Of a stretch of 64,000 nt of DNA, positions 1 through 64,000 are shown piece after piece. The stretch comes from Hyaloperonospora brassicae. Lineage: Eukaryota; Oomycota; Peronosporomycetes; Peronosporales; Peronosporaceae. The stretch covers positions 124,001-188,000 of the forward strand of contig CANTFL010001416.1 in NCBI GenBank assembly GCA_947650285.1, read 5' to 3'. Made by a program: the position numbers and the translations under genes. The notes under the pieces are model-generated. The model saw only the letters and a list, made by a program, of their open reading frames with translations. It ran no database searches and was not told where the DNA came from. Each line of letters opens with the position of its first letter. Within the stretch, counting starts at the first letter, position 1.

Positions 1-322
1 GAAGGGTCTACTCATTGGTTAATATCGTGATGATATCAACCCACCAATCGCTGCTGGACGTGCGCAATGGGTGGTGAGTAGACGTCATTTTACGTTTATT
101 AGGTTAGTATAATTAAGTCAGGACAAACACAGACACAAGAGTCAGAGGACGTAATTATATCAATGACATTTTTTTCTTTGACCGCGACTATAGCCTTCTC
201 CTTAGTCGCTCTATCTTCCTCTGTGTAGTTCTACACTTAGCAGGACACTGACTATCACTGCAGTCAGTCATAGTAAACTCCGTACTGGTTGAACAGTACG
301 TAGTCATCGGTGCATCGTTACA
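1..322 (+). repeat. 3' part of a Gypsy-type LTR, cut by the window edge
   Basis: This aligns by eye with the downstream part of the LTR at 54342-54778. Shared blocks are the GAAGGGTCTACTCATTGG start, the GATATCAACCCACCAATCGC block, the TAATTAAGTCAGGACA block and the terminal CGTTACA. It therefore belongs to the same or a sister LTR family as the Gypsy elements at 41.8-54.8 kb, but is more diverged. The upstream third of the LTR lies outside the window. It ends at 322 and points towards a second, oppositely oriented LTR. Confidence 0.8.
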
Positions 323-641
323 TTGGGAGTCCTTTTCACTCCAGCCTTGGAAAAAGATAGAACTCGCATTATAGCAGCTGATATAGTCCATATAGCAGCC
401 TGTGAGGCCTCTACAGCTTGTCTAGTCCCGCAGCTTCAATTTCGTTCCAATTATCGTTTCGATTCCACAACTTCACTCTCGTTCCCATCAATATTAAGAG
501 GGTGAGGCAAAACTTCCATCTTCATCTTTTGACCCCGCTTCTTCCTTTTCATCGAACAACAACTCTGCAATAATGGTATCGACTTCTTATCCCTTGACTT
601 GGATGATAGAGAGTTTTGGTTTCTTAATTTCTAAATGAGAC
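323..641. other. Short unassigned stretch between two facing LTRs
   Basis: About 320 bases between the plus-oriented LTR ending at 322 and the minus-oriented LTR at 642-1082. No primer-binding site like the TGGTAGCA at 42189 is visible after either LTR. I see no supportable coding region; it is probably what remains of the internal sequence of one or both elements. Confidence 0.4.
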
Positions 642-1082
642 CGCATGTGGGGCACTTCTTACCTCGTACATGAATACTAGCACGGAGTCAACTTTGCTGA
701 CGACAGTGAAGGTCAGTGCCCTGCTAGATGTAAGCACTATACAGAGGAAGGGCTAAACAACTAAGATAAGGCTCAAGTTGTTGGAAAAAGTAAAACTGTT
801 ATTTTATACAATAAAGTCCAATTACTCTTGTTCTCTGTTTCGACCTGACTTAATTATGTTAATCTAACTAAACGTATGATGACGTCTACTCACCACCCAT
901 TGCGCGCGTCTAGTAAGCGATTGTTGGGTTGATTTCATCACAATACCAACCAACGAGTAGACCCTTCGGTCATCTCAATAATATCACTATAATAAGTGAT
1001 ATCGTTAAAAGAATATTCAACAAAGTGTTCGTTATTACTATTTCGCACAATGGTGATTTCATGTAACGGGTACCCCGTTACA
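642..1082 (-). repeat. Complete but diverged Gypsy-type LTR, minus orientation
   Basis: Read on the minus strand it starts TGTAACGGGG at 1082, with the same self-complementary start (TGTAACGGG / CCCGTTACA) seen at 41799, 49386 and 54342. It then follows the order of the 54342 LTR: an AATATTC block, GACCGAAGGGTCTACTC, the CACCCATTGCGCG block in reverse and TAATTAAGTCAGG. It ends near 642 in a worn AGTGCCCC motif. Its partner LTR and coding region are not present on the expected side. Confidence 0.75.
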
Positions 1083-1558
1083 CAGCAGATGTTACACAAA
1101 TCGGGCCTTTATCCCAGCAAGATAGGTCTTCTTATGATCGTTTAATTATGTCTAATATTCAGATCATCGTAACTCATGCTAAGTCTTTGGTGCTGCGTGT
1201 AGATCTCTTTCGATATAAGGCATGCGGAAGAACTTGTTTGTTGATCGCTTGGCGCGCTTCCTGTTGTCGCCACCTTCTGTGTAGTAAGATGTTTGTCGCT
1301 ATTAGGAGTACAGCCTTTCCTACTGAAGGAGTGGCAGTACTGACATCTTTCATATAGCACTACCATGATTATTGGACACCGCTCGCTTATTGCCAGACCA
1401 TAGAGCCATTCACGGCTTTTTTCTGAACGGCGTGTATCTGTTTTTCGTATTTAGACTACTACTACTCCGCGCAGCAGCCGTCTTCAATCCTCTTTTTAAC
1501 GTTGTTGTTTCTTTTTCGGTCCCCATCATATATCCCCCGTTTTTCAAAACGCTTCATC
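1083..1558. other. Intergenic, nothing recognised
   Basis: Short open frames on both strands, none with recognisable protein character. It ends at the TCATC target-site copy that flanks the Copia element. Confidence 0.4.
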
Positions 1559-1915
1559 TGTTAGATGTTGTTATGTGCACTCATGCAAAGGACGTAGGAG
1601 ATAAAAGTGAAATGTATTGAGAGTTAAGAACTACCTTCGTCAACACTACGATATGCATGACCAGAAACGGAAACTGCAACTTGACCATATCGAGTCACTC
1701 ATGGTGTCCCGTCTCTTCCTGTCCCATGTGACAGTATGTCACATGGCGACCGTCTCTCACAGTCCCATGTGTCAACCTGTCACATATCGACCGTCTCTCT
1801 TCGTCCCATCGTGGTCCCACTTGTCACGTCGTGTGATAATCAGCCAATCAGGTGACACTGTCCCATGGTATCGCACTTGAACCTTGAAACCTGTCAAACA
1901 CGATCGTTTCTAGCA
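1559..1915 (-). repeat. 3' LTR of the Copia element
   Basis: Pairs with 6423-6737: shared blocks include the ATGCAAAGGAYGTAGGA start region, AACTACCTTCGTCAACACT, CATGACCAGAAACGGAAAC and ACTTGAACCTTGAAACCTG. It carries about 40 extra bases near 1712-1755 that the other LTR lacks. The CA end is mutated (TAGCA instead of TAACA). Confidence 0.9.
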
Positions 1916-1990
1916 CTTCTCCTCGATATTAGCCTGTGTGGCCTTCAACTTGAGCATCTTACGCAATTCTTCCATCCGTGGAGCTTCCAT

Positions 1991-2907
1991 CTACTTGGTC
2001 AGAATATCTGTCATCATGTCGTCCGACTTTATGAAGCTTGGTACAACAATCCCCTCACGCACATAGTGGAAGATGAACTTGAAACGAATGTCCTTATGCT
2101 TGGCGCTTGAGGTTCTCTTTTTTGCCTCGAGCTGCTTGGTTGCCGCGTTGTTATCCATATACATGGGCATGGGCTCGTGTACTCGCAACTTCAGCTCTAC
2201 GAGCAACTCTCTGACACCCAACAGTTCTCGTCCGGCTTGAGAGGCAGATATATATATTCCGCCTCCATCGTACTCAACGATACATCTGACTGCTTCTTGC
2301 ATGATTAAAACACAGCAGCGCCATCCATTGTTAGCACACAACCAGAAACTGACTTACGGTCCACCTTATCGGCAACGAAGTCTGTGTCAGTCCAACACTC
2401 GATCTCCACTCCTTCATGGGTAAGTCCGATGCCGTTGAGTTGCAAATTCAAGCTCTTCGACCGCTTTGAGTAGCGCGCAATGCGCTTCGCTACCTTCCAA
2501 TCCTTGACGGTCGGTTTGTGGATCTGACGTGTTGCTTTATACACTGCAAAACAAATTTCGGAGCGTGTGCATCTCGCGATCCACACTAGACTCCCGACCA
2601 ACGACTGAAAAGATCTCAAACTTGGTTCACCGCTTGCGCCGCTGGTTGGCAAGTATTCTGAAACGTTGTCGTCGTCAGCGTTGCAGTCATATCCAATTGG
2701 CGCTCGTACAACGTTCGCAGACTCCAACTTGAAATGCCTGAGCAGTGCGTCGATCATGACCTCTTGATCCAGGACATATCCGTGGGTGTCATCCAGAGAA
2801 ATTCGAAGTCCTAGAAGCTTCTTCACTGCGCTCAAGTCCTTGATGGACAATGTCTTCATCCCGATGAAGAAATTGTCGACTCTGCTTTGATTTTTTCCAG
2901 TGACCAA
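1991..2907 (-). pseudogene. Copia RT C-terminal part and RNase H
   Basis: Two overlapping minus frames read together as the end of a Copia polyprotein. The segment from 2907 carries KKLLGLRISLD, SLVGSLVWIARCTRSEI and WTDTDFVADKVDRKSVSGC, the region following the RT palm and the start of RNase H (the WTDxDFA block). The frame changes near 2320, then continues through YMDNNAATKQLE and KHKDIRFKFIFHYVREG to end in DILTK, the typical Copia RNase H terminus. At least one frameshift separates the parts, so no functional enzyme is expected. Confidence 0.85.
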
Positions 2908-2958
2908 TAGGTCAATTACGTATAATCCGACGATGGTCCATTTGTCACCTTCTTGTTT

Positions 2959-4325
2959 TTAGTACAAGCACATGTCCGTCATGCAATTTTTGAAGTCGTT
3001 CTCGCGCAGCCTTAAATGCAGTTGTTTAGTCCAAAGTCGACCAGCTTGCTTCAACCGATGAAGCGACTTCTTTAGCAGTAGCGCGGTCTCGTCGGTGGAC
3101 TTCACCCCAGAACTTGCAAGTTCCTTATGGCTCAGTTGCATGCCCTTTTATACTTTTATGTAGATACCCAAATTTTCCTCCTTTTCCGCCTTCACGTAGG
3201 CGTTCGGCACGTCACCATGACGTGCTGGCACATTCCATCGTCTGGAAAGGATCAAAATCAACTTGGAGGTTGCCAATTCCATCACAGCCGCAAATGCCAG
3301 GTTGTAATTAAATCCAAACACTTGCTCGTCTCACAATCGATTGGCCGATCTTTGTATCGCTCGATGTCTCCATTCGCGTCGGTCTTCGCCTTGTACACTT
3401 ATTTTTTGTGTAAGACGTGCGCCTTCCTGGGAAGCACGACAACCTCTTAGACGTCGTTTGCCTTTAAAGACTCCAGTTCTTCGGTCATGGCGACGCACCA
3501 CTTGTCTCTATACTCGCTTTTCATGGCCTCCCCATAGTGCCTTGGGTCTAGATCGATGACTGCGTTTACCACGTCGCGTTGTTCCGTTGAAGTGTCCCCA
3601 TTCGGCTTGACGGGTTGTCTCTTTGTTGTTGACCTCGTGCCATGACGTTCTCGATTTCATCCAGCCTTTCTATCCTTGCGAGTCTTCCTGGCACGCCGTT
3701 CGGTGTCTCGGGTCCCAGTATGGTCATCTAAATAGTCTCTGCATGACTCCTCCTGATAATCCATTGTCTCAGGGCCTATCTTGAGTGATCCGTATTGATC
3801 ATCCCGTGGTGCTTAAATGCTTTGCACATGTTGAGTCACCACGACGATCTTATCCGCCGGGATATATACTTTTTACCCCTTCGTCTCACCGCCTCTTCCA
3901 ATTATGATACCTGCCTTGCCTCGCTCTCCAAGTGATGCGTTCTTCGGGTTCCTGTGCACAGTGCAGGTAGGCCCAAAAGTCACGATGTCGTTCAGTGCAG
4001 GAGTCTTGTTCGTCCAAACTTCATGGGCGATACTCCACCAAGATTTGACTTAATTATGCTTCGGCTGAGTATGTTTGAAGCATACTCGGCGGCTTCACCC
4101 CAAAAGTAAAGCGGTAGGTTTTATTTATATTATGCTCCGCACCATATTCATGATCATCCCGTTCATTCTTTCAGCCTTGACATTGCTCGCCTGGTTCCGT
4201 ACTTCACTCACTTGACGCGAGACACCCGTGGTGGAGCAAATTATGTCGAGTGTCTTGTACTCGCCTCCACCGTCAGTTCGCAGTACGTGTACTTTGCAGT
4301 TAAACTCTCGCTCAAAGCTCGCCAT
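2959..4325 (-). pseudogene. Copia integrase core end and RT N-terminal part, fragmented
   Basis: At 4325-4125 a minus frame reads VLRTDGGGEYKT and ERMNGMIMNMVRSII, the second Asp region and the catalytic Glu region of the integrase (normally QNGVAER before it, here altered). Between 4125 and 3141 the frame is broken repeatedly. At 3141-2959 the frame resumes with LLKKSLHRLKQAGRLW, the RT segment before the YxDD box. The broken state matches the rest of the element. Confidence 0.75.
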
Positions 4326-4331
4326 GAAAAG

Positions 4332-5247
4332 CTAAAACTTCAAAGGTGCTGCTGCATCATTTGATTTGGCCAAGAACACCCGACAGTAGCTGGACCGGTG
4401 GTCGATGAAGTTGACAATGTACCGATTACCCAGGCAATCCGTGGGGGTAGTTATCCCCTTAAGATCCGAGCAAATTACTCCACCGATCACGTCGATAGGT
4501 GAGCTCGCACCCGTGTCCTTCTTGGATTGCGGTCGTTTCGTTTGCTTTCCCTTGGCACATTCGAGGCACTTTTGACGAGTCGTGTCAGTGAGAAGAATGC
4601 CTGAAGCTGGGTCTTTAACTATCTTGATAATCGTATTGAAACGTAGGTGTCCCAGAAAACGATGAAAGTGCATCAAAGTACCACGCTGAACGTCCAAATC
4701 GTATTCAGGTTCAGGTAAATTGACCACCGTCATCATTGCCTCACGTGGTGGCTTGGCGTCTTGATCTTCTTGATAATTTACTGCAACAACCAAAACATTG
4801 TTGCTACACGCCATATCCATGATGGGGGTGCCACCAACACCGGAGGACAACACACGTCTTACTGCCCGGTATTTAAGGATGCAACCTTTTGCCTCGATCA
4901 ACCCATATGATAGGATGTTCCGTTCGAGTTTTTCCGCGTACTGAACGTACGGTATTCACCACGCCAAGTGTGGAAAATAGGAGGTCCACATCTCCTTGCT
5001 GGGTGATACACAGCGCACTTCCATCGGCGGCCGCGGTTAGGCACTCGCTCTTACACGAGGTCGGGTTGGTGAGAAGACTGAGGTCATTGACCAAGTGTCT
5101 GCTCGAACCACTGTAAAGTATCCAATGGTTCACGCGGGCGAAATTATCATTGTCGACCGCAAAGACGAAGTTCGCACCTTGGTTTTCCTTCTTGACGGAG
5201 GGACACCTCGGCCGAATGTGTCCAACCTTTCCACAATTGTGGCACAC
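4332..5247 (-). pseudogene. Copia zinc knuckle, protease, GAG-pre-integrase and integrase N-terminal part
   Basis: Reading leftwards: the CCHC knuckle CHNCGKVGHIRPRC, then the protease segment WILYSGSSRHLVND. Family members have D-S-G at the active site; here the Asp is replaced by Tyr, so the protease is dead. The next frame (4901-4332) contains MHFHRFLGHLRFNTI and CLECAKGKQ (the His-Cys zinc region of integrase), then CSDLKGI and IVNFIDHRSSYCRVFLAKS, the first catalytic Asp and following strands. One frame change joins the two parts near 4880. Confidence 0.85.
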
Positions 5248-5277
5248 TCGTGTGTCGTTTCGAGTTCGGGGTCCTTT

Positions 5278-6060
5278 CTACTTCACATTGTACTTGGTCC
5301 TTCTTATGGGTTCCACGAAGTTTACCACATCTCTGCCAAAGTTTTTTGCATTCGCGCCGATCTCTGTTGACTGAGCAAATTGAGCTGGTTCTTCTGCTTG
5401 ACGCAGGTGATCGACACGATGGATGTTCAGCCTGGAAAGCATCGTTGTCCGCATATTCGGGTCAGCATAATGAACTATGTTGTCCAATACGAGGCTGTCG
5501 GAACCTCCGCAGGCGTCGCTGACGGTCGTCAAGTAGTATATGGTCCGTCCAGCTTCTTTGTGACGCCTTAGGTGCCGTAAATAGTTTATGTTTTCTGCTG
5601 GTGAGATCTTGGTGATGAATGTCTGCAACATTCACTGCATCGTGTGTTCCAATGTTTGTTCTTCACGCCACCAAGTCTCCACTTGTCGTCGGTAGTAAGT
5701 CTGAGCCTTGTCGACCAAGTGTTGACCGAAGACATCGACCTTGACATTTTCTGGCCACATAATCTACACGCTCGCTCCGCGAAGACGACTTGGAGGATAA
5801 ATCCTTGCCCCATTCGATGAACCATGTGCCGAGACCGTAGTACAGTATCTCACCGCCGAAGGGTTGTAAAGCGAGCTTTCGATCTCGTGCGTCTGGCATG
5901 CCGACTGCCGGGCGACCTGAGTACATGTATTATCGATTGGCCATGCCCATGTCGGGATGGTATCCCGCAGGTGAACCCGCTCCGTAGACTCCAGGGTCGG
6001 GTGTCTATACCGTGTTGACTTCCGGGCTTGCGACTCTCGCATGAGGACCTTCAACACCTG
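5278..6060 (-). pseudogene. Copia gag fragments
   Basis: Minus frames at 5926-5663 (LALQPFGGEILYYGLGTW) and 5631-5278 (LQTFITKISPAENIN, VSDACGGSDSLVLDNIVHYA) resemble the capsid-like gag of oomycete Copia elements upstream of the zinc knuckle. Frameshifts near 5650 and 5260 separate them from each other and from the knuckle. The LTR-proximal 360 bases (6061-6422) look like an untranslated leader. Confidence 0.65.
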
Positions 6061-6422
6061 CCTGTTGATCTTGCCGCATTCCGAAGTATGTTGCTAGCGA
6101 CACGTTTGGTGACGCTTTCGGAGGGGTACGCTACAACGCCTGGAGGTTTATCCCTGCTCCTACCTACCTCGCCTGCACAGCCGCCTTGGGCTCCGGTGAG
6201 TTCATATCGTTCTTGCTGTCTTGCTCTCTTTGGGAGAGCTCCATCCGGTTCATACTTTCGGGTAGGTCTCTCAGCATGACCAGCATTTATTCGATCGCCT
6301 CTAGGGCGCTACCGACTTTTCTTTCAGGTAGTGGGGGTCAGCCCTGCCTTGACCATCGCACACCACTGTAGGTGCAGCTAGGTCAGCCGCACCGACAACA
6401 CGTTTAGTTAGGTTCATAACCT

Positions 6423-6737
6423 TGTTAGATGTTGTCATATGCACTTATGCAAAGGATGTAGGAAGTAAAAGTGAAATATATTGAGTGTTAAGAACTACCT
6501 TCGTCAACACTTCGATATGCATGACCAGAAACGGAAACTGCAACTTGACCTTGTCAAGTCACACATGGTGTCCGTCTCTCACAGTCCCATGTGTCAACCT
6601 GTCACAAATAGACCGTCTATCTTCGTCCCATCGTGGTCCCACTTGTCACGTCGTGTGGTAATCAGCCAATCAAGTGACACTGTCCCATGGTATCGCACTT
6701 GAACCTTGAAACCTGTCAAACAAGATAGTTTCTAACA
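6423..6737 (-). repeat. 5' LTR of the Copia element
   Basis: Starts TGTTAGATG and ends TTTCTAACA on the plus strand, an inverted terminal match of nine bases, and is followed by the TCATC target duplication. It is about 40 bases shorter than its partner. Being upstream on the coding (minus) strand, it would have held the element's promoter. Confidence 0.9.
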
Positions 6738-7244
6738 TCATCGTATAGAAGGAAGACGGCGGTCGTAATGCTGTGGTGTTGAGCGAAGAAGACGAGAAGC
6801 TGAAATAGCTAAATAAGATGTAGTAAAAGGAGACAGAGTTGAGAAGAGAAGCGCGCCTCCGATATGAAAACATTGGAAGAAGATGAACGCTACCTTAGCA
6901 GGTAAAGCGAATAAGGATAGCGAATAGTGGAAATAAAAAGGCGGGAGCTGAAAGGAGGGAAGTGGACTCCGAATGCTTTGATATTGACTATGGCCTATAT
7001 TCCTGTAAATTTCATCATTTCGAGCTCGGTCAAAACTTAAATTCGGGCATTGCTCCATTCAATTCGAGCCTACTTGAATTTGAACTGGCCTGCTTATTAC
7101 TATTTACAATACTTATTTGACTTAGTACATGCTATTTACAATACCTATTAGACTCAGTACATATTATTGGAATATTACCTACGGAAATAATGGTAAGCGC
7201 CCCTCCATCTTCAGGTTGATTATGGCCATTTTTACCAGGTAAAG
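6738..7244. other. Intergenic, purine-rich
   Basis: No recognisable coding region. The first 300 bases are rich in GAAGA-type runs on the plus strand, so minus open frames here are low-complexity Ser/Phe/Leu strings without protein character. Confidence 0.4.
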
Positions 7245-7720
7245 TGTTAAATATTGATCGACTAGTGTAATGGGTCGTGAGCGAAACTCCCCATCTGGGG
7301 ATTGTAATTTTATATCTTATATATTAAGATCAAGAGAGGTTTTATTAGAAGAACTATAAGTAAATGCAGTTCTAAATTTCTCTTCTCCTTTACGTGTTTA
7401 CGTAAGCGAGTAAGGCTTCCTCTGCACGCAATGTGTACGCGAAAAATCGCGGCACCTGCCTACATCGTGTAATACACGTAGCATTGCTTAAGGCCTGACG
7501 CAATGGGAACTTGCGCGCAAAGTGTTTTCTTTTCAGACTGAGTTACAATTATTCGCCTAATTAAGCTTTAGTTGATCCGTGAATATTTTGCTCCCAAACG
7601 GTTTTCCGCGGATATAGTTTAGACGGATCCTGATTGATCCAATTTGATTACATTCGCCTGACACAGTGCATGTGCAAGATCGATCGACTCCTTTGGTACA
7701 CTTTAAATATAGTGAATCAA
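7245..7720 (+). repeat. Probable LTR of another Copia family, plus orientation
   Basis: Starts TGTTAAATATTGATCG and contains an AT-rich TATATCTTATATATT block, then TAAATGCAGTTCTAAAT and GCGAGTAAGGCTTCCTCTGC. I associate this arrangement (promoter-like AT block, then a CTCTTCTCC and GCACGC section) with oomycete Copia LTRs. I see neither a clear 3' boundary nor a partner LTR in the window, so the end coordinate is approximate. Possibly a solo LTR. Confidence 0.4.
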
Positions 7721-8722
7721 AGAAGTATCGATAGCTTGTGCTGTGTCAGTACAAGCGGAGTAATTCCGTTTCACACAAAGCGTCGATTGGCGCACAGAGC
7801 TTCTAGTCCTGTGTCAAGAGACAACGATTTGTAGAATCAAGTGACAGCTACTGCCCAAGAATACACACCAAAGAAGGCTTCTGGACTCCATTGATCAAAG
7901 GACACTATTACAAGGCACATACGTGTCACTCTTCGAGCGAACTGCTGTTTATTCACTGATTATAACGGCAATAAAATACCACCGAAAGTACTTACAAGTA
8001 GTTTAACTCCCTTTTGGAGCGAAACCTGATAAATATCTTTCTGGGTAGTCGACACGCGTCAAACGCTTCGTGCGTACTTCGGACAACAATGATGGTAATA
8101 CCCGGCGGTTTACCACACGGTACGCGTGTCCATCTCACGGTTGTAACATGGAAGTGCACCACTTTCACAGAAAATGCATGCAGGGCAGCTAACTGTAGTG
8201 GGGGTCAACATACACGCAGCGCAGGAGGAACCACGGTCCTCTTTCGAATACTGTGTTTGCTTTGTCCAAATTAATGTGGTTAACACGAGTCATATAACTG
8301 GCAAAGAAAACACGCCCGCGTTGTGGCTCGGTCCAACATATGCACAATATACCAGCGCGTAATCATACGTCATCGACGACACAGTTGGTCTCGCTGCTTT
8401 TTGGTGGTGGTGTCAAGTACGTCCATTATTATGATAACTAACGACTGATAAGTGTGACAAGAAGTACGGCCCGGGTATCGGGTCGACAACTAAAGGGCTC
8501 CGTAGATCCAGGGGCACGGCACACGAGGTCAGAGACCCTCCTACCGAAGCCATCTACGAGTAATCACGACCGCTGGCGCGACCAAGTAGACTGGGGACAT
8601 GCGTACCGCCGGAGCGGCAGCACGTACAACGCGGGTATGCTGCCATATAAGGCAACAAACCCCTTTAGGACCGCTTGCGCGGCCCTCGACTTGGAGTGCG
8701 AACACCGAAGTGACTGCGTGGC
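7721..8722. other. Upstream region of the GH81 gene
   Basis: No gene is supported to about 8450. From 8600 to 8870 the sequence is GC-rich and holds an imperfect direct repeat: CGCGGCCCTCGACTTGGAGTG near 8680 and CGCGGCCCCTTGACGTGGAGTG near 8800. The first coding exon or the promoter of the glucanase should be here, but I could not fix either. Confidence 0.4.
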
Positions 8723-11098
8723 GTGGAGAACGCCAACCCGCCGTATATCTCTCCGAGGAGCTCAACCATCTGCGATGGTGGCCCCTCCAGCCGCTCGCGC
8801 GGCCCCTTGACGTGGAGTGTGCGCTCGCCGCAGCGTGCGACACGTGGCGGGGGTACGCCTCCAGTCCGTAAAACACCGCTGCTAGCGCCACCGCCGCCGG
8901 TGTTCCGCTCGACGGACGACCTGCAGAAGCTCATTTCGCCTCGTTTTCTCGCCCGAGAAGCGCGCGCGCGACCCGTTCCGACCAACGAGTGGTGGGGCAA
9001 TTTGCTCGCGTGGGACGGACAGCGCGAGAGCGACGCCGTGTTCCCCGGCCCCTACACGTACAAAGTGCTGTCGGCTCAGTCCGGGGACATGGGCAGCGGC
9101 TTCTCGGTGAGCTATTTGCTGCAGTACCGGACGGACGGCCCGAAGAACGAGAACGGCGCTCCTCGTTTCTACTATTACGCACCGACGATCAAGAACCTGA
9201 TCTTCTCGGCCGTGCAGCTCGCTGCCCGATCGGGTGCACCTCCTTTTCGCATCCACATGTGGGACGACGTGGGCGTGCACCTCTCGATGGCTGGAATGAG
9301 CCTGTACTTGTCATTGGGGGCTGCGTTCACGACCGTGGAGTACCAGGACATGCAGGCACAAGTGGGTACAGAGCACGCTATTGTTGCTATCAACGGAGCT
9401 CCTGCGCGAGACGGCCACCAGGTCCACGGCAGCAGCTTTGTAATCTCGTTGAACAACGGACAGCAGTGGGTGCTCTACTTTTTCCCCAGTGCTGGTGGCA
9501 ACACTGCGCTCGTGTACCAGGCCAACAAACTCACGACAACGTCAAACTTCACGGGAGTTGTGCAAGCGGCGTTCGTGTCGACAAGCGCAGAGCAGCCGAA
9601 GGGCCCGCAAGATACCCGCAAGATCCTGCAGCTGTACCACGCAAGTGCCGGCATTTACGCAAAAGGAGCTACGGTGCAGACGCTGAACGCAGACGCGTTT
9701 GTCTTTCACTGGCAGCTCGCGACGGCTGTAGGCTGCAACCCGGGAAATCGCTTCCTCCACTTTGCGTTGACGCACTTACAGGCGATGCTCGACCCGTCCA
9801 CGGTGGAAGCAAGGCATGAACTTGTGCTGCATTCGCACACTCATGGACCGTTGTTCGCGTACATGCTGGTGACGCCACCGGGTTCCAGTCCGTCGTGGCT
9901 TTGCCACGTGCCCCGAGCGGACAGTCAGGGCGTCGAGGCGTGTGCAGCGTTTTATCCACCACGTGCTGGCTGCCTTACTGCAGAGGAGGTTCGAAGGTTG
10001 AACCTATGTCGCATCGTCACGGACGAGATTCACGGAGATTGGGCGTTACCTCATGAAGGAAGCTACTACTTCAAAGGAAAAGCTCTGCAGAAGTATGGCA
10101 CCATGTGCCTTGTGGCCCGGCAGCTAGCAGACACGACGAGCCCTGAAATGCGGAACGTGGCGCAACATGGCGTATCGAAGCTTCAGCAACTGCTGTGCGA
10201 GTTTGCGAGCAATCGGTCGGCGTTCCCACTTGTGTACGACACAGTGTATAAGGGAATCATCTCGAGCGAGGCGCTGGTCAAGCATGACATGAATGTCGAT
10301 TTTGGCAATGGAGTCTACAACGACCACCACTATCACTATGGCTATCCCATAACTGCTGCAGCCATGGCCCTCTACTTGGATCCACATTGGCGTCATTCGG
10401 CTGATGCCGTCAAGGTCCGAACTTTCATCGACGCTCTGATCCGGGACGTGGCTACAGCTTCACCTGCCGGCAGCGATCCGTATTTTCCGCGTTTCCGGCA
10501 CTTTAACTGGTGGCTCGGTCACTCCTACTCACACGGTGTGACTCCGATGGCGGACGGAAAGGATGAAGAGTCGACATCGGAAGAGGTCAACTTTCTGTAC
10601 GGCGTTGCCCTGTATGGCCAAGCCACGGAGAACGTCGAACAGCAGGCGCTGGGAAAGCTGATGCTCAAGGTCTACGTGCGCGCAGTGAACACGTACTTCT
10701 TGCTTCGGAACGGCGGTCCTTCGATCCACCCTGCAGGCTTTGCAAAGAACAAAGTCACGGGTGTCTTCTTTGACAACAAATGCGACTACACAACGTGGTT
10801 TAGTCCGAACAAGGAATGCATTCATGGCATCCAGATGATCCCCGTGTCCCCGATCCTCGAAATCTCGCGACCGCCACGCTTCGTACGAGAGGAATGGGAC
10901 GAAGTGCTCAGCAAGTTGCCCTTTGTGCGCAAATGGAAGGCGCATCAATCCGGCTGGACGTCGCTGCTGTTTGCCAACTACAGCGTCCTGAACCGTGCAG
11001 CGGCTCTCGAAGTGCTTGCCACGTGTCCCATGGACGACGGTCTCAGTCGCGCCTGGGCGTTGTATTACGCGGCTACACGACCCCCACCCTCTTGCTAG
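8723..11098 (+). CDS. GH81 endo-1,3-beta-glucanase (5' end uncertain)
   Basis: Hydrolyses internal beta-1,3 bonds of glucan, the main wall polymer of oomycetes, so it probably serves wall remodelling or attack on other glucans. GH81 landmarks are in order: the PTNEWWGNLL entry motif near 8980, FGNGVYNDHHYHYGYP near 10303-10350, WWLGHSYSHG near 10510, and DGKDEESTSEEVN at 10553-10591, the block holding the catalytic Glu. The frame is open from 8723, but that codon is GTG and no in-frame ATG precedes the domain. The true start is probably in an upstream exon, perhaps ending at an acceptor such as the CAG at 8862-8864. I see no signal peptide in the visible part, though this family is often secreted. 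It ends 222 bases before the convergent HEAT-like gene. Confidence 0.9.
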   Translation: MENANPPYISPRSSTICDGGPSSRSRGPLTWSVRSPQRATRGGGTPPVRKTPLLAPPPPVFRSTDDLQKLISPRFLAREARARPVPTNEWWGNLLAWDGQRESDAVFPGPYTYKVLSAQSGDMGSGFSVSYLLQYRTDGPKNENGAPRFYYYAPTIKNLIFSAVQLAARSGAPPFRIHMWDDVGVHLSMAGMSLYLSLGAAFTTVEYQDMQAQVGTEHAIVAINGAPARDGHQVHGSSFVISLNNGQQWVLYFFPSAGGNTALVYQANKLTTTSNFTGVVQAAFVSTSAEQPKGPQDTRKILQLYHASAGIYAKGATVQTLNADAFVFHWQLATAVGCNPGNRFLHFALTHLQAMLDPSTVEARHELVLHSHTHGPLFAYMLVTPPGSSPSWLCHVPRADSQGVEACAAFYPPRAGCLTAEEVRRLNLCRIVTDEIHGDWALPHEGSYYFKGKALQKYGTMCLVARQLADTTSPEMRNVAQHGVSKLQQLLCEFASNRSAFPLVYDTVYKGIISSEALVKHDMNVDFGNGVYNDHHYHYGYPITAAAMALYLDPHWRHSADAVKVRTFIDALIRDVATASPAGSDPYFPRFRHFNWWLGHSYSHGVTPMADGKDEESTSEEVNFLYGVALYGQATENVEQQALGKLMLKVYVRAVNTYFLLRNGGPSIHPAGFAKNKVTGVFFDNKCDYTTWFSPNKECIHGIQMIPVSPILEISRPPRFVREEWDEVLSKLPFVRKWKAHQSGWTSLLFANYSVLNRAAALEVLATCPMDDGLSRAWALYYAATRPPPSC

Positions 11099-11320
11099 GC
11101 TTGTCCGCATCTCCTTGCTGTCAGTTCTGGACAGCAATGCTTGACGCAAGCACCGCCGCGTGCTTGTCAAATTACTCGTTCATTGCTTTTCTCGACACTG
11201 GATTCCAGACTTGTTTGTTACGGAGGCGCCATCGCTTGCAACAGTGAATGAGCAAGCGTGCTCACTGCAGGTGACAACTGCAAGTCGCGCACCTTGATCA
11301 AACATCTACGAAGATGAAAG

Positions 11321-14300
11321 TCAACGCGCGTTCGGCAATGCAATGACAGAAGCAAGAGTCAGGCGTTCGTACCGGTCGATCAGCTGCTGGAGTTCAACTG
11401 GCACCAGCGTTCCAACGAAACCCGGAAATTTACCAATGAGAGCGCCAATCACCTTGAGTCCATTCATCGCAATCGACTCGCATTCCGTAGTCTTGAGACA
11501 AGCTATGGTAGCGTCGAATATCATGCGAAGAAGTTGCACATCGTTTTTGTCTTCCATCGAAATCACCTCGCTTGACTTGTACAACAACGCAAAAATGATC
11601 TACAACAGCAGCCACAGCCGAACAAATGTTAGCCGAAGTTGCTGAACCAATACTAGCAAAAAGCAGCTTCTACCTGGAAACCGCCGGCAGCAACATCATC
11701 GTCAGTGCAACACCCGGTTGCTACCGTAATGCGCGAAATAAGCCCCTGCGATTTCCAGTATGCAAGAACCCGGTCTTCTGCTCGTGAGATAGCACTAGGC
11801 AACACAAGCCACACAAACGTCTCAGTCTCGTCTTCCACTTGTTACGAACCGACGGCTTAGCGTACCTCAGGAAAACATTGCACAAGCAAACTCGAGCTTG
11901 TGGCGATAACTTGTGCTGGCTACCACCTCTCCGCTTATTGTACATCAATTCCTGCATGCGTGAGGTAAAAGTATCAGCATCGCGATCCACAACGTCTTCA
12001 CGTCCAGCTCTGTCGAACGTCCACTCCATCAATAGGCTAATCAGAGATGGAGCATTCATAGTCGGCCCTTTCTCGCTTCTTCGTCCGCTATCGCACGCTG
12101 ACAGTCCGACAAGTATCAACGCGATACAATCGATGCAGCCGCGTTGGATATCAGTAGCGGGCGGAGAATCCGATACTGACATCGACAGTTGCGTGCACGG
12201 GATCCCCAGGATGCGTACCAGCACGACAAGTGCTTTGGATACGATGTCTTCATCTTTGTTCGCATGGTCGTCCTCAGAAAACACTCGATTGAGATAATAG
12301 ACCATCAACTTGGCAGTCACCAATCCACACGAATCTGGAACGTTTTCCGCAGCTACAACAGATGGAGCACAACTGTCGCCGCACGAAGCCTCTTCTCGTA
12401 AGAAAACAACCAAATACGCAAGAACGAATGGCAGCACCTGAGGCGGAGGGAATTTTGCTAGGCACTCCGTGGCGACCATTTTTACTTCTTTGAACTCCAG
12501 TGGATCCACGATGGAGCGGGCGAGAACGCAAAAGAGTGTTGTGCGTATCGAACCCTCCTGGTCTACACAGAGCATCTCTGGATCATTGGAAGAGCGCTTT
12601 AGCTGATGCTCAAGACGCTCGTTCAGGTGATCCAGGTCTTCGCGTCCACACTATAGCACGCACACGATCACGCACTGCAACTGAGATATTGATTACAAAG
12701 ACTCGGTGGTGTCGTGATGATGCGTACCGGCAGCAATTTTGCACAAGCAGTCCCAAGAACATCTCGAGGAATCATTCGAAGCACTAGCAGTGGTGCCAAC
12801 CGGGAGAACAGCAATCCCTCGATTGACGTTACTGCCGATGCGGATTCGTCATCCAGGCACTCCTCGCTCAAACGCGGCAGAGTCTAGAAACCAACGTACG
12901 GGTCAGTCTTGACCGCAATGATCTGGACGAACGGTCCTCACTACGCTTACCATCATTTGAGCCGTAACCTTCCTCCCCACCATTTTAAAAACTTCGTTGT
13001 CCACCCAGCCACACATCACGAATTCACGCAGCATCCGCAACAGCACCGCGTCACGAGGTGAGTCAAACACTTTTTGTATCAAAACACGTAAGACGTCACT
13101 GCGAGTGCTAGCGGACTGAACATGTTTGGCCCATCTGTACTTCACGAGGAAAAGCCACCATACGTTAGTAATAGTCACAGATACGTACCATCTTAGCGTA
13201 GGATTGTAGCGTACCCGTTTGGGCCAAAACAAAGCGAAAGCAACTCGTTCCGCACTTCTTGCGTCTCGTCTCCAGTGTTTTCCTTGAGCTGCATTACGTC
13301 ATTCAGTTTGTGAGGAGATGCCTGGATCTCTTCGGAAATTGAACGGACTCGGGTGTTTCCAAACTGGCATGCATCAATAAACCATGACACCATGACTTCA
13401 AGGGAATATCGCGTCGATGCTAGTAGAAGGTATCCGAGCACCGATGTGACCACATGGCTCTTGGCGCCGCGGAAGTTGAGTCCGCACAATTCGGCAACGC
13501 AAGACACGACATCCAGCGACGACAAGCAAGAAAGAGCCTGATGAACATACAACGTCAGTCATCGTATCAGAAAGTGACACACATGTGAGCGCGACGCCAC
13601 GTGCTTACACGTTGGCGAGTGTCACGTGTTTCATGTGCAGCGAGGCCTACAATACCCGGTGTAAGCACCGTGCTGTAAGCAAAAGATGCAGACTCGGTTA
13701 CAAAACGTCGGTTCTATCGGCACGAATGAGTAAGCTTCAACACATTCAGTTCTCACCGATAGTGCTTGTGTAGCTGGGTTTGCGCAGTCGCTTTGTCCAG
13801 TCGGTACAAGAATGTCCGCACTAAGGACAAAATGCCCTATGCAGCAGAAACAAAAAGCACAATCAGCGCAAACTCTACGTGACAGCAACAAGATGTGCAA
13901 GATCCTATCAGAAATGCCATGTCCTACCTGGTCGCCATTGGTATGCGCGTCTTGCATGCGTCTCAGTATCTCCGTAAGACACAGTTCTCGAGAAACAATG
14001 AAGTCTGCCACGAAAAACTCCAGCTCTGTTTGCCCTCGTGGCATTCTGTCAGGAACCCCGCGCGCCGCGGAGGAGTTGTCATGTATCAGCAGTAATTGCG
14101 AAAGAAGTGCTTGCTCGTCATTTTGTGAGCTCAACAGATGTCGTATGTCCCTGGACAAAAGAACGGTCCTCAGGACCTTCAAAATGAAGAGCACTGTCCC
14201 TTCATCCCCTCTTTTGCCTGCCACTGACAAACCTTGGGCAAAGAAGAAAACAAAGCGTGCTTTCATTTCTGCAGAAATCTCGCCAAAAGTCTTGGCTTGT

Positions 14301-15778
14301 CCTTGCACTCCACCCATTGAGTCCATCGCTATACACACGTAGCGCAGTTGCGCGTAGAGTACCTCTGGATTGACAGCAATGGCGTTATAGTCACGCATCG
14401 CATTAGGCTGAACGGAGCTGAAAGCCCACTTCTTCAAGACTGATGTAAGAGTCTCTGACGGCCGAGTCTTTTTGATCGAACAGGACGTGTCAGTACGCGT
14501 GCAAAGTAGCGGAGCAGCTGCAATCCAGTGCCAGCATAGTACATCCAGTGTACCTGTAGCCTCTACGTTTGTGCCGTGTGCGGCCTTCCCTTCAGCTTCT
14601 TTCGTGCTGGACAAGATAGCACTGCACGGTGTGGCGTACGACTGCAGGTGTTCAAGCGCATAGTCAAGAAACAGGCGGTGCTTTGAGTGCATATGCCACC
14701 GTCGTAGCGCAGCCAAGACAAATCGAATGCACTCCACTGTCGCACGCATCAGACCTTTTACCACCAGCATCTTCTTCGCTTCTTCATTCGACGTCATATA
14801 CTGCACAGCGATGTCCTCGCATAGCAATACAAGTGTTTCCAAGGCGATCAGCGCAAGCTTCGACAATTTCACGTGGCGCGAGTCACCGACCCGGATTGTT
14901 CCTCGCTCGACAACGGCACGCGTGGCGCTCAAGTACATCTCAGCTCGATCACCTAACAAGCACAGGATCGCAGTACCGCGTGCGAAGGTCGGCAACTTGC
15001 GGTGACGCCGTTGCAATAGCTCGAAAATCGTCAGACAAGCAGTGAGTTGATCCTGCTTCTCGGCCGTTGGCTGGATCTGTTCCAGCAGGAGTCGTCGAAC
15101 GTAGTCGCGGGTCAAAATTGCCGCATCACTTTCGCGCTGCACCATCCAGTCCAGTAGGAGGTGCAGCTTATCAGCTTGTGGGCCCCAGACACAGCAGTTC
15201 GTTCGAGACACTGTGCAATCTTTCAGTGATTGCATCATTGCAGCCCCTGCGACAGTGCATACCAAGTTCCGGTTCAAACTCGTTGCTCCTTCGTCTTCTT
15301 CGTCTTCTTCTTGTTCTGTTTCTTGACTGTCGTAAGCACTGACGATCGAGTGCAAAGCAGCTACCAGTCGGGCAATTCGCTTGTGGTCCGACAGCGCCAG
15401 TACTTGAGCCTGAGGTGCAGTCAAACGGTCAATATGAATCGTTGCAGCAGCCACAACTCTCATCGTCACTAGGCAAATCCTCATCGCTATACTGAAGTGC
15501 AATATACCGCGTCAGTCGTTTCCAGCGTGTCCGCGTTGTGTTTGCCGTTATGCAATTGCAGCGACTCAGATCTGATTCTTGAGTCAGTGTGTCTGAGTCT
15601 GGTTAGTGCTGCTTCCATCTACGCAGCCACCGCACATTCGGAGCCCAGAGTTGCGTGAGTGTGAATGGTACAAAACAACATCGTGGAGATCCAATGCAGA
15701 ACGTACGTGGAAGAGCTCGCAGTCTCGAAGCACACGCAGCACGCGTCCGGCGCTGTCCATGTCGCGAGGTCTCGCCAT
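11321..15778 (-). CDS. Large HEAT-like helical-repeat protein, multi-exon, function unknown
   Basis: Not recognised. It is Leu/Ala-rich, all-helical in character, like HEAT/ARM scaffolds. Predicted exons (minus): about 15502-13928, 13836-13757, 13672-13609, 13537-13215, 13134-12951, 12883-12728, 12650-11725, 11599-11321. Every intron has GT..AG ends (GTAGGA, GTGAGA, GTAAGC, GTACGC, GTAAGC, GTACGC, GTAGCA donors) and phases fit throughout; a TACTAAC-like branch sequence lies in the fourth intron. Exon 7 needs a one-base shift near 11839 to join RYAKPSVRN to EDETETFVWLVLP. A likely first exon starts at ATG 15778 (MARPRDMDSAGRVLRVL) and has a GTACGT donor at 15706. A second piece, RYIALQYSDEDLPSDDE near 15520-15470, is in another frame, so the 5' joins remain open. 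Several DNA-repair and assembly-factor families look like this; I do not choose one. Confidence 0.75.
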
Positions 15779-16280
15779 TATTGTCGTGTTTGTCGTGTTA
15801 TATTGTAATAAAGCGACAACGAGCAATAGTTATGTATCGCACATGGCGGATGCGCGCTATCGTTCGATAGATAGCACACCCGTGTGAATAATAACAACAC
15901 AAAAGTCACTACTCACCGTGTTGTGTCTTTCGCTGGTCGAACAACTACTTCAAGGCAGATGCCGGTCTTGTACTCAAATGGCTACGTCATTCATCTGAAA
16001 GACGACATTCTAACGACGTAGCCATTGGAGTACAGGGCCGCCACCATATTTGTTAACGTCGTGCTCAGCAGATAGAGAACGAGATCCAACACACTGTATA
16101 GCGCATGCAGGAGCTGCGTGCAAATAGACACGAATGGAAACGACAATATAATATGGCTACATCCAAGAGCACTGTTCCTAATGAAGCAAAGTCTCCTTTA
16201 TACACACACACATACACACTTCTGCAGCTAGCGGCCTCCTCCTCTACCTCTCTCGAGGTTCTTCGATAGAGTGTACCCCT
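15779..16280. other. Intergenic with a strong inverted repeat
   Basis: Lies between the 5' end of the HEAT-like gene and the 3' end of the membrane-protein gene. It contains a 20-base inverted repeat (15969-15988 and 16015-16034, one mismatch, 26-base loop) and a short (CA)n tract near 16203-16216. No coding region is supported. Confidence 0.6.
15969..16034. repeat. 20-base inverted repeat with 26-base spacer
   Basis: Left arm TGTACTCAAATGGCTACGTC, right arm GACGTAGCCATTGGAGTACA; they pair except for one position. It could be the end pair of a tiny MITE, or a 3'-end hairpin of the minus-strand membrane-protein gene. It is far from the retroelements. Confidence 0.6.
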
Positions 16281-19200
16281 CTAGAGAATCAAAGTGCTGT
16301 GCACGTCGCTGCGGACGATATCGATATCGTAGTATCCCGCACTGTCGTCGGACTGAGCGCTCACGAACGACTGGTTGGACGACGACTGGTTCGACGCGGC
16401 TGAATGCTGACGCCGCGGGACATACCGACCATCGTCACTGCCCAGTTCCGTAGCTCGACTAAAGTCGACACGAGAGGTCGAGAAGATTGCCTTCGATTCA
16501 TCGCCATACGAGTCGACCGATTCACGGTGATTGAAAGCGGACATGGTCACCCCGAGGGGCCCAAGCTCATAGCTTTGACCTTCGCTGAAATTCGTCTCCA
16601 CGCTCTCTTCGTCCACGCTATGTGCGGTCCGTGACCAGCGCGTGAACCCACTACTGCTTCCACTGTCGACGCTGCTCTCGGACTCATTCGAAAAGATCGA
16701 CATCTTTCCCTGAGGGCTACTGCCGTAGCCGCCGATCCTTTGCGGACCAGCAGCGCCGATAGCTGCTGAGAACGCGCTCTTTGGCTTCTCGGGAACCGGT
16801 GTCGGGTCGGGCTTTGTGCTGGTAGACGAGACCATCGAGTCCGAAAAGTTCACGTACGACCGGTTCAACATCGCATGTGAGCCGCGTGTTGAGCCGGTCC
16901 CATTACGGGGATTGCCCACCCTCGACGCACCCAATGAGGGCGCGCCATCCACTACATTGCCGGTGTCTGCGTCAATATTCACGTCATCAATGTCCACTTC
17001 TTTCTGCTGACCCTCCCTGTTGAAATTGCGTCTCCTTCGCGAAGACGAGTTACTCGCTCCAGAGTCAACGCCGGAGAAACTACTAACATAAGCGTCGAGC
17101 GTGACCGTCGACGGACGCGAGCCGAGTCCAGAGCTTGACAACCCTTTTCCAATTGCAGCTCCTCCTCTTGATGAGTGACCTCTGGACGATGGCGGCCCTC
17201 TCGATGAGGCCAAGTCCCCCGTCGAGGTATGCCCCCGAGCTGCATTTTGGCTTCTCAAGGAGTGCTGACTTCTAGAGAAGCGCCCCCTGGACGAACCCAG
17301 CGCGGCCTCGTCGTTCGAATGACCCGTGCCAAGATAAGCTGCCAACACGTCGTACGCTGGAATCGGCGCCTCCTGAACAGGTTCAGGAGAATGGCCGGGC
17401 ACAGCGTTGTTCATCTGAAAAGCGTCTGCACTTCGTGCTGAGCTTCCAAACGAGTACTGCTTGTTGCGAGAGATGGGTGGGTTGGCCGCGCCTCTGGGAC
17501 GAATAAAGACCGGGGCGGCCTCAGGGGACGCCAACATCGGAACGGTGTCCGACTGACAATCGCGCGAGCTCTCGGTGCTGTGACCGGATAAATTGCTTGT
17601 CTGTGTCGGGTACTGTTGCCGCTGATTGTGCTGTTGCTGCTGCTGCTGATTGTGCTGTTGCTGGTGCTGCTGCTGATTGTGCTGTTGCTGTTGCTGCTTG
17701 TCGTCGTACCAGACACCACCATGGCCAATTGGTGTAGCCTCCACTTGCTCGTAATTGCGGCGATTGGTAGACGCGTTGCCGGACTCGAGATTAATGTCGG
17801 TCGCATCCAGACGAGAGTTCTCCTTGCCATATTTCTTATGGCGACGAGCGATGACCATCTTGACAACAATCGTGTACGCTTGGCGCAAAAACAGCAACGA
17901 GAAGATGAACATATTCACGCCAATGATGCCGTACGCCACATTGTCTCGCACGTTCTGCGGAAAGTAATCGTCTCGTGCCACAACGAGCATAAGGCAAATG
18001 AGCACAGCCTTCAGCAGCACCGATGCGATACCCAAATAATACAGGAAGCGAAGCAAGTTCGGCTGGCGAATGAGCAGCAATATCATGTATATCATCGTGA
18101 TTGCCAGAATGCACAACAACTGCGTTGTCGCGTCTCGAACGACGCCAACAATGGCGCCAGTCATCACCGCCAGCAATATACGCGGGACGAAGAAGAAGCG
18201 GTTGTCAAAGTTGTACTCGTCGTAATATGCGCCGTACTTGTTACTAAACGCGCGCTGGTCGTGTTCGTACGTGCCGACATCCTTGAGCTCATCGGTGTTT
18301 TTCCCGATAACAATGACACCGAGTCCAAGGGCAAGCAAAACGACACTGGCAAGCGCGGCTATGCCCATCGCGTATCGTGAGCCAGAGCTATTCGCCGAGT
18401 CGCCAGATGATCCTGTCGAGATAAAGTAGCTTCCAGTCATAGCGAACATGTACTGCGCCAACAAAAGGGCCAGCACACCGGCCCAAATGATCTTGCGATA
18501 CCACATGCGTGCCACGTCACCAAACGACTTGTTCTTGGTTAGCACACCCGCGATCAGAACGATCACCAGAAACAACACGTGCAGCACGGCAATCACTACG
18601 GCAAACGTCCCAAGCGTGTAGAAGAAGAGATTGTCAACGTCAACGCCAATCAAAGCAGCGTATCTTGCTGGCCCGAACGCTTCAGCCGCTGCAAAGGCAC
18701 CTGTAGCACTCGAGTCTCCAAGCCTACGCGTAGACTCATCCCTGTCGTGACCTCTCGTGCTTTCACTACTTCCCGCATGGTTGCTGTCTCCCGTGACAAC
18801 ATTGAAATTCGTCCACGAGAGTCCCTTGGAAAACTCGAGCAAAAAAGTAGGTGCACCTTCAAGACGCAGCTGACTGATCATGCTTACAAATTGAGCCTGT
18901 TCCACAATGTGGGTCATCTCGTAGAACCCGCCGGAGAAACTCAAGGCCGCTGCCGCACTCGGCATCGCAGAAGCCCAGAGCATCGAGCCAGTACTGACCA
19001 CGGCGGCACCAGCCAACGACGTGGCAATGGCAACCGACGCCGTGCCACCGGCTTGCGAGTCCAAAAAGTGTCGAGGCCCTGTCGTGGTCATAGGCCACTG
19101 CGTGTTGCTGCCAAAGACGCAGCCCGAGCAGCTATTGGCATCAACAAAGCTCGCATTGAGGTCTCGGATGTCCACGTCCGGCGCGAGCGCGAGCGCCTCG

Positions 19201-19346
19201 CGGATCTGGTCGGCGCCCCATGGGATCGCGTACGTGTAAAACGCGAAGCCGAGCGCGACCAGGACGGCCAGCGGCAGTAGCAGCGCGCAGAGCTGCGAGA
19301 GCACCAAGCAGCCGCAGCACTTGGTGGCGCAGCAGAGCAGCCCCAT
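16281..19346 (-). CDS. Polytopic membrane protein with a polyQ, Ser-rich cytosolic tail
   Basis: Single exon, 1021 residues from the ATG at 19346. This start is chosen because the preceding 52 in-frame codons are Arg/Pro-rich leader and the protein then opens with MGLLCC and a Cys-rich membrane anchor. Hydrophobic spans: about 14-40, 235-268, 282-306, 323-347, 382-402, 409-427, 432-455 and 467-495. Residues 41-234 form one presumably extracytoplasmic domain with CSGC near 65-68. After the last span comes about 525 residues of Ser/Gly/Arg-rich tail with a Gln/His tract near 547-577 (17705-17615). The plan (one anchor, one lumenal domain, seven clustered spans, long tail) recalls fungal TRP-like membrane proteins, but no diagnostic motif was seen. 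Function unknown. Confidence 0.85.
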   Translation of the reverse strand: MGLLCCATKCCGCLVLSQLCALLLPLAVLVALGFAFYTYAIPWGADQIREALALAPDVDIRDLNASFVDANSCSGCVFGSNTQWPMTTTGPRHFLDSQAGGTASVAIATSLAGAAVVSTGSMLWASAMPSAAAALSFSGGFYEMTHIVEQAQFVSMISQLRLEGAPTFLLEFSKGLSWTNFNVVTGDSNHAGSSESTRGHDRDESTRRLGDSSATGAFAAAEAFGPARYAALIGVDVDNLFFYTLGTFAVVIAVLHVLFLVIVLIAGVLTKNKSFGDVARMWYRKIIWAGVLALLLAQYMFAMTGSYFISTGSSGDSANSSGSRYAMGIAALASVVLLALGLGVIVIGKNTDELKDVGTYEHDQRAFSNKYGAYYDEYNFDNRFFFVPRILLAVMTGAIVGVVRDATTQLLCILAITMIYMILLLIRQPNLLRFLYYLGIASVLLKAVLICLMLVVARDDYFPQNVRDNVAYGIIGVNMFIFSLLFLRQAYTIVVKMVIARRHKKYGKENSRLDATDINLESGNASTNRRNYEQVEATPIGHGGVWYDDKQQQQQHNQQQHQQQHNQQQQQQHNQRQQYPTQTSNLSGHSTESSRDCQSDTVPMLASPEAAPVFIRPRGAANPPISRNKQYSFGSSARSADAFQMNNAVPGHSPEPVQEAPIPAYDVLAAYLGTGHSNDEAALGSSRGRFSRSQHSLRSQNAARGHTSTGDLASSRGPPSSRGHSSRGGAAIGKGLSSSGLGSRPSTVTLDAYVSSFSGVDSGASNSSSRRRRNFNREGQQKEVDIDDVNIDADTGNVVDGAPSLGASRVGNPRNGTGSTRGSHAMLNRSYVNFSDSMVSSTSTKPDPTPVPEKPKSAFSAAIGAAGPQRIGGYGSSPQGKMSIFSNESESSVDSGSSSGFTRWSRTAHSVDEESVETNFSEGQSYELGPLGVTMSAFNHRESVDSYGDESKAIFSTSRVDFSRATELGSDDGRYVPRRQHSAASNQSSSNQSFVSAQSDDSAGYYDIDIVRSDVHSTLIL
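17615..17700 (-). repeat. CAG/CAA tract encoding polyQ
   Basis: Interrupted CAG/CAA/CAC triplets give runs of three to six Gln split by His-Asn. The mixed codons suggest an older, stabilised tract. Length variation between isolates is likely. Confidence 0.85.
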
Positions 19347-20248
19347 GCTCGAGCGAGGATGGACACGGCACGTCGCTGGCGACAGGGGGGCTTGCAAGTG
19401 CAGACGTGGGGGGACGGACGGACGGACGATCGGGCGTCGATCGTGGCGGACCAGGAAAGCGGAACTGGCTTCGGCAGGGCCTGAGCGGCGACGTCCACGC
19501 ACTTGGACGCGCTCCCGCCGCAGTATGCGACGCTCAGTGCGGTCGGCCTGGGGCCGAGACGCGCGCGGATGAGCTCTTCGATGGGTCGCGCGGACGAGAG
19601 ACCGACGCGGGCGAGCGATTCAGCGCTCGCGCACGGGCGAACCGGATGGGCAATACCGGTACGATCCCGAGTGAGCCAATCACAAGCGCGCCCGCAAGTA
19701 TCCGGACGCGGCTGCGCCACCAGGTGGCCACTCACGCACTGTGTAGACCGAGTCGCTCTTTTTACAGAGGCGCACGCACGACGTGACGGTAACAGTTGCT
19801 ACGGGTGGTAATGATTAGCATCAAGCGAAGGCGGATCCCGTGACGAACCTGTCCATACACGAGGAGGCCCGTGACAGATGCGATTTGGTAGCGTCGAGCG
19901 CGCCACAAGTCGCTTGACGACATTTGTCGTAGGCCGCGCAGTTCGTTGATGATCGCAGCGTATGTAACAGGATGGGGGCGAGCCCACATCGCTCAGCGCC
20001 GTGCACAAGTTAGTGGGTCACGTTTTTCGGACGGGTGCGCATAGACACGACGCACTACGCGAAAGAGCAGGCGGCGTGTCTCGTGCGCGGAAATCTCTCA
20101 CTCAATGGCAGTCGGCACGGACGGACATGTCGACCACATCGTTTTGGAGAGACAGGACGATCGATGGACCGAGACAGGAACCGGTTTAGCTGGGCCGCTG
20201 GACGTTTCTAACGGGTGGCTTCATCGTTTCTAACGCGCGACTGCCACC
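19347..20248. other. Divergent promoter region between the membrane protein and Pcc1
   Basis: GC-rich and open in several frames, so it is full of shadow ORFs. No protein-like sequence on either strand stands out after the membrane-protein start is placed at 19346. It should hold both promoters; no specific element was identified. Confidence 0.5.
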
Positions 20249-20719
20249 ATGACCAGTGCCACGCACCCGTACGAGTGGTAGGACCACTACTGCCTCAACG
20301 GGTTCGACCGCTGTCACTCTGTAGCTCTCTCACGTATAACTCGTCTATGTATGTCGACTGCACTGTGAGTCACAGCGACGTTTGTCTTGATTTCCCCGCT
20401 GAGGCGGACGCCCAATTCGTGTTGCAAACGCTCGAGGTCGACGCCGAGCTGCAGCCAGAGAAAATCCACCGCACTATGACCGTCAAAGGCCCCGCGCTTC
20501 ACGTGTGCGTCTGCCAATGCTTTGTCGATACTGTTGCTGTTCTGTGCTGATCTAATGTGGGGGCGAAATGCTGCGTGCTGCTGATCATGGCTGGTACTTG
20601 GTGGTGATGTGTTTTGCAGTCACTTCGAAGCCACAGAAATTCGACTGCTGCGCGCAGCGGTATCTTCCTTCTATGACATGAGTATGCTGACGGCCAGAAC
20701 GTTGCTGGAGTTCAAGTAG
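20249..20719 (+). CDS. PCC1: KEOPS/EKC complex subunit Pcc1, three exons
   Basis: Pcc1 (human LAGE3) is the small dimerising subunit of KEOPS, which makes t6A on ANN-decoding tRNAs. Predicted exons 20249-20277, 20376-20504 and 20620-20719 give 85 residues, the usual family size. The start is an ATG in a GCCACC context. Introns 20278-20375 (GTAGGA..CACAG) and 20505-20619 (GTGCGT..TTGCAG) both keep frame. The joined protein shows the family pattern: YECDVCLDFPAEADAQ (first strand and helix), then DAELQPEKIHRTMTVKG, ALHVHFEATEIRLLRAAVSSF and a C-terminal helix ending LLEFK. If the first intron were not used, an alternative start at 20347 (MYVDCTV..) would give a less typical N-terminus. Confidence 0.85.
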
Positions 20720-22538
20720 GCCGAAAAGAAGAAGAGATGCCGTCAACAAGGAGTATGCCCGAGGGGCAACGTGGCCTGTGAAACAGCAGTGTTGCTACCG
20801 ACCGTTCGCTCGTCGCTTATCTGGTGTGCCTCAGCTGGACAGTCATGTGGTCTTTGCTGCAGCGACCATGTCAGTTGGCGTCTTGCATGCTCAATGTATT
20901 TGTTTGCATAGCACTCAAATGCAAACACCGAATCTTTGCTTGCTGTTGCACGATTGCAGCATGTGTGTGCAAGTACCATTGCGGCGTGTCCAGCATTGCG
21001 AACGCAAAGACTTTCACAGTTCGGTCGACTCTGTCACGGAAGCACTGGTTTCTGCATGCCGCAAGTTCATAATGAGATAGCGCATTTTGTGGCATGCGTT
21101 GTTTCGTCATGCAAACGTAGTGGTGGTACCAAACTATGATCGATGCAGCTGTCGACGCAAGATCGACATTCGGTTCAATATCATCTCGGTCGTGTGATGC
21201 CTTGCGGTGCGTGGTGGCCAAGCCCTGTACGGCGACTACTACACAAGGTTCCCCTCGAATCAGGAAATGCGCGATGGACTCGGCCACGAGAGGTAGTGCT
21301 ACTGCCAAAGATACGACCTTGGTGTTGCATTCTCTGGACAAGCAATTGACAAGCAAGAAGTCACACCGTTTGTCAAGCCAAGTGTTGACTACGAGCCCAA
21401 CCGCAAGCAACTGCTTACTCGTTGCGATGCAGAATGGTCATACAAAACGCGCGTCACCGCACCATGTCGTGGATTTCGTGAGTTGACTAAAGACAGCGCG
21501 CCCATCTTGGCATGGTTGACAAATCGACGCCAGACAGGGCAGTGGCTGTCAGCCAAGACCCGATCAAAGAGCGTTGAACTCGCCGCGCAACTCACTTGAC
21601 GATGTGTAGCTTCCGGTCGTGACAACATATACAGTCGTCCGCTGATGTCAACACCTTGTGCAATCAACTCGGTAGGCAAAGATGGGTACGTAGTCAGATA
21701 GACATGGGATGACTTCGCTACGTCATTCTACTACAATTCACTTTTACCGCTGTGGAACATGCCACCTCACAACCGGTCAGCAGATTATCGAGTCGCTACG
21801 GCCACATGGCCAACGCCGGCGGCCGATGAGCAGATGGTGCAGTCCCTGTTGCCGCAATCAAAATTCAGCTTTCTGACCGCACGCCGGGAGCAGATGGTAC
21901 AGTCCCTACTGCGCGCAATCAACATCTACTTTCCCGTCGAATGCTCCGGACGCAATTGTAGAGCGTCTGATCGGTGCTATGCACGTCAAGATCAAGCTTG
22001 CAGTGACATGTTGCTTCGTTTCTTCCACTGATAGACATCGAGGTCGAACGTGGCTGCAGAGCTAGCAAATAATGGTGTGGGTGGGTGGCATCATCGTATC
22101 CAGAGGTCAGTCGGCTACGTCCGTGTCGAAATGAACAAGAGCAATGAACAACTGATTGATCAGCACAGCGACATGGCTGTGTAGAGGATCGAAGTGATGG
22201 CTCGTATTCGTCTCGTTGATAAATGCGATACCAGTAAGTGTGACAGCGCCTCTTGGTGCCGAGACAGAACGTAGATTGAGCTACACGACGCGCTTATCGA
22301 GTTTTGCGCAAGTATAAGTGCCTACGTTTATTCATTACTTATGCGCTAATTGATGTCATGGACACCGTTGCGTCACGTCTTGCGAGCACTTTGTTTTTGT
22401 AACACAGTGTGCAATAAGTCCGTTTACATGCTTCCTCGCAAACATAGGCGCGAAGCAGAGCAAATTACATCGCGTCGATTCTTTCCACTGCAGAAACTCG
22501 TGCCGATACTGCCATAGCACTGCCTGCCGTATCCCCTC
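20720..22538. other. Intergenic, no supported gene
   Basis: Open frames on both strands (for example minus 21410-20871, plus 21136-21486) have no recognisable motif or consistent codon character. A near-duplicated 20-mer around GAGCAGATGGTNCAGTCCCT occurs at 21829 and 21888. This may be decayed repeat sequence. Confidence 0.4.
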
Positions 22539-23027
22539 TTATGCCGTTGCGGTGTGGAGCCCCGACTGCAGTGTCATTGTGTCCACATAACGATATTCCG
22601 AAGAGTGATAGATTCGTGTTTTACCCCCTGCTTCGTGCATGCTACGAAACCTCATGCGTCCTATTTTACCATCGACATGCTGTATCCGTATTGATGCTGC
22701 CATTGCGTTTACGTCGATTGAAGTACGGTAAATAGAGCAGAAAATAGAGCTCCTGGAATGTTGCTCCAAAAATTGACGTCGTGAATGGTCGAAAGAAAAC
22801 GACGTCCTTGTCGTCTCTGACAGATCCTGCTCAGAAAGCTCCATCTGGTCCGCATCTCTACCAGTCATCATCTGAAAGGTCACCGGTTTTGGGACATTGA
22901 AGCAAGGTGGAGGCTCACGCGCGGGCCTTTTTGATGCACTCATCGTAAGCAGCATGTTTGTTACGGCGTCCGAAACGGACACATCAGTTGCTGCACCTGT
23001 CCAGCAAACCGCTCGACGATTGCTCAT
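22539..23027 (-). CDS. Hypothetical protein, doubtful
   Basis: Open minus frame with an ATG at 23027, 162 residues, not recognised. The first 100 residues (MSNRRAVCWTGAATDVS.., TFQMMTGRDADQMELSEQ) have an ordinary soluble-protein composition and acidic/Ser patches. The last 60 are less convincing and may run into an intron or past a real end. No homologous family, targeting signal or membrane span is evident. It may equally be a chance ORF. Confidence 0.3.
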   Translation of the reverse strand: MSNRRAVCWTGAATDVSVSDAVTNMLLTMSASKRPAREPPPCFNVPKPVTFQMMTGRDADQMELSEQDLSETTRTSFSFDHSRRQFLEQHSRSSIFCSIYRTSIDVNAMAASIRIQHVDGKIGRMRFRSMHEAGGKTRIYHSSEYRYVDTMTLQSGLHTATA

Positions 23028-23411
23028 CCGTTCGTTCTCGAGCAAGTTGCCTAATCCACTTTTTCTCACCGATAGTCCGCAGACTCCTCATCTTAATTTG
23101 CTGATCTCTGCTCTGCTTTGATTGTGCCGCACTGCCCTCGGTATTCACGTACTTGGTATCGCTCGTCGTCTACAGTTGTTCACTAGCTGTAGAAAGCAGA
23201 GGACTGGTGTCATAGACCGACTCCGATCCGGTCACATCTTGTCGAGGCACTGCAAGGCGCTCACAAAGAGAGTGACACCCCCCCTGGCGGCTTCTCAGCT
23301 GCTGTGCGTGCGCTCGGTGCATGTGACAACCTTGCCGGATCAGTCTCCGGGCAGATCCCGACCGAACTCTTTCGGCGACGGACGCTCGTGGACTTCCGGC
23401 AGCCTCGTGCC

Positions 23412-24043
23412 CTATCTCAAGAGCACAGGATTTCCCAGCAATGCCACGGAGCGCACTCTCCACCGGGACGCCTTCGTGGCTCTTCGTTTGCTCTGTGCGA
23501 CATGGTGGTCCCCGGCCCGTCTCTGAAAGTTTCGTCCAAGTGGTCTGCCCAATCCATGATATCGCCATGAACGAGCCAGTCGAGCGGGACGCTCTTTCCC
23601 GCCGCGTGCGGAGCAAACAGCATCAGCTACGACGAGGGCACACATCTGTTTGTCGCGAAGAATCCAGTGCCCTGTCGCCTCGCCGTTGCCGACTTCTCGG
23701 CGCACGACCGGCACTCGAATTTTTGTACCGGCGCATGCGGCGATCAGTGAGTTGCGTAGCAGCGGCCGAAGCTGCTGGCAAAGATCAGAGACCGCTGACG
23801 TCACCATTGCGAAACGGCAGCTGCGTCTCCAGGACGGGCCGCCGTGCCGTGTCAAACGATCGTAGCAGGACCGGTAGTTGCACCATTCGACTCAGAGGGG
23901 CGCTGGCAGTCGCCGCAGACGGCATCTGGCAGCGCGAGTTCAACTCGATAGTCGAAGCTCACGAGACCACGAGGAGTGCGTCTCTTTGTGCCTTCGCGCA
24001 CGAGCCACTCGGACGTTGCGCAAAGTTCCGCTGCATTTTGCAT
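23412..24043 (-). pseudogene. Possible broken gene divergent to the kinase, unknown family
   Basis: Three minus frames in succession look protein-like: MQNAAELCATSEWLVREG to ALPDAVCGDC (from 24043), then AVSDLCQQLRPLLRNSL to GHWILRDKQMCALVVADAV (to about 23620), then GKSVPLDWLVHGDIMDW (from 23600). They sit in three frames with no obvious GT..AG introns between them, so I read this as a decayed gene or one with base-call errors. Nothing in it is diagnostic. A chance run of open frames in GC-rich DNA is the alternative. Confidence 0.25.
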
Positions 24044-24256
24044 CGCAAGATGGTGAGACGTAGTCGGCAGAAAGTAAGTGAGCGAACGAGTGCTCTGCAA
24101 TACAAAGGAAAAGCTCGAGAGAAAACGCGCGCTTTGTCATACGCTGCTACACGTCGTGCGTAATCGACTCTCTCGCCCGGTCGATTTCGTCGACGCGACA
24201 AGTTGACTGACTCGATGTGCGCAGACCTCAACAAATGCACCACCGCCAACAAATGC

Positions 24257-24288
<32 letters not shown>

Positions 24289-24784
24289 CAACAACAACCG
24301 ACCGACCGACCGACCGATCGACCGGCCGCTTGTCACGCCACTACTGCGAGGGGCGCTCCCTCCTCTTCTGCCCACGCGCTGGTCGCCACTTCCGCTCAGT
24401 ATGCCCTACTCGCTTCAAGTCACTCGCTCATACGTAACAAAGCTACGACGTTCGGCGAGAGACAGACACACGGACAGACCGCCCGATCGAGCGAGCGAGC
24501 GAGCGAGCGATCGAGCCGCCTCCACAGTTCGTTCCGTCATCACAACTCCATCCAAACACACAGACAGACACAGACAACACACAGACAACACACGGACAGA
24601 GAGAGAGAGAGACGCACAACTCGCTCACTCACTTACGTACACACTTACGTACACGCACACACACTCACTCACTCACTCACACACCCGTCCCCAGCCCTTC
24701 CGCTTCCTCTTCCCGCTCGTGCTGCTCCCCCTCTCTCTCTCTCTCTCTCTCTCTGGACACGCAGCTCCGCCGTCGCCCCCTTCG
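24257..24784 (+). repeat. Simple-repeat-rich leader of the kinase gene
   Basis: Successive microsatellites: CAA/CAC triplets at about 24258-24298, CCGA near 24299-24315, GAGC near 24488-24512, ACACAGA-type near 24555-24600, GAGA near 24598-24612, CACTCA near 24655-24682 and (CT)12 near 24731-24754. The frame stays open through them, but the composition is that of a 5' leader, so I place the kinase start at 24785. Confidence 0.7.
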
Positions 24785-27225
24785 ATGCCAGCGGTGGACG
24801 AGTCGCGCGCGCGTCGCCCCTCGATGGAGCCCCCCGCCACGTCCCGCGCGTCCGTCGACAGCGCCTCGTTCCAGTCCCACAACCGCAATCATAACAATAC
24901 CAATACCGCCGGTCACAACAACAACAACAACAACAGCAATACTACTACGACTACTACCGCCAGCAGCAACAGCAGCGGTCTCACCAACGCCCGCGCGTCG
25001 TATCAGGACCCGCAGACGCACAGCACGAAGCGCCAGAGCCACAGCAACAAGAAGAAGAGCGCGCGCATGCGCCACTCGCTCATGCACGTGCAGGCGGACG
25101 CGCTGGCGTTCAGTCGCTCGAGTGCGCCGCCCACGTCGGGATATTTGGTGCTGTCGCCGCCGGACCGGTCGAGTACCTACTCGAGTCTCCACACAACGAG
25201 TCGCGGCCCAAGTGGGGGGCAGCAGCAGCCGCCCGAGCCCACAGCTTCGCCGTCGAGCGACGAGATCCTCAAAGTAGAGATCCCCAGGTGGAAGTCGAAG
25301 CTCGCGACGGACCGAGCGGACCGCGTGCAGGTCCCGGCAGGTCCAGACAGTGCCGGGAACTCGCCGTTGGCCACGGGCGCTGCGCGGTCGGCGACGTGGG
25401 ACGGCAAAGACGGACGCGCCAGTCGTGGCGTCTCGACGGGAGCGCTCGTTGTATTGGCACGCGATCGAGACAGTGGCAGCAGTAAGAAGCGCTATACGGT
25501 GTTTCAAGTCTACGTGCACTTCCAGTCGGGGGCCGTGCGCATGTCGGAGAAGCGGTACAGTCACTTTCGCGAGCTGCACAAGACGCTGCGAAGAAAGTAC
25601 GCGGCCGTTGGGAAGCTCTACTTCCCACCCAAGAAGTTCTTTATGTCGCTCTCGCTGCGTGTGATTGAACAGCGTCGCGAGGCCATTGAGACGTACGTGA
25701 ATGCAGTGCTGGCGTTGCGTCCACGACCGGTTGAAGTCGTGCAGTTCCTGAGCATTGCCGTGGAAGACGACGACGAGGACGGAAACAGCACTGATGGCCC
25801 GACGCGTGGAGTGGATATGGTGACGGCACCAAAGCACTTGCAGTCGACGTCGACGGCTTTCGGAACGTCTTCCGGGCTCAGTGGAAGCAACAGCTTTGCC
25901 CTGGAGGATGCAGGGGGACACCTTGTGACGATGCAGGATTTCGAGATCCTGAAAATGCTAGGCAAAGGATCGTTTGGAAAAGTCTACATGGCTAGAGAGT
26001 GTGGAAAGGAGAACAAGATCTACGCGATGAAGGTCCTGCGAAAATCGGAACTGATCAAACGCAACCAGGTGGGGCACACGATGATGGAACGCCGCATCAT
26101 GAGCTCCATTGACCACCCTTTCATCGTTGGACTCAAGTATTCGTTCCAGACCGCCAGCAAACTCGTGATGATTTCTGACTACTGTTGTGGTGGCGAGATC
26201 TTCTTTCACCTGAAGAAGTTCCGCTCCTTTTCGGAAGCCATGGTGCGCTTTTACGCCGCAGAGCTAGTGGCCGCTATTGGCCACTTACACGAGCGTGATA
26301 TCATCTACCGAGACCTGAAACCGGAAAACATTCTCTTGGACGAAACGGGCCACGTGCGTCTGACCGACTTTGGTCTCTCGAAAACCGATTGCACCGATTT
26401 CACAGGAGCGAGGACATTTTGCGGCACCCCGGAGTACTTGGCACCCGAGATGCTCATCAGCCGCAAGAAAAAGACCGAGTACGGCAAAGCTATTGACTGG
26501 TGGAGTCTCGGCACGCTTATGTACGAGATGCTCACCGGCTGGCCGCCTTTCTTTGACCGCAACATCGAGCAGATGTGCTCCAAGATCATGAAGTCTCCGC
26601 TCAAGTTCCCAGCGCATTTCGGTCTGAGCTCAGAAGTCAAGAGTCTCATTTCTGCATTGTTGGATCGAGACCCGACGTACCGAATAGGCTCACGTCCTGG
26701 CGCTGGTGTCAAGGATATTAAGAATCACGTGTTCTTCGCCAGCATCGACTGGGCGTTACTGGAGAAACGCGGCATCAAACCGCCTTTCAAGCCGCGTGTT
26801 CGCAGCCCCACTGATATCCAAAACTTCGATCGTGAGTTTACAAAGGAGTTGCCTGACCATGGCTTTTTGCAGCAAGACAAGCGTCTGGCCATGTCGCCCA
26901 AGAACGAGTTCCAGGGCTTCTCCTACACTCGAACAGAAGACCCGGCTTCGTGGTCGCGTGAGTCAGGCAGCAGCAGACAGGAAAAGCGCATGTCCGGACG
27001 CTTGTCGGAGCCACGGACCAGTGAGGGGTACGTACAATGAGAGAAGACGCTATAGCTGCAGCGTTGGACGTCAGTCCGTTGCACTGAGTCAAATGCCTAA
27101 CGTTTGCTTCTGCTGTATCTTGCTCTAGAATTGAGCGCGAGTCCCAGTCAACGGCAGACCAGCAGTATCCTGAATTTGGCCACGTCGCCCGCGACAGCAC
27201 GGATTTCGACACCGGCTGTATCTAG
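24785..27225 (+). CDS. PX-domain AGC protein kinase (SGK3/CISK-like architecture)
   Basis: Ser/Thr kinase probably recruited to phosphoinositide-rich endosomal membranes by its PX domain. Two exons (24785-27027, 27129-27225; GTACGT donor, CTCTAG acceptor, phase 2) give 779 residues. Residues 1-220 are Ser/Asn/Thr-rich and low complexity. The PX domain is about 235-326 (RYTVFQVYVHF.., KRYSHFRELH, PPKKFF). The kinase domain is about 385-652: GKGSFGKVY, AMKVLRK lysine, IIYRDLKPEN, TDFGLSK, RTFCGTPEYLAPE with the activation-loop Thr. The C-tail has FDREFT and the hydrophobic motif NEFQGFSYTRT, so PDK1/TORC2-type activation is expected. The start is uncertain: the frame is open to 24215, and 24824 (MEPPATS) is another choice. 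The second exon changes the tail by 32 residues relative to reading through to the stop at 27038. Confidence 0.92.
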
Positions 27226-30200
27226 AGTGCGTGGACGGGGGTCAACTGCCCGTAGTCCACTTGCTCGCCATGTCTAGTACAAGAAGGAAGAAGCAGGTGG
27301 GCATTCGTTGCCATGCTCTCGTTATGACGTTTGGTTCTAATTGAGACTTGGTACAGGTTGAAGCCGATCCGAGTCGAGTTGTTACTGGGAGACGCAAAGT
27401 ACGTTGTAAGAAAATGAATGAACCTAAAGATTACGTGAGATTAGCGCACAGCAGCTGCTCTGTGTTGAACAAACAAAGAACTGGCGTTGGTGAGTGCAGC
27501 AAACACGTTGAGCTACTGCTGAGGCGGCTTCCTCCAGTCGTGTTTTCCTGCGCATAGGGAGCGAGGTATGCAGTACTGGAAGATGTACATCAGGCTGCAG
27601 CTTTGCCATCAGCATTGACATCGCAACGTACGATCTTGCGCGAAAATGGCGCTGCCGAGAACGCAGTCGTTTGCTCACGTACTTGAATGTGTTGGAAGCA
27701 GATGACCATAATGCCACCTACTAGCGGACACAGCACACGAGTCATATTGCAGAGCCGGCGGTATACATCGCACGTGCCATCACATTTGGAGAACGGCAAT
27801 GCCCCAGTTACGTTGCGACTTGTCCAAGTGCACGCGGTTGTAACATCTACTGAACTCGATCAGCTTATGTGCCTCTTCGCTACGCTTGACCAAGTGGCCG
27901 TGCATCCAATGCAGACACCCAATTGCGACCGCTTGGTGAGATGGGGTGGCAGGAAGCAGGACACTGCGCTATTCGCTGGCTACAGACATCTGCTGTGCAC
28001 CGACACACGTCCGTGATCCAAACAAGAAAGAGCGGTGGAGTAGTGTTGTTCGCACGAAGTCGGTCCTGTAGGGTGCGTTCGTGCTTTGCGCCGGTTCGAG
28101 CTCTTTCTGCTTTGGATCGAGCCGGCAAAACGTGGATAGTCACGCAGGAGTCAGGAGCTCGAACTGGATCGCCGTACTGCACGCGCTTGTCAGATTGGTG
28201 CCGGACGGTGTCAGCCATCCGGTTGCTCGGATCAGTTCTGCCGCTTCCAAATGCCTTCAACAAGGAGACTTAGCGTACGATCCATTCACGACCGAGTCGT
28301 CTGCCGTATGCAATGGCACAACGAGGACACGTCGATGTCTACTCGTTGCAGAGCAGGTGTCCTCTTTCTGACGGTCACTTTTGATGCGCTTCAGCCACTC
28401 ACACTCTATCGTGCGTTTATATGCGTACGCGTCGCTTTTTACGTGTCCTAATCGGCAGTCAATGGTCAAACGTGCTTGACGTCAAGCGGCTGCTCGAGCG
28501 AATCAGCGCTTGCTGCCTACTGAGTTAACAGCATGGCCTGCGTTGTCTGTGTATAATACACGATTAAACGAGCGGTACGACAAAAAACATGGGCTCATCG
28601 ACTCCTCGATAGTAATAGACGCTATCTATCTTGACATAGTCTATGCTTTCATGGTTGCGTTGCAAAAACAGCGCCAAGGAGTCGATAATTTCGCACTATT
28701 TTGTAGCGAATAATCTCATCGCGATTTTTGGGTCAGAATTATATCGTCGACTTCTGATCAAGGTGATCCAGCTCGAGACGTGGATAATCATCGAGCGGCT
28801 GAGATAGAGTTTCGTGTCGACACAGTAGTTACGACGCTAAAACGCAAGATGGTCATTGACATGACCTCGTGCATACACCGGTTTCGTCTCGTTGCACCAC
28901 GTACGATCAATAATGACTCCGTGCACTCATGTAACGGCATGGCATACCCGGACAAGGTTCAGAAGTCCGCTACGAGTCATCGATAGTTTTTTGATCGGGC
29001 ATCCATTTTCACAGCAAAGATAGGACAAAGACACATGTGAGTGATGACTGAGTTTATCTTCGAGCGGTCGACCATCTTCGACTTTCGTTGTGTCAAAAAG
29101 GTTGAGCTGCAGGTTATTTCGCACGTCCCACGATATCGATTCTCCATACTGGTGTAACCTCGCAGCTCGTTTGATGAAAGTCGCCATCGGTGCTGCTCAT
29201 CAACGAATTCAAGCTGCTTAAACACTGTATCAAGTCTCATCATAATCCAGCTCGCCATATGTGGAGCTGTTCCCCCTTGATCACGTACTCGCCAGGAATG
29301 CGCCTAGTTCGATTGCTACTTTCTCCTTTTCATATGTTCAAAGAACGACCGCGAGAGTAGGTCAGCGAAATTGTCGACAAGAAGCTACAAGTGTGGGTCT
29401 ATCAGTTTGGAAGTGTGAATGAGCGGTCATCGCCCGTTTGCAGTAAATCTTCGGCTAGACATGGGCCCACACGCTGGAAAAGAGCGACAAGTTTACTGGT
29501 ATTGTCGCTGTTCGGTTTTTGTAAAAAAGTCCCGATAGACTTCGCGAAGATACTATCTGAGCTCAAAGTGATGACGTGAGAGAGGTACAAACTCGACCAA
29601 AAATTGTTGTTAGATCCCGTTTGCGGAACTGGTAGCGAGTTGCAGATCAAAATCTGCCGAGACTGTTACTGCCTCTGTCTGAGATTGGACTGGAGAAAGC
29701 GACTTCCGGTCGCCTTTATTCACCGCTGTATCGTAAGGCTCATCGAGAAATGCTCCTGAAACTATATAAATGTGAATGACCACGCGTTGGTTGCTGTAAC
29801 AATCGGAATAGGAGTCACCCTAATCGACGGTGTAGCAAAGAGCGGAACAATTTGCACGAGAGTAAGGAGTTGGTAAACTCGCGGTTGCATACAGCAGAGT
29901 AATGGATGAGGTATCGACAACCGCAACACGAATAGCCGTATACATCTTATAGACGTATCTCATGACTACTAGCCGTGGTGTCATGGCCTCGCCATGGTTA
30001 GATCGACAATCTCACACTCGCCTGATGTCATCCTCACTATTAGGATAGACCTGATCGCAGAAGAGAGAAGAGTGTCAGAAGAAACGATAGGAGGGTGGAA
30101 GGCAGGATCAACAAGATTCCAACCAGCTTTGAAGACGACTACAGTTGGTATGTGACAATAATGACGTTGTCTCGACTTTCACAGCAAGCACCGCACGAAT

Positions 30201-32519
30201 TACTTACACTCACGCCAGCCGATGCCATGCACCGCGCACCGGCGGTCCAGTTTCTTCTACCCGATCCGAGTTTGCCTCAGTAGGCACGAGCGTTCATTGT
30301 TTCGTAACACATCGTCGAATGATCGCACAGGGTCGTCTGCAGGAGGCGGGTGACTTGCGGATCCTTACATCTGAGTAAGCATCAACCCGCAATCAGAAAA
30401 GCAGTATTGTATGCGCAAGTATTTCGCGATCGAAGTTACACTCTCGGGTCAGAGCCAGATATGCAAGAGGACTGTTCTCGGCTGTTGAAGTGCGATGGAA
30501 CGGCTGCAATGATCTGATCCACGTGAATTTAATATACACTCTGCCAGGGTGGCTACAGCCGCGAGACGCCGATGAACGCTGCGAACGCGTAACGAGCCGG
30601 AAAAACTAACGAAGCTAGTGCGATTTGATGCGTTGCCAATGTTCATGGCATAGCTAGCTGACTTTTCTGCAGTGAGCGTGTGCATGGTGACGGATCGAAA
30701 GCGATGAAATGAACAATCCTTCGTCAATGTGACTTGGGTCAACGGACACACGAAGGCGTCCACGTAATTGCTTCTCTTGTCTTGTAGCAGAAGTTGAGGA
30801 GAAGCGCCTGAGCGAAAATGTCACGTCCCATCCGTCGCCGATGCAAAGGTAGATGAGAACGAGATGAATCGCATTGTGAGAAATGTTGAGAGGTTGCAAA
30901 GATGCTGGATGCAAGTGGTTCGCATGTCTGACATCATGTGCCAAGTAAGTGCAAGCACTGACGCCTAAGGGACCATCATGTAGCCGGTACAAACCAAGCA
31001 GCGCCAATAGCTAGTAATGCGTGCGTGCGGACGATCGCTGTATCGGCATGCGCGTCCAGCTCATGCCGCCTATGCTTGGCAGTGCTATTGCGTGAGATTT
31101 GTAACGTCACTTGTACAAGCTCCTCGATGCAAATGTCGACATTTAGCGTCCTGTTGCCGACGTCATTCCTTTGTATGCCTTCGATTCCTTCATCCCAAAT
31201 ATCGCGTTAGTAGTGTTGAGCGTCATCAACCGAGCAAAAACGCGGCTACGGTGAATCGCATTCGAGTGATCGGCGTCGGACAATTTGGAATGGTGACGAA
31301 GCAACGGATGGGTGATCTGCCCGGCATGGACGGCGGATCAAAAAGGGCAAGCAGGTAGTGGACGATCGATGGGGTCAAATCGTATGGAAACGGTCAATCG
31401 GACACACGCAACTGGCTCATCCGAATGATGTCGAACGGACTGCGTGTTGATCGAGTCGATAATGGACGTGGTGTGAGTGCTGAACCATGACGACCGAGAC
31501 GACTTTACGGGCGACCAGGGTCGGGATCGCTAGGATCGGCCGGATTAGGAATGTATCTTGGATGCGTATGCCAAGAAGGGATGTGCTGTCGAAAAAGAGT
31601 AGTAGGACGCTACTACCAAAGAAGTGCGAACTCCTTGTATGCTCCGATGTGAAAGGGCAATAGATTCTTCTCTGTCATGTCGGCGCTGGTTTCCGTGTGG
31701 TGGAGTTGTGCATGTGGCACATACGAGGAGGTTCGTAAAGAAGCTGATGCGTGCTATTGTCGTGTATCGAGTCTAACGCGTCATGCAAAGTAGGCTTGGA
31801 CGATTGATGATGTACTAGAAGCACGCTAAGCTTGATTCGACATCGGGCTTTTTCGTGCAACCACTGAACCTGGTCTTTTGCAGAATGTTTCTTGTGCAGA
31901 CCTTACTAGCTAATTGTGGGATTGTAGGACCTGCTCGAAGCCGACAAAGCGGACTTCGGAATCGCTTGGTGTCAACAAACAAACCTGGTCTTGCACCGTA
32001 TCAAGAGGATCGTGCTAGCTGAGGCAGAAGGCGGAAACAAAAAGCTAGACTATAGGCTGAGACTTGGGCTGGACCAAGTCGGCCTCATCCGTGATGAGGC
32101 CATCTGAACATCAATCTTCTCAATGACAAGATCTATGGTGCATCTTACAGCCGCAGATCAATCATAGACGCGGCGGAAGGTGTCACCTGCATCGCATCTC
32201 GGATATAATCGATCCTGAGATCGGAAATCGTATTGGGTCACCAGCGCCTGCAGTGAAATTGGCAAAGCTCGCTAAGGGGCTCTCGCACACTGCTAATCAG
32301 AGCAGAGACTCTGGATGACTGCCGACAGTGTATCGGACACCTGAACAACAGCGAGTTCTCCATCTCAAGTGTCTCACTTCGGTACAGGTCTCTCTAGATG
32401 AAAGTGGCATCATTTCTGGAGGGTCGGTACACTCGCCCGTCTTCGGCTTTGACGCTGTTTGACAGACGACAGTTTTGAGATATGTTACGTACTACTAATG
32501 TCACATTTCTATCGTAAAC
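27226..32519. other. 5.3 kb without a supported gene
   Basis: Only short open frames, none with a domain or convincing composition. The part 29380-29760 reads in plus as short peptide-like pieces (VWVYQFGSVNERSSP, LLVLSLFGFCKKVPIDF) that could be a worn transposon, but I cannot name a family. No LTR, terminal repeat or tRNA-like fold was noticed. Confidence 0.4.
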
Positions 32520-33299
32520 ATGGCGCTCAGCCGAAACTTTCGGACGACGTACTACAAGACGCTCGGTGTACCTGTTGTGCAGCATATTGTCGACGTCGAG
32601 GCCTCTTTTGCAGCCATACTTAGTGAGAAAGCGATCAACGTGTCACAGCTACTCAAAGTGGCGGTAGAACTGGGCATTGCGCCGCAGTATCGCGCGAAGA
32701 GTTGGCTTCTACTGGCGGGGATACTGCCGCCCTATCCAGAGCTATGGAAGTTTGTGCTCACGGAACGACGTGCCATGTTCGAAGACGTTGTCGAAGCAGC
32801 ACAAGTACTTCACGTTAAAGACGTGACGGGGAGCGACGAAGGAAGAGGAGTGTACTATGCATTTACAGACCTTTTGGAAGCAACGGAAGATGGACACCAA
32901 GAGGAGACGCCGGCGTTGCCGAATCTGCAGAGATTGGTGCACTTACATCGCACGTATTGGCGGGAGTTTGCGACGTGTGGACCGTCGCTGTTGCGCGGGA
33001 TGGACGACGCAAAGTTCTTGCTTGCAGTAGCTCGAGTGGTGTGCGAAGTCTTGTCAGACGAAGCACAGCGATTTTGGGGCTTTACGCGGTTGTTGGAAAT
33101 CTTGAATGAGGGACTGGAGGCTGTGGATCCCGTGGTGAATCTCGACACGCTATACGATGCACAACTCGCTGACTTTGAAGCAGTGTTTCTTCGCACGCTG
33201 GACGTGCGGCGAAGGCGCCAGACTGCGGATGGGTCGACCTCTGGTCTGCATCTGCGTACGAGTGGACATGATGAAGAGCACAGTCGATGGAGGTGCTAA
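32520..33299 (+). CDS. TBC1D7-like protein, C-terminally short
   Basis: TBC1D7 is the third subunit of the TSC1-TSC2 complex, which restrains Rheb and TORC1. The start (MALSRNFRTTYYKTLGV) matches the family's RNFRxxYYxxxG opening. IAPQYRAKSWLLLAGILPPYPE corresponds to the conserved YRALVWKVLLGILPPH block, and DDAKFLLAVARVV and FWGFTRLLEILN to later helices. At 259 residues it lacks most of the C-terminal half of the TBC fold; the last 35 residues are basic, unlike the family. No room is left for a further exon: a 74-base duplication and the end of the convergent SCC2 gene follow within 20-130 bases. Either the gene is truncated here or the protein is divergent. Confidence 0.8.
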   Translation: MALSRNFRTTYYKTLGVPVVQHIVDVEASFAAILSEKAINVSQLLKVAVELGIAPQYRAKSWLLLAGILPPYPELWKFVLTERRAMFEDVVEAAQVLHVKDVTGSDEGRGVYYAFTDLLEATEDGHQEETPALPNLQRLVHLHRTYWREFATCGPSLLRGMDDAKFLLAVARVVCEVLSDEAQRFWGFTRLLEILNEGLEAVDPVVNLDTLYDAQLADFEAVFLRTLDVRRRRQTADGSTSGLHLRTSGHDEEHSRWRC

Positions 33300-33316
33300 C
33301 GCAAGGATGAACGCGC

Positions 33317-33464
33317 GCGTAAGAGTTAAATTAGTGACGGGTGGGACCAGTCAAGCAAAACGTCCGATGTCCTCATCCGCAGTGTCGCGAGCGTAAGAGT
33401 CAAATTGGTGACGGGTGGGACCAGTCAAGCAAACCCTTCGATGTACTCTTCCGCACTGTCGCTG
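33317..33464. repeat. Two 74-base tandem copies at the 3' end of the SCC2 gene
   Basis: Copies 33317-33390 and 33391-33464 share GCGTAAGAGT, GTGACGGGTGGGACCAGTC and AAGCAAA blocks at the same spacing, roughly 85% identical by eye. The second holds the last 12 codons and the stop of the SCC2 gene (minus). The first carries a mutated duplicate of those codons (ending ..GRFA plus stop) and lies in the gap to the TBC1D7-like gene. Confidence 0.85.
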
Positions 33465-36400
33465 TCGCTTTCGGATCTCTGCGGCGGCTTACTAGCGACG
33501 GCTTTGTGGGATCGACGCCGTCGCTTCGATGGCGCCTTGGGCTTTTTTAGGCTTTCTTCCATACCCAGGTCCAATTGCTTCTGGTCCTTGCATGCAGCGC
33601 GCCAAGCCACCATGAAAAGGTTCCAGTTCGACTCAATGGGATCGTCCGTCCGGCATAAGTCATCGACTGAAGGAAGCAAGAGGTGCTTGGGCGACCGTTC
33701 CTTCGCTTCGACTGGCGCCTCGGACGTAGATGGTTTGTACGTAGCGCATTTCTCATCGTCCAACTGGTAGTTGTTCTTCAGCGCAAACTTCAGACGAAGC
33801 AACAATGCAATCGCGAATGCAATGCGGCCGTTTCTTTCAAGCGCCGACAACGTTGAGGCTCCTAGCCGGCGCAACGGACGGAACTCATCGATCTTTACCA
33901 TCGAAAGATCCGAGTCTTCGTTCTCCAGACGTTCAGGTGCCACGCCTGCCTTCGCAAAGGCGTCTTTGAGATCTTCTAGCACATGACTAGAACAAAATAG
34001 TTAGTGGCCTAGCCCATGGCTGGCTTTTACACAACTGAGATGCGAACGTACCCGAGTCGAAGGCTCACGTAGCGATTGATCAAGTAAATAACGTATAGCG
34101 GTTCGTCTTCCACATCGTACGGTAGCGTCGAAATGATTTGCGCTAGATAGCACAAATACTTCAAAGCGCTCATGGAGGCCTCTTTCCTGCTCCCAGCAAC
34201 CAGATCGTTTTTCAATGGCTTCAGCACGGTTCCCTGATCACTGAACTGGTTGACAAGGGCCTTCAAGAACAGCGATTCGCGCGATTTTGTCGGCTTCAGG
34301 CAATTCCTGTATAGCCGTCCGAACAGACAAAACTCTTTCTCGCTCTCGACGCTTCCCAGCGCTGAGCAGTTGCCATACACGCTGAGCTGGAACGAATACG
34401 AGTCTCGGATACCCTTAATCAGTGGTGTATGAATTTGACTCCGATACTTTTCATACAGCGTTGTTAGCTGTGAGAAAGCTGCATCTCGAACATCCGGAAC
34501 GCGATCCGTCTCCAGTGCCACCAAGTTCGGGACGCACTGTAATGGGTTCACCAAGCCTTGCGTAAGTAAGGCACCGACACATGCGATGGCCTGTATTCGG
34601 ATTTGCGGCACCTGCTCGATTGATAGCCGCAAAACGTTTTCCAGTTCCGCTTGCATGATGTTGCCAATCAACGAGGCGTCGGCTTCTTGATCACCTTGAA
34701 TCTGCTGCTCCTTACTCTTCGATTGATTCATCGTTTGTGCCGCCTGTCCGTTTTCCAAACGCTGCTCTTCGAAAAGCAACAGCTCTTTCATGTTTACGAG
34801 ACATTGCAGCTTTATCTTTAGCGAATTCGACTTCAACAGAAAGCCAAGGAGATCATCTTGTTGCGCTCGAAGAAACAAACGGGGCCGAATCGAGAACAGG
34901 AAACCCATGCCTTGCACAGCTTTAGCGGCACAGGAGTCGTTGCCTGGCATGCGAACGAACTGGCTGTACAACTTGTAAAGCGACTCTGTAATTGACCCAA
35001 TATCCAGCACTTTTGCCTCCTTTGCAAGTTCCGCACACTCGTCAATGTTCGTCGCACCAACAATTTTTCCCGCTGCGAATAATGCACGCTGGAGCACATT
35101 ATCCTTCTCAAGCAGATTGGAAAGAGTAGACCTTTGTTCGTACTCGCGTATACTAAGATAAAATCGTTCCAGCAATCGGAGCAAAAGCACTCGCGCAGTG
35201 TATCGTGTTCGTGACAGAGTTGCTAGACACTTGATACTTTGACCGACAACACTTGGAGGAGAGCGCAGCACCAAAAACTTCAAGTCATCTTCCAGTCTCT
35301 TCGCGATAGACTGCGGCACTCGCTTCACTCTCAAAATGCTGTCAATCATGGAGACGGACAGTTTTTGAACCTTAGCGTCTTCTTCCTTCAGGTACACACG
35401 AATGGTCTCGAGGTGATGAACCAGAAGTTGAGGCTTTACTGCGCAAAATGCAGCAAGAGCTGTCATGCACGACACAAACTGTTGATGTCCGTCCTTTATG
35501 GAAACGCCGCTAAGAAGTGTGCCTTCCTGTATGTCCATAAGACAGCCCACAAGACGGGTAATGATCCTTTTGGAACGATCCTCAGCCAACGCAACTTCAG
35601 CTGATCGACTCTGGCTGCTTCGTGCTGCTGCTCTGCTAGCGTTGCTGTTGCGTGCCTCCAGCAGCCTTTCCAAAAGTTCAGAAAACCAAGTCAAGTTTGG
35701 CATGCCGTGAATAACCTCAATGATGGTTGTGACAACTTCAGAGCTGTTGTCTAGCTTTGCATCGTTGTTCTTTACTACGCTGGCCGGTGTCACCATGGGA
35801 GTGCGATACAAAGACCACGCGTCCTCGATGGAGTCGACAACGATCCCATCTTCCGAAACAAACGTTGTACTTCCGTCCGCGACATCCGCTTTACCATCAG
35901 CTTGCGCTGCAACAGACTTCCATCCAGGCGGCAGCGTCGTTGTGTCGCAAAATTCGCCAAGAGAGTTCGTAAGTCTCGATGATGATAGCTCAGCACCGAA
36001 CCACACCTCTTGAAAAGTATCGATGATGAAGTTCTTAACGCCTTGGTCTTCAGCCGCGTCTCCAATACGTTCGACCAAACATCGCATGCAGTCACTTTTG
36101 CGGCGCAGCTCTACGTCGGTGCTTACATCGCGGGCCAAAGCTAGCTTGAAGATTCTGCAAACGCTTTTCCGAACTTTGATGCCTTTGTCGCGAGCTCTCG
36201 CAGCAAGCACGTCGAAATATTTGTCAAACTACAAACAGTGCAAGCCACTATCATGAGTACAATATCGTGTCAATTCTAACATGATCTCACGTACCAGGAG
36301 GGGCTGTAGCCAGACGTAAGTCCCGACTAGTTCTACCGCAGCTTCACGAACTGACGGCTTTTCATCTGAGCAGCACTTCTGAACAGCTAGCTGCACGCCA

Positions 36401-38577
36401 GATTCTGCCATAAGCATGTGGTCAACATCGACAATAAGTCGCAAACATTTCATGACTCGAGCTCGCAGACTTGGCATTCCTTTCGAGAGCAGAGCCATGA
36501 TGTGCGCCAGTAAACGGTCGAATAGGCCACAAAACCCACGCTTTACGACAAGACACAGACTTGCCTTTAGCGCAAGCTCATTCGTAGGGACAGCCACCTT
36601 GAATTTTGCGTCAACGTCTCCCTTAGGTACATCCCAAAACGACTTCCACAAATGCATTTCTCGTTCCGCAAACGTCGACTCGGCTTTGTCCCAATGATCA
36701 CCCGTTTCCGAGATATACTTTGAGACCAGCAGGTTCGTTGAATCGCCATAAAGAAGACTGTTCCGCTGAAGATACATAAGAGTGATATGTTTCAGCGCCA
36801 GTTGGTAGTACAAGTCATAGCTACCGCCTACAAGCGCGCCTTTGGGAGTCATCTCGGCTCCAGCTATCAACGCATACAAAGTGCTCGTATGCTCTCCGAC
36901 AACAGCAATCGAGTCACTGTCATCGTTCATCGTACTCTGGCTGGCCTTGATCTGGTAGCGCCTGATTGATGCACAAATCTTTCCGACCGTGTTGATCGCA
37001 GCAACGGTTTGGTGTGAGTCCGGCTGCTTCATGTTCTTCGAGATGTTTGCGTGCAGGGTACTCGCCAACAACGAGCTCAACGCCTCGAGAAGGTACTCTG
37101 CTCCTACCCATTCTGGGCGAACAAACATGACGAGAAGATCTTCAACAAAGTGGTCCAAGGTCACGCGATGATCACGCTCTTCTGTTTTCTTCCAGCATGC
37201 TCGGAGAAACTTCTGAACGAATGAACGCGCACTGTTCCTTGTATCGACTAGCGTTCTTTCTACCGCATCGTATCTTTGCTCGTCTTTATCTTCAGAGACG
37301 GCACTCGGTGTTGACGATGCTTCAACTATGCTTGCGCGCGAATGAATACTGGTGCCATCTTCCAGCACAGGTTTGGATACGGAAGCGGAGGCTTGTATCA
37401 TCGAAACCGCTAGTACTGAGATTTGCTGTACGGCATTCGTTGAATTCAGCAGCTTAACTGTTCGAAGTGTACGTTTGGCCGTAGGAAGCTTGATCATGAC
37501 CTCAACGATATCGCCAAGCAACGACTCCTGGTGATGCCTATAGCGCACAAAAACACTTCGCAGAATCGAGAGAGCACTCTGTTGCAGCGATGTCGCGTAC
37601 GAGCTGTGTTCTAGAGAAAACAGTTCGATCATTGAGGAAGAAAGAAAAGATATCCATCGATCTGAGAGTTTCAGACTCAGGATTAGCGCGGCAAGCTGGT
37701 CCATGTACTCACATACGACGTGCGAAACTCTGTCGACAGTCTTGCGAATATCTTTGTGTGCCTGGAGGTTCACTCGAGAAGAGCCCAAGGCCTTGCATCC
37801 AGTCGACTGCCGCCTAGTGTTTTCTTTTGCCGTCGGCGCGGAAGCGTTCGTGACGTAGGTGGTATCGATACACGGAAGCAGCAACTGACGAATGGTGTGA
37901 TGAAGAAGTTGGAAGCAGCTATCAATAATGTCTTCCGAAAGCACGCGCCGGTCAATATGGGGCGTCGTCATCACAACGAGCTCACAGATGCCAACATCAA
38001 GGGACGCAAGAAGTCGTGAAACAAGTCGATCGTCAACCTTCTTCGGCTGCGACTTTCTCTTCTCAGTGCTGGGAAAAGCAGCTCCCAACACATCCACCGC
38101 TAACCCCATCTTCACCTGCGCGTCAAACGCGGTCATTAATGAAATCATCAATTGCGGTTCCAGCTTGTCAATCCATTCGTTCTTTTCCATTGCTCTCAGT
38201 GATTGCAAAAGCATCTTTACTTCTTCAGGCTCAAACACGTCCATATTGCCCTCGTCAAACCTCTCGTGCTGCTGGCGACATGTCGCATTATAAGCCAGAC
38301 TTTCCAGCACCGACGCATACTTTTCAATGTTGTCCGCTGCAATCTCCGCTTGAGTAAAAAGCGTCGCGAGCTTTTCCTCGTCTTCCGTGTCCACGTCCAT
38401 CTTCCCTTCGGCGTTTACCTCATCCACACAAGTCGGCACTGCACCTGCTTCGTTCGCTACCGAGATTTTACGCTTTGCAGCGTCCAGCGATCGTCTCTTT
38501 TGAGACCGCCCGCACTTTGGTTCGTGCTCTGCTTCCGAGCGGCGCTTGACTCCACGAGCTTCTTCACCTGACACCAC
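33425..38577 (-). CDS. SCC2: Sister chromatid cohesion loader SCC2/NIPBL
   Basis: Loads cohesin onto chromatin with SCC4/MAU2. Three exons are clear: 38577-36295, 36228-34052 and 33986-33425 (introns of 66 and 65 bases, GTACGT donors, TGTAG and TCTAG acceptors), 1673 residues in frame. Exon junction 1 gives QPLLFDKYFDVLAARARDKGIKVRK followed by CLVERIGDAAEDQG and FIIDTFQEVWF. This is the NIPBL HEAT hook with its KLVxETFxxLWF motif. Exon 3 carries the cohesion C-terminal domain (LLLRLKFALKNNYQL, a basic stretch, an acidic end). The codon at 38577 is GTG, so the true N-terminus is upstream, probably the protein-like frame starting at ATG 39051 (MRSAHYLFPLHLDAQDALAA). The joins between 38830 and 38570 could not be resolved. 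Confidence 0.9.
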
Positions 38578-39051
38578 ACCACAAGAAACAACCGCCCGTT
38601 TGTTGTCCCGTCAGTACCACAGCATCGACACGAGCAGCACACACGAGCTTGCAGGTCCTCATCATGTCCAAACCATTGAAACAGCCGGTCTGCACGACTG
38701 CCTGCGCCCACTTGGGCAGCGAGTTCAGTGTGTCTGCGTCGATCCCCGTTGTCTCTTGTGCTGAGCCGCAGTGTTTCCTGTACATGACAGCGGTAGAGCA
38801 CATACAATTTTGCGGTACAAAGGTCGTAGTTGGTATATATTGCACAAGACAGACGTGCGCAAAAGCAACTTGTCGCACCCGAGTCCATTGGTCGCTGCAG
38901 AGCGAATGAGAGCTGCTACCCGCTGCGAATCGAACGACTCCAGTGCTGGCATAGCGTCTGAGGCCACGGGATGCAGCGTCTCGCGTACGTCGGCAGCCAA
39001 TGCGTCCTGTGCGTCCAAGTGCAACGGGAAGAGGTAATGCGCGCTCCGCAT
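38578..39051 (-). other. Probable N-terminal coding region of SCC2, frames unresolved
   Basis: An ATG at 39051 opens a minus frame (..DAMPALESFDSQRVAALIRS, LLRTSVLCNIYQLRPLYRK) to about 38815. A second frame then reads TGIDADTLNSLPKWAQAVVQTG and MMRTCKLVCAARVDAV to about 38600, before the SCC2 frame starts at 38577. A GTATGT donor at about 38816 and a GTCAG acceptor at about 38566-38570 exist, but no intron pair gives a continuous frame. Alternatives are very short introns or base errors. Confidence 0.45.
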
Positions 39052-39362
39052 GGTTTCCCTTGGCTTAATGCAACGCGAGAGTGATTGTTTTTTGAAGTGC
39101 AATGTGCAATTGGTGGACTGAATGTGGCAGCAGTTGGCGCGACATTCCATTCGACTACCTTACCCCGACCATGCAGCTGCGTCGTTTGGGCTCTAGTGCT
39201 GGTGGGAGGACCGTTTGACGGCGCTTGACGTCAGACGCTTGTTCCGTCCACGGGGTGTGATGGCCTTCGACTGCATAATCGTGTACACGATGCGTATCTA
39301 GTGCATCCGCGACGATCGAAAAGTAGCTACATTTAGTGACAAATTGTATCCGATCTACCCAT

Positions 39363-39875
39363 TCACGTGAAAAAGTGGCGTACCATGTTCCACATCCAGA
39401 CGCAGTGCAGCATCAGCTTCAGTGCGGGTAGCACTTGGACGCCTTCTGTCTCATAGAGGTGATATAACGGTATGAAGACGTCGCCGTAGAGCACTACGGC
39501 AGACACGAACAACGCCAAGCGGACAAACTGCTCCGTGTTAGATTTCGATCGTGCTCGACCCTCGCCACCGCAACGTACCAGCTCCGTGCTACGAAAATAC
39601 ACCAACTGCACCGCCGCTGCTGCAGCCAGCCGTGCCGATTCTGGCTTGTCGTAGTCGATCGTGCAAGCCACACCGAGCGACCCCACCACGGCCTGTATTG
39701 TAGCAACAGGGTTGGTCCAATGTCAGGGGCTTGACTACAGGGCGATGGTCGAATCGACGACATGCGGACTTACAAACTGGATGTAGACAGCGGCATCGGT
39801 GGAACGCGATCGACCGACTAGCGACGCTGGGCCCCATAAGATGCGGTCGAGCTCAGTATGTTGCAGCACTACCAT
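39363..39875 (-). CDS. Small three-span membrane protein, unknown
   Basis: Predicted exons 39875-39774 and 39692-39363 (81-base intron, GTAAGT..AATACAG, phase 0) give 143 residues starting MVVLQHTELDRILWG. Hydrophobic stretches: AAVYIQFAVVGSLGVACTI at the exon joint, FVRLALFVSAVVLYGDVFI and LPALKLMLHCVWMWNMV near the end. Between the first and second is a charged loop with GGEGRARSKSN. I do not recognise the family. Continuity of hydrophobic pattern across the intron and good splice sites argue that it is real. It lies upstream of the likely SCC2 start on the same strand, about 310 bases away. Confidence 0.6.
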
Positions 39876-41798
39876 CGCGTGACAAGCAGCAGCAGCAGCA
39901 TGTAATGCAGTCACTGACGCACGTCTTGTCGGGTGATTGGTTGATAATTGACGCGACAGAGCAGAGCACTTCGTAGGTGCTTGGCGATGGTCATCAATAT
40001 GACTGATACTGTCTGCTGTGCGATCACTTCCCATGTAGTTCCACCATACGGAGGCACATTTGAGCTGGTGGTCTCGAATCGAGGGACCAAAACATTGACG
40101 CTGAACCGGCACGGTCTTCTTCGAGGTCTTTTGCAGCTACATTGGCGAAACCCGACGCTAGCAAAGACCAGGTCGGTGTTGAATCGGCCACATTGGCGCG
40201 CCTGGCCATCACATCGTTTACAACGTGCAACGGGTGCGAAAATGCAGATGACATCGCTCGGCCTATGGCAACCGCCATACAAGTGCCAGTGACACGCAAT
40301 CTGATCGAAGTGCCTGTGGTTCGGTGACTTTCAGGCAATGTCGCCATCAGGACCAACGAGTTGTTGCAGGTGGAAGTATCGAGCCAATACTTCTTTTGTC
40401 ATCGCAGATGCTTTCTACGCTAGACGATAGCTAGTATACATGACTGCTGTCTCGTTTTGTCTACAGTGCACGGGTGCAACATACGTATGCGACTGTTCCG
40501 TTCGTCTGTTCAGTTCGTCTTGAAAATGAACAAACTGGTCTGCACAACCTTATGATTTCGCGGATGTGTCGAGTTGTCTGTCCGGGTCAGCTTTTCTATC
40601 GAAGGGCAACTCGACCTCAGCATCGGCATTCTCTGGCACAAGTATCAACGACATTTATTCCTTTGCATCGTGACTTGGCTTACGCTAGCAGCATGTGTGC
40701 AGGCCTTCGCAGAAACCAACAATGTGACCGGAGCACCTATCAGTTCCTAGCAGTTCAGTGATCACCGTTTGCGCCGGACTATCACAGTGGTTGCATGTAT
40801 GTTGAAGCAACTCATATTGCGGTCATCTGACAGAACTACATCATATATTGATCTACGGGCGGCATGAAGCCAAGGTGGTTCGCTCAAGTAGCGTCTCTGG
40901 CTGGAAATGGTTGTCACGGCTGCACGCTTGTCGACGAAAGAGCACTTTTACGGCAATATGGTACCTTGCACCACCGTAAGTCATCGCAATGATTCGCTTT
41001 GTGGTAGCACCATTTCCTACTGTACCGCACGAGGTACCTCAACAAGCAGACGAGAAGATCGATGGTCTATTGATAAGTTGCTAGACGTATATGTGGATCG
41101 ACCTCATCTTGTTTTGATGGGCTGCAACTACACGGGAAGCTTTATCGTAGGAGGCACGTTTACAGTATCATTGGACTGCTCAAAAGCTATGGCAACACAA
41201 GCTCATCGATTGGCCACGCATGGCGCCGAGGGGCTTGTATCGTTAGCTGCAGCTACCATCCTGCTAATTCTGTGCCCACAACAGGCATGCACGCAAATAT
41301 TGTTGACGACAAACTACGGCAATTCAAGCGTACCTGACATATGACAGGTGCGCTGTACGCAAACAGCAATGTGCACGCGAGAAGTGACCGTGTCTCGTTA
41401 AAGTTGCGTGCCGGCTTGCTCTGATATGCACTGAGGGAGGGTACGATTCAGCTCCCAACATTGGTGACCGCCGTGTGCGATGAAGTGAGACCTGTTGCTG
41501 CAGGATACAGCTACATGATCAGCAACAGTGACAGAAGGAGAGACATATTGATCATGTGCCGGCTCTATTTCCTTCCATTCTGCTTCCGACTGTACATGAC
41601 ATCGGCTCGTCGAGCGAGCTTGTTGCATGAGGTCGTCACATTTGACCAAGCAGTTCCTAGTTACAGCTACTAATACCAGAAGCGATTGTAGTGCTTCGTG
41701 TGGCACTTGCTGTACTTGCGGTAAGAAGTTTATCGTGAAATGTACAGCGTTTTGGCATACTGCACTTCAACGTGTCTAACATAATACTGCTGGGTCAC
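39876..41798. other. Intergenic, no supported gene
   Basis: Open frames at plus 39988-40292 and 40907-41344 and at minus 40356-40024 lack motifs. The first hundred bases are presumably the promoter of the small membrane-protein gene. The Gypsy element starts at 41799, preceded by the target copy GTCAC (41794-41798). Confidence 0.4.
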
Positions 41799-42186
41799 TG
41801 TAACGGGGCAGCCCGTTACATGATATTGTCACTTAAGGAAAGTGACAATAAAGAATATAAGATGGATATTCTTTAAACAATATCACCAAAGTGGTGATAT
41901 TGAAGGGTCGACCAAAGGGTCTGTTCATTGGTTGATATCGTGATGATATCAACCCACCAATCGCCGCAAGACGCGCGCAATGAGTGGTGACGAGACGTCA
42001 CCATACATGCAGTTATATTAGTATAATTGAATTAAGTCAAACGAAGAGACAGTAGTTTAAAGACTTAATTTATTAATATAACAGTTCTACTTTTACCCTA
42101 CCTACGCTTCCTCGCTCGCCACGTGTACGTCCGTCGGGGCACCCAAATCCCTTGCGTTAAGTTACGCAAGGGTGTGCCCCGTTACA
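41799..42186 (+). repeat. 5' LTR of the Gypsy chromovirus
   Basis: Begins TGTAACGGGG and ends CCCCGTTACA, so the termini are inverted copies. The first 22 bases are also self-complementary (TGTAACGGG, CCCGTTACA). Internally it is a row of hairpins: ATTGTCACTT/AAGTGACAAT, TTGATATC/GATATCAA, GGTGAC/GTCACC and CCCTTGCGT/ACGCAAGGG. AT-rich TAATTGAATTAAG and TTAATTTATTAATA blocks could hold promoter elements. Confidence 0.95.
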
Positions 42187-42188
42187 CC

Positions 42189-42196
42189 TGGTAGCA
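42189..42196 (+). other. Primer-binding site TGGTAGCA
   Basis: Two bases after the 5' LTR. TGGTAGCA is complementary to the 3' end of a eukaryotic initiator tRNA-Met (..UGCUACCA). The match beyond eight bases is poor, so the primer assignment is an inference. Confidence 0.6.
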
Positions 42197-42230
42197 CTTC
42201 GTAGTCCTTCCAAGGACCACATCATCCAAC

Positions 42231-43385
42231 ATGAACATGTTGGATGAAGAAGACACCTTTCACGCCACGCGTGAAGGGTTTACCCATTTGAGTGACATCG
42301 AATGGGGTGTGGTAGAACGAATGAGTTCTACCGTAGGCGAACTCGTCGTTAGCACCATGTTGGAGTCTCTAGACAGAGACCAACAACATTCTGCTATCGC
42401 CAAGTTCATTCAGAATGAACTTGCTCTCGAGAGGGAGAAAGTAGCCTTGCTTCACCAGCAAGGCTCTCAACAGGCCGAGCAGTTGAGAGAACTCGGTGCT
42501 CAACAGACGGAGCTGTTGAGACAGCAGCAATTCCATGCTGCTGTGGGCGGGACGGCGCATGCGCGTCGTCCCGAAGTGATGAAAGTCGACATCTCCAAGT
42601 ACAGTGGAGTCCCGGAGGACTCCCTGTTACTATGGTTTGTCGAACTCGACAGAGCCCTAAGGGCTCGTCGCGTCGAAGATGAGCAAATGAAACTCACATT
42701 TGCTCAGACCCACTTGCCAGGGCGTGCCAAAACTTGGTCCCTGGGACTCGAGAGTAGCGACCCAAATGTGTTTAGGTCGCTAGATGACTTCAAGTCCCGG
42801 CTCAGACAAACGTTTGAGCCGCCACGTGCTGAGTTCAGGGCTCGTTCAGAGCTCCTGAAACTCAAGCAGGGTAAGCGTGATGTGCACGCTTACGCACAAC
42901 ATATACGACTCCTTGCGAGTAGTATAACTGCAAACCCAGTTCATGAACACACGTTGATTACGGTGTTCATGCAAGGGCTCGCAGAAGGGCCCGTCAGGAG
43001 CCACCTGTTCCGCCTTGAGCTGAATACGCTTGAAGAAGCGATATCAGCCGCGGAACAGGAAGACTTTAGCATGAGACAGGCTCATGCTAGCTCAAACTCT
43101 TACCGTCCACCGAGACGACAAGAGATCGGAGGTCCAGAACCAATGGACCTCTGTTATGTTGAGAGCGAGAGACCTCGCTCTACAAGCAACAAGCGATTGC
43201 AGAGGTGCAATCGCTGTCAGAAGTTAGGGCACTACGCATACGAGTGTAGTGCTCCGCGCCCAGTACCAAACAGTACTGAGCGAAATGGACGACCATTCGC
43301 CAGAAAGGGCAATGGGCGTGGGTCCAGCGCTATTGCGAAGCCGCAACAGCGAGACGGGCCATCAAAAAATGGTCGGGGTCAGTAG
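42231..43385 (+). CDS. gag: Gag of the Gypsy chromovirus
   Basis: 384 residues, structural protein that packages element RNA. The N-terminal 110 residues are acidic then Gln-rich and helical (LEREKVALLHQQ.., a likely coiled coil). The capsid-like retrotransposon gag domain is about 118-285 (WFVELDRALRARR, TWSLGLESSDP, VHAYAQHIRLLAS). A CCHC knuckle, CNRCQKLGHYAYEC, lies near residues 325-338, followed by a basic tail. The ATG at 42231 lies inside a 12-base-arm hairpin (42222-42247). The stop codon lies in the frameshift stem-loop. Confidence 0.93.
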   Translation: MNMLDEEDTFHATREGFTHLSDIEWGVVERMSSTVGELVVSTMLESLDRDQQHSAIAKFIQNELALEREKVALLHQQGSQQAEQLRELGAQQTELLRQQQFHAAVGGTAHARRPEVMKVDISKYSGVPEDSLLLWFVELDRALRARRVEDEQMKLTFAQTHLPGRAKTWSLGLESSDPNVFRSLDDFKSRLRQTFEPPRAEFRARSELLKLKQGKRDVHAYAQHIRLLASSITANPVHEHTLITVFMQGLAEGPVRSHLFRLELNTLEEAISAAEQEDFSMRQAHASSNSYRPPRRQEIGGPEPMDLCYVESERPRSTSNKRLQRCNRCQKLGHYAYECSAPRPVPNSTERNGRPFARKGNGRGSSAIAKPQQRDGPSKNGRGQ

Positions 43386-43404
43386 GGGCGGAGCGCCCTA
43401 CTGA
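43364..43404 (+). promoter_or_regulatory. Predicted -1 ribosomal frameshift site between gag and pol
   Basis: The heptamer A-AAA-AAT occupies 43364-43370 in the gag frame, 12 bases before the gag stop. An eight-base spacer is followed by a stem-loop: TCAGTAGGGGCG (43379-43390, one bulged G), loop GAG, CGCCCTACTGA (43394-43404). The protease frame is the -1 frame and is open across the gag stop. Slippery site, spacer and stem match canonical -1 frameshift signals of retroelements. Confidence 0.75.
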
Positions 43405-46400
43405 TCCAGCAACCTCAAGAGAATTTGCAAACCTCTTGACGAAAGTTGCTCCAGATACACAATCATTGTGTGTCTCTGCACCTGGTGATGACGTTTCGCT
43501 CATCACCTTGAAGTTGGAAGCGACAAATGACTTGTCGCTTCGTGCCCTAGTAGACTGTGGGGCGTCGAACAACTTTGTTCGTCGCCAGTCACTAGAGGGT
43601 CGTAGGCTCAAGTTCGTTGAGCGCGACATTCCCCCTCACAAGGATGACGGTGCGCCTTGCAACAGGCGCATCGATAACCGTTGAGAAACGTGTAGTAGGA
43701 ATCCACTACACGTTAGAGGGCGAGCAGTACGATGATGATTTCATCGTACTAGATCTGGATGACAAATTTGATGTCATCCTGGGATTACCTTGGCTCAGAA
43801 AATACGAGCCAAGGGTGAGCTGGCAGCATCGATCCGTGAAGATGCCTGCTGCTTGTTCATCAGATGGCCATCTGATGAACATCTTGGAGCGTCCACAAGC
43901 GTGTGGATGTTCTGCGAGTGAGTGCGATGGCCTCACTTGCGGTACGGTCGTTAGCACGACTGCACAAGGTCACAGTGTAGTTGATCACTACACTGTGGAG
44001 CAAGCTCCCGGCGGCTGTACAGAAGTACAGGCTGCGCCGAAGGTCCACCACTCGAATAAGTCGAGTGGACCGGGACATGGATGCATGCCTAGCGGGCAGC
44101 ATCTTAGAAGAAAGAAATCTGTTGCCCCCAAGGGGCAACATGAAAATCCTAGGTCGACTGGAGAGTCGACCGTAGAGGATCGGTTCCTGACTGTGGTCGC
44201 ACAGCCACAGTCGGAAGACGTCGAGGGAATAAGTCCCCACGTACTTGAGGAAGGAGTTCCTCAAGAGTTGCTTGCTGAGGGATCAGGCCCTCAGCAACCT
44301 GTGGAAGCAAGATCCCAGGAAGAAACCGAGACGTTGAACGTCTTGGTTAATGACGGATCAAGCGTAGGCGCTTATACGCTTGATCTGATTGTGCCTCCGA
44401 AGTTGACTTCGGAGATAACTCAGTTGCCAACGCTAGAACCGAAACGGTTCTTGCGTGATCTGCGTAGTGGCAAAGTCAAGCAGATCTGCGTACTCGTCAC
44501 AGAGGACGAGTATGTGACCGACATTCGGTCGGCAACAGTATTTGCTGAGAACGAACGGGTTCTCAGCAGCTCATCGATGGACGAAAGTGTCCTCGATGAG
44601 AAGACTCGGATTGAGCGATACGCGTCCCAATCCTGGGAGTCACTTCAGGCAAATCCTTTGTATAAGGATTTGATCGAATTCAGGGATGTGTTCCCTGAAT
44701 CCGTACCTTGCGAGTTGCCTAAGGACAAAGGCACTCGACACGAGATCGAGCTCAAACCGGGCTCGAAATACTGTGTCATGAAGCAGTGGCCACTGCCTCG
44801 TGAACAAGTGATAGCGATCGACAAGTTCTTTGCCGATCGCTTAGCAGCGGGCCATGTGAGGGAATCAACATCCCCTTACAGCTCTCCGACCTTCTGTGTG
44901 CGAAAGGCCACAGGAGGGTGGCGGATAGTGCACGCATTCAACAAGTTGAATGCTGCAACGGTACCGGCTCAGACGCCGATACCGAGGAAGGACGTAATCA
45001 TAGATGGTATGTCAAAGAGTACCATCTTTTCGTCCATGGATCTGATGGATGGATTCTATCAGATCCTGATGCGTGAACGGGACGTCCCGTTCACAGCAGT
45101 GAGTACCCCCAGCGGGATGCTGTGGGAGTGGCTAGTGATGCCACAGGGGCTGAGTAATGCCCCTGCAACATTCAACAGATGTGTAACAAATCTGTTGAGA
45201 CCGGTGCGAGACTTCGCACCGAGTTACTTCGACGATGTGTTCGTCCATAGCCGGGCTATGGACGGGAAGACGGACGTTGAAGTTCACAGAACTCACGTTC
45301 GTCAGGTTCTTCAACTTATGCGCAAGCATAAGTTGTACGCCAACCTCAAGAAGTGTATATTCGCGGCTAGCGAGATACCACTTCTTGGGTGCATCGTGGG
45401 GAAACACGGCGTACGCCCTGATCCCGAAAAGATCAAGGCGATCACCGACTGGCCAGTGCCAGTCGATGTCAAGGGACTTCGAAAGTTCCTTGGTCTTGCG
45501 GCGTACTTGCACAAGTACTCGCGCAACTACGCCGAGATGACGGTACATCTTTCTTGCTTGCTCAAGAAAAATGTCAAGTGGTCATGGAACGCTGAGTGCC
45601 AGCGTTCCTTTGAAGGTATCAAGCAAAGCTTGATGCAATCGCCGATCTTGGCGATTGCAGATCAGGACAGACCATTTCATGTGGTCTGTGACGCCAGTGA
45701 TTTCGCAATCGGCTGTGCGTTAATGCAGTTCGATGCAGATGGCGCGGAGCGCGTCATCTGTTATCAATCGCGTCAGCTGCAAGCAGCTGAGCGTAATTAC
45801 CCAGTGCATGACAAGGAACTCCTTGCCATGAAATACGCACTGGCTAAATTTCGCGTCTATCTCTTGGGAGATAGACCGTTTGTAGTCTACACGGACCATG
45901 CGTCATTACGCACGGCCGTAAACAGCCCACACCTCTCGCAAAGAATGGCGAGGTGGCTGTCTTTCTTCGCGGAGTATAACTTCTCCGTGGAGTATAAACC
46001 GGGACGACTCAATGTCGTCGCGGATGCTCTTTCGCGCCGGCCCGATTTCGAGCCGGACGCGCAATCCAACAGTGAGGACAAGCCCACTGTTGCGACACTG
46101 TCAGTCAGTGTCCCGTCGTCAAGTTTACTTGACGACGTACGAAAGGCATACGCGGAAGATAAGGATCTTCTGCGATTGATGGATCATCTGGTGAATCCAT
46201 CCAGTAAATCCATGAGGGATTTACCGGCTTTGTACCGATCCTCATCGGATCGGTATAGTACACGCAACGGATTGCTGTACTATACTGCTGTTGCCGACGA
46301 CACGCCTCGTGTCGTCGTACCCGCTCATCATGATTTGCGATTGCGCATCATGTATGAGTGTCACGATGCCCCAACAAGCGGCCATCGTGGTAGAGAAAAG

Positions 46401-48280
46401 ACTTACCTCACGGTAAGTCGCGACTTTTACTGGCCCCGCCAGTATCAGTTTGTTCGCAAGTACATCCGTGCTTGCGAAGTATGTCAACGGGTGAAGCCTA
46501 GTCCTTCATCCCGTGCGCCATTGCAGCCTCTGCCTGTTCCGACAGAGTGCTGGCAGTCCGTTTCAATGGACTTCGTCTTCGGGTTTCCCGAAGACGCTCA
46601 CAAGAATAATGGTATTCTTGTGTTTGTGGACCGATTCAGCAAGATGGTCCATCTTGCTGCTGTCCCTGAGTCAATCAAGGCTCAAGGTTGTGCTCGTGTC
46701 TTTCTAGACACGGTCTTTAGACTCCACGGGTTACCCCGTGAACTCGTATCCGACCGTGACCCTCGGTTCACGGCGGAATTTTGGCAAACCGTGTTCCGTA
46801 CTCTCGGAACACGATTGAAGATGTCCACTTCTGACCATCCAGAAACAGATGGTCAGACGGAACGTGCGAACCGTGTCCTCGAAGAGATTCTTCGAGGATA
46901 TGTCCACTCGTTTCCGAGTTGGAGCGAATTCCTACCCATGGTGGAATTCGCCATCAATAATTCGGTGCATGCTTCAACACAGCACACACCGTTTTACGTG
47001 AATGGCCTACGCCATCCACGTGTGCCCACCCTTCTAGAGTGTGACTCTTGGATAAGGGGGGAGGGACTCGCTCGAGCAAAAACCGTTTTGGCTCTTGCTC
47101 ATCACGTGTCGACGCAAACGTCGTCACGTATGATGCCGATGTCGATCAAGTCGACATCGATGAAGAAGATCATCTCAATAATAGCGAAGACGCTATTATT
47201 GATTCGGATGATGATGACGATGCTGGTATATTCAGCATCGTCAACGATTATGCCAGCGAGGAAGAAGACAACCTCGCTGAAGAAGAGAGCAATCTCTTAG
47301 CAGTGCGCACGAAGCGCACTGCTAGACAAAACAAAGAGTCAGCAGAGAACTTCCTGCTGACTCGAGAAGCGGTAGTCCGTTTCGTTCAGGACTCCATCGC
47401 AAATGCGGTGGACCGTCAGAAACGGAACGCAGACAAGAATGGAAGAGCAAATGTTCTTTCATTTAAGGTTAATGACCTAGTACTACTGTCAACGGTAAAC
47501 CTACCTGGACATGCAGTCACTAGTGTCGGCAGTAGTAAACTACTGCCGAAATACATTGGGCCATTTCGAGTGTTGCATCGCAAGGGCAATGCATACACAC
47601 TCGAATTGCCACGTAGGATGCGCACGCATCCTACGTTTTACGTGGGGAGGCTTAGGTCGTACTGTCAGTACGAGCCTTCTTCTTCCGATGAAGATAGCCC
47701 CCACGTTCAAGAACATCCATCAAGTTCTTGCGTTCGCGCTCCAGACGATCCATCTGGTCGCGCAGATATGATACCTCGGTATTCAACCGAGTTATCTCTC
47801 CGCGAGCTGTCGCCAGCTCGCCGAAAAGGGAGCGGACATCCCGCTCGACCTGAAGCTGCGCCGTGGCATAATCGGCGCGATCCCTCGCCCGATCAGCCTC
47901 GTGATCCTTGCGGTTCTTCCGCACGGTGTCGGTCAAAGCGTAGCGTCGGTCGCGCTCGTGCTTCAAGTCATCGCGCAATTCATCGATTGCGCGATCCATC
48001 TCGTAAGGGTCGAGATGGTGGGCCTGGGGTTCTGGAGGAGTTCTTTCCTCCTCCACCACATCCTTTGGTGGATGCTCACGGTGATCAACGCTTTCTAGTG
48101 GAGCGTATCTTGAATCACCGTGACGATTCAGGATCAAGGACGAGCTACCTCGTCCAGTGGCGGGGGTATCCACCCTCTTGGAACAGCTGGGAGCCCCGCT
48201 CTCAGCTGTTGATGGATGTTGAAGGTCTCGTCCGCCAGTATGACGAGACCCATCCGATGAGTCCTGTGGCCCATCGGTAA
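43376..48280 (+). CDS. pol: Pol of the Gypsy chromovirus, two homopolymer frame breaks
   Basis: Protease [10 protein letters not shown] (Asp at 43553); RT with [11 protein letters not shown], the YFDD box at 45225-45236; RNase H with CDASDFAIG and YTDHASL; integrase with the HHCC zinc region 46326-46500 and D, D, E near 46568, 46753 and 46862 ([24 protein letters not shown]). Next comes an acidic insert ([14 protein letters not shown]), a [12 protein letters not shown] tail and a chromodomain at about 48081-48250 ([27 protein letters not shown]). Frames run -1 of gag, then shift at a C5 run near 43631-43635, then back at a G6 run near 47055-47061. One C fewer and one G more would restore one frame; the sister copy indeed has G7. 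Enzymatic motifs look intact. Confidence 0.92.
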
Positions 48281-49256
48281 ACACGCGCCCTAGGCGCTTG
48301 TAGACGGATTGCAAGTTTGCAATCGCGTCACGCATCTCCTCCGAGAGATGTGCCCTTCCCCAGGGCGAATTTAGGGAGTACACATCCCTATGTGCACGCT
48401 GCGAGTTGTCAACACAACTCGCACAAGGGTCTCCCCATGTGAGGCAAGGAATGCCTGCCTCACTCGATAAACAATGCAACCGGTACCTAGCACCGGTTGG
48501 CGTTCGCCGTTCGAACCTGAGGCGTGTTGCCTCAAGTTTCTTGAGCCACCCTTCTCGTCCAAAATTCTTTACGTTTTGGACGAACGCGTTCCACGCAGCC
48601 AAAAGCGATGTTTTGTCACGCTTTTGGTTGCTATTGTACCATCGATGTCTAAGGAAGACATCGAGATAAAAGTCTTCTTCAGCGCGAAAGTTCTTCGCGC
48701 TGGGACTCAAGCCGTGAAGCTCGGTTGCATCGAATAAGGGTATTCGATGGTGTTGGCCTGTCTCGTGAGACAGGCTATTGATGAGCCGTTCGGGCAAACG
48801 CCACGGCTTCAGCTCATCACGCTTCACAGTGGTACCTTTGTTGGTACCACGGCTGTCAGTATGACGATGGGTTGCACCATCGTCAAGTCGCTCGTGCGAA
48901 GGAGCACGAGCTGATTGCGGTGATGAGCAAACATACTCATCATCAGATTCGTCATCACTGCCGAACAGACTGTGATGCGAATCACGAGTCCGTTCGTTCG
49001 GCAGTGGCCTTGGCGAATACTGAGGCGTCGCCGGTGAGCGAGACGCCTCTGGAGCATTGCCCGAGTCAGACACGTCTGACTCGCCAGAGTAGATGACCTC
49101 CACATCGGGGTCATCGTACGCACGCGGCGTGATACCGCGTGCACCTGCAGCACCTGTTGCTGCAGGCGAAGAAGGGGCGACAGACGACGAAGCGTCTGCC
49201 GCAGAGGCTTGCACAGCACCAGGCTGTGTGGGTCTTGAGTCACCTCGCATAGACAT
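47652..49256 (-). CDS. Antisense ORF of the chromovirus, coiled-coil protein of unknown function
   Basis: 534 residues from ATG 49256, which is 130 bases inside the 3' LTR, so an antisense promoter in that LTR could drive it. Residues 1-147 are Ser/Ala/Pro-rich then acidic. 148-330 form the ordered core ([54 protein letters not shown]) with Cys 262, 271, 278 and 281 ([12 protein letters not shown]). 418-515 is a strongly charged coiled coil, and the end (HRKKKARTD) looks like a nuclear signal. It overlaps pol by 629 bases opposite the chromodomain and its linker. The sister copy keeps the same protein in pieces with mostly conservative replacements. Function unknown; a chance ORF of this length and conservation is unlikely. 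Confidence 0.75.
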
Positions 49257-49374
49257 GTTAGCTATGCGAGGTCAAGCGGAAAGTGAGTGGAACGGACCAA
49301 ACAAGTACTCCCTGTCCCAATGGTGGCCAACGGGTGGCCTCCATATTTCGATAGTCACACGGTGACTATCAGTT

Positions 49375-49382
49375 AAGGGGGG
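49375..49382 (+). other. Polypurine tract AAGGGGGG
   Basis: Purine run three bases before the 3' LTR, the expected plus-strand primer. It follows a GATAGTCA/TGACTATC hairpin (about 49350-49370). The sister copy has AAGGGAGGGG in the same place. Confidence 0.8.
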
Positions 49383-49385
49383 TGA

Positions 49386-49775
49386 TGTAACGGGGCAGCC
49401 CGTTACATAATATTGTCACTTAAGGAAAGTGACAATAAAGAATATAAAGATGGATATTCTTTAAACAATATCACCGAAGCGGTGATATTGAAGGGTCGAC
49501 CAGAAGGGTCTGTTCATTGGTTGATATCGTGATGATATCAACCCACCAATCGCCGCAAGACGCGCGCAATGAGTGGTGACGAGACGTCACCATACATGCA
49601 GTTATATTAGTATAATTGAATTAAGTCAAACGAAGAGACAGTAGTTTAAAGACTTAATTTATTAATATAACAGTTCTACTTTTACCCTACCTACGCTTCC
49701 TCGCTCGCCACGTGTACGTCCGTCGGGGCACCCAAATCCCTTGCGTTAAGTTACGCAAGGGTGTGCCCCGTTACA
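49386..49775 (+). repeat. 3' LTR of the Gypsy chromovirus
   Basis: Nearly identical to 41799-42186. The differences I see include ATAATATT for ATGATATT, one extra A in AATATAAAGATGG, CCGAAGCGG for CCAAAGTGG, and a small change at GACCAGAAGG. The third keeps the hairpin pairing by changing both arms. Followed by GTCAC and a C-rich run (49780-49797). Confidence 0.95.
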
Positions 49776-49930
49776 GTCACCCCCCCCTCCCCCCCCGATT
49801 AAAACAGGCGGAATTTGGGATGCACCAAGTAATTACGGGAAAAAGTCTGTTCATGAGATAAAAATCAAGCGAAAAGGCACTACGAGATGAAAAAATAAAG
49901 AAGGCATTGCAAGATTTACTCGGTAAAAAT
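49776..49930. other. Short spacer between the two Gypsy elements
   Basis: C-rich (two runs of seven to eight C) then A-rich, 155 bases, without similarity to either element that I can see. It is what remains of the site between the intact copy and the broken 5' edge of the second copy. Confidence 0.5.
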
Positions 49931-49938
49931 ACGTAATC

Positions 49939-52900
49939 ATAGATGGTACGTCAAAGAGTACCATCTTTTCGTCCATGGATCTGATGGACGGATTTTGTCA
50001 GATCCTCATGCGTGAACGGGATGTTACGTACACGGCAGTGAGCACCCCCAGCGGTATGTTGTGGGAGTGGCTAGTGATGCCACAGGGGCTGAGTAATGCC
50101 CCTGCAACATTCAATAAATGTGTTACAAATCTGTTGAGACCGGTGCGGGATTTCGCACCGAGTTATTTCGATGATGTGTTCGTCCATAGCCGGGCTATGG
50201 ACGGAAGGAGGGACGTTGAAGTCCACCGAACTCACGTCCGTAAGGTTCTTCAACTTATGCGCAAGCATAATCTGTATGCCAACCTCAAGAAGTGTATATT
50301 TGCGGCAAGCGAAATACCACTTCTTGGGTGCATCGTCGGCAAACTCGGCGTACGCCCTAATCCCAAAAAGATCAAGGCGATCACCGACTGGCCAGTTCCA
50401 GTCGATGTCAAGGGACTTCGTAAGCTCCTTGACTTAGCGGCGTACTTACTCAAGTGCTCGCGCAATTACGCCGAGATGACTGTTCATCTTTCTTGCTTGC
50501 TCAAGAAATATGTGAAGTGGTCATGGAGCGCTGACTGCCAGCGCTCATTTGAACGTACAAAGAAATGCTTGATGCAATCGCCCATCTTGGCGAATGCCGA
50601 CCAGGACAGACCGTTTCACGTGGTCTGTGACGCCAGCGATTTTGCTATCGGCTGTGCGTTGATGCAATACAACACAGACGGCGCAGAGCGCGTCGTCTGT
50701 TATCAATCGCGTCAGCTGCAACCAGCTGAACGCAATTACCCAGTGCATGACAAGGAACTACTTGCCATGAAGTATGCACTGGCTAAGTTCCACGTCTATC
50801 TCCTCCGATATAGACCGTTTGTTGTCTATACGGTCCATGCGTCACTACGCACGGCTGTAAACAGTCCACACCTCTCGCAAAGGATGGCGAGGTGGCTGTC
50901 TTTCTTCGCGGAGTATAACTTCTCCGTGGAGTACAAGCCAGGACGACTCAATGTCGTCACTGATGCGTTATCACGTCGGCCCGACTTCGAGCCAACGTCC
51001 CGAGTCAACAGTGAGGCCTTGCCCACTAATGCGACACTGTCCATCAGTGTGCCGTCGTCGCCTTTACTCGACGACGTGCGGAAAGCATACGCAGGAGACA
51101 CGAATCTCCTCCGTTTGATGGGTCATCTTGCGATCTCATCCCGGAAATCCTAGTCGGATTTGCCGGCTCTGTACCGTTCCTCTTTGGATCGGTACACGAC
51201 TCGCAATGGCCTGCTGTACTATACAGCAGTTGCCGACGACACGCCTCGTGTCGTCGTTCCCGATCATGATGACTTGCGATTACGCATCATGTTCGAATGT
51301 CACGATGCGCCGTCTGGCGGGCACCGTGGAAGAGAAAAGAATTACCTCACGGTCAGTCGTGACTTTTACTGGACCCTCCAGTATCAGTTTGTCCGCAAGT
51401 ACATTCGTTCTTGCGAAGTCTGTCAACGAGTTAAGCCTAGCCCTTCATCCCGTGCGCCACTACAACCTCTGCCGGTCCCATCAGAGTGTTGGGAGTCCGT
51501 TTCCAAGGACTTTGTCTTCGGGTTCCCCGAAGACTCTTATAAGAATAATGGTATTTTTGTGTTTGTGTATCGATTCAGCAAGATGATGCATCTTGCTGCA
51601 GTCTCTGAATCGATCACTGCACACGGCTGTGCGCGTGTCTTCATCGACACAGTGTTTCGACTTCACGGATTACCCCGTGAACTCGTGCCCGACCGTGACC
51701 CTCGCTTCACGGCGAAGTTTTGGCAATCCGTGTTCCATTCACTCGGAACACGACTAAAGATGTTCACATCTGACCATCCCTAAACAGATGGTCAGGCGGA
51801 ACGTGCAAATCGTGTCCTCGAAGAGAATTCTTCAAATATACGTCCACCCCTTTTCGAGTTGGAGTGAGTTCTTGCCGATGGTCGAATTTGCCATCAACAA
51901 TTCGGTGCATGCTTCAACACAGCACACACCGTTTTACGTGAATGGCCTACGCCATCCACGTGTGCCCACCCTTCTAGAGTGTGACTCTTGGATAAGGGGG
52001 GGAGGGACTCGCTCGAGCAAAAACCGTTTTGGCTCTTGCTCATCACGTGTCGACGCAAACGTCGTCACGTATGATGCCGATGTCGATCAAGTCGACATCG
52101 ATGAAGAAGATCATCTCAATAATAGCGAAGACGCTATTATTGATTCGGATGATGATGACGATGCTGGTATATTCAGCATCGTCAACGATTATGCCAGCGA
52201 GGAAGAAGACAACCTCGCTATAGAAGATAATAACCTCTCAGCAGTGCGCACGAAGCGCACTGAAATACAAAACAACGAGTCAGCAAAGAACTTCCTGCTG
52301 ACTCGAGAGGCGGTAGTCCGTTTCGTTCAGGACTCCATCGCAAATGCGGTGGACCGCCAGAAACGGAACGCAGACAAGAATGGAAGAGCAAATTTTATTT
52401 CATTTATAGTTAATGACCTAGTACTACTGTCTACGGTAAACTTACCTGGACATGCAGCCACTAGTGTCGGCAGTAGTAAACCACTGCCGAAATACGTTGG
52501 GCCATTTCGAGTGTTGCATTGCAAGGGCAATGCATACTCGATCGAATTGCCACGTAGGATGCGCACGCATCCTTCGTTTTATGTTGGTCGTCTCCGCCCG
52601 TACCATCAGTACGAGGCCTCTTGCGAGAACGGAGATAACCGGCGCGCTCAAGAATCCCCAACTGATTCTTGTGATCACGGACCAAACACTGAAGTTGTTC
52701 CTTCGTCGAAAGGGGTTGTTCCTTCGTCGAAAGGAGTTGGTCCTTCGTCGATGCGGCCTCGCGACTAGCCGTCTTTAGCTCGTCGCACAAACGACGCCTC
52801 TCGCGTTCACTCTCAAGCTGAGAGAACGCAAATTCCGATCGGTCCTTCTCCCGATCGGCATGAAGACGTCGCACGTCCGACTGCAAGGCGTGCCGTCGGT

Positions 52901-53158
52901 TGTATTCATGCTCGACGTCCGCCCTCAACTCGGTCAGGTAACGCCAATGGTTACCTAAAGTCTCCTGCAGGCCCGGCGGTTGAGCCGGATCTTGTCCATC
53001 GACCGCCACCGAAACCACTGGTAGATTCCCACGGTGGTCAGCGCTTTCTTGTGGAGCGTATATTGAACCACCGTGGCGGTTCAGAATCAAGGACGAGTTA
53101 CCTCGTCCGGTGGCGTGGGTACCCACCTTCCTTTGACAGCTGGAAACCTCGTTCTTAG
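49939..53158 (+). pseudogene. Decayed pol of the second Gypsy copy
   Basis: RT from the MDLMDGF segment with YFDD retained, then RNase H (YTDHASL has become YTVHASL, losing the second-sphere Asp). An in-frame TAG at 51151-51153 breaks the frame after the RNase H/linker region. The integrase resumes in the same frame and ends at TAA 51781 in place of PETDGQTE. A further frame (51788-52768) carries the acidic insert and ends at a stop before the chromodomain, whose remains ([18 protein letters not shown]) lie at about 53040-53140. Confidence 0.9.
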
Positions 53159-54202
53159 CTGATGGCTGACGTTGAAGGTATCGTTTACCTTATGACGAGG
53201 CTCATCCGATTGGTCTCAGGGTCCATCAGTAAACACGCGCTTTAGGCGCTTGTAGACAGATTCCAAGTTTTCAATCGCGTCCCGCATCTCATGCGAGATG
53301 TGAGCCCTTCCCCAGGGCGAACTTAGGGAATTCACGTCCCTATGTGCACGTTGCGAGTTGTCGGCACAGCTCGCACAAGGATCACCCCAAGTGAGGCATG
53401 GAATGCCGGCCTCGCTTGACAAACAATGCAAACGTTACGTTGCACCGGTTGTCGTTCGCTTTTCAAACTTGATGCGTATCGCCTCAAGCTTCTTAAGCCA
53501 CCCTTCTCGTCCAAAATTCTTGACATTTTGGACGAAGGCGTTCCACGCTGCCAAAAGCGAGTTCTTGTCACGCTTTTGGTTGCCTTTGTACCATCGATGC
53601 CTAAAGAAGGCATCAATATAAAAGTCTTCTTCAGCGCGAAAGTTTCTCGCGCTGGGACTTAAGCCATGAAGCTCAGTTGCATCGAATAAAGGAATTCGAT
53701 GGTGCTGGCTTGTCTCGTGAGACAGGATATCGATGAAGTGGTCGGGCAAGCGCCACGGATTGAGTTCACCACGCTTCAATGTGTTATCTGTTTCGGTACC
53801 AAGGCTTTTAGAATGACGACGGCTCTCGCCATCGTCATCACGCTCTTGCCGGAAAGCACGATTTGATGCTGGTGAGGCATAGTATTCCTCACCATAGAAC
53901 TCATCATCACTGCCGAGCACACTATGTTGCATTTCACGAGTCCGCTCGTTCGACAGTGCTCTTGACGAACGATGAAGTACAGACGGTGATCAGGATGCCT
54001 CTGGAACGTTGCGCGAGTCAGGCACGTCTGACTCGCCAGAGTTGATGACCTTATTGTCAAGGTCATCATGTGCACGTGGTGCGATACCGCGTGCGTCTGC
54101 AGCACCTTCTGCTGCATAAGGAGAATAAGCAGCAGACGAAGAATTTTCTGCTGCAGAGGAGGGCACAGCAGCAGGCTGTGTGGTCTTCGAATCACCTCGC
54201 AT
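52461..54202 (-). pseudogene. Decayed antisense ORF of the second Gypsy copy
   Basis: Counterpart of the 534-residue antisense protein in four pieces: 54202-53990 (MRGDSKTTQPAAVPSS.., ending in a stop), 53932-53435 (WRLPDHFIDILSHET.., EEDFYIDAFFRHRWY), 53431-53216 ([18 protein letters not shown]) and 53126-52461 (coiled coil with a triplicated STKEQ-type unit near 52680-52750). Replacements are mainly K/R, L/I, V/A, L/F and N/K. The four Cys of the core are kept. Confidence 0.8.
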
Positions 54203-54341
54203 GAACATGTTAACTATGCGAGGCAGGGTCAGGAGTGAATGGTTCTGACCAAGCAAGTGCTCCCTATCTCACTGGTGTCCAACGGGTGGCCACCAAGTTT
54301 TCGATATTTTACACAGTAACTATCAGATAAGGGAGGGGTGA

Positions 54342-54778
54342 TGTAACGGGGTAGCCCGTTACATGAAATTGTCATTGAAACAATTTGACAATAAAGAATA
54401 TTACGTCGAATATTCTTTTAACAATATTACAGACATGGTGATATTGTTGAGATGACCGAAGGGTCTACTCATTGGCTGTATCGTGATGATATCAACCCAC
54501 CAATCGCTGCTAGACGCGCACAATGGGTGTTGAGTAGACGTCATCATACATTTATTTATATTGGTATAATTAAGTCAGGACAACAGAGATTCAAGAAGTT
54601 ATAGGACTTAATTTTATTAATACAGTTTTACTTTTACCAGAGACTAGCCTGACTACTTAGTCTCCTTTACTTCCTCTGTGTTCCTTCAACACCTATCAGG
54701 GCACTGTCTACCACTGTTGTCAGTGGAAGTATACTCCGCACTGGTCAACCAGTACGTAGTCAACAGTGCCCCGTTACA
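54342..54778 (+). repeat. 3' LTR of the second Gypsy copy
   Basis: 437 bases, TGTAACGGGG to CCCCGTTACA, with an AAGGGAGGGG tract just upstream. It is about 48 bases longer than the LTRs of the intact element and closer to the LTR remnants at 1-322 and 642-1082, so it marks a related subfamily. Confidence 0.93.
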
Positions 54779-56150
54779 CCCCCTTTTACTTTTATTAACT
54801 ACCGGCGGTTCGGAAGCCGTCTATGAGTCGAGTTTGTCGGTTTAACATTCAAGGAAACGGGATCGAGGACACAACTAACAAACATGGCTAACGGGATCAA
54901 GGAAATGTGAACAGACATCAGGAGAGATGGAGGTTGGTAGGATAGCTGTTCGCCATATGTAGAGACTAAGTCGCTAGGACCAATACGTGCAGCGAAGAAA
55001 GGAAGGAATCTTATACCAGAAGCCAATTCTAGTAATCCAATATATTGTATGTCGTAAGAACACATCTGGTGTTACATTGTGGAGCAAGGACATAGAACTG
55101 GCTCAACATAGCTAAGGGAAAGAGATTGAAACAGAATCACGAGCCCAAGCCTATGAGAGGCTTTTGCAAAAGGTACTTGATAAAACACACTTGTCGATGA
55201 GTTTGGGCTAGCTGAGGTACGATGTAAATCAAAGTGGAGATCAACAAGTACGGACGACCCTATCGGATGGTGTGATCAATGTGGGTCTACCACAAGGCAA
55301 TAATGAGACTCGAGTCTGATAAAATGTTGTGTTAAAAGGTGCCAGAGGCGACAAGACGCTTGTCGCAAACTCTGGCGCAAATGAGCGGAAAGTATATCAC
55401 GAAGATCAAGTACAATTAAAGCAGATTAATTAGCCTTACTCGCGATTGATCTAGGTCGGCGTGAACTGTCACATGCGACTGACACAGAGATATAGAAGGA
55501 CCCGAAAACTTCTATGATGATACAAAATGATTGCTGATACACGCAAGAGTGAAGAAAGTATTCTCTACAACAGAAGAAATAATATGATGTGCAAACCAAA
55601 CTAAAACGTTGCGCAGCAAATGGAAATATGTTCATGATCAATAATTAACTATCTGCGCTCAGCGCTGACGTCCGCGAGTTAGGTCTTACGCAAATTCTGA
55701 TATAGTAATTTTCATCTGATGCATGTTTGACCGTCCACGAGGCATGGTAAAGAGTGGGGATTTAAATGTGTGTGTGTATCCGATAAGCTAAATGGCCAGA
55801 TTTTGCGGAGCTTTACCAATTGTGACATTGAGACAAGTGGGTATGATGCTTTCGAAAACATGCGACGGCATAGAGGAAATCCATCAGTAAACTTTTATAG
55901 GATCAATGATCTAAATGCAAGCAAAAGCTGAAAAAGCAATCGTCAGATACAAATGCCAAGTTGGCAACACCGAGCTCCAAGATGGACAAGTAGCAAGGAA
56001 GCTGTTTATTTATCATCAGCCTAAGAATATAATGATCAATGGTCCTATGTCGAAGGACCTCAGAACCTCGTACAGCATGTTCACAATTCTTCTGCATTCT
56101 ATAGATGCTTCGCATACGGCGACATACTCCGTATAGGCAACTGAGTGCGC
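54779..56150. other. AT-rich intergenic, no supported gene
   Basis: Short frames only, on both strands. Nothing recognised. Confidence 0.4.
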
Positions 56151-58250
56151 GATCATCGATTATCTTTTCGCGGCCCATGCAATCGCGCCACGATTAATCG
56201 TCAATATTAATCCAGTCATACTTTCCATGTGTAGGATTAGGTCCTCAATCTTCATCGCAGTGCCCGTATACGATGAAGTTATCATTATTCGATGTTGCTC
56301 TGGCACAAATAGTGCTTATAGTGTGGGCAGTAGCCATGTATCACATGTCTATCTTAACAGCGCCACAGTGTTTACGTAAAAAAACTCACAAATCGACTCA
56401 AACATACGATAGAAAGGATATTTCGGGTAATGTGCTTACAGCAAGGTACATCGATCCTCCGATCGCCTGCCAATACTCAAATGTTGTTTTATGTCCGTCC
56501 AAGTCCTCGATAAACTTGCTATATTAGACATGTGGTCCATTGGAGTTGCACTGGCATGCGACGCACCGAAGTCAAACCTATCCAAGAGTTCGTTAAAATA
56601 TTTTGACTGACGAATTAGTATTTTTGGCCATTCTGATCACCTCGAATATTTAAGCCGCAATTTCAATTGACCCCCGTATTTAAATCCATATTTTCATCGA
56701 TGGCAATACAAATTATGATTTGACCTTCACTGAGTTCGTCACAAGAACTTTATCGTCCACAAAGAGTATAAGAAGATTCACCACTCCAATTTTTTGTGTA
56801 GGCTTACAAGCACGGCCCAGGTCACTGCTGGTAGAGATGGTGTCATGGAAGCTGTGACTGACTATGACAAACAGCAAAATCAATGACAGCATCTCTGATT
56901 GTTGCATTTGCGTGGTAGACAGATAGCCAAAATGAAATTTTGCGAGCATCAGACTGGCAAAACGACATGCGCTGTTAATTGAATTCGTTATCTCGACGCC
57001 GTTTCGTTTCTTGGGCATCCTCTTGTTCAGCTTCGAGCGGAGGCCGGTTTGTTTCAATTATAATATCAGGTAGTATGTATTCAATTGTCGTGACGGTCTT
57101 ATCCACGTGTATCGGTCGCACACCTATGATTCCCGTATGTAATTCGGTACAGTGATGCTTGATCTCGAAGATTGCTGTAATCTTAATTTTAAACCAATAA
57201 GTCGTCTGTTTGATACAAATCAATATGTGTAGAATTATCGTTGGCCATCATTTGTGTTAAGTTCTGTTGACATTTTCTGATGACCCTCGTCAACCCTTCA
57301 AATTGATTATAGGAGGCAAGCCGTCGCCATCATCGACATCAATATGTGAGCTAGATTTTTTAATGAGCTCTTTCACCAAAGTTAAGGTGCGATCTATTTG
57401 GTGAAGCAGGTAGTCAATTAGATTTCTTGCGTTCTATACCACTTATTTAATCTCCATCCACAAATTCACGACCATCATCTGTGATCACTTCTTTAAAATC
57501 TTATTACGAAATTGGCTCTCCAATCAGGTGATATACCATCTCAGTGCTTCATGCATGCTGTAAAAAAGAAACCTGACCTTCATCGGATCAGAAACTTCGT
57601 GATAATTGCTTAAATGTTTCAAGCAAAGAACCCTGCCATTCAGGAGCTGCATAATAATTTCCGGATCGGAATCCTGATTGAATATTTGGTCGGTTAAGCG
57701 GGGCACAATGTTATTTTCCCACATAACATGTCGTCAAGCATGTACTGAATGCGAATATCAATGAATATATGAAGTATAAGTTGATGGATACAACAATGTC
57801 TACAACACATTGAGCTCGAAGTGGTCATCATTTAATCACAAGACTAACAACGATTCAAAAGATTGAGATAGAGATAGATAACGTGACAATAGTGAAGATG
57901 ACTCGATGGAGTAGGACGCAGACAAAGTCGCTGAGTCAGAGCCAGAATTTGGTATGTTTGGAGTTGAATAATCTGCGAGCACAGACTATATTTGGTGGAA
58001 AGGGACAATACTTCTGATGACGATGGACTGTATGGTATGCCAATTACATCACATGACACTTCAATTGGTCGAACTGACATATCCGAATGTTTGTGATAAA
58101 AATCATGCGTTGATCTCTTCGTTCCATTCAATTTAAATGGCTGAGGTCCATATAGAGCTCGATCGACACGGCATATTTGTCCTTTAGGCTTTGGGATACC
58201 GGGAATAGTTCGAACGTACTGCTTGGTCTGCAATCTAGCTAACAGATAGA
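56150..58250 (-). mobile_element. Heavily eroded Copia coding remnants, minus strand
   Basis: Pieces in Copia style: QICRVDRALYGPQ (RT, near 58180-58140), VSDPMKVRFLFYSMHEALRWY (integrase C-terminal FLGY-type block, near 57590-57530), LILFVDDKVLV (RT active site, near 56770-56740) and IGGSMYLAVSTLPEISF (segment between RT and RNase H, near 56465-56420). The first piece is out of order relative to the integrase piece, so at least two elements or a rearrangement are present. Stops are frequent. Confidence 0.55.
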
Positions 58251-60384
58251 CGGTGTCTACATCTCCTCATTAAAATAATCGTCCAAACTTGGTGGATAAT
58301 GCTATCAGCACTGGAAATATTACCATCTGAGGTACCGGTGTGAACGACGTCACAAGATAAATTCCTGGCTATGATGATTTCCTGATCCTACAATTTAAGG
58401 TCGTAAACTGGTGATGTAGCCGTCGTCATTGGTTAGAATTCTAATCGTCACATCAATCACCATTCGTTTTTGCTTATGGGTGCTTCTGTCTCATCGATTG
58501 GAACGAGCAGTCCTTCTAAAATCGTTTCTTTCACCTTCCCTTTTATACCTGTCTACCACCCGCTCATGTGAACGAGTTCTCATCGCTTCTCCGAAGCTCC
58601 TAGGAATATATACCTTATACAAAACACTAAATAACAATATGTTTGATCATAACTCATCCTAGATTACAATCTATTCTCTCACATCTCACTAACTAACAAA
58701 CGTCTGGAATTTTATTATAAACAACAAAATCTTACCATACCCCGAATATGTTACTGAGTTGATTAAGACCTAATTTTATGCGCTAGTTCTTTATGCGAAC
58801 TTTGAGCAAAAGATATGGAAATATGCACTTGGTCAGTGAAGACGACTTGTGCAGAAATCGAAAGATTTAAAAGTTGTTGATGTGTTTAAGCTTTTTCTAA
58901 CTTAATCTCGGTCTCTTCAAGTAATTACAAAAAAGACTATGTAGGCCTTCCGATAAAGTGCTGTTGAATCAACAATGATGTTGTTATCGTTACGTCTGAT
59001 GCCACAAGCTAATCCTTGGAGATAAATTCGGAAGGGCAAATATCGATTTACCCAAATTTATTATTGGTACATCATACAACTTTATAGAGACTGAAAAGTA
59101 CGGTCATCGTTTTAGTGTAGCCCCCATATCATTCAATCATGGTCTAATGTAAATCGGTATTTTTGTCTATATCATCCGCCGTTAAGTGGTGTGAACGCAC
59201 CTATATCTAAATTCACATAGTAAGGAGGTATAATTTGACACTAAAGATGTCGCGGTAGGCCAAGTTGTGGTCTATAATGTTGGCAACGATGTTCAATAAT
59301 GACGGACGTACCCACTAATTTAAAAATGAGCGAGTTAGGCATGGTCAACCACTTAATTGCTGCGATAAAAAGAACTTGTTAGTCATAATAAGAGATAGGT
59401 ATATATTTATAAGACTTTGACAAGTGAGACCATCACGCAAGGCGTAGAGACTTCGAACAGGCTTGACGGCATAATATATAAATTAGATCAGGCCAAGACC
59501 GTCTAGTCGCCGGCATTAAACATCTCGATGACGTTCAAAGTCTCTTCATCTTGCAACTAATTAAGGTGTTACTGATACAAATAGCCATTTGGTTGCCGAA
59601 ATGTTTTGCGGAATAAATATCTCTACAAAATCCATATAATGTAAATTTATAGCACAATGCCCGAGACCCTACCATGCATCGCGCCTGCTTGTTGGTGCTA
59701 TTGCGTCTACGTCTGCTTTCTTGTACAAGAAATATAAAAAAACAAGCAGTTTTGCTATATCTGCATGAGAATTGACCACCTTGCGAGACTAAAATTGTCG
59801 AACGATCAACTATAGCTGCAACAAAGATTCTTTCAGATACATATAGGCCAAAGTGTAGGAATGATGTATAAACCGACGTACATGCAAACTTCACGCACGG
59901 TTTAGGAGCAGACAAGTATAATGTAATATTTCGTTTAGCATAACAAACGCTGCAAACATATAAGTGGTGCTGAGTTGGAATGCCTAAATTCTCAAATGAA
60001 GAATGTAGACTTTATCGGCATCGATGGACATGTCACATGGTGCAAATAACAATGCTACATTCTTGATGAGGACAACTACATACTTAAGAGCCTGTCGTTT
60101 CGATTCTTATCAAATACTGCATTTATCCTGATTTCGATGAAGCTATATTCATAAATGGTCTACCCCGTTTGTTTACAAAATTTACGGAAGATCTTGTCAC
60201 AGATAAATCGGTATGAGCCGAATTTATTCCATGCCAATTTCTTCCATGTCAAAAACTAGAATGAAAACTAACACGAATTGGAATTGACAACTCTAGACCG
60301 GCACAAATGACTACTATGCCAAATTGATACAACGATGTTATGACAAAGCATACATCTTTTACCAGACGCTTGTAGTGGTAGTGT
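58251..60384. other. AT-rich region, no supported gene
   Basis: Short frames only. The surroundings suggest more decayed retroelement sequence, but I see no motif to prove it. Confidence 0.35.
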
Positions 60385-60690
60385 ATTGTAGTGCAGAAGA
60401 TGTAGGGAGTAAACGTGAATTGCATAAGTGTTAACTAGTCTTAGTTCTTCAACCCGTATGCCCCTTGCCAGCACTGCATCTTGACCAGGTCAAGTTACAC
60501 TTGGTGTTCTTCCAGCGTAACCATCCTTATGAGCTGGTCCCATATGTCGTCCGTAAGTCACCTCACCCATCATTACCTCTAGATTATCCGTCCTGACGAT
60601 TTCCTATCTTTCCATATGTCATCTTGCCACATCTCGTTCTCCCTGTCAACCGTTAGCCAATCAGGCTACGTCGCAACTTACCTGTAACAC
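60385..60690 (-). repeat. Worn LTR related to the Copia LTRs at 1559 and 6423
   Basis: Same succession of blocks: GATGTAGGGAGTAAACGTGA (compare GATGTAGGAAGTAAAAGTGA near 6452), a GTGTTAACTAG step, a TTGACC..GTCAAGT step, TGGTGTTC, repeated TCCCATATG/TCGTCC units and GCCAATCAGG near the end. Divergence is large. As a 5' LTR on the minus strand it could belong to the Copia remnants at 56-58 kb. Confidence 0.5.
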
Positions 60691-61730
60691 GGTTTGTAAT
60701 CGAATTTTGAACTCCAATGACTTATAGAAAATAATTTTTCCAAAACATCTATTATTATAAGTCAAGAGCCACGAATCAAATTGCTTCATTAATATTAATA
60801 CACACCAATACATCAATAAGAAAAAAACACAAGATGGAAAAGAACATCTATCTGGTACAGTTTACTGTTTGACGAATGTACGGATAGTGGAGATCAGATG
60901 GTTACACTCTATATTACAATAATGCTTGTGACGCTGTTGTCGCAATCTATCTGAAGGAGCACTTTGGCGATCCATACGAGCCAATCAGGCTTTTGTCGCT
61001 ATCGATAACGTAGGTTTATCACATAAAAGCTATTAACATGTCGGTACTTTTGCCACAGGCACGTGAGCATACGCTGCGCATATTGAAAATCAATGTACTC
61101 GTAGGCAGAGAGACCTCGTCGAGGCTTAATTGAAGAATGAAGAAACATTATATAGTATCTCATATAGGAAGTGGATCAAGAAACCCCAGTTGCCACACTT
61201 ATGCACATAATGTCTCTTAACTGCAGGAATAACCTTGTGTATATTTTCGCAGCAGCATTCATTGCAGCATAAGTGCTGCAAAATATGTACAAGGTCATAT
61301 GACATAAGTAGCTTATTATAGTGACGACCACAATATTCCATTAGTATCTCGTATTTAGTAAGCATATTCACCTTTTTCGTTTATAAGCACCCACATCACC
61401 ACTTAAATAGGGTCAAATATACATATATATTAATTTTAAGTAATCTGAAATCTTAAAATTTTGCTTGTATATGCTCATCTCGTGCTTCGTATCTTTATTA
61501 TATTACAGAGCATTGTGTATGATCTATATGAACATAGCGCTGTATAATCTTATTTACTTTAAGTAAACTAGGCCGAGACGACAGATATACATCTATACTA
61601 TGTCAGGTACGAACGAAAAAATGGTCAACATGAAAGTATCGTGACCTTACAATTAACCTAAAACAACACTGCTATGCTTCTCTGGAAATCGTTGACGCAA
61701 TAAAAGGTTCGTGACATACGACTTCCACAA
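60691..61730. other. AT-rich region, no supported gene
   Basis: Only short open frames (for example minus 61371-61126, Cys-rich without a motif). Confidence 0.4.
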
Positions 61731-63276
61731 ATTTATGTAATATTAAGGAGATATATAGGTACATAACCACCGTTTGATACGTACATACACCCTGAAGTAG
61801 AGGCGTCTCCTATAGTAAAGTAATTTTCCCAACTAGGTACTGCACACTTATACATACAAAAGCCATACAAAAATTCGTTGCTTTGTACACAGCCCTTCGT
61901 AATATAGGACTCGTTTTTTGTGTCAGCCCACATCCTTGCGTATGGAATCCGCTCTCATTATGCGGTACACTCCCCTATGAGTACCCATAAAACTACCATT
62001 TCCCCTATTTGATAGATTATTCTAATGAAGGTCATCCACATCGCGATACGTCAAATGTTCAGTGAACTTTGTATTGACCGAAATATGGGCGTTTTGATTC
62101 TCGATAGATCCCCACTGCACGCTGATCTTCTCGTCGCTATCGCGCACAAAAATCATGTGCGAGTCAATTATCTGGCATAAATGCTCGTCCATGATGGCCT
62201 TTTACGTCTCGTACCGCGCAGCAGTGGGCTGCTACACCACATCCGATCGGACACAAACCCTTCAGCAGCAAGTGATTCAACAGCCGCCCCCAAAGAAATT
62301 TTGTAAGGCTCCTAAACGACCAAACGTCGCATCAACAGCGTATATCAGAGACGACACATGTCCTGCGCGTCGGTGACAGTCGCCTTCCTCAACGAGCTCA
62401 CAAAACACGTTGGCGTACGAGCGCTCGTTTCTTGCAGGATAAATATGATCACAAATGCTAATCTTGCGATTGTCCGGCGCTGCGGCATTGTCATAGATCG
62501 AGCACAGCGACTCCGAGCACCTGAGCAGGTCAAAGACACATTTCACATCCACAAAAAATCAGCAGAAAATTAATCAGAGGTCGGATATAAATCGACACAA
62601 GTTACTCATTGTGTATGAGTGTCGCCTGCTCATATGGTCGAGTCGCGGTAATTGGTCACCAGAACGATCGTGCGACGTCTATCGACAATCGACCGAGTAG
62701 CTTCAAATGGCTGCGACAAAAAGTGACAGCTGCAATGTTGTCGTCCGTGCGCAAACGCCGCTCTGCTTAGCGACAAGACGGTCTCCTGCGGTCTTGCAGG
62801 CCATTTAGTCTAGTAAATTGATAAACACGTACAGCACCACAACTAGACAAGTGGCGGGTACGACAATGAACAGAGCAACGCGCAGGTCTCATGATGTGCC
62901 TCTTTGCTTCTCGCCGAGGTAGCTCACGCGTTCATACGGCTAAATTGATCTTCGTATCTCAGGCATTATTGACGTTAATCTAGACGCTCTTAAGAATTGA
63001 GTAAATGGTGGTATTATGAGTACTCATAGGGGAGTGTACCGCATAATGAGAGCGTATTTCGTACGCACGGTTGTGTGCTGACACAAAAAAACGAGTCCTA
63101 TATTACGGAGGTGTGTGTACAAAGCAACGACTATTCATATGGCTTTTGTATGTATAAGTGTGCAGTACCTAGTTAGGGAACTTACGTTACCAAAGAAGAT
63201 GCCTCTCTTTCAGAGGGGTCTGTACGTATCAAAGAGTGACTATGTACCTATGAATCTCTAACATTAAATATAAATT
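61731..63276. mobile_element. Non-autonomous DNA-transposon-like unit with about 255-base terminal inverted repeats
   Basis: Left arm about 61731-61988 and right arm about 63014-63276 are reverse complements, with the innermost 30 bases perfect (TCTCATTATGCGGTACACTC at 61952 and its complement near 63040). Further out the pairing holds through TAGGACTCGTTTTTTGTGTC, TACAAAAGCCATA and GATACGTAC with mismatches and small gaps. The roughly 1 kb interior has no transposase; its longest frames are 73-91 codons. Outer ends and any target duplication are blurred by AT-rich sequence. A large MITE or MULE-type derivative is the likeliest reading. Confidence 0.65.
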
Positions 63277-64000
63277 GTATAATATTAAAATAAATTAATG
63301 ACGACATGCGCGGTTGTGTATATATAAACCCGATTTGCGTGCATATGGTCATTCTGTATACTGTAAAACCTGTTTTATAATTCACTAAAGGTTTCTTCAT
63401 TACACCACTCTAAAGTAGGTCAATATTGAAGGGAGTCTTATTTAGGAATATGAATAGGGAAAAGAACAAACAGAAAATTTGAGAAAAAGATAGAGATTGG
63501 ACTTGGGATTAAATTACCAAAAAAATTGGAATAAGATTGAGCGAAGAATTCGTGATTAGACGGCTCCAACACAAAACTCGTGCTTGAATTGTTCATTCTG
63601 CAAAACAATCTTCTTGTAGTGATAAAACCGGCGGGTCTCGTCTCATGCCCCCGCGCTAGTTCGTGGCCCCTGGCGCAGTAAGTCCCTGTGCCATTTAAAA
63701 GGTGGGTAGTCCCGGCTGTGCGCATCCTGCGAGCAATATGCAGAAGCAAACTAATTGCCTCTCTATAAGGTATGTTTTTACCAACAATACGTGTATTCAG
63801 CACCTTACTCACTGTATTCATCAGTGTTTTCAAAGCAACAAGACCGCAATCAAGCCGAAGTGACTTGAATATGATATGGTACGTTCGACGCAAGTTCACG
63901 CTGGTTACCATCTCTCACGTTGCACTTCGCAGTTATGCGCTCCTAAGGAATCACAATTGTAGGGCTGAAGCGTTTGAGAAGTCAAGCTTGTACTCGTCGT
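63277..64000. other. Window end, one unassigned open frame
   Basis: A minus frame of 157 codons (63911-63438) has a plausible first half (KSLRLDCGLVALKTLMNTV, YREAISLLLHIARR) and an AT-driven second half rich in Phe, Ser and Asn. No family is recognised. It may be a fragment of a gene or transposon continuing outside the window. Confidence 0.3.

What the first reader, a model, noticed from the sequence alone, without database searches (positions are those of the whole stretch)
41799..49775. The whole chromovirus is tiled with short perfect inverted repeats
Seen directly: in gag alone, 42204-42706, I count about 16 hairpin-forming inverted repeats, e.g. arms TCATCCAACATG (42222/42236), GGTAGAAC (42311/42325), AGTTCATT (42403/42414), AGCCTTGC (42443/42458), TGAGCAAAT (42680/42698). 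In pol: an 11+11 palindrome at 45073-45094, CAACAGAT (45173/45190), CAACTTATGC (45312/45326), TCCTCGAAGA (46876/46889), ACGTAGGATGC (47611/47626). LTRs and the antisense region show the same. With equal base frequencies, arms of 8 or more with loops up to 15 should occur about 0.1 times per 500 bases; I find about eight. I did not see the pattern in the GH81, SCC2 or kinase genes or in the Copia relic. Inference: either selection on RNA/DNA structure (packaging, dsRNA, silencing evasion) or a generating process such as hairpin template switching during reverse transcription. I know of no description of this, but cannot search.
Basis: partly seen in the sequence, partly recalled or inferred. 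Interest (0 to 1): 0.9.

Follow-up and report, generated by a model that had tools for sequence, protein, structure and literature searches.

The report
Retrotransposon tiled with short perfect hairpins
A mobile genetic element in a cabbage-family downy mildew is written, from end to end and inside its genes, as a chain of short perfect hairpins, and two related element families carry hairpins of other sizes, which looks like an extreme and so far unexplained form of genome-wide folding.

Summary
The LTR retrotransposon at 41799-49775 (host Hyaloperonospora brassicae by a 100% GH81 match) carries 15-22 hairpins per kb in LTRs, gag, pol and an antisense gene; the window outside it and a neighbouring relic has 1.3-1.5. 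Synonymous shuffles destroy the pattern (pol 59 versus 4.5). Folding-energy excess over shuffles is 37-47%, four other ORFs about 0-2%; the highest vertebrate RNA virus value I saw reported is 23.4%. Stems show no preference for G-U over A-C, and both strands fold alike. Two sister families in the genome have their own hairpin size (mean span 23 here, 21 in B, 14.5 in C); 34 other RT loci sampled lack this family's long hairpins. Positions are not shared between A and B. Inherited third-position changes avoid stems, private ones in old copies do not, and a few pairs changed on both sides and stayed complementary. Best reading: dense self-pairing kept by selection, like genome-scale ordered RNA structure, perhaps shielding strands from complementary RNA. 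Main rival: hairpin-templated correction by the element's reverse transcriptase. Function is untested.

The parts
41799..42186 (+). 5' LTR (388 bases), starts TGTAAC; six hairpins with arms of 8-11
49386..49775 (+). 3' LTR, 385 of 388 aligned bases identical to the 5' LTR plus two one-base indels, ends GTTACA; six hairpins
41794..41798 (.). target-site duplication GTCAC, left copy
49776..49780 (.). target-site duplication GTCAC, right copy
42231..43385 (+). gag ORF (Retrotrans_gag, Ty3_capsid); 22 hairpins, 19.0 per kb
43617..47040 (+). pol (protease part, RT, RNase H, integrase); 69 hairpins, 20.2 per kb; 59 maximal perfect stems vs 4.5 in synonymous shuffles
47041..48280 (+). end of pol with Tf2-1-like SH3 and chromodomain (in ORF 47048-48280); 10 + 11 hairpins
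47652..49256 (-). antisense ORF of 534 aa, no Pfam match, 11 relatives at 32-83% identity, two named from Peronospora matthiolae; 22 hairpins (22.5 per kb) in 48281-49256 and 11 in 47652-48280, where both strands are open frames
43854..43881 (.). longest arm in the element: 14+14 perfect palindrome
42222..42247 (.). 12+2+12 hairpin across the start of the gag ORF
45073..45094 (.). 11+11 palindrome in the RT coding region
49900..55000 (+). decayed copy of the same family (87% identical to the element over 1,173 bases), 62 hairpins, 12.2 per kb

Best explanation
The element and its relatives are under selection to keep their nucleic acid locally self-paired along the whole length, paid for with third codon positions and some amino acids. 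Shown: the hairpins, their non-randomness, their family-specific size, their reduced inherited variation, and a few pairs that changed together. Inferred: this is selection on folding of the element's single strands of either polarity (sense RNA, antisense RNA or cDNA), because G-U is no better tolerated than A-C and both strands fold equally well. Speculative: the benefit is that a strand already folded into short hairpins every 30-40 bases, each too short to make a long duplex, is a poor partner for antisense transcripts and small RNAs, so that an element which also carries an antisense gene avoids double-stranded RNA and silencing; tighter packing into particles is the next candidate.
For: Synonymous-shuffle excess in gag, pol and antisense gene and none in six other ORFs of the window. 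Folding-energy excess over five codon shuffles each (350-base windows) 46.7 (gag), 44.4 and 44.0 (pol), 37.3% (antisense gene) on the coding strand and 42.8, 42.5, 48.2 and 34.4% on the other; four other ORFs -0.1 to 2.2%. Excess only for loops up to about 13 and none beyond 30. Inner pairs that a hairpin cannot form (loop below 3) are only slightly above 25%: in A 25 of 81 (arm >=5, p=0.14), 21 of 55 (arm >=6, p=0.02); in C 39 of 122 (p=0.05); in B not above, so the geometry is close to that of real hairpins. Arm length levels off: the stopping rate (0.75 by chance) is 0.24 and 0.19 at 6 and 7 bp, 0.69 and 0.82 at 10 and 11 bp in A, and 0.83 and 0.94 at 5 and 6 bp in C; the six LTR arms (8-11) are no longer than coding ones although no protein limits them. 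GC-poor stems are longer in A (rho -0.23, n=164) and C (rho -0.36, n=96), as for a stability set-point. Third-position changes shared by four or more of 39 copies: 28 at 242 stem sites vs 100 at 366 other sites; private changes 103 vs 140; Fisher p=9e-5. Fixed differences from 27 other copies: 20 of 476 stem sites vs 66 of 711 others; 4 pairs changed on both sides, all 4 Watson-Crick in both states, against 0-3 both-changed and 0-1 complementary when partners are slid by 1-8 bases; permutation p=0.005. Versus the 92% identical copy L067 (one of those 27), 5 stem pairs changed on both sides and stayed paired, 14 changed on one side. Family C stems also vary less: 20 of 774 third positions changed vs 109 of 1859 in spacers, summed over five copies, one of which (L105) shows no difference. 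Codon phases that would need first-second pairing are rarer (pol 29/10/30, p=0.004).
Against: No function was tested. G-U stems are not favoured over A-C stems (12 vs 10 interior mismatches in gag-pol; 50 vs 57 one-sided changes summed over 16 related copies), so sense RNA folding alone is not the target. In family B the GC-arm relation is reversed (rho +0.51, n=52). On alignment A1 the count of pairs changed on both sides (11) is not above the slid versions (8-18), though the covariation score is reached by only 3 of 500 shuffles. L056 versus the element shows no compensated pair among 37 changed ones, and double changes in family B are hardly above their slid controls. Private variants of young copies are also depleted in stems, which selection explains less easily. 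Work on maize (PMC10760457, passages) argues that RNA structure attracts small RNAs, the opposite of shielding; inverted repeats are strong small-RNA sources in Phytophthora (PMC3804510, passages).
Confidence: 0.5

Rival explanations
1. Hairpin drive by reverse transcription: the element's own reverse transcriptase (or plus-strand synthesis) uses one arm of an imperfect hairpin as template for the other, so imperfect hairpins are turned into perfect Watson-Crick ones; protein selection then keeps only tolerable changes. The hairpin size reflects each family's enzyme.
For: G-U and A-C are equally rare in stems. Hairpin size differs between families that share one host. Private variants of 21 young copies are depleted in stems (18 of 82, where stems hold 36.6% of sites; all variants 23 of 113, p=0.0003) and pair-making changes are 13 of 113 against 5.5% of random changes, 11 of 111 without two where the window copy is the odd one. 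Stem codons have lower amino-acid identity to three relatives than codons outside stems (0.51-0.56 vs 0.62-0.68; lower than 96-100% of rotations). Double changes are also expected.
Against: Arms stop at 8-11 in the LTR, where no protein limits growth. GC-poor stems are longer in A and C, though not in B. Most inherited stem changes stay unpaired or wobble: of 43 stem events shared by four or more copies, 10 lie in compensated pairs, 11 give G-U, 7 A-C and 15 another mismatch. One search for papers joining retrotransposon, quasipalindrome and template switch found none.
Confidence: 0.25
2. A protein-binding or packaging gauge: Gag or nucleocapsid of each family binds or packs hairpins of a fixed size along the whole RNA, and selection keeps that size.
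For: Family-specific span (A mean 22.9, B 21.0, C 14.5) and regular spacing (A centre spacing mostly 24-44; CV 0.48 in pol vs 0.92 in shuffles, part of which follows from higher density). Arm and loop are anti-correlated so that span is tighter than independence gives in A and B.
Against: The pattern runs through both strands equally and through the antisense gene. In family C span is not tighter than independence. No binding data.
Confidence: 0.13
3. DNA-level structure: the perfect inverted repeats matter as cruciforms or as hairpins of single-stranded cDNA, not in RNA.
For: No wobble preference and equal strands.
Against: Six other ORFs and 30 other RT loci of the same genome lack the long hairpins, so no genome-wide DNA process is at work. 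Loops are A-rich on the sense strand of gag-pol (0.332 vs 0.254 in spacers); in the antisense part A and T of loops are about equal, a weak hint of sense RNA.
Confidence: 0.08
4. Chance, base composition or low complexity.
For: None.
Against: Ten dinucleotide shuffles of the whole element give 28 hairpins on average against 182; codon shuffles as above; direct repeats not enriched; related family C has a different size.
Confidence: 0.01

Closest known systems
[quoted passage not shown] coronaviruses, HCV (PMC7642675, abstract and passages)
   Same: Consecutive stem-loops through coding sequence, folding energy below shuffled controls, positions not shared between relatives, shared variants depleted at paired sites while single ones are not.
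   Different: Here an LTR retrotransposon; excess 37-47% versus 15% in SARS-CoV-2 and 23.4% as the highest there reported for vertebrate RNA viruses (shuffling methods not matched); both strands alike; near-perfect arms without wobble preference; hairpin size specific to the family.
Palindromic structures in the LTRs of maize Sireviruses (Bousios et al. 2016, known to me from passages of PMC10760457)
   Same: Hairpin-forming palindromes in an LTR retrotransposon.
   Different: There a recurrent motif in the LTR cis-region; here the hairpins listed differ in sequence (60 listed) and run through all genes.
Quasipalindrome correction and hairpin template switching in DNA replication (recalled, from no call)
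   Same: Turns imperfect hairpins into perfect Watson-Crick ones and makes paired double changes.
   Different: As I recall, local events in replication; not known to me to cover a whole element. One search found no paper.

Membership tests
Chromovirus (Ty3/Gypsy LTR retrotransposon) | gag with Ty3-type capsid; RT, RNase H and integrase; chromodomain after integrase | tested here: met
   PF03732, PF19259, PF00078, PF17917, PF17921, PF00665, PF00385
Chromovirus (Ty3/Gypsy LTR retrotransposon) | Two LTRs and a short target-site duplication | tested here: met
   385 of 388 aligned LTR bases identical, GTCAC on both sides
Genome-scale ordered RNA structure | Folding energy below sequence-order controls throughout the genome | tested here: met
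   37-47% in gag, two pol parts and antisense gene, four other ORFs -0.1 to 2.2%; LTR by dinucleotide shuffle
Genome-scale ordered RNA structure | Pairing positions poorly conserved between related genomes | tested here: met
   4 of 55 and 4 of 54 hairpin centres shared with L053 and L052 against 4.3 and 2.7 in rotations; A against C not testable, sizes differ
Genome-scale ordered RNA structure | Shared variants rarer at paired sites | tested here: met
   28 at 242 stem vs 100 at 366 other third positions, private 103 vs 140
Genome-scale ordered RNA structure | Genome is that of a positive-strand RNA virus, the setting in which it is described | tested here: not met
   LTR retrotransposon of an oomycete
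Genome-scale ordered RNA structure | Structure present in the RNA by chemical probing | not testable with these tools
   no probing data
Sirevirus-type LTR palindromes | A recurrent palindromic motif clustered in the LTR | tested here: not met
   Listed hairpins differ in sequence, direct repeats are not enriched and all genes are covered
Known structured RNA family (Rfam) | Match at gathering score | tested here: not met
   0 matches in 41700-55000

The most novel reading that the evidence does not exclude
Each chromovirus family of this clade writes its whole sequence, coding and non-coding, as a chain of hairpins of a family-specific size (mean span about 14.5, 21 or 23 bases), set either by selection against a family-specific partner or by its own reverse transcriptase acting as a hairpin-copying machine. 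This would be a new layer of genome organisation in retroelements that overrides synonymous codon choice.
Probability: 0.45. Interest if true: 0.92.

Novelty: new variant of a known kind. Interest (0 to 1): 0.85.

Why it matters
It is the strongest sequence-order folding signal that I measured here or saw in the passages I read, in an abundant and recently active retrotransposon, with sister families that differ in hairpin size inside one genome. That makes two open questions testable by comparison: whether retroelements use RNA structure against silencing, and whether reverse transcription itself can drive hairpins into a genome. It also bears on dating and aligning such copies, since third positions are far from neutral.

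Tried and rejected
Chance and composition: rejected. Palindromes read through their centre (dimer or duplex sites): mostly rejected, inner pairs impossible in a hairpin are at most slightly above 25%. A single conserved functional structure: rejected for A against B, positions not shared, and no Rfam match. Sense-RNA-only structure: not supported, no wobble preference. Directional gain of pairing in the window's lineage: unclear. Putting the relic state into the element one site at a time was worse in 17, better in 5 and neutral in 64 of 86; the reverse in seven of the 27 relic backgrounds was better in 5-10 and worse in 2-12 cases each. Same length as the 25-nucleotide transposon small RNAs of Phytophthora (PMC3804510, abstract and passages): fits family A only. 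Relatives in viral contigs: none by the patterns used. Papers: ten searches; among the papers listed (lists were cut at 20 of 32 and 10 of 27) none is, by title and start of abstract, a description of hairpin tiling of a retrotransposon. I saw passages of PMC7642675, PMC10760457, PMC3804510 and PMC10456066 and read no paper whole.

Rows dropped and limits: the shuffle test of 47055-47651 was in a wrong frame (5 stops; 8 vs 1.3) and is not used. L001 is the window itself and was left out of the young-copy set (L002-L020, L059, L060: 21 copies), which holds top-scoring, hence most similar, copies. L054 had no match to pol and serves only as a hairpin-free RT locus. For family-C-sized hairpins only seven other loci were tested (L021, L024, L030, L035, L051, L058, L107). 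Copies L091-L107 are 17 of the 150 scored places, picked by me for range of score. Comparisons among copies are not independent, and share many copies. For L057 and other whole loci the third-position count also covers bases outside the pol frame.
Full report
What is there. The stretch 41799-49775 is one LTR retrotransposon: LTRs identical at 385 of 388 aligned bases with two one-base indels, a GTCAC duplication on both sides, gag with a Ty3-type capsid, RT, RNase H, integrase and a chromodomain, plus an antisense ORF of 534 aa (47652-49256, minus strand) without Pfam match but with 11 relatives at 32-83% identity, two of them named from Peronospora matthiolae. The GH81 gene in the window is 100% identical over 95% of its length to a protein of Hyaloperonospora brassicae. 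The family is abundant: the 40 of 2,310 candidates scored by DNA and the 114 of 5,962 scored by protein were all 99-100% identical, so these counts are lower bounds.

The observation. All cited arms are in place. Counting perfect inverted repeats (arm >=7, loop <=20) gives 13-20 per kb from 42 to 50 kb, 9-13 in the relic at 50-55 kb and 0-5 per kb in 1-41000 and 55001-64000, while direct repeats of the same arm are not enriched. With one mismatch allowed, densities are 15.4 per kb in each LTR, 19.0 in gag, 20.2 in pol, 22.5 in the antisense-only part, 17.5 where both strands are open frames (11 hairpins, shuffles 0.7), 12.2 in the relic, 1.5 in 1-41500 and 1.3 in 55001-64000. In 100 shuffles that keep protein, codons and dinucleotides, gag 19 vs 2.0, pol 59 vs 4.5, antisense 19 vs 1.95, two relic ORFs 13 vs 1.1 and 10 vs 1.0, six other long ORFs 0-4 vs 1.5-2.5. 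At a lower threshold 182 hairpins hold 39.7% of all bases in stems; ten dinucleotide shuffles give 28 and 4.6%.

Geometry. Excess exists for loops of about 1 to 13; loops of 40-399 show 146 against 160 scaled from 1-41000. Arm lengths peak at 8 (7: 31, 8: 36, 9: 30, 10: 20, 11: 11, 12: 3, 14: 1) instead of falling steadily as outside the element. Spans cluster at 20-29 with a mode at 23-24 and centres are mostly 24-44 bases apart. Pairs that would need a loop below 3 are at most slightly above the 25% expectation. So these are hairpins, not through-centre palindromes.

Folding. In 350-base windows the excess over five codon shuffles is 46.7% (gag), 44.4 and 44.0% (pol), 37.3% (antisense gene), and 34.4-48.2% on the opposite strands; four other ORFs lie between -0.1 and 2.2%. 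For comparison, PMC7642675 (passages) gives 15% for SARS-CoV-2, 7.5-10.7% for HCV and 23.4% as the highest among vertebrate RNA viruses; I did not match its shuffling method.

Relatives in the same genome. Thirty RVT_1 loci without a match to this pol (L021-L050) have 0-1.06 stems of arm >=8 per kb against 13.1-14.2 in 20 loci of this family. Distant RT loci L051, L058 and L107 (25-29% identical in pol) are at shuffle level for short hairpins too, as are four of the thirty, L021 (32 vs 24), L024, L030 and L035. Three families lie at 55-60% pol identity from each other: A (this one), B (L053, L072, L108, with L052, L071, L073, L074 as a sparser branch) and C (L055, L057, L103-L106). At arm >=7, B has 3.0-9.5 per kb and C 0-2.0, where shuffles give 0.5-1.7. 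But C has 71 hairpins of mostly 5-6 bp in 2,649 bases of pol against 15.8 in dinucleotide shuffles, with a span mode of 13-14; stems of arm >=5 with span 10-18 number 79 vs 22.4 (range 12-34) in 60 codon shuffles, and at span 20-39 26 vs 38.3 (range 25-53), a weak shortage. Folding excess is 12-17% in L053, 7-8% in L052 and 13-17% in L055. So each family has its own hairpin size; mean span 22.9 (A), 21.0 (B), 14.5 (C). A and B are close, C stands apart.

Conservation. Hairpin centres of A coincide with those of L053 and L052 no more than rotations give (4 of 55 vs 4.3; 4 of 54 vs 2.7), though L053 and L052 share 6 of 25 (rotations 1.2, maximum 5). Within A, in 39 copies, third-position changes shared by four or more copies number 28 at 242 stem sites, 21 at 70 loop sites and 79 at 296 spacer sites; private changes 103, 27 and 113 (Fisher p=9e-5). 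A set of 27 old copies, mostly contained in the first, agrees (26, 21, 71 shared against 88, 20, 88 private; p=4e-5). Over 16 pairwise comparisons third positions differ at 96 of 2,240 stem and 460 of 4,201 spacer sites; in five C copies at 20 of 774 and 109 of 1,859 (my sums). These copies are related, so the counts are not independent.

Double changes. Between the element and 27 other copies 86 sites of a 1.19 kb piece are fixed differences (same other base in at least 60%); 4 of 238 stem pairs changed on both sides, all four complementary before and after, while slides of 1-8 bases give 0-3 both-changed and 0-1 complementary; a local permutation gives p=0.005. Against L067, 5 pairs changed on both sides and stayed paired, 14 on one side; with stems that have no mismatch at all it is 3 and 8. 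Against this stand, where pairs changed on both sides (11) are within the slid range (8-18) although cells changed on both sides (22) and the covariation score are reached by only 4 and 3 of 500 shuffles; L056, with none among 37 changed pairs; and family B, where double changes hardly exceed slid controls.

Which strand. Interior mismatches in gag-pol stems: G-U 12, A-C 10. One-sided changes summed over 16 copies: G-U 50, A-C 57, other 76 (my sums). Energies of the two strands are alike. A sense-RNA structure would tolerate G-U; this does not favour it. Loops of gag-pol are A-rich on the sense strand (0.332 vs 0.254 in spacers), those of the antisense part are not clearly so on either strand, the only strand-specific hint.

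Cost to the protein. Pairing of third with third codon position, which forces first with second, is rare (pol 29/10/30, gag 8/6/8, antisense 10/5/7, the middle number being that phase). Codons wholly in stems have lower amino-acid identity to L052, L053 and L055 than codons outside stems, by 0.089, 0.164 and 0.075, lower than 96.5, 100 and 96% of rotations. So pairing has been bought mostly with synonymous choice and partly with amino acids, or hairpins sit in freer places.

Reading. The data fit a property that is kept during replication, not made by the host after insertion, since private changes of old copies ignore the stems. Selection on folding of both strands and hairpin-templated correction during reverse transcription both predict Watson-Crick stems, double changes and depleted stem variation. 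I prefer selection because arms stop growing at a family-specific length even in the LTR, because GC-poor stems are longer in A and C (but shorter in B), and because most inherited stem changes remain uncorrected (33 of 43 events shared by four or more copies). The copying rival gains from the depletion of stem changes even among private variants of young copies (18 of 82) and a small excess of pair-making changes (13 of 113 vs 5.5%). What the folding does is not shown. Shielding from complementary strands is my first guess because the element has its own antisense gene and Phytophthora is proposed to silence transposons with 25-nucleotide small RNAs (PMC3804510, abstract and passages); the opposite, that structure feeds silencing, is argued for maize elements (PMC10760457, passages).

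Noticed in passing
49900-55000: A decayed copy of the same family just downstream, beyond a C-rich run at 49780-49796; it keeps 12.2 hairpins per kb and pieces of an antisense ORF.
   Followed up: partly
47652-49256, minus strand: Conserved antisense ORF (534 aa) without Pfam match; of 11 relatives two are named (Peronospora matthiolae), nine are unnamed ENA records. It overlaps the chromodomain ORF on the other strand, and hairpins continue through the doubly open stretch.
   Followed up: partly
   Followed up: yes
about 43.65 kb and 47.05 kb: Judged from where ORFs end, the pol frame of this copy seems interrupted at two places; other copies have open frames of up to 1,666 codons over the RT. 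Not tested.
   Followed up: no
33312-33462: Two copies of a 74-base tandem repeat, 88% matches.
   Followed up: no
52693-52751: A 21-base tandem repeat, 2.8 copies, inside the decayed copy.
   Followed up: no
L053: In family B longer stems are GC-richer (rho +0.51, n=52), the reverse of families A and C.
   Followed up: no
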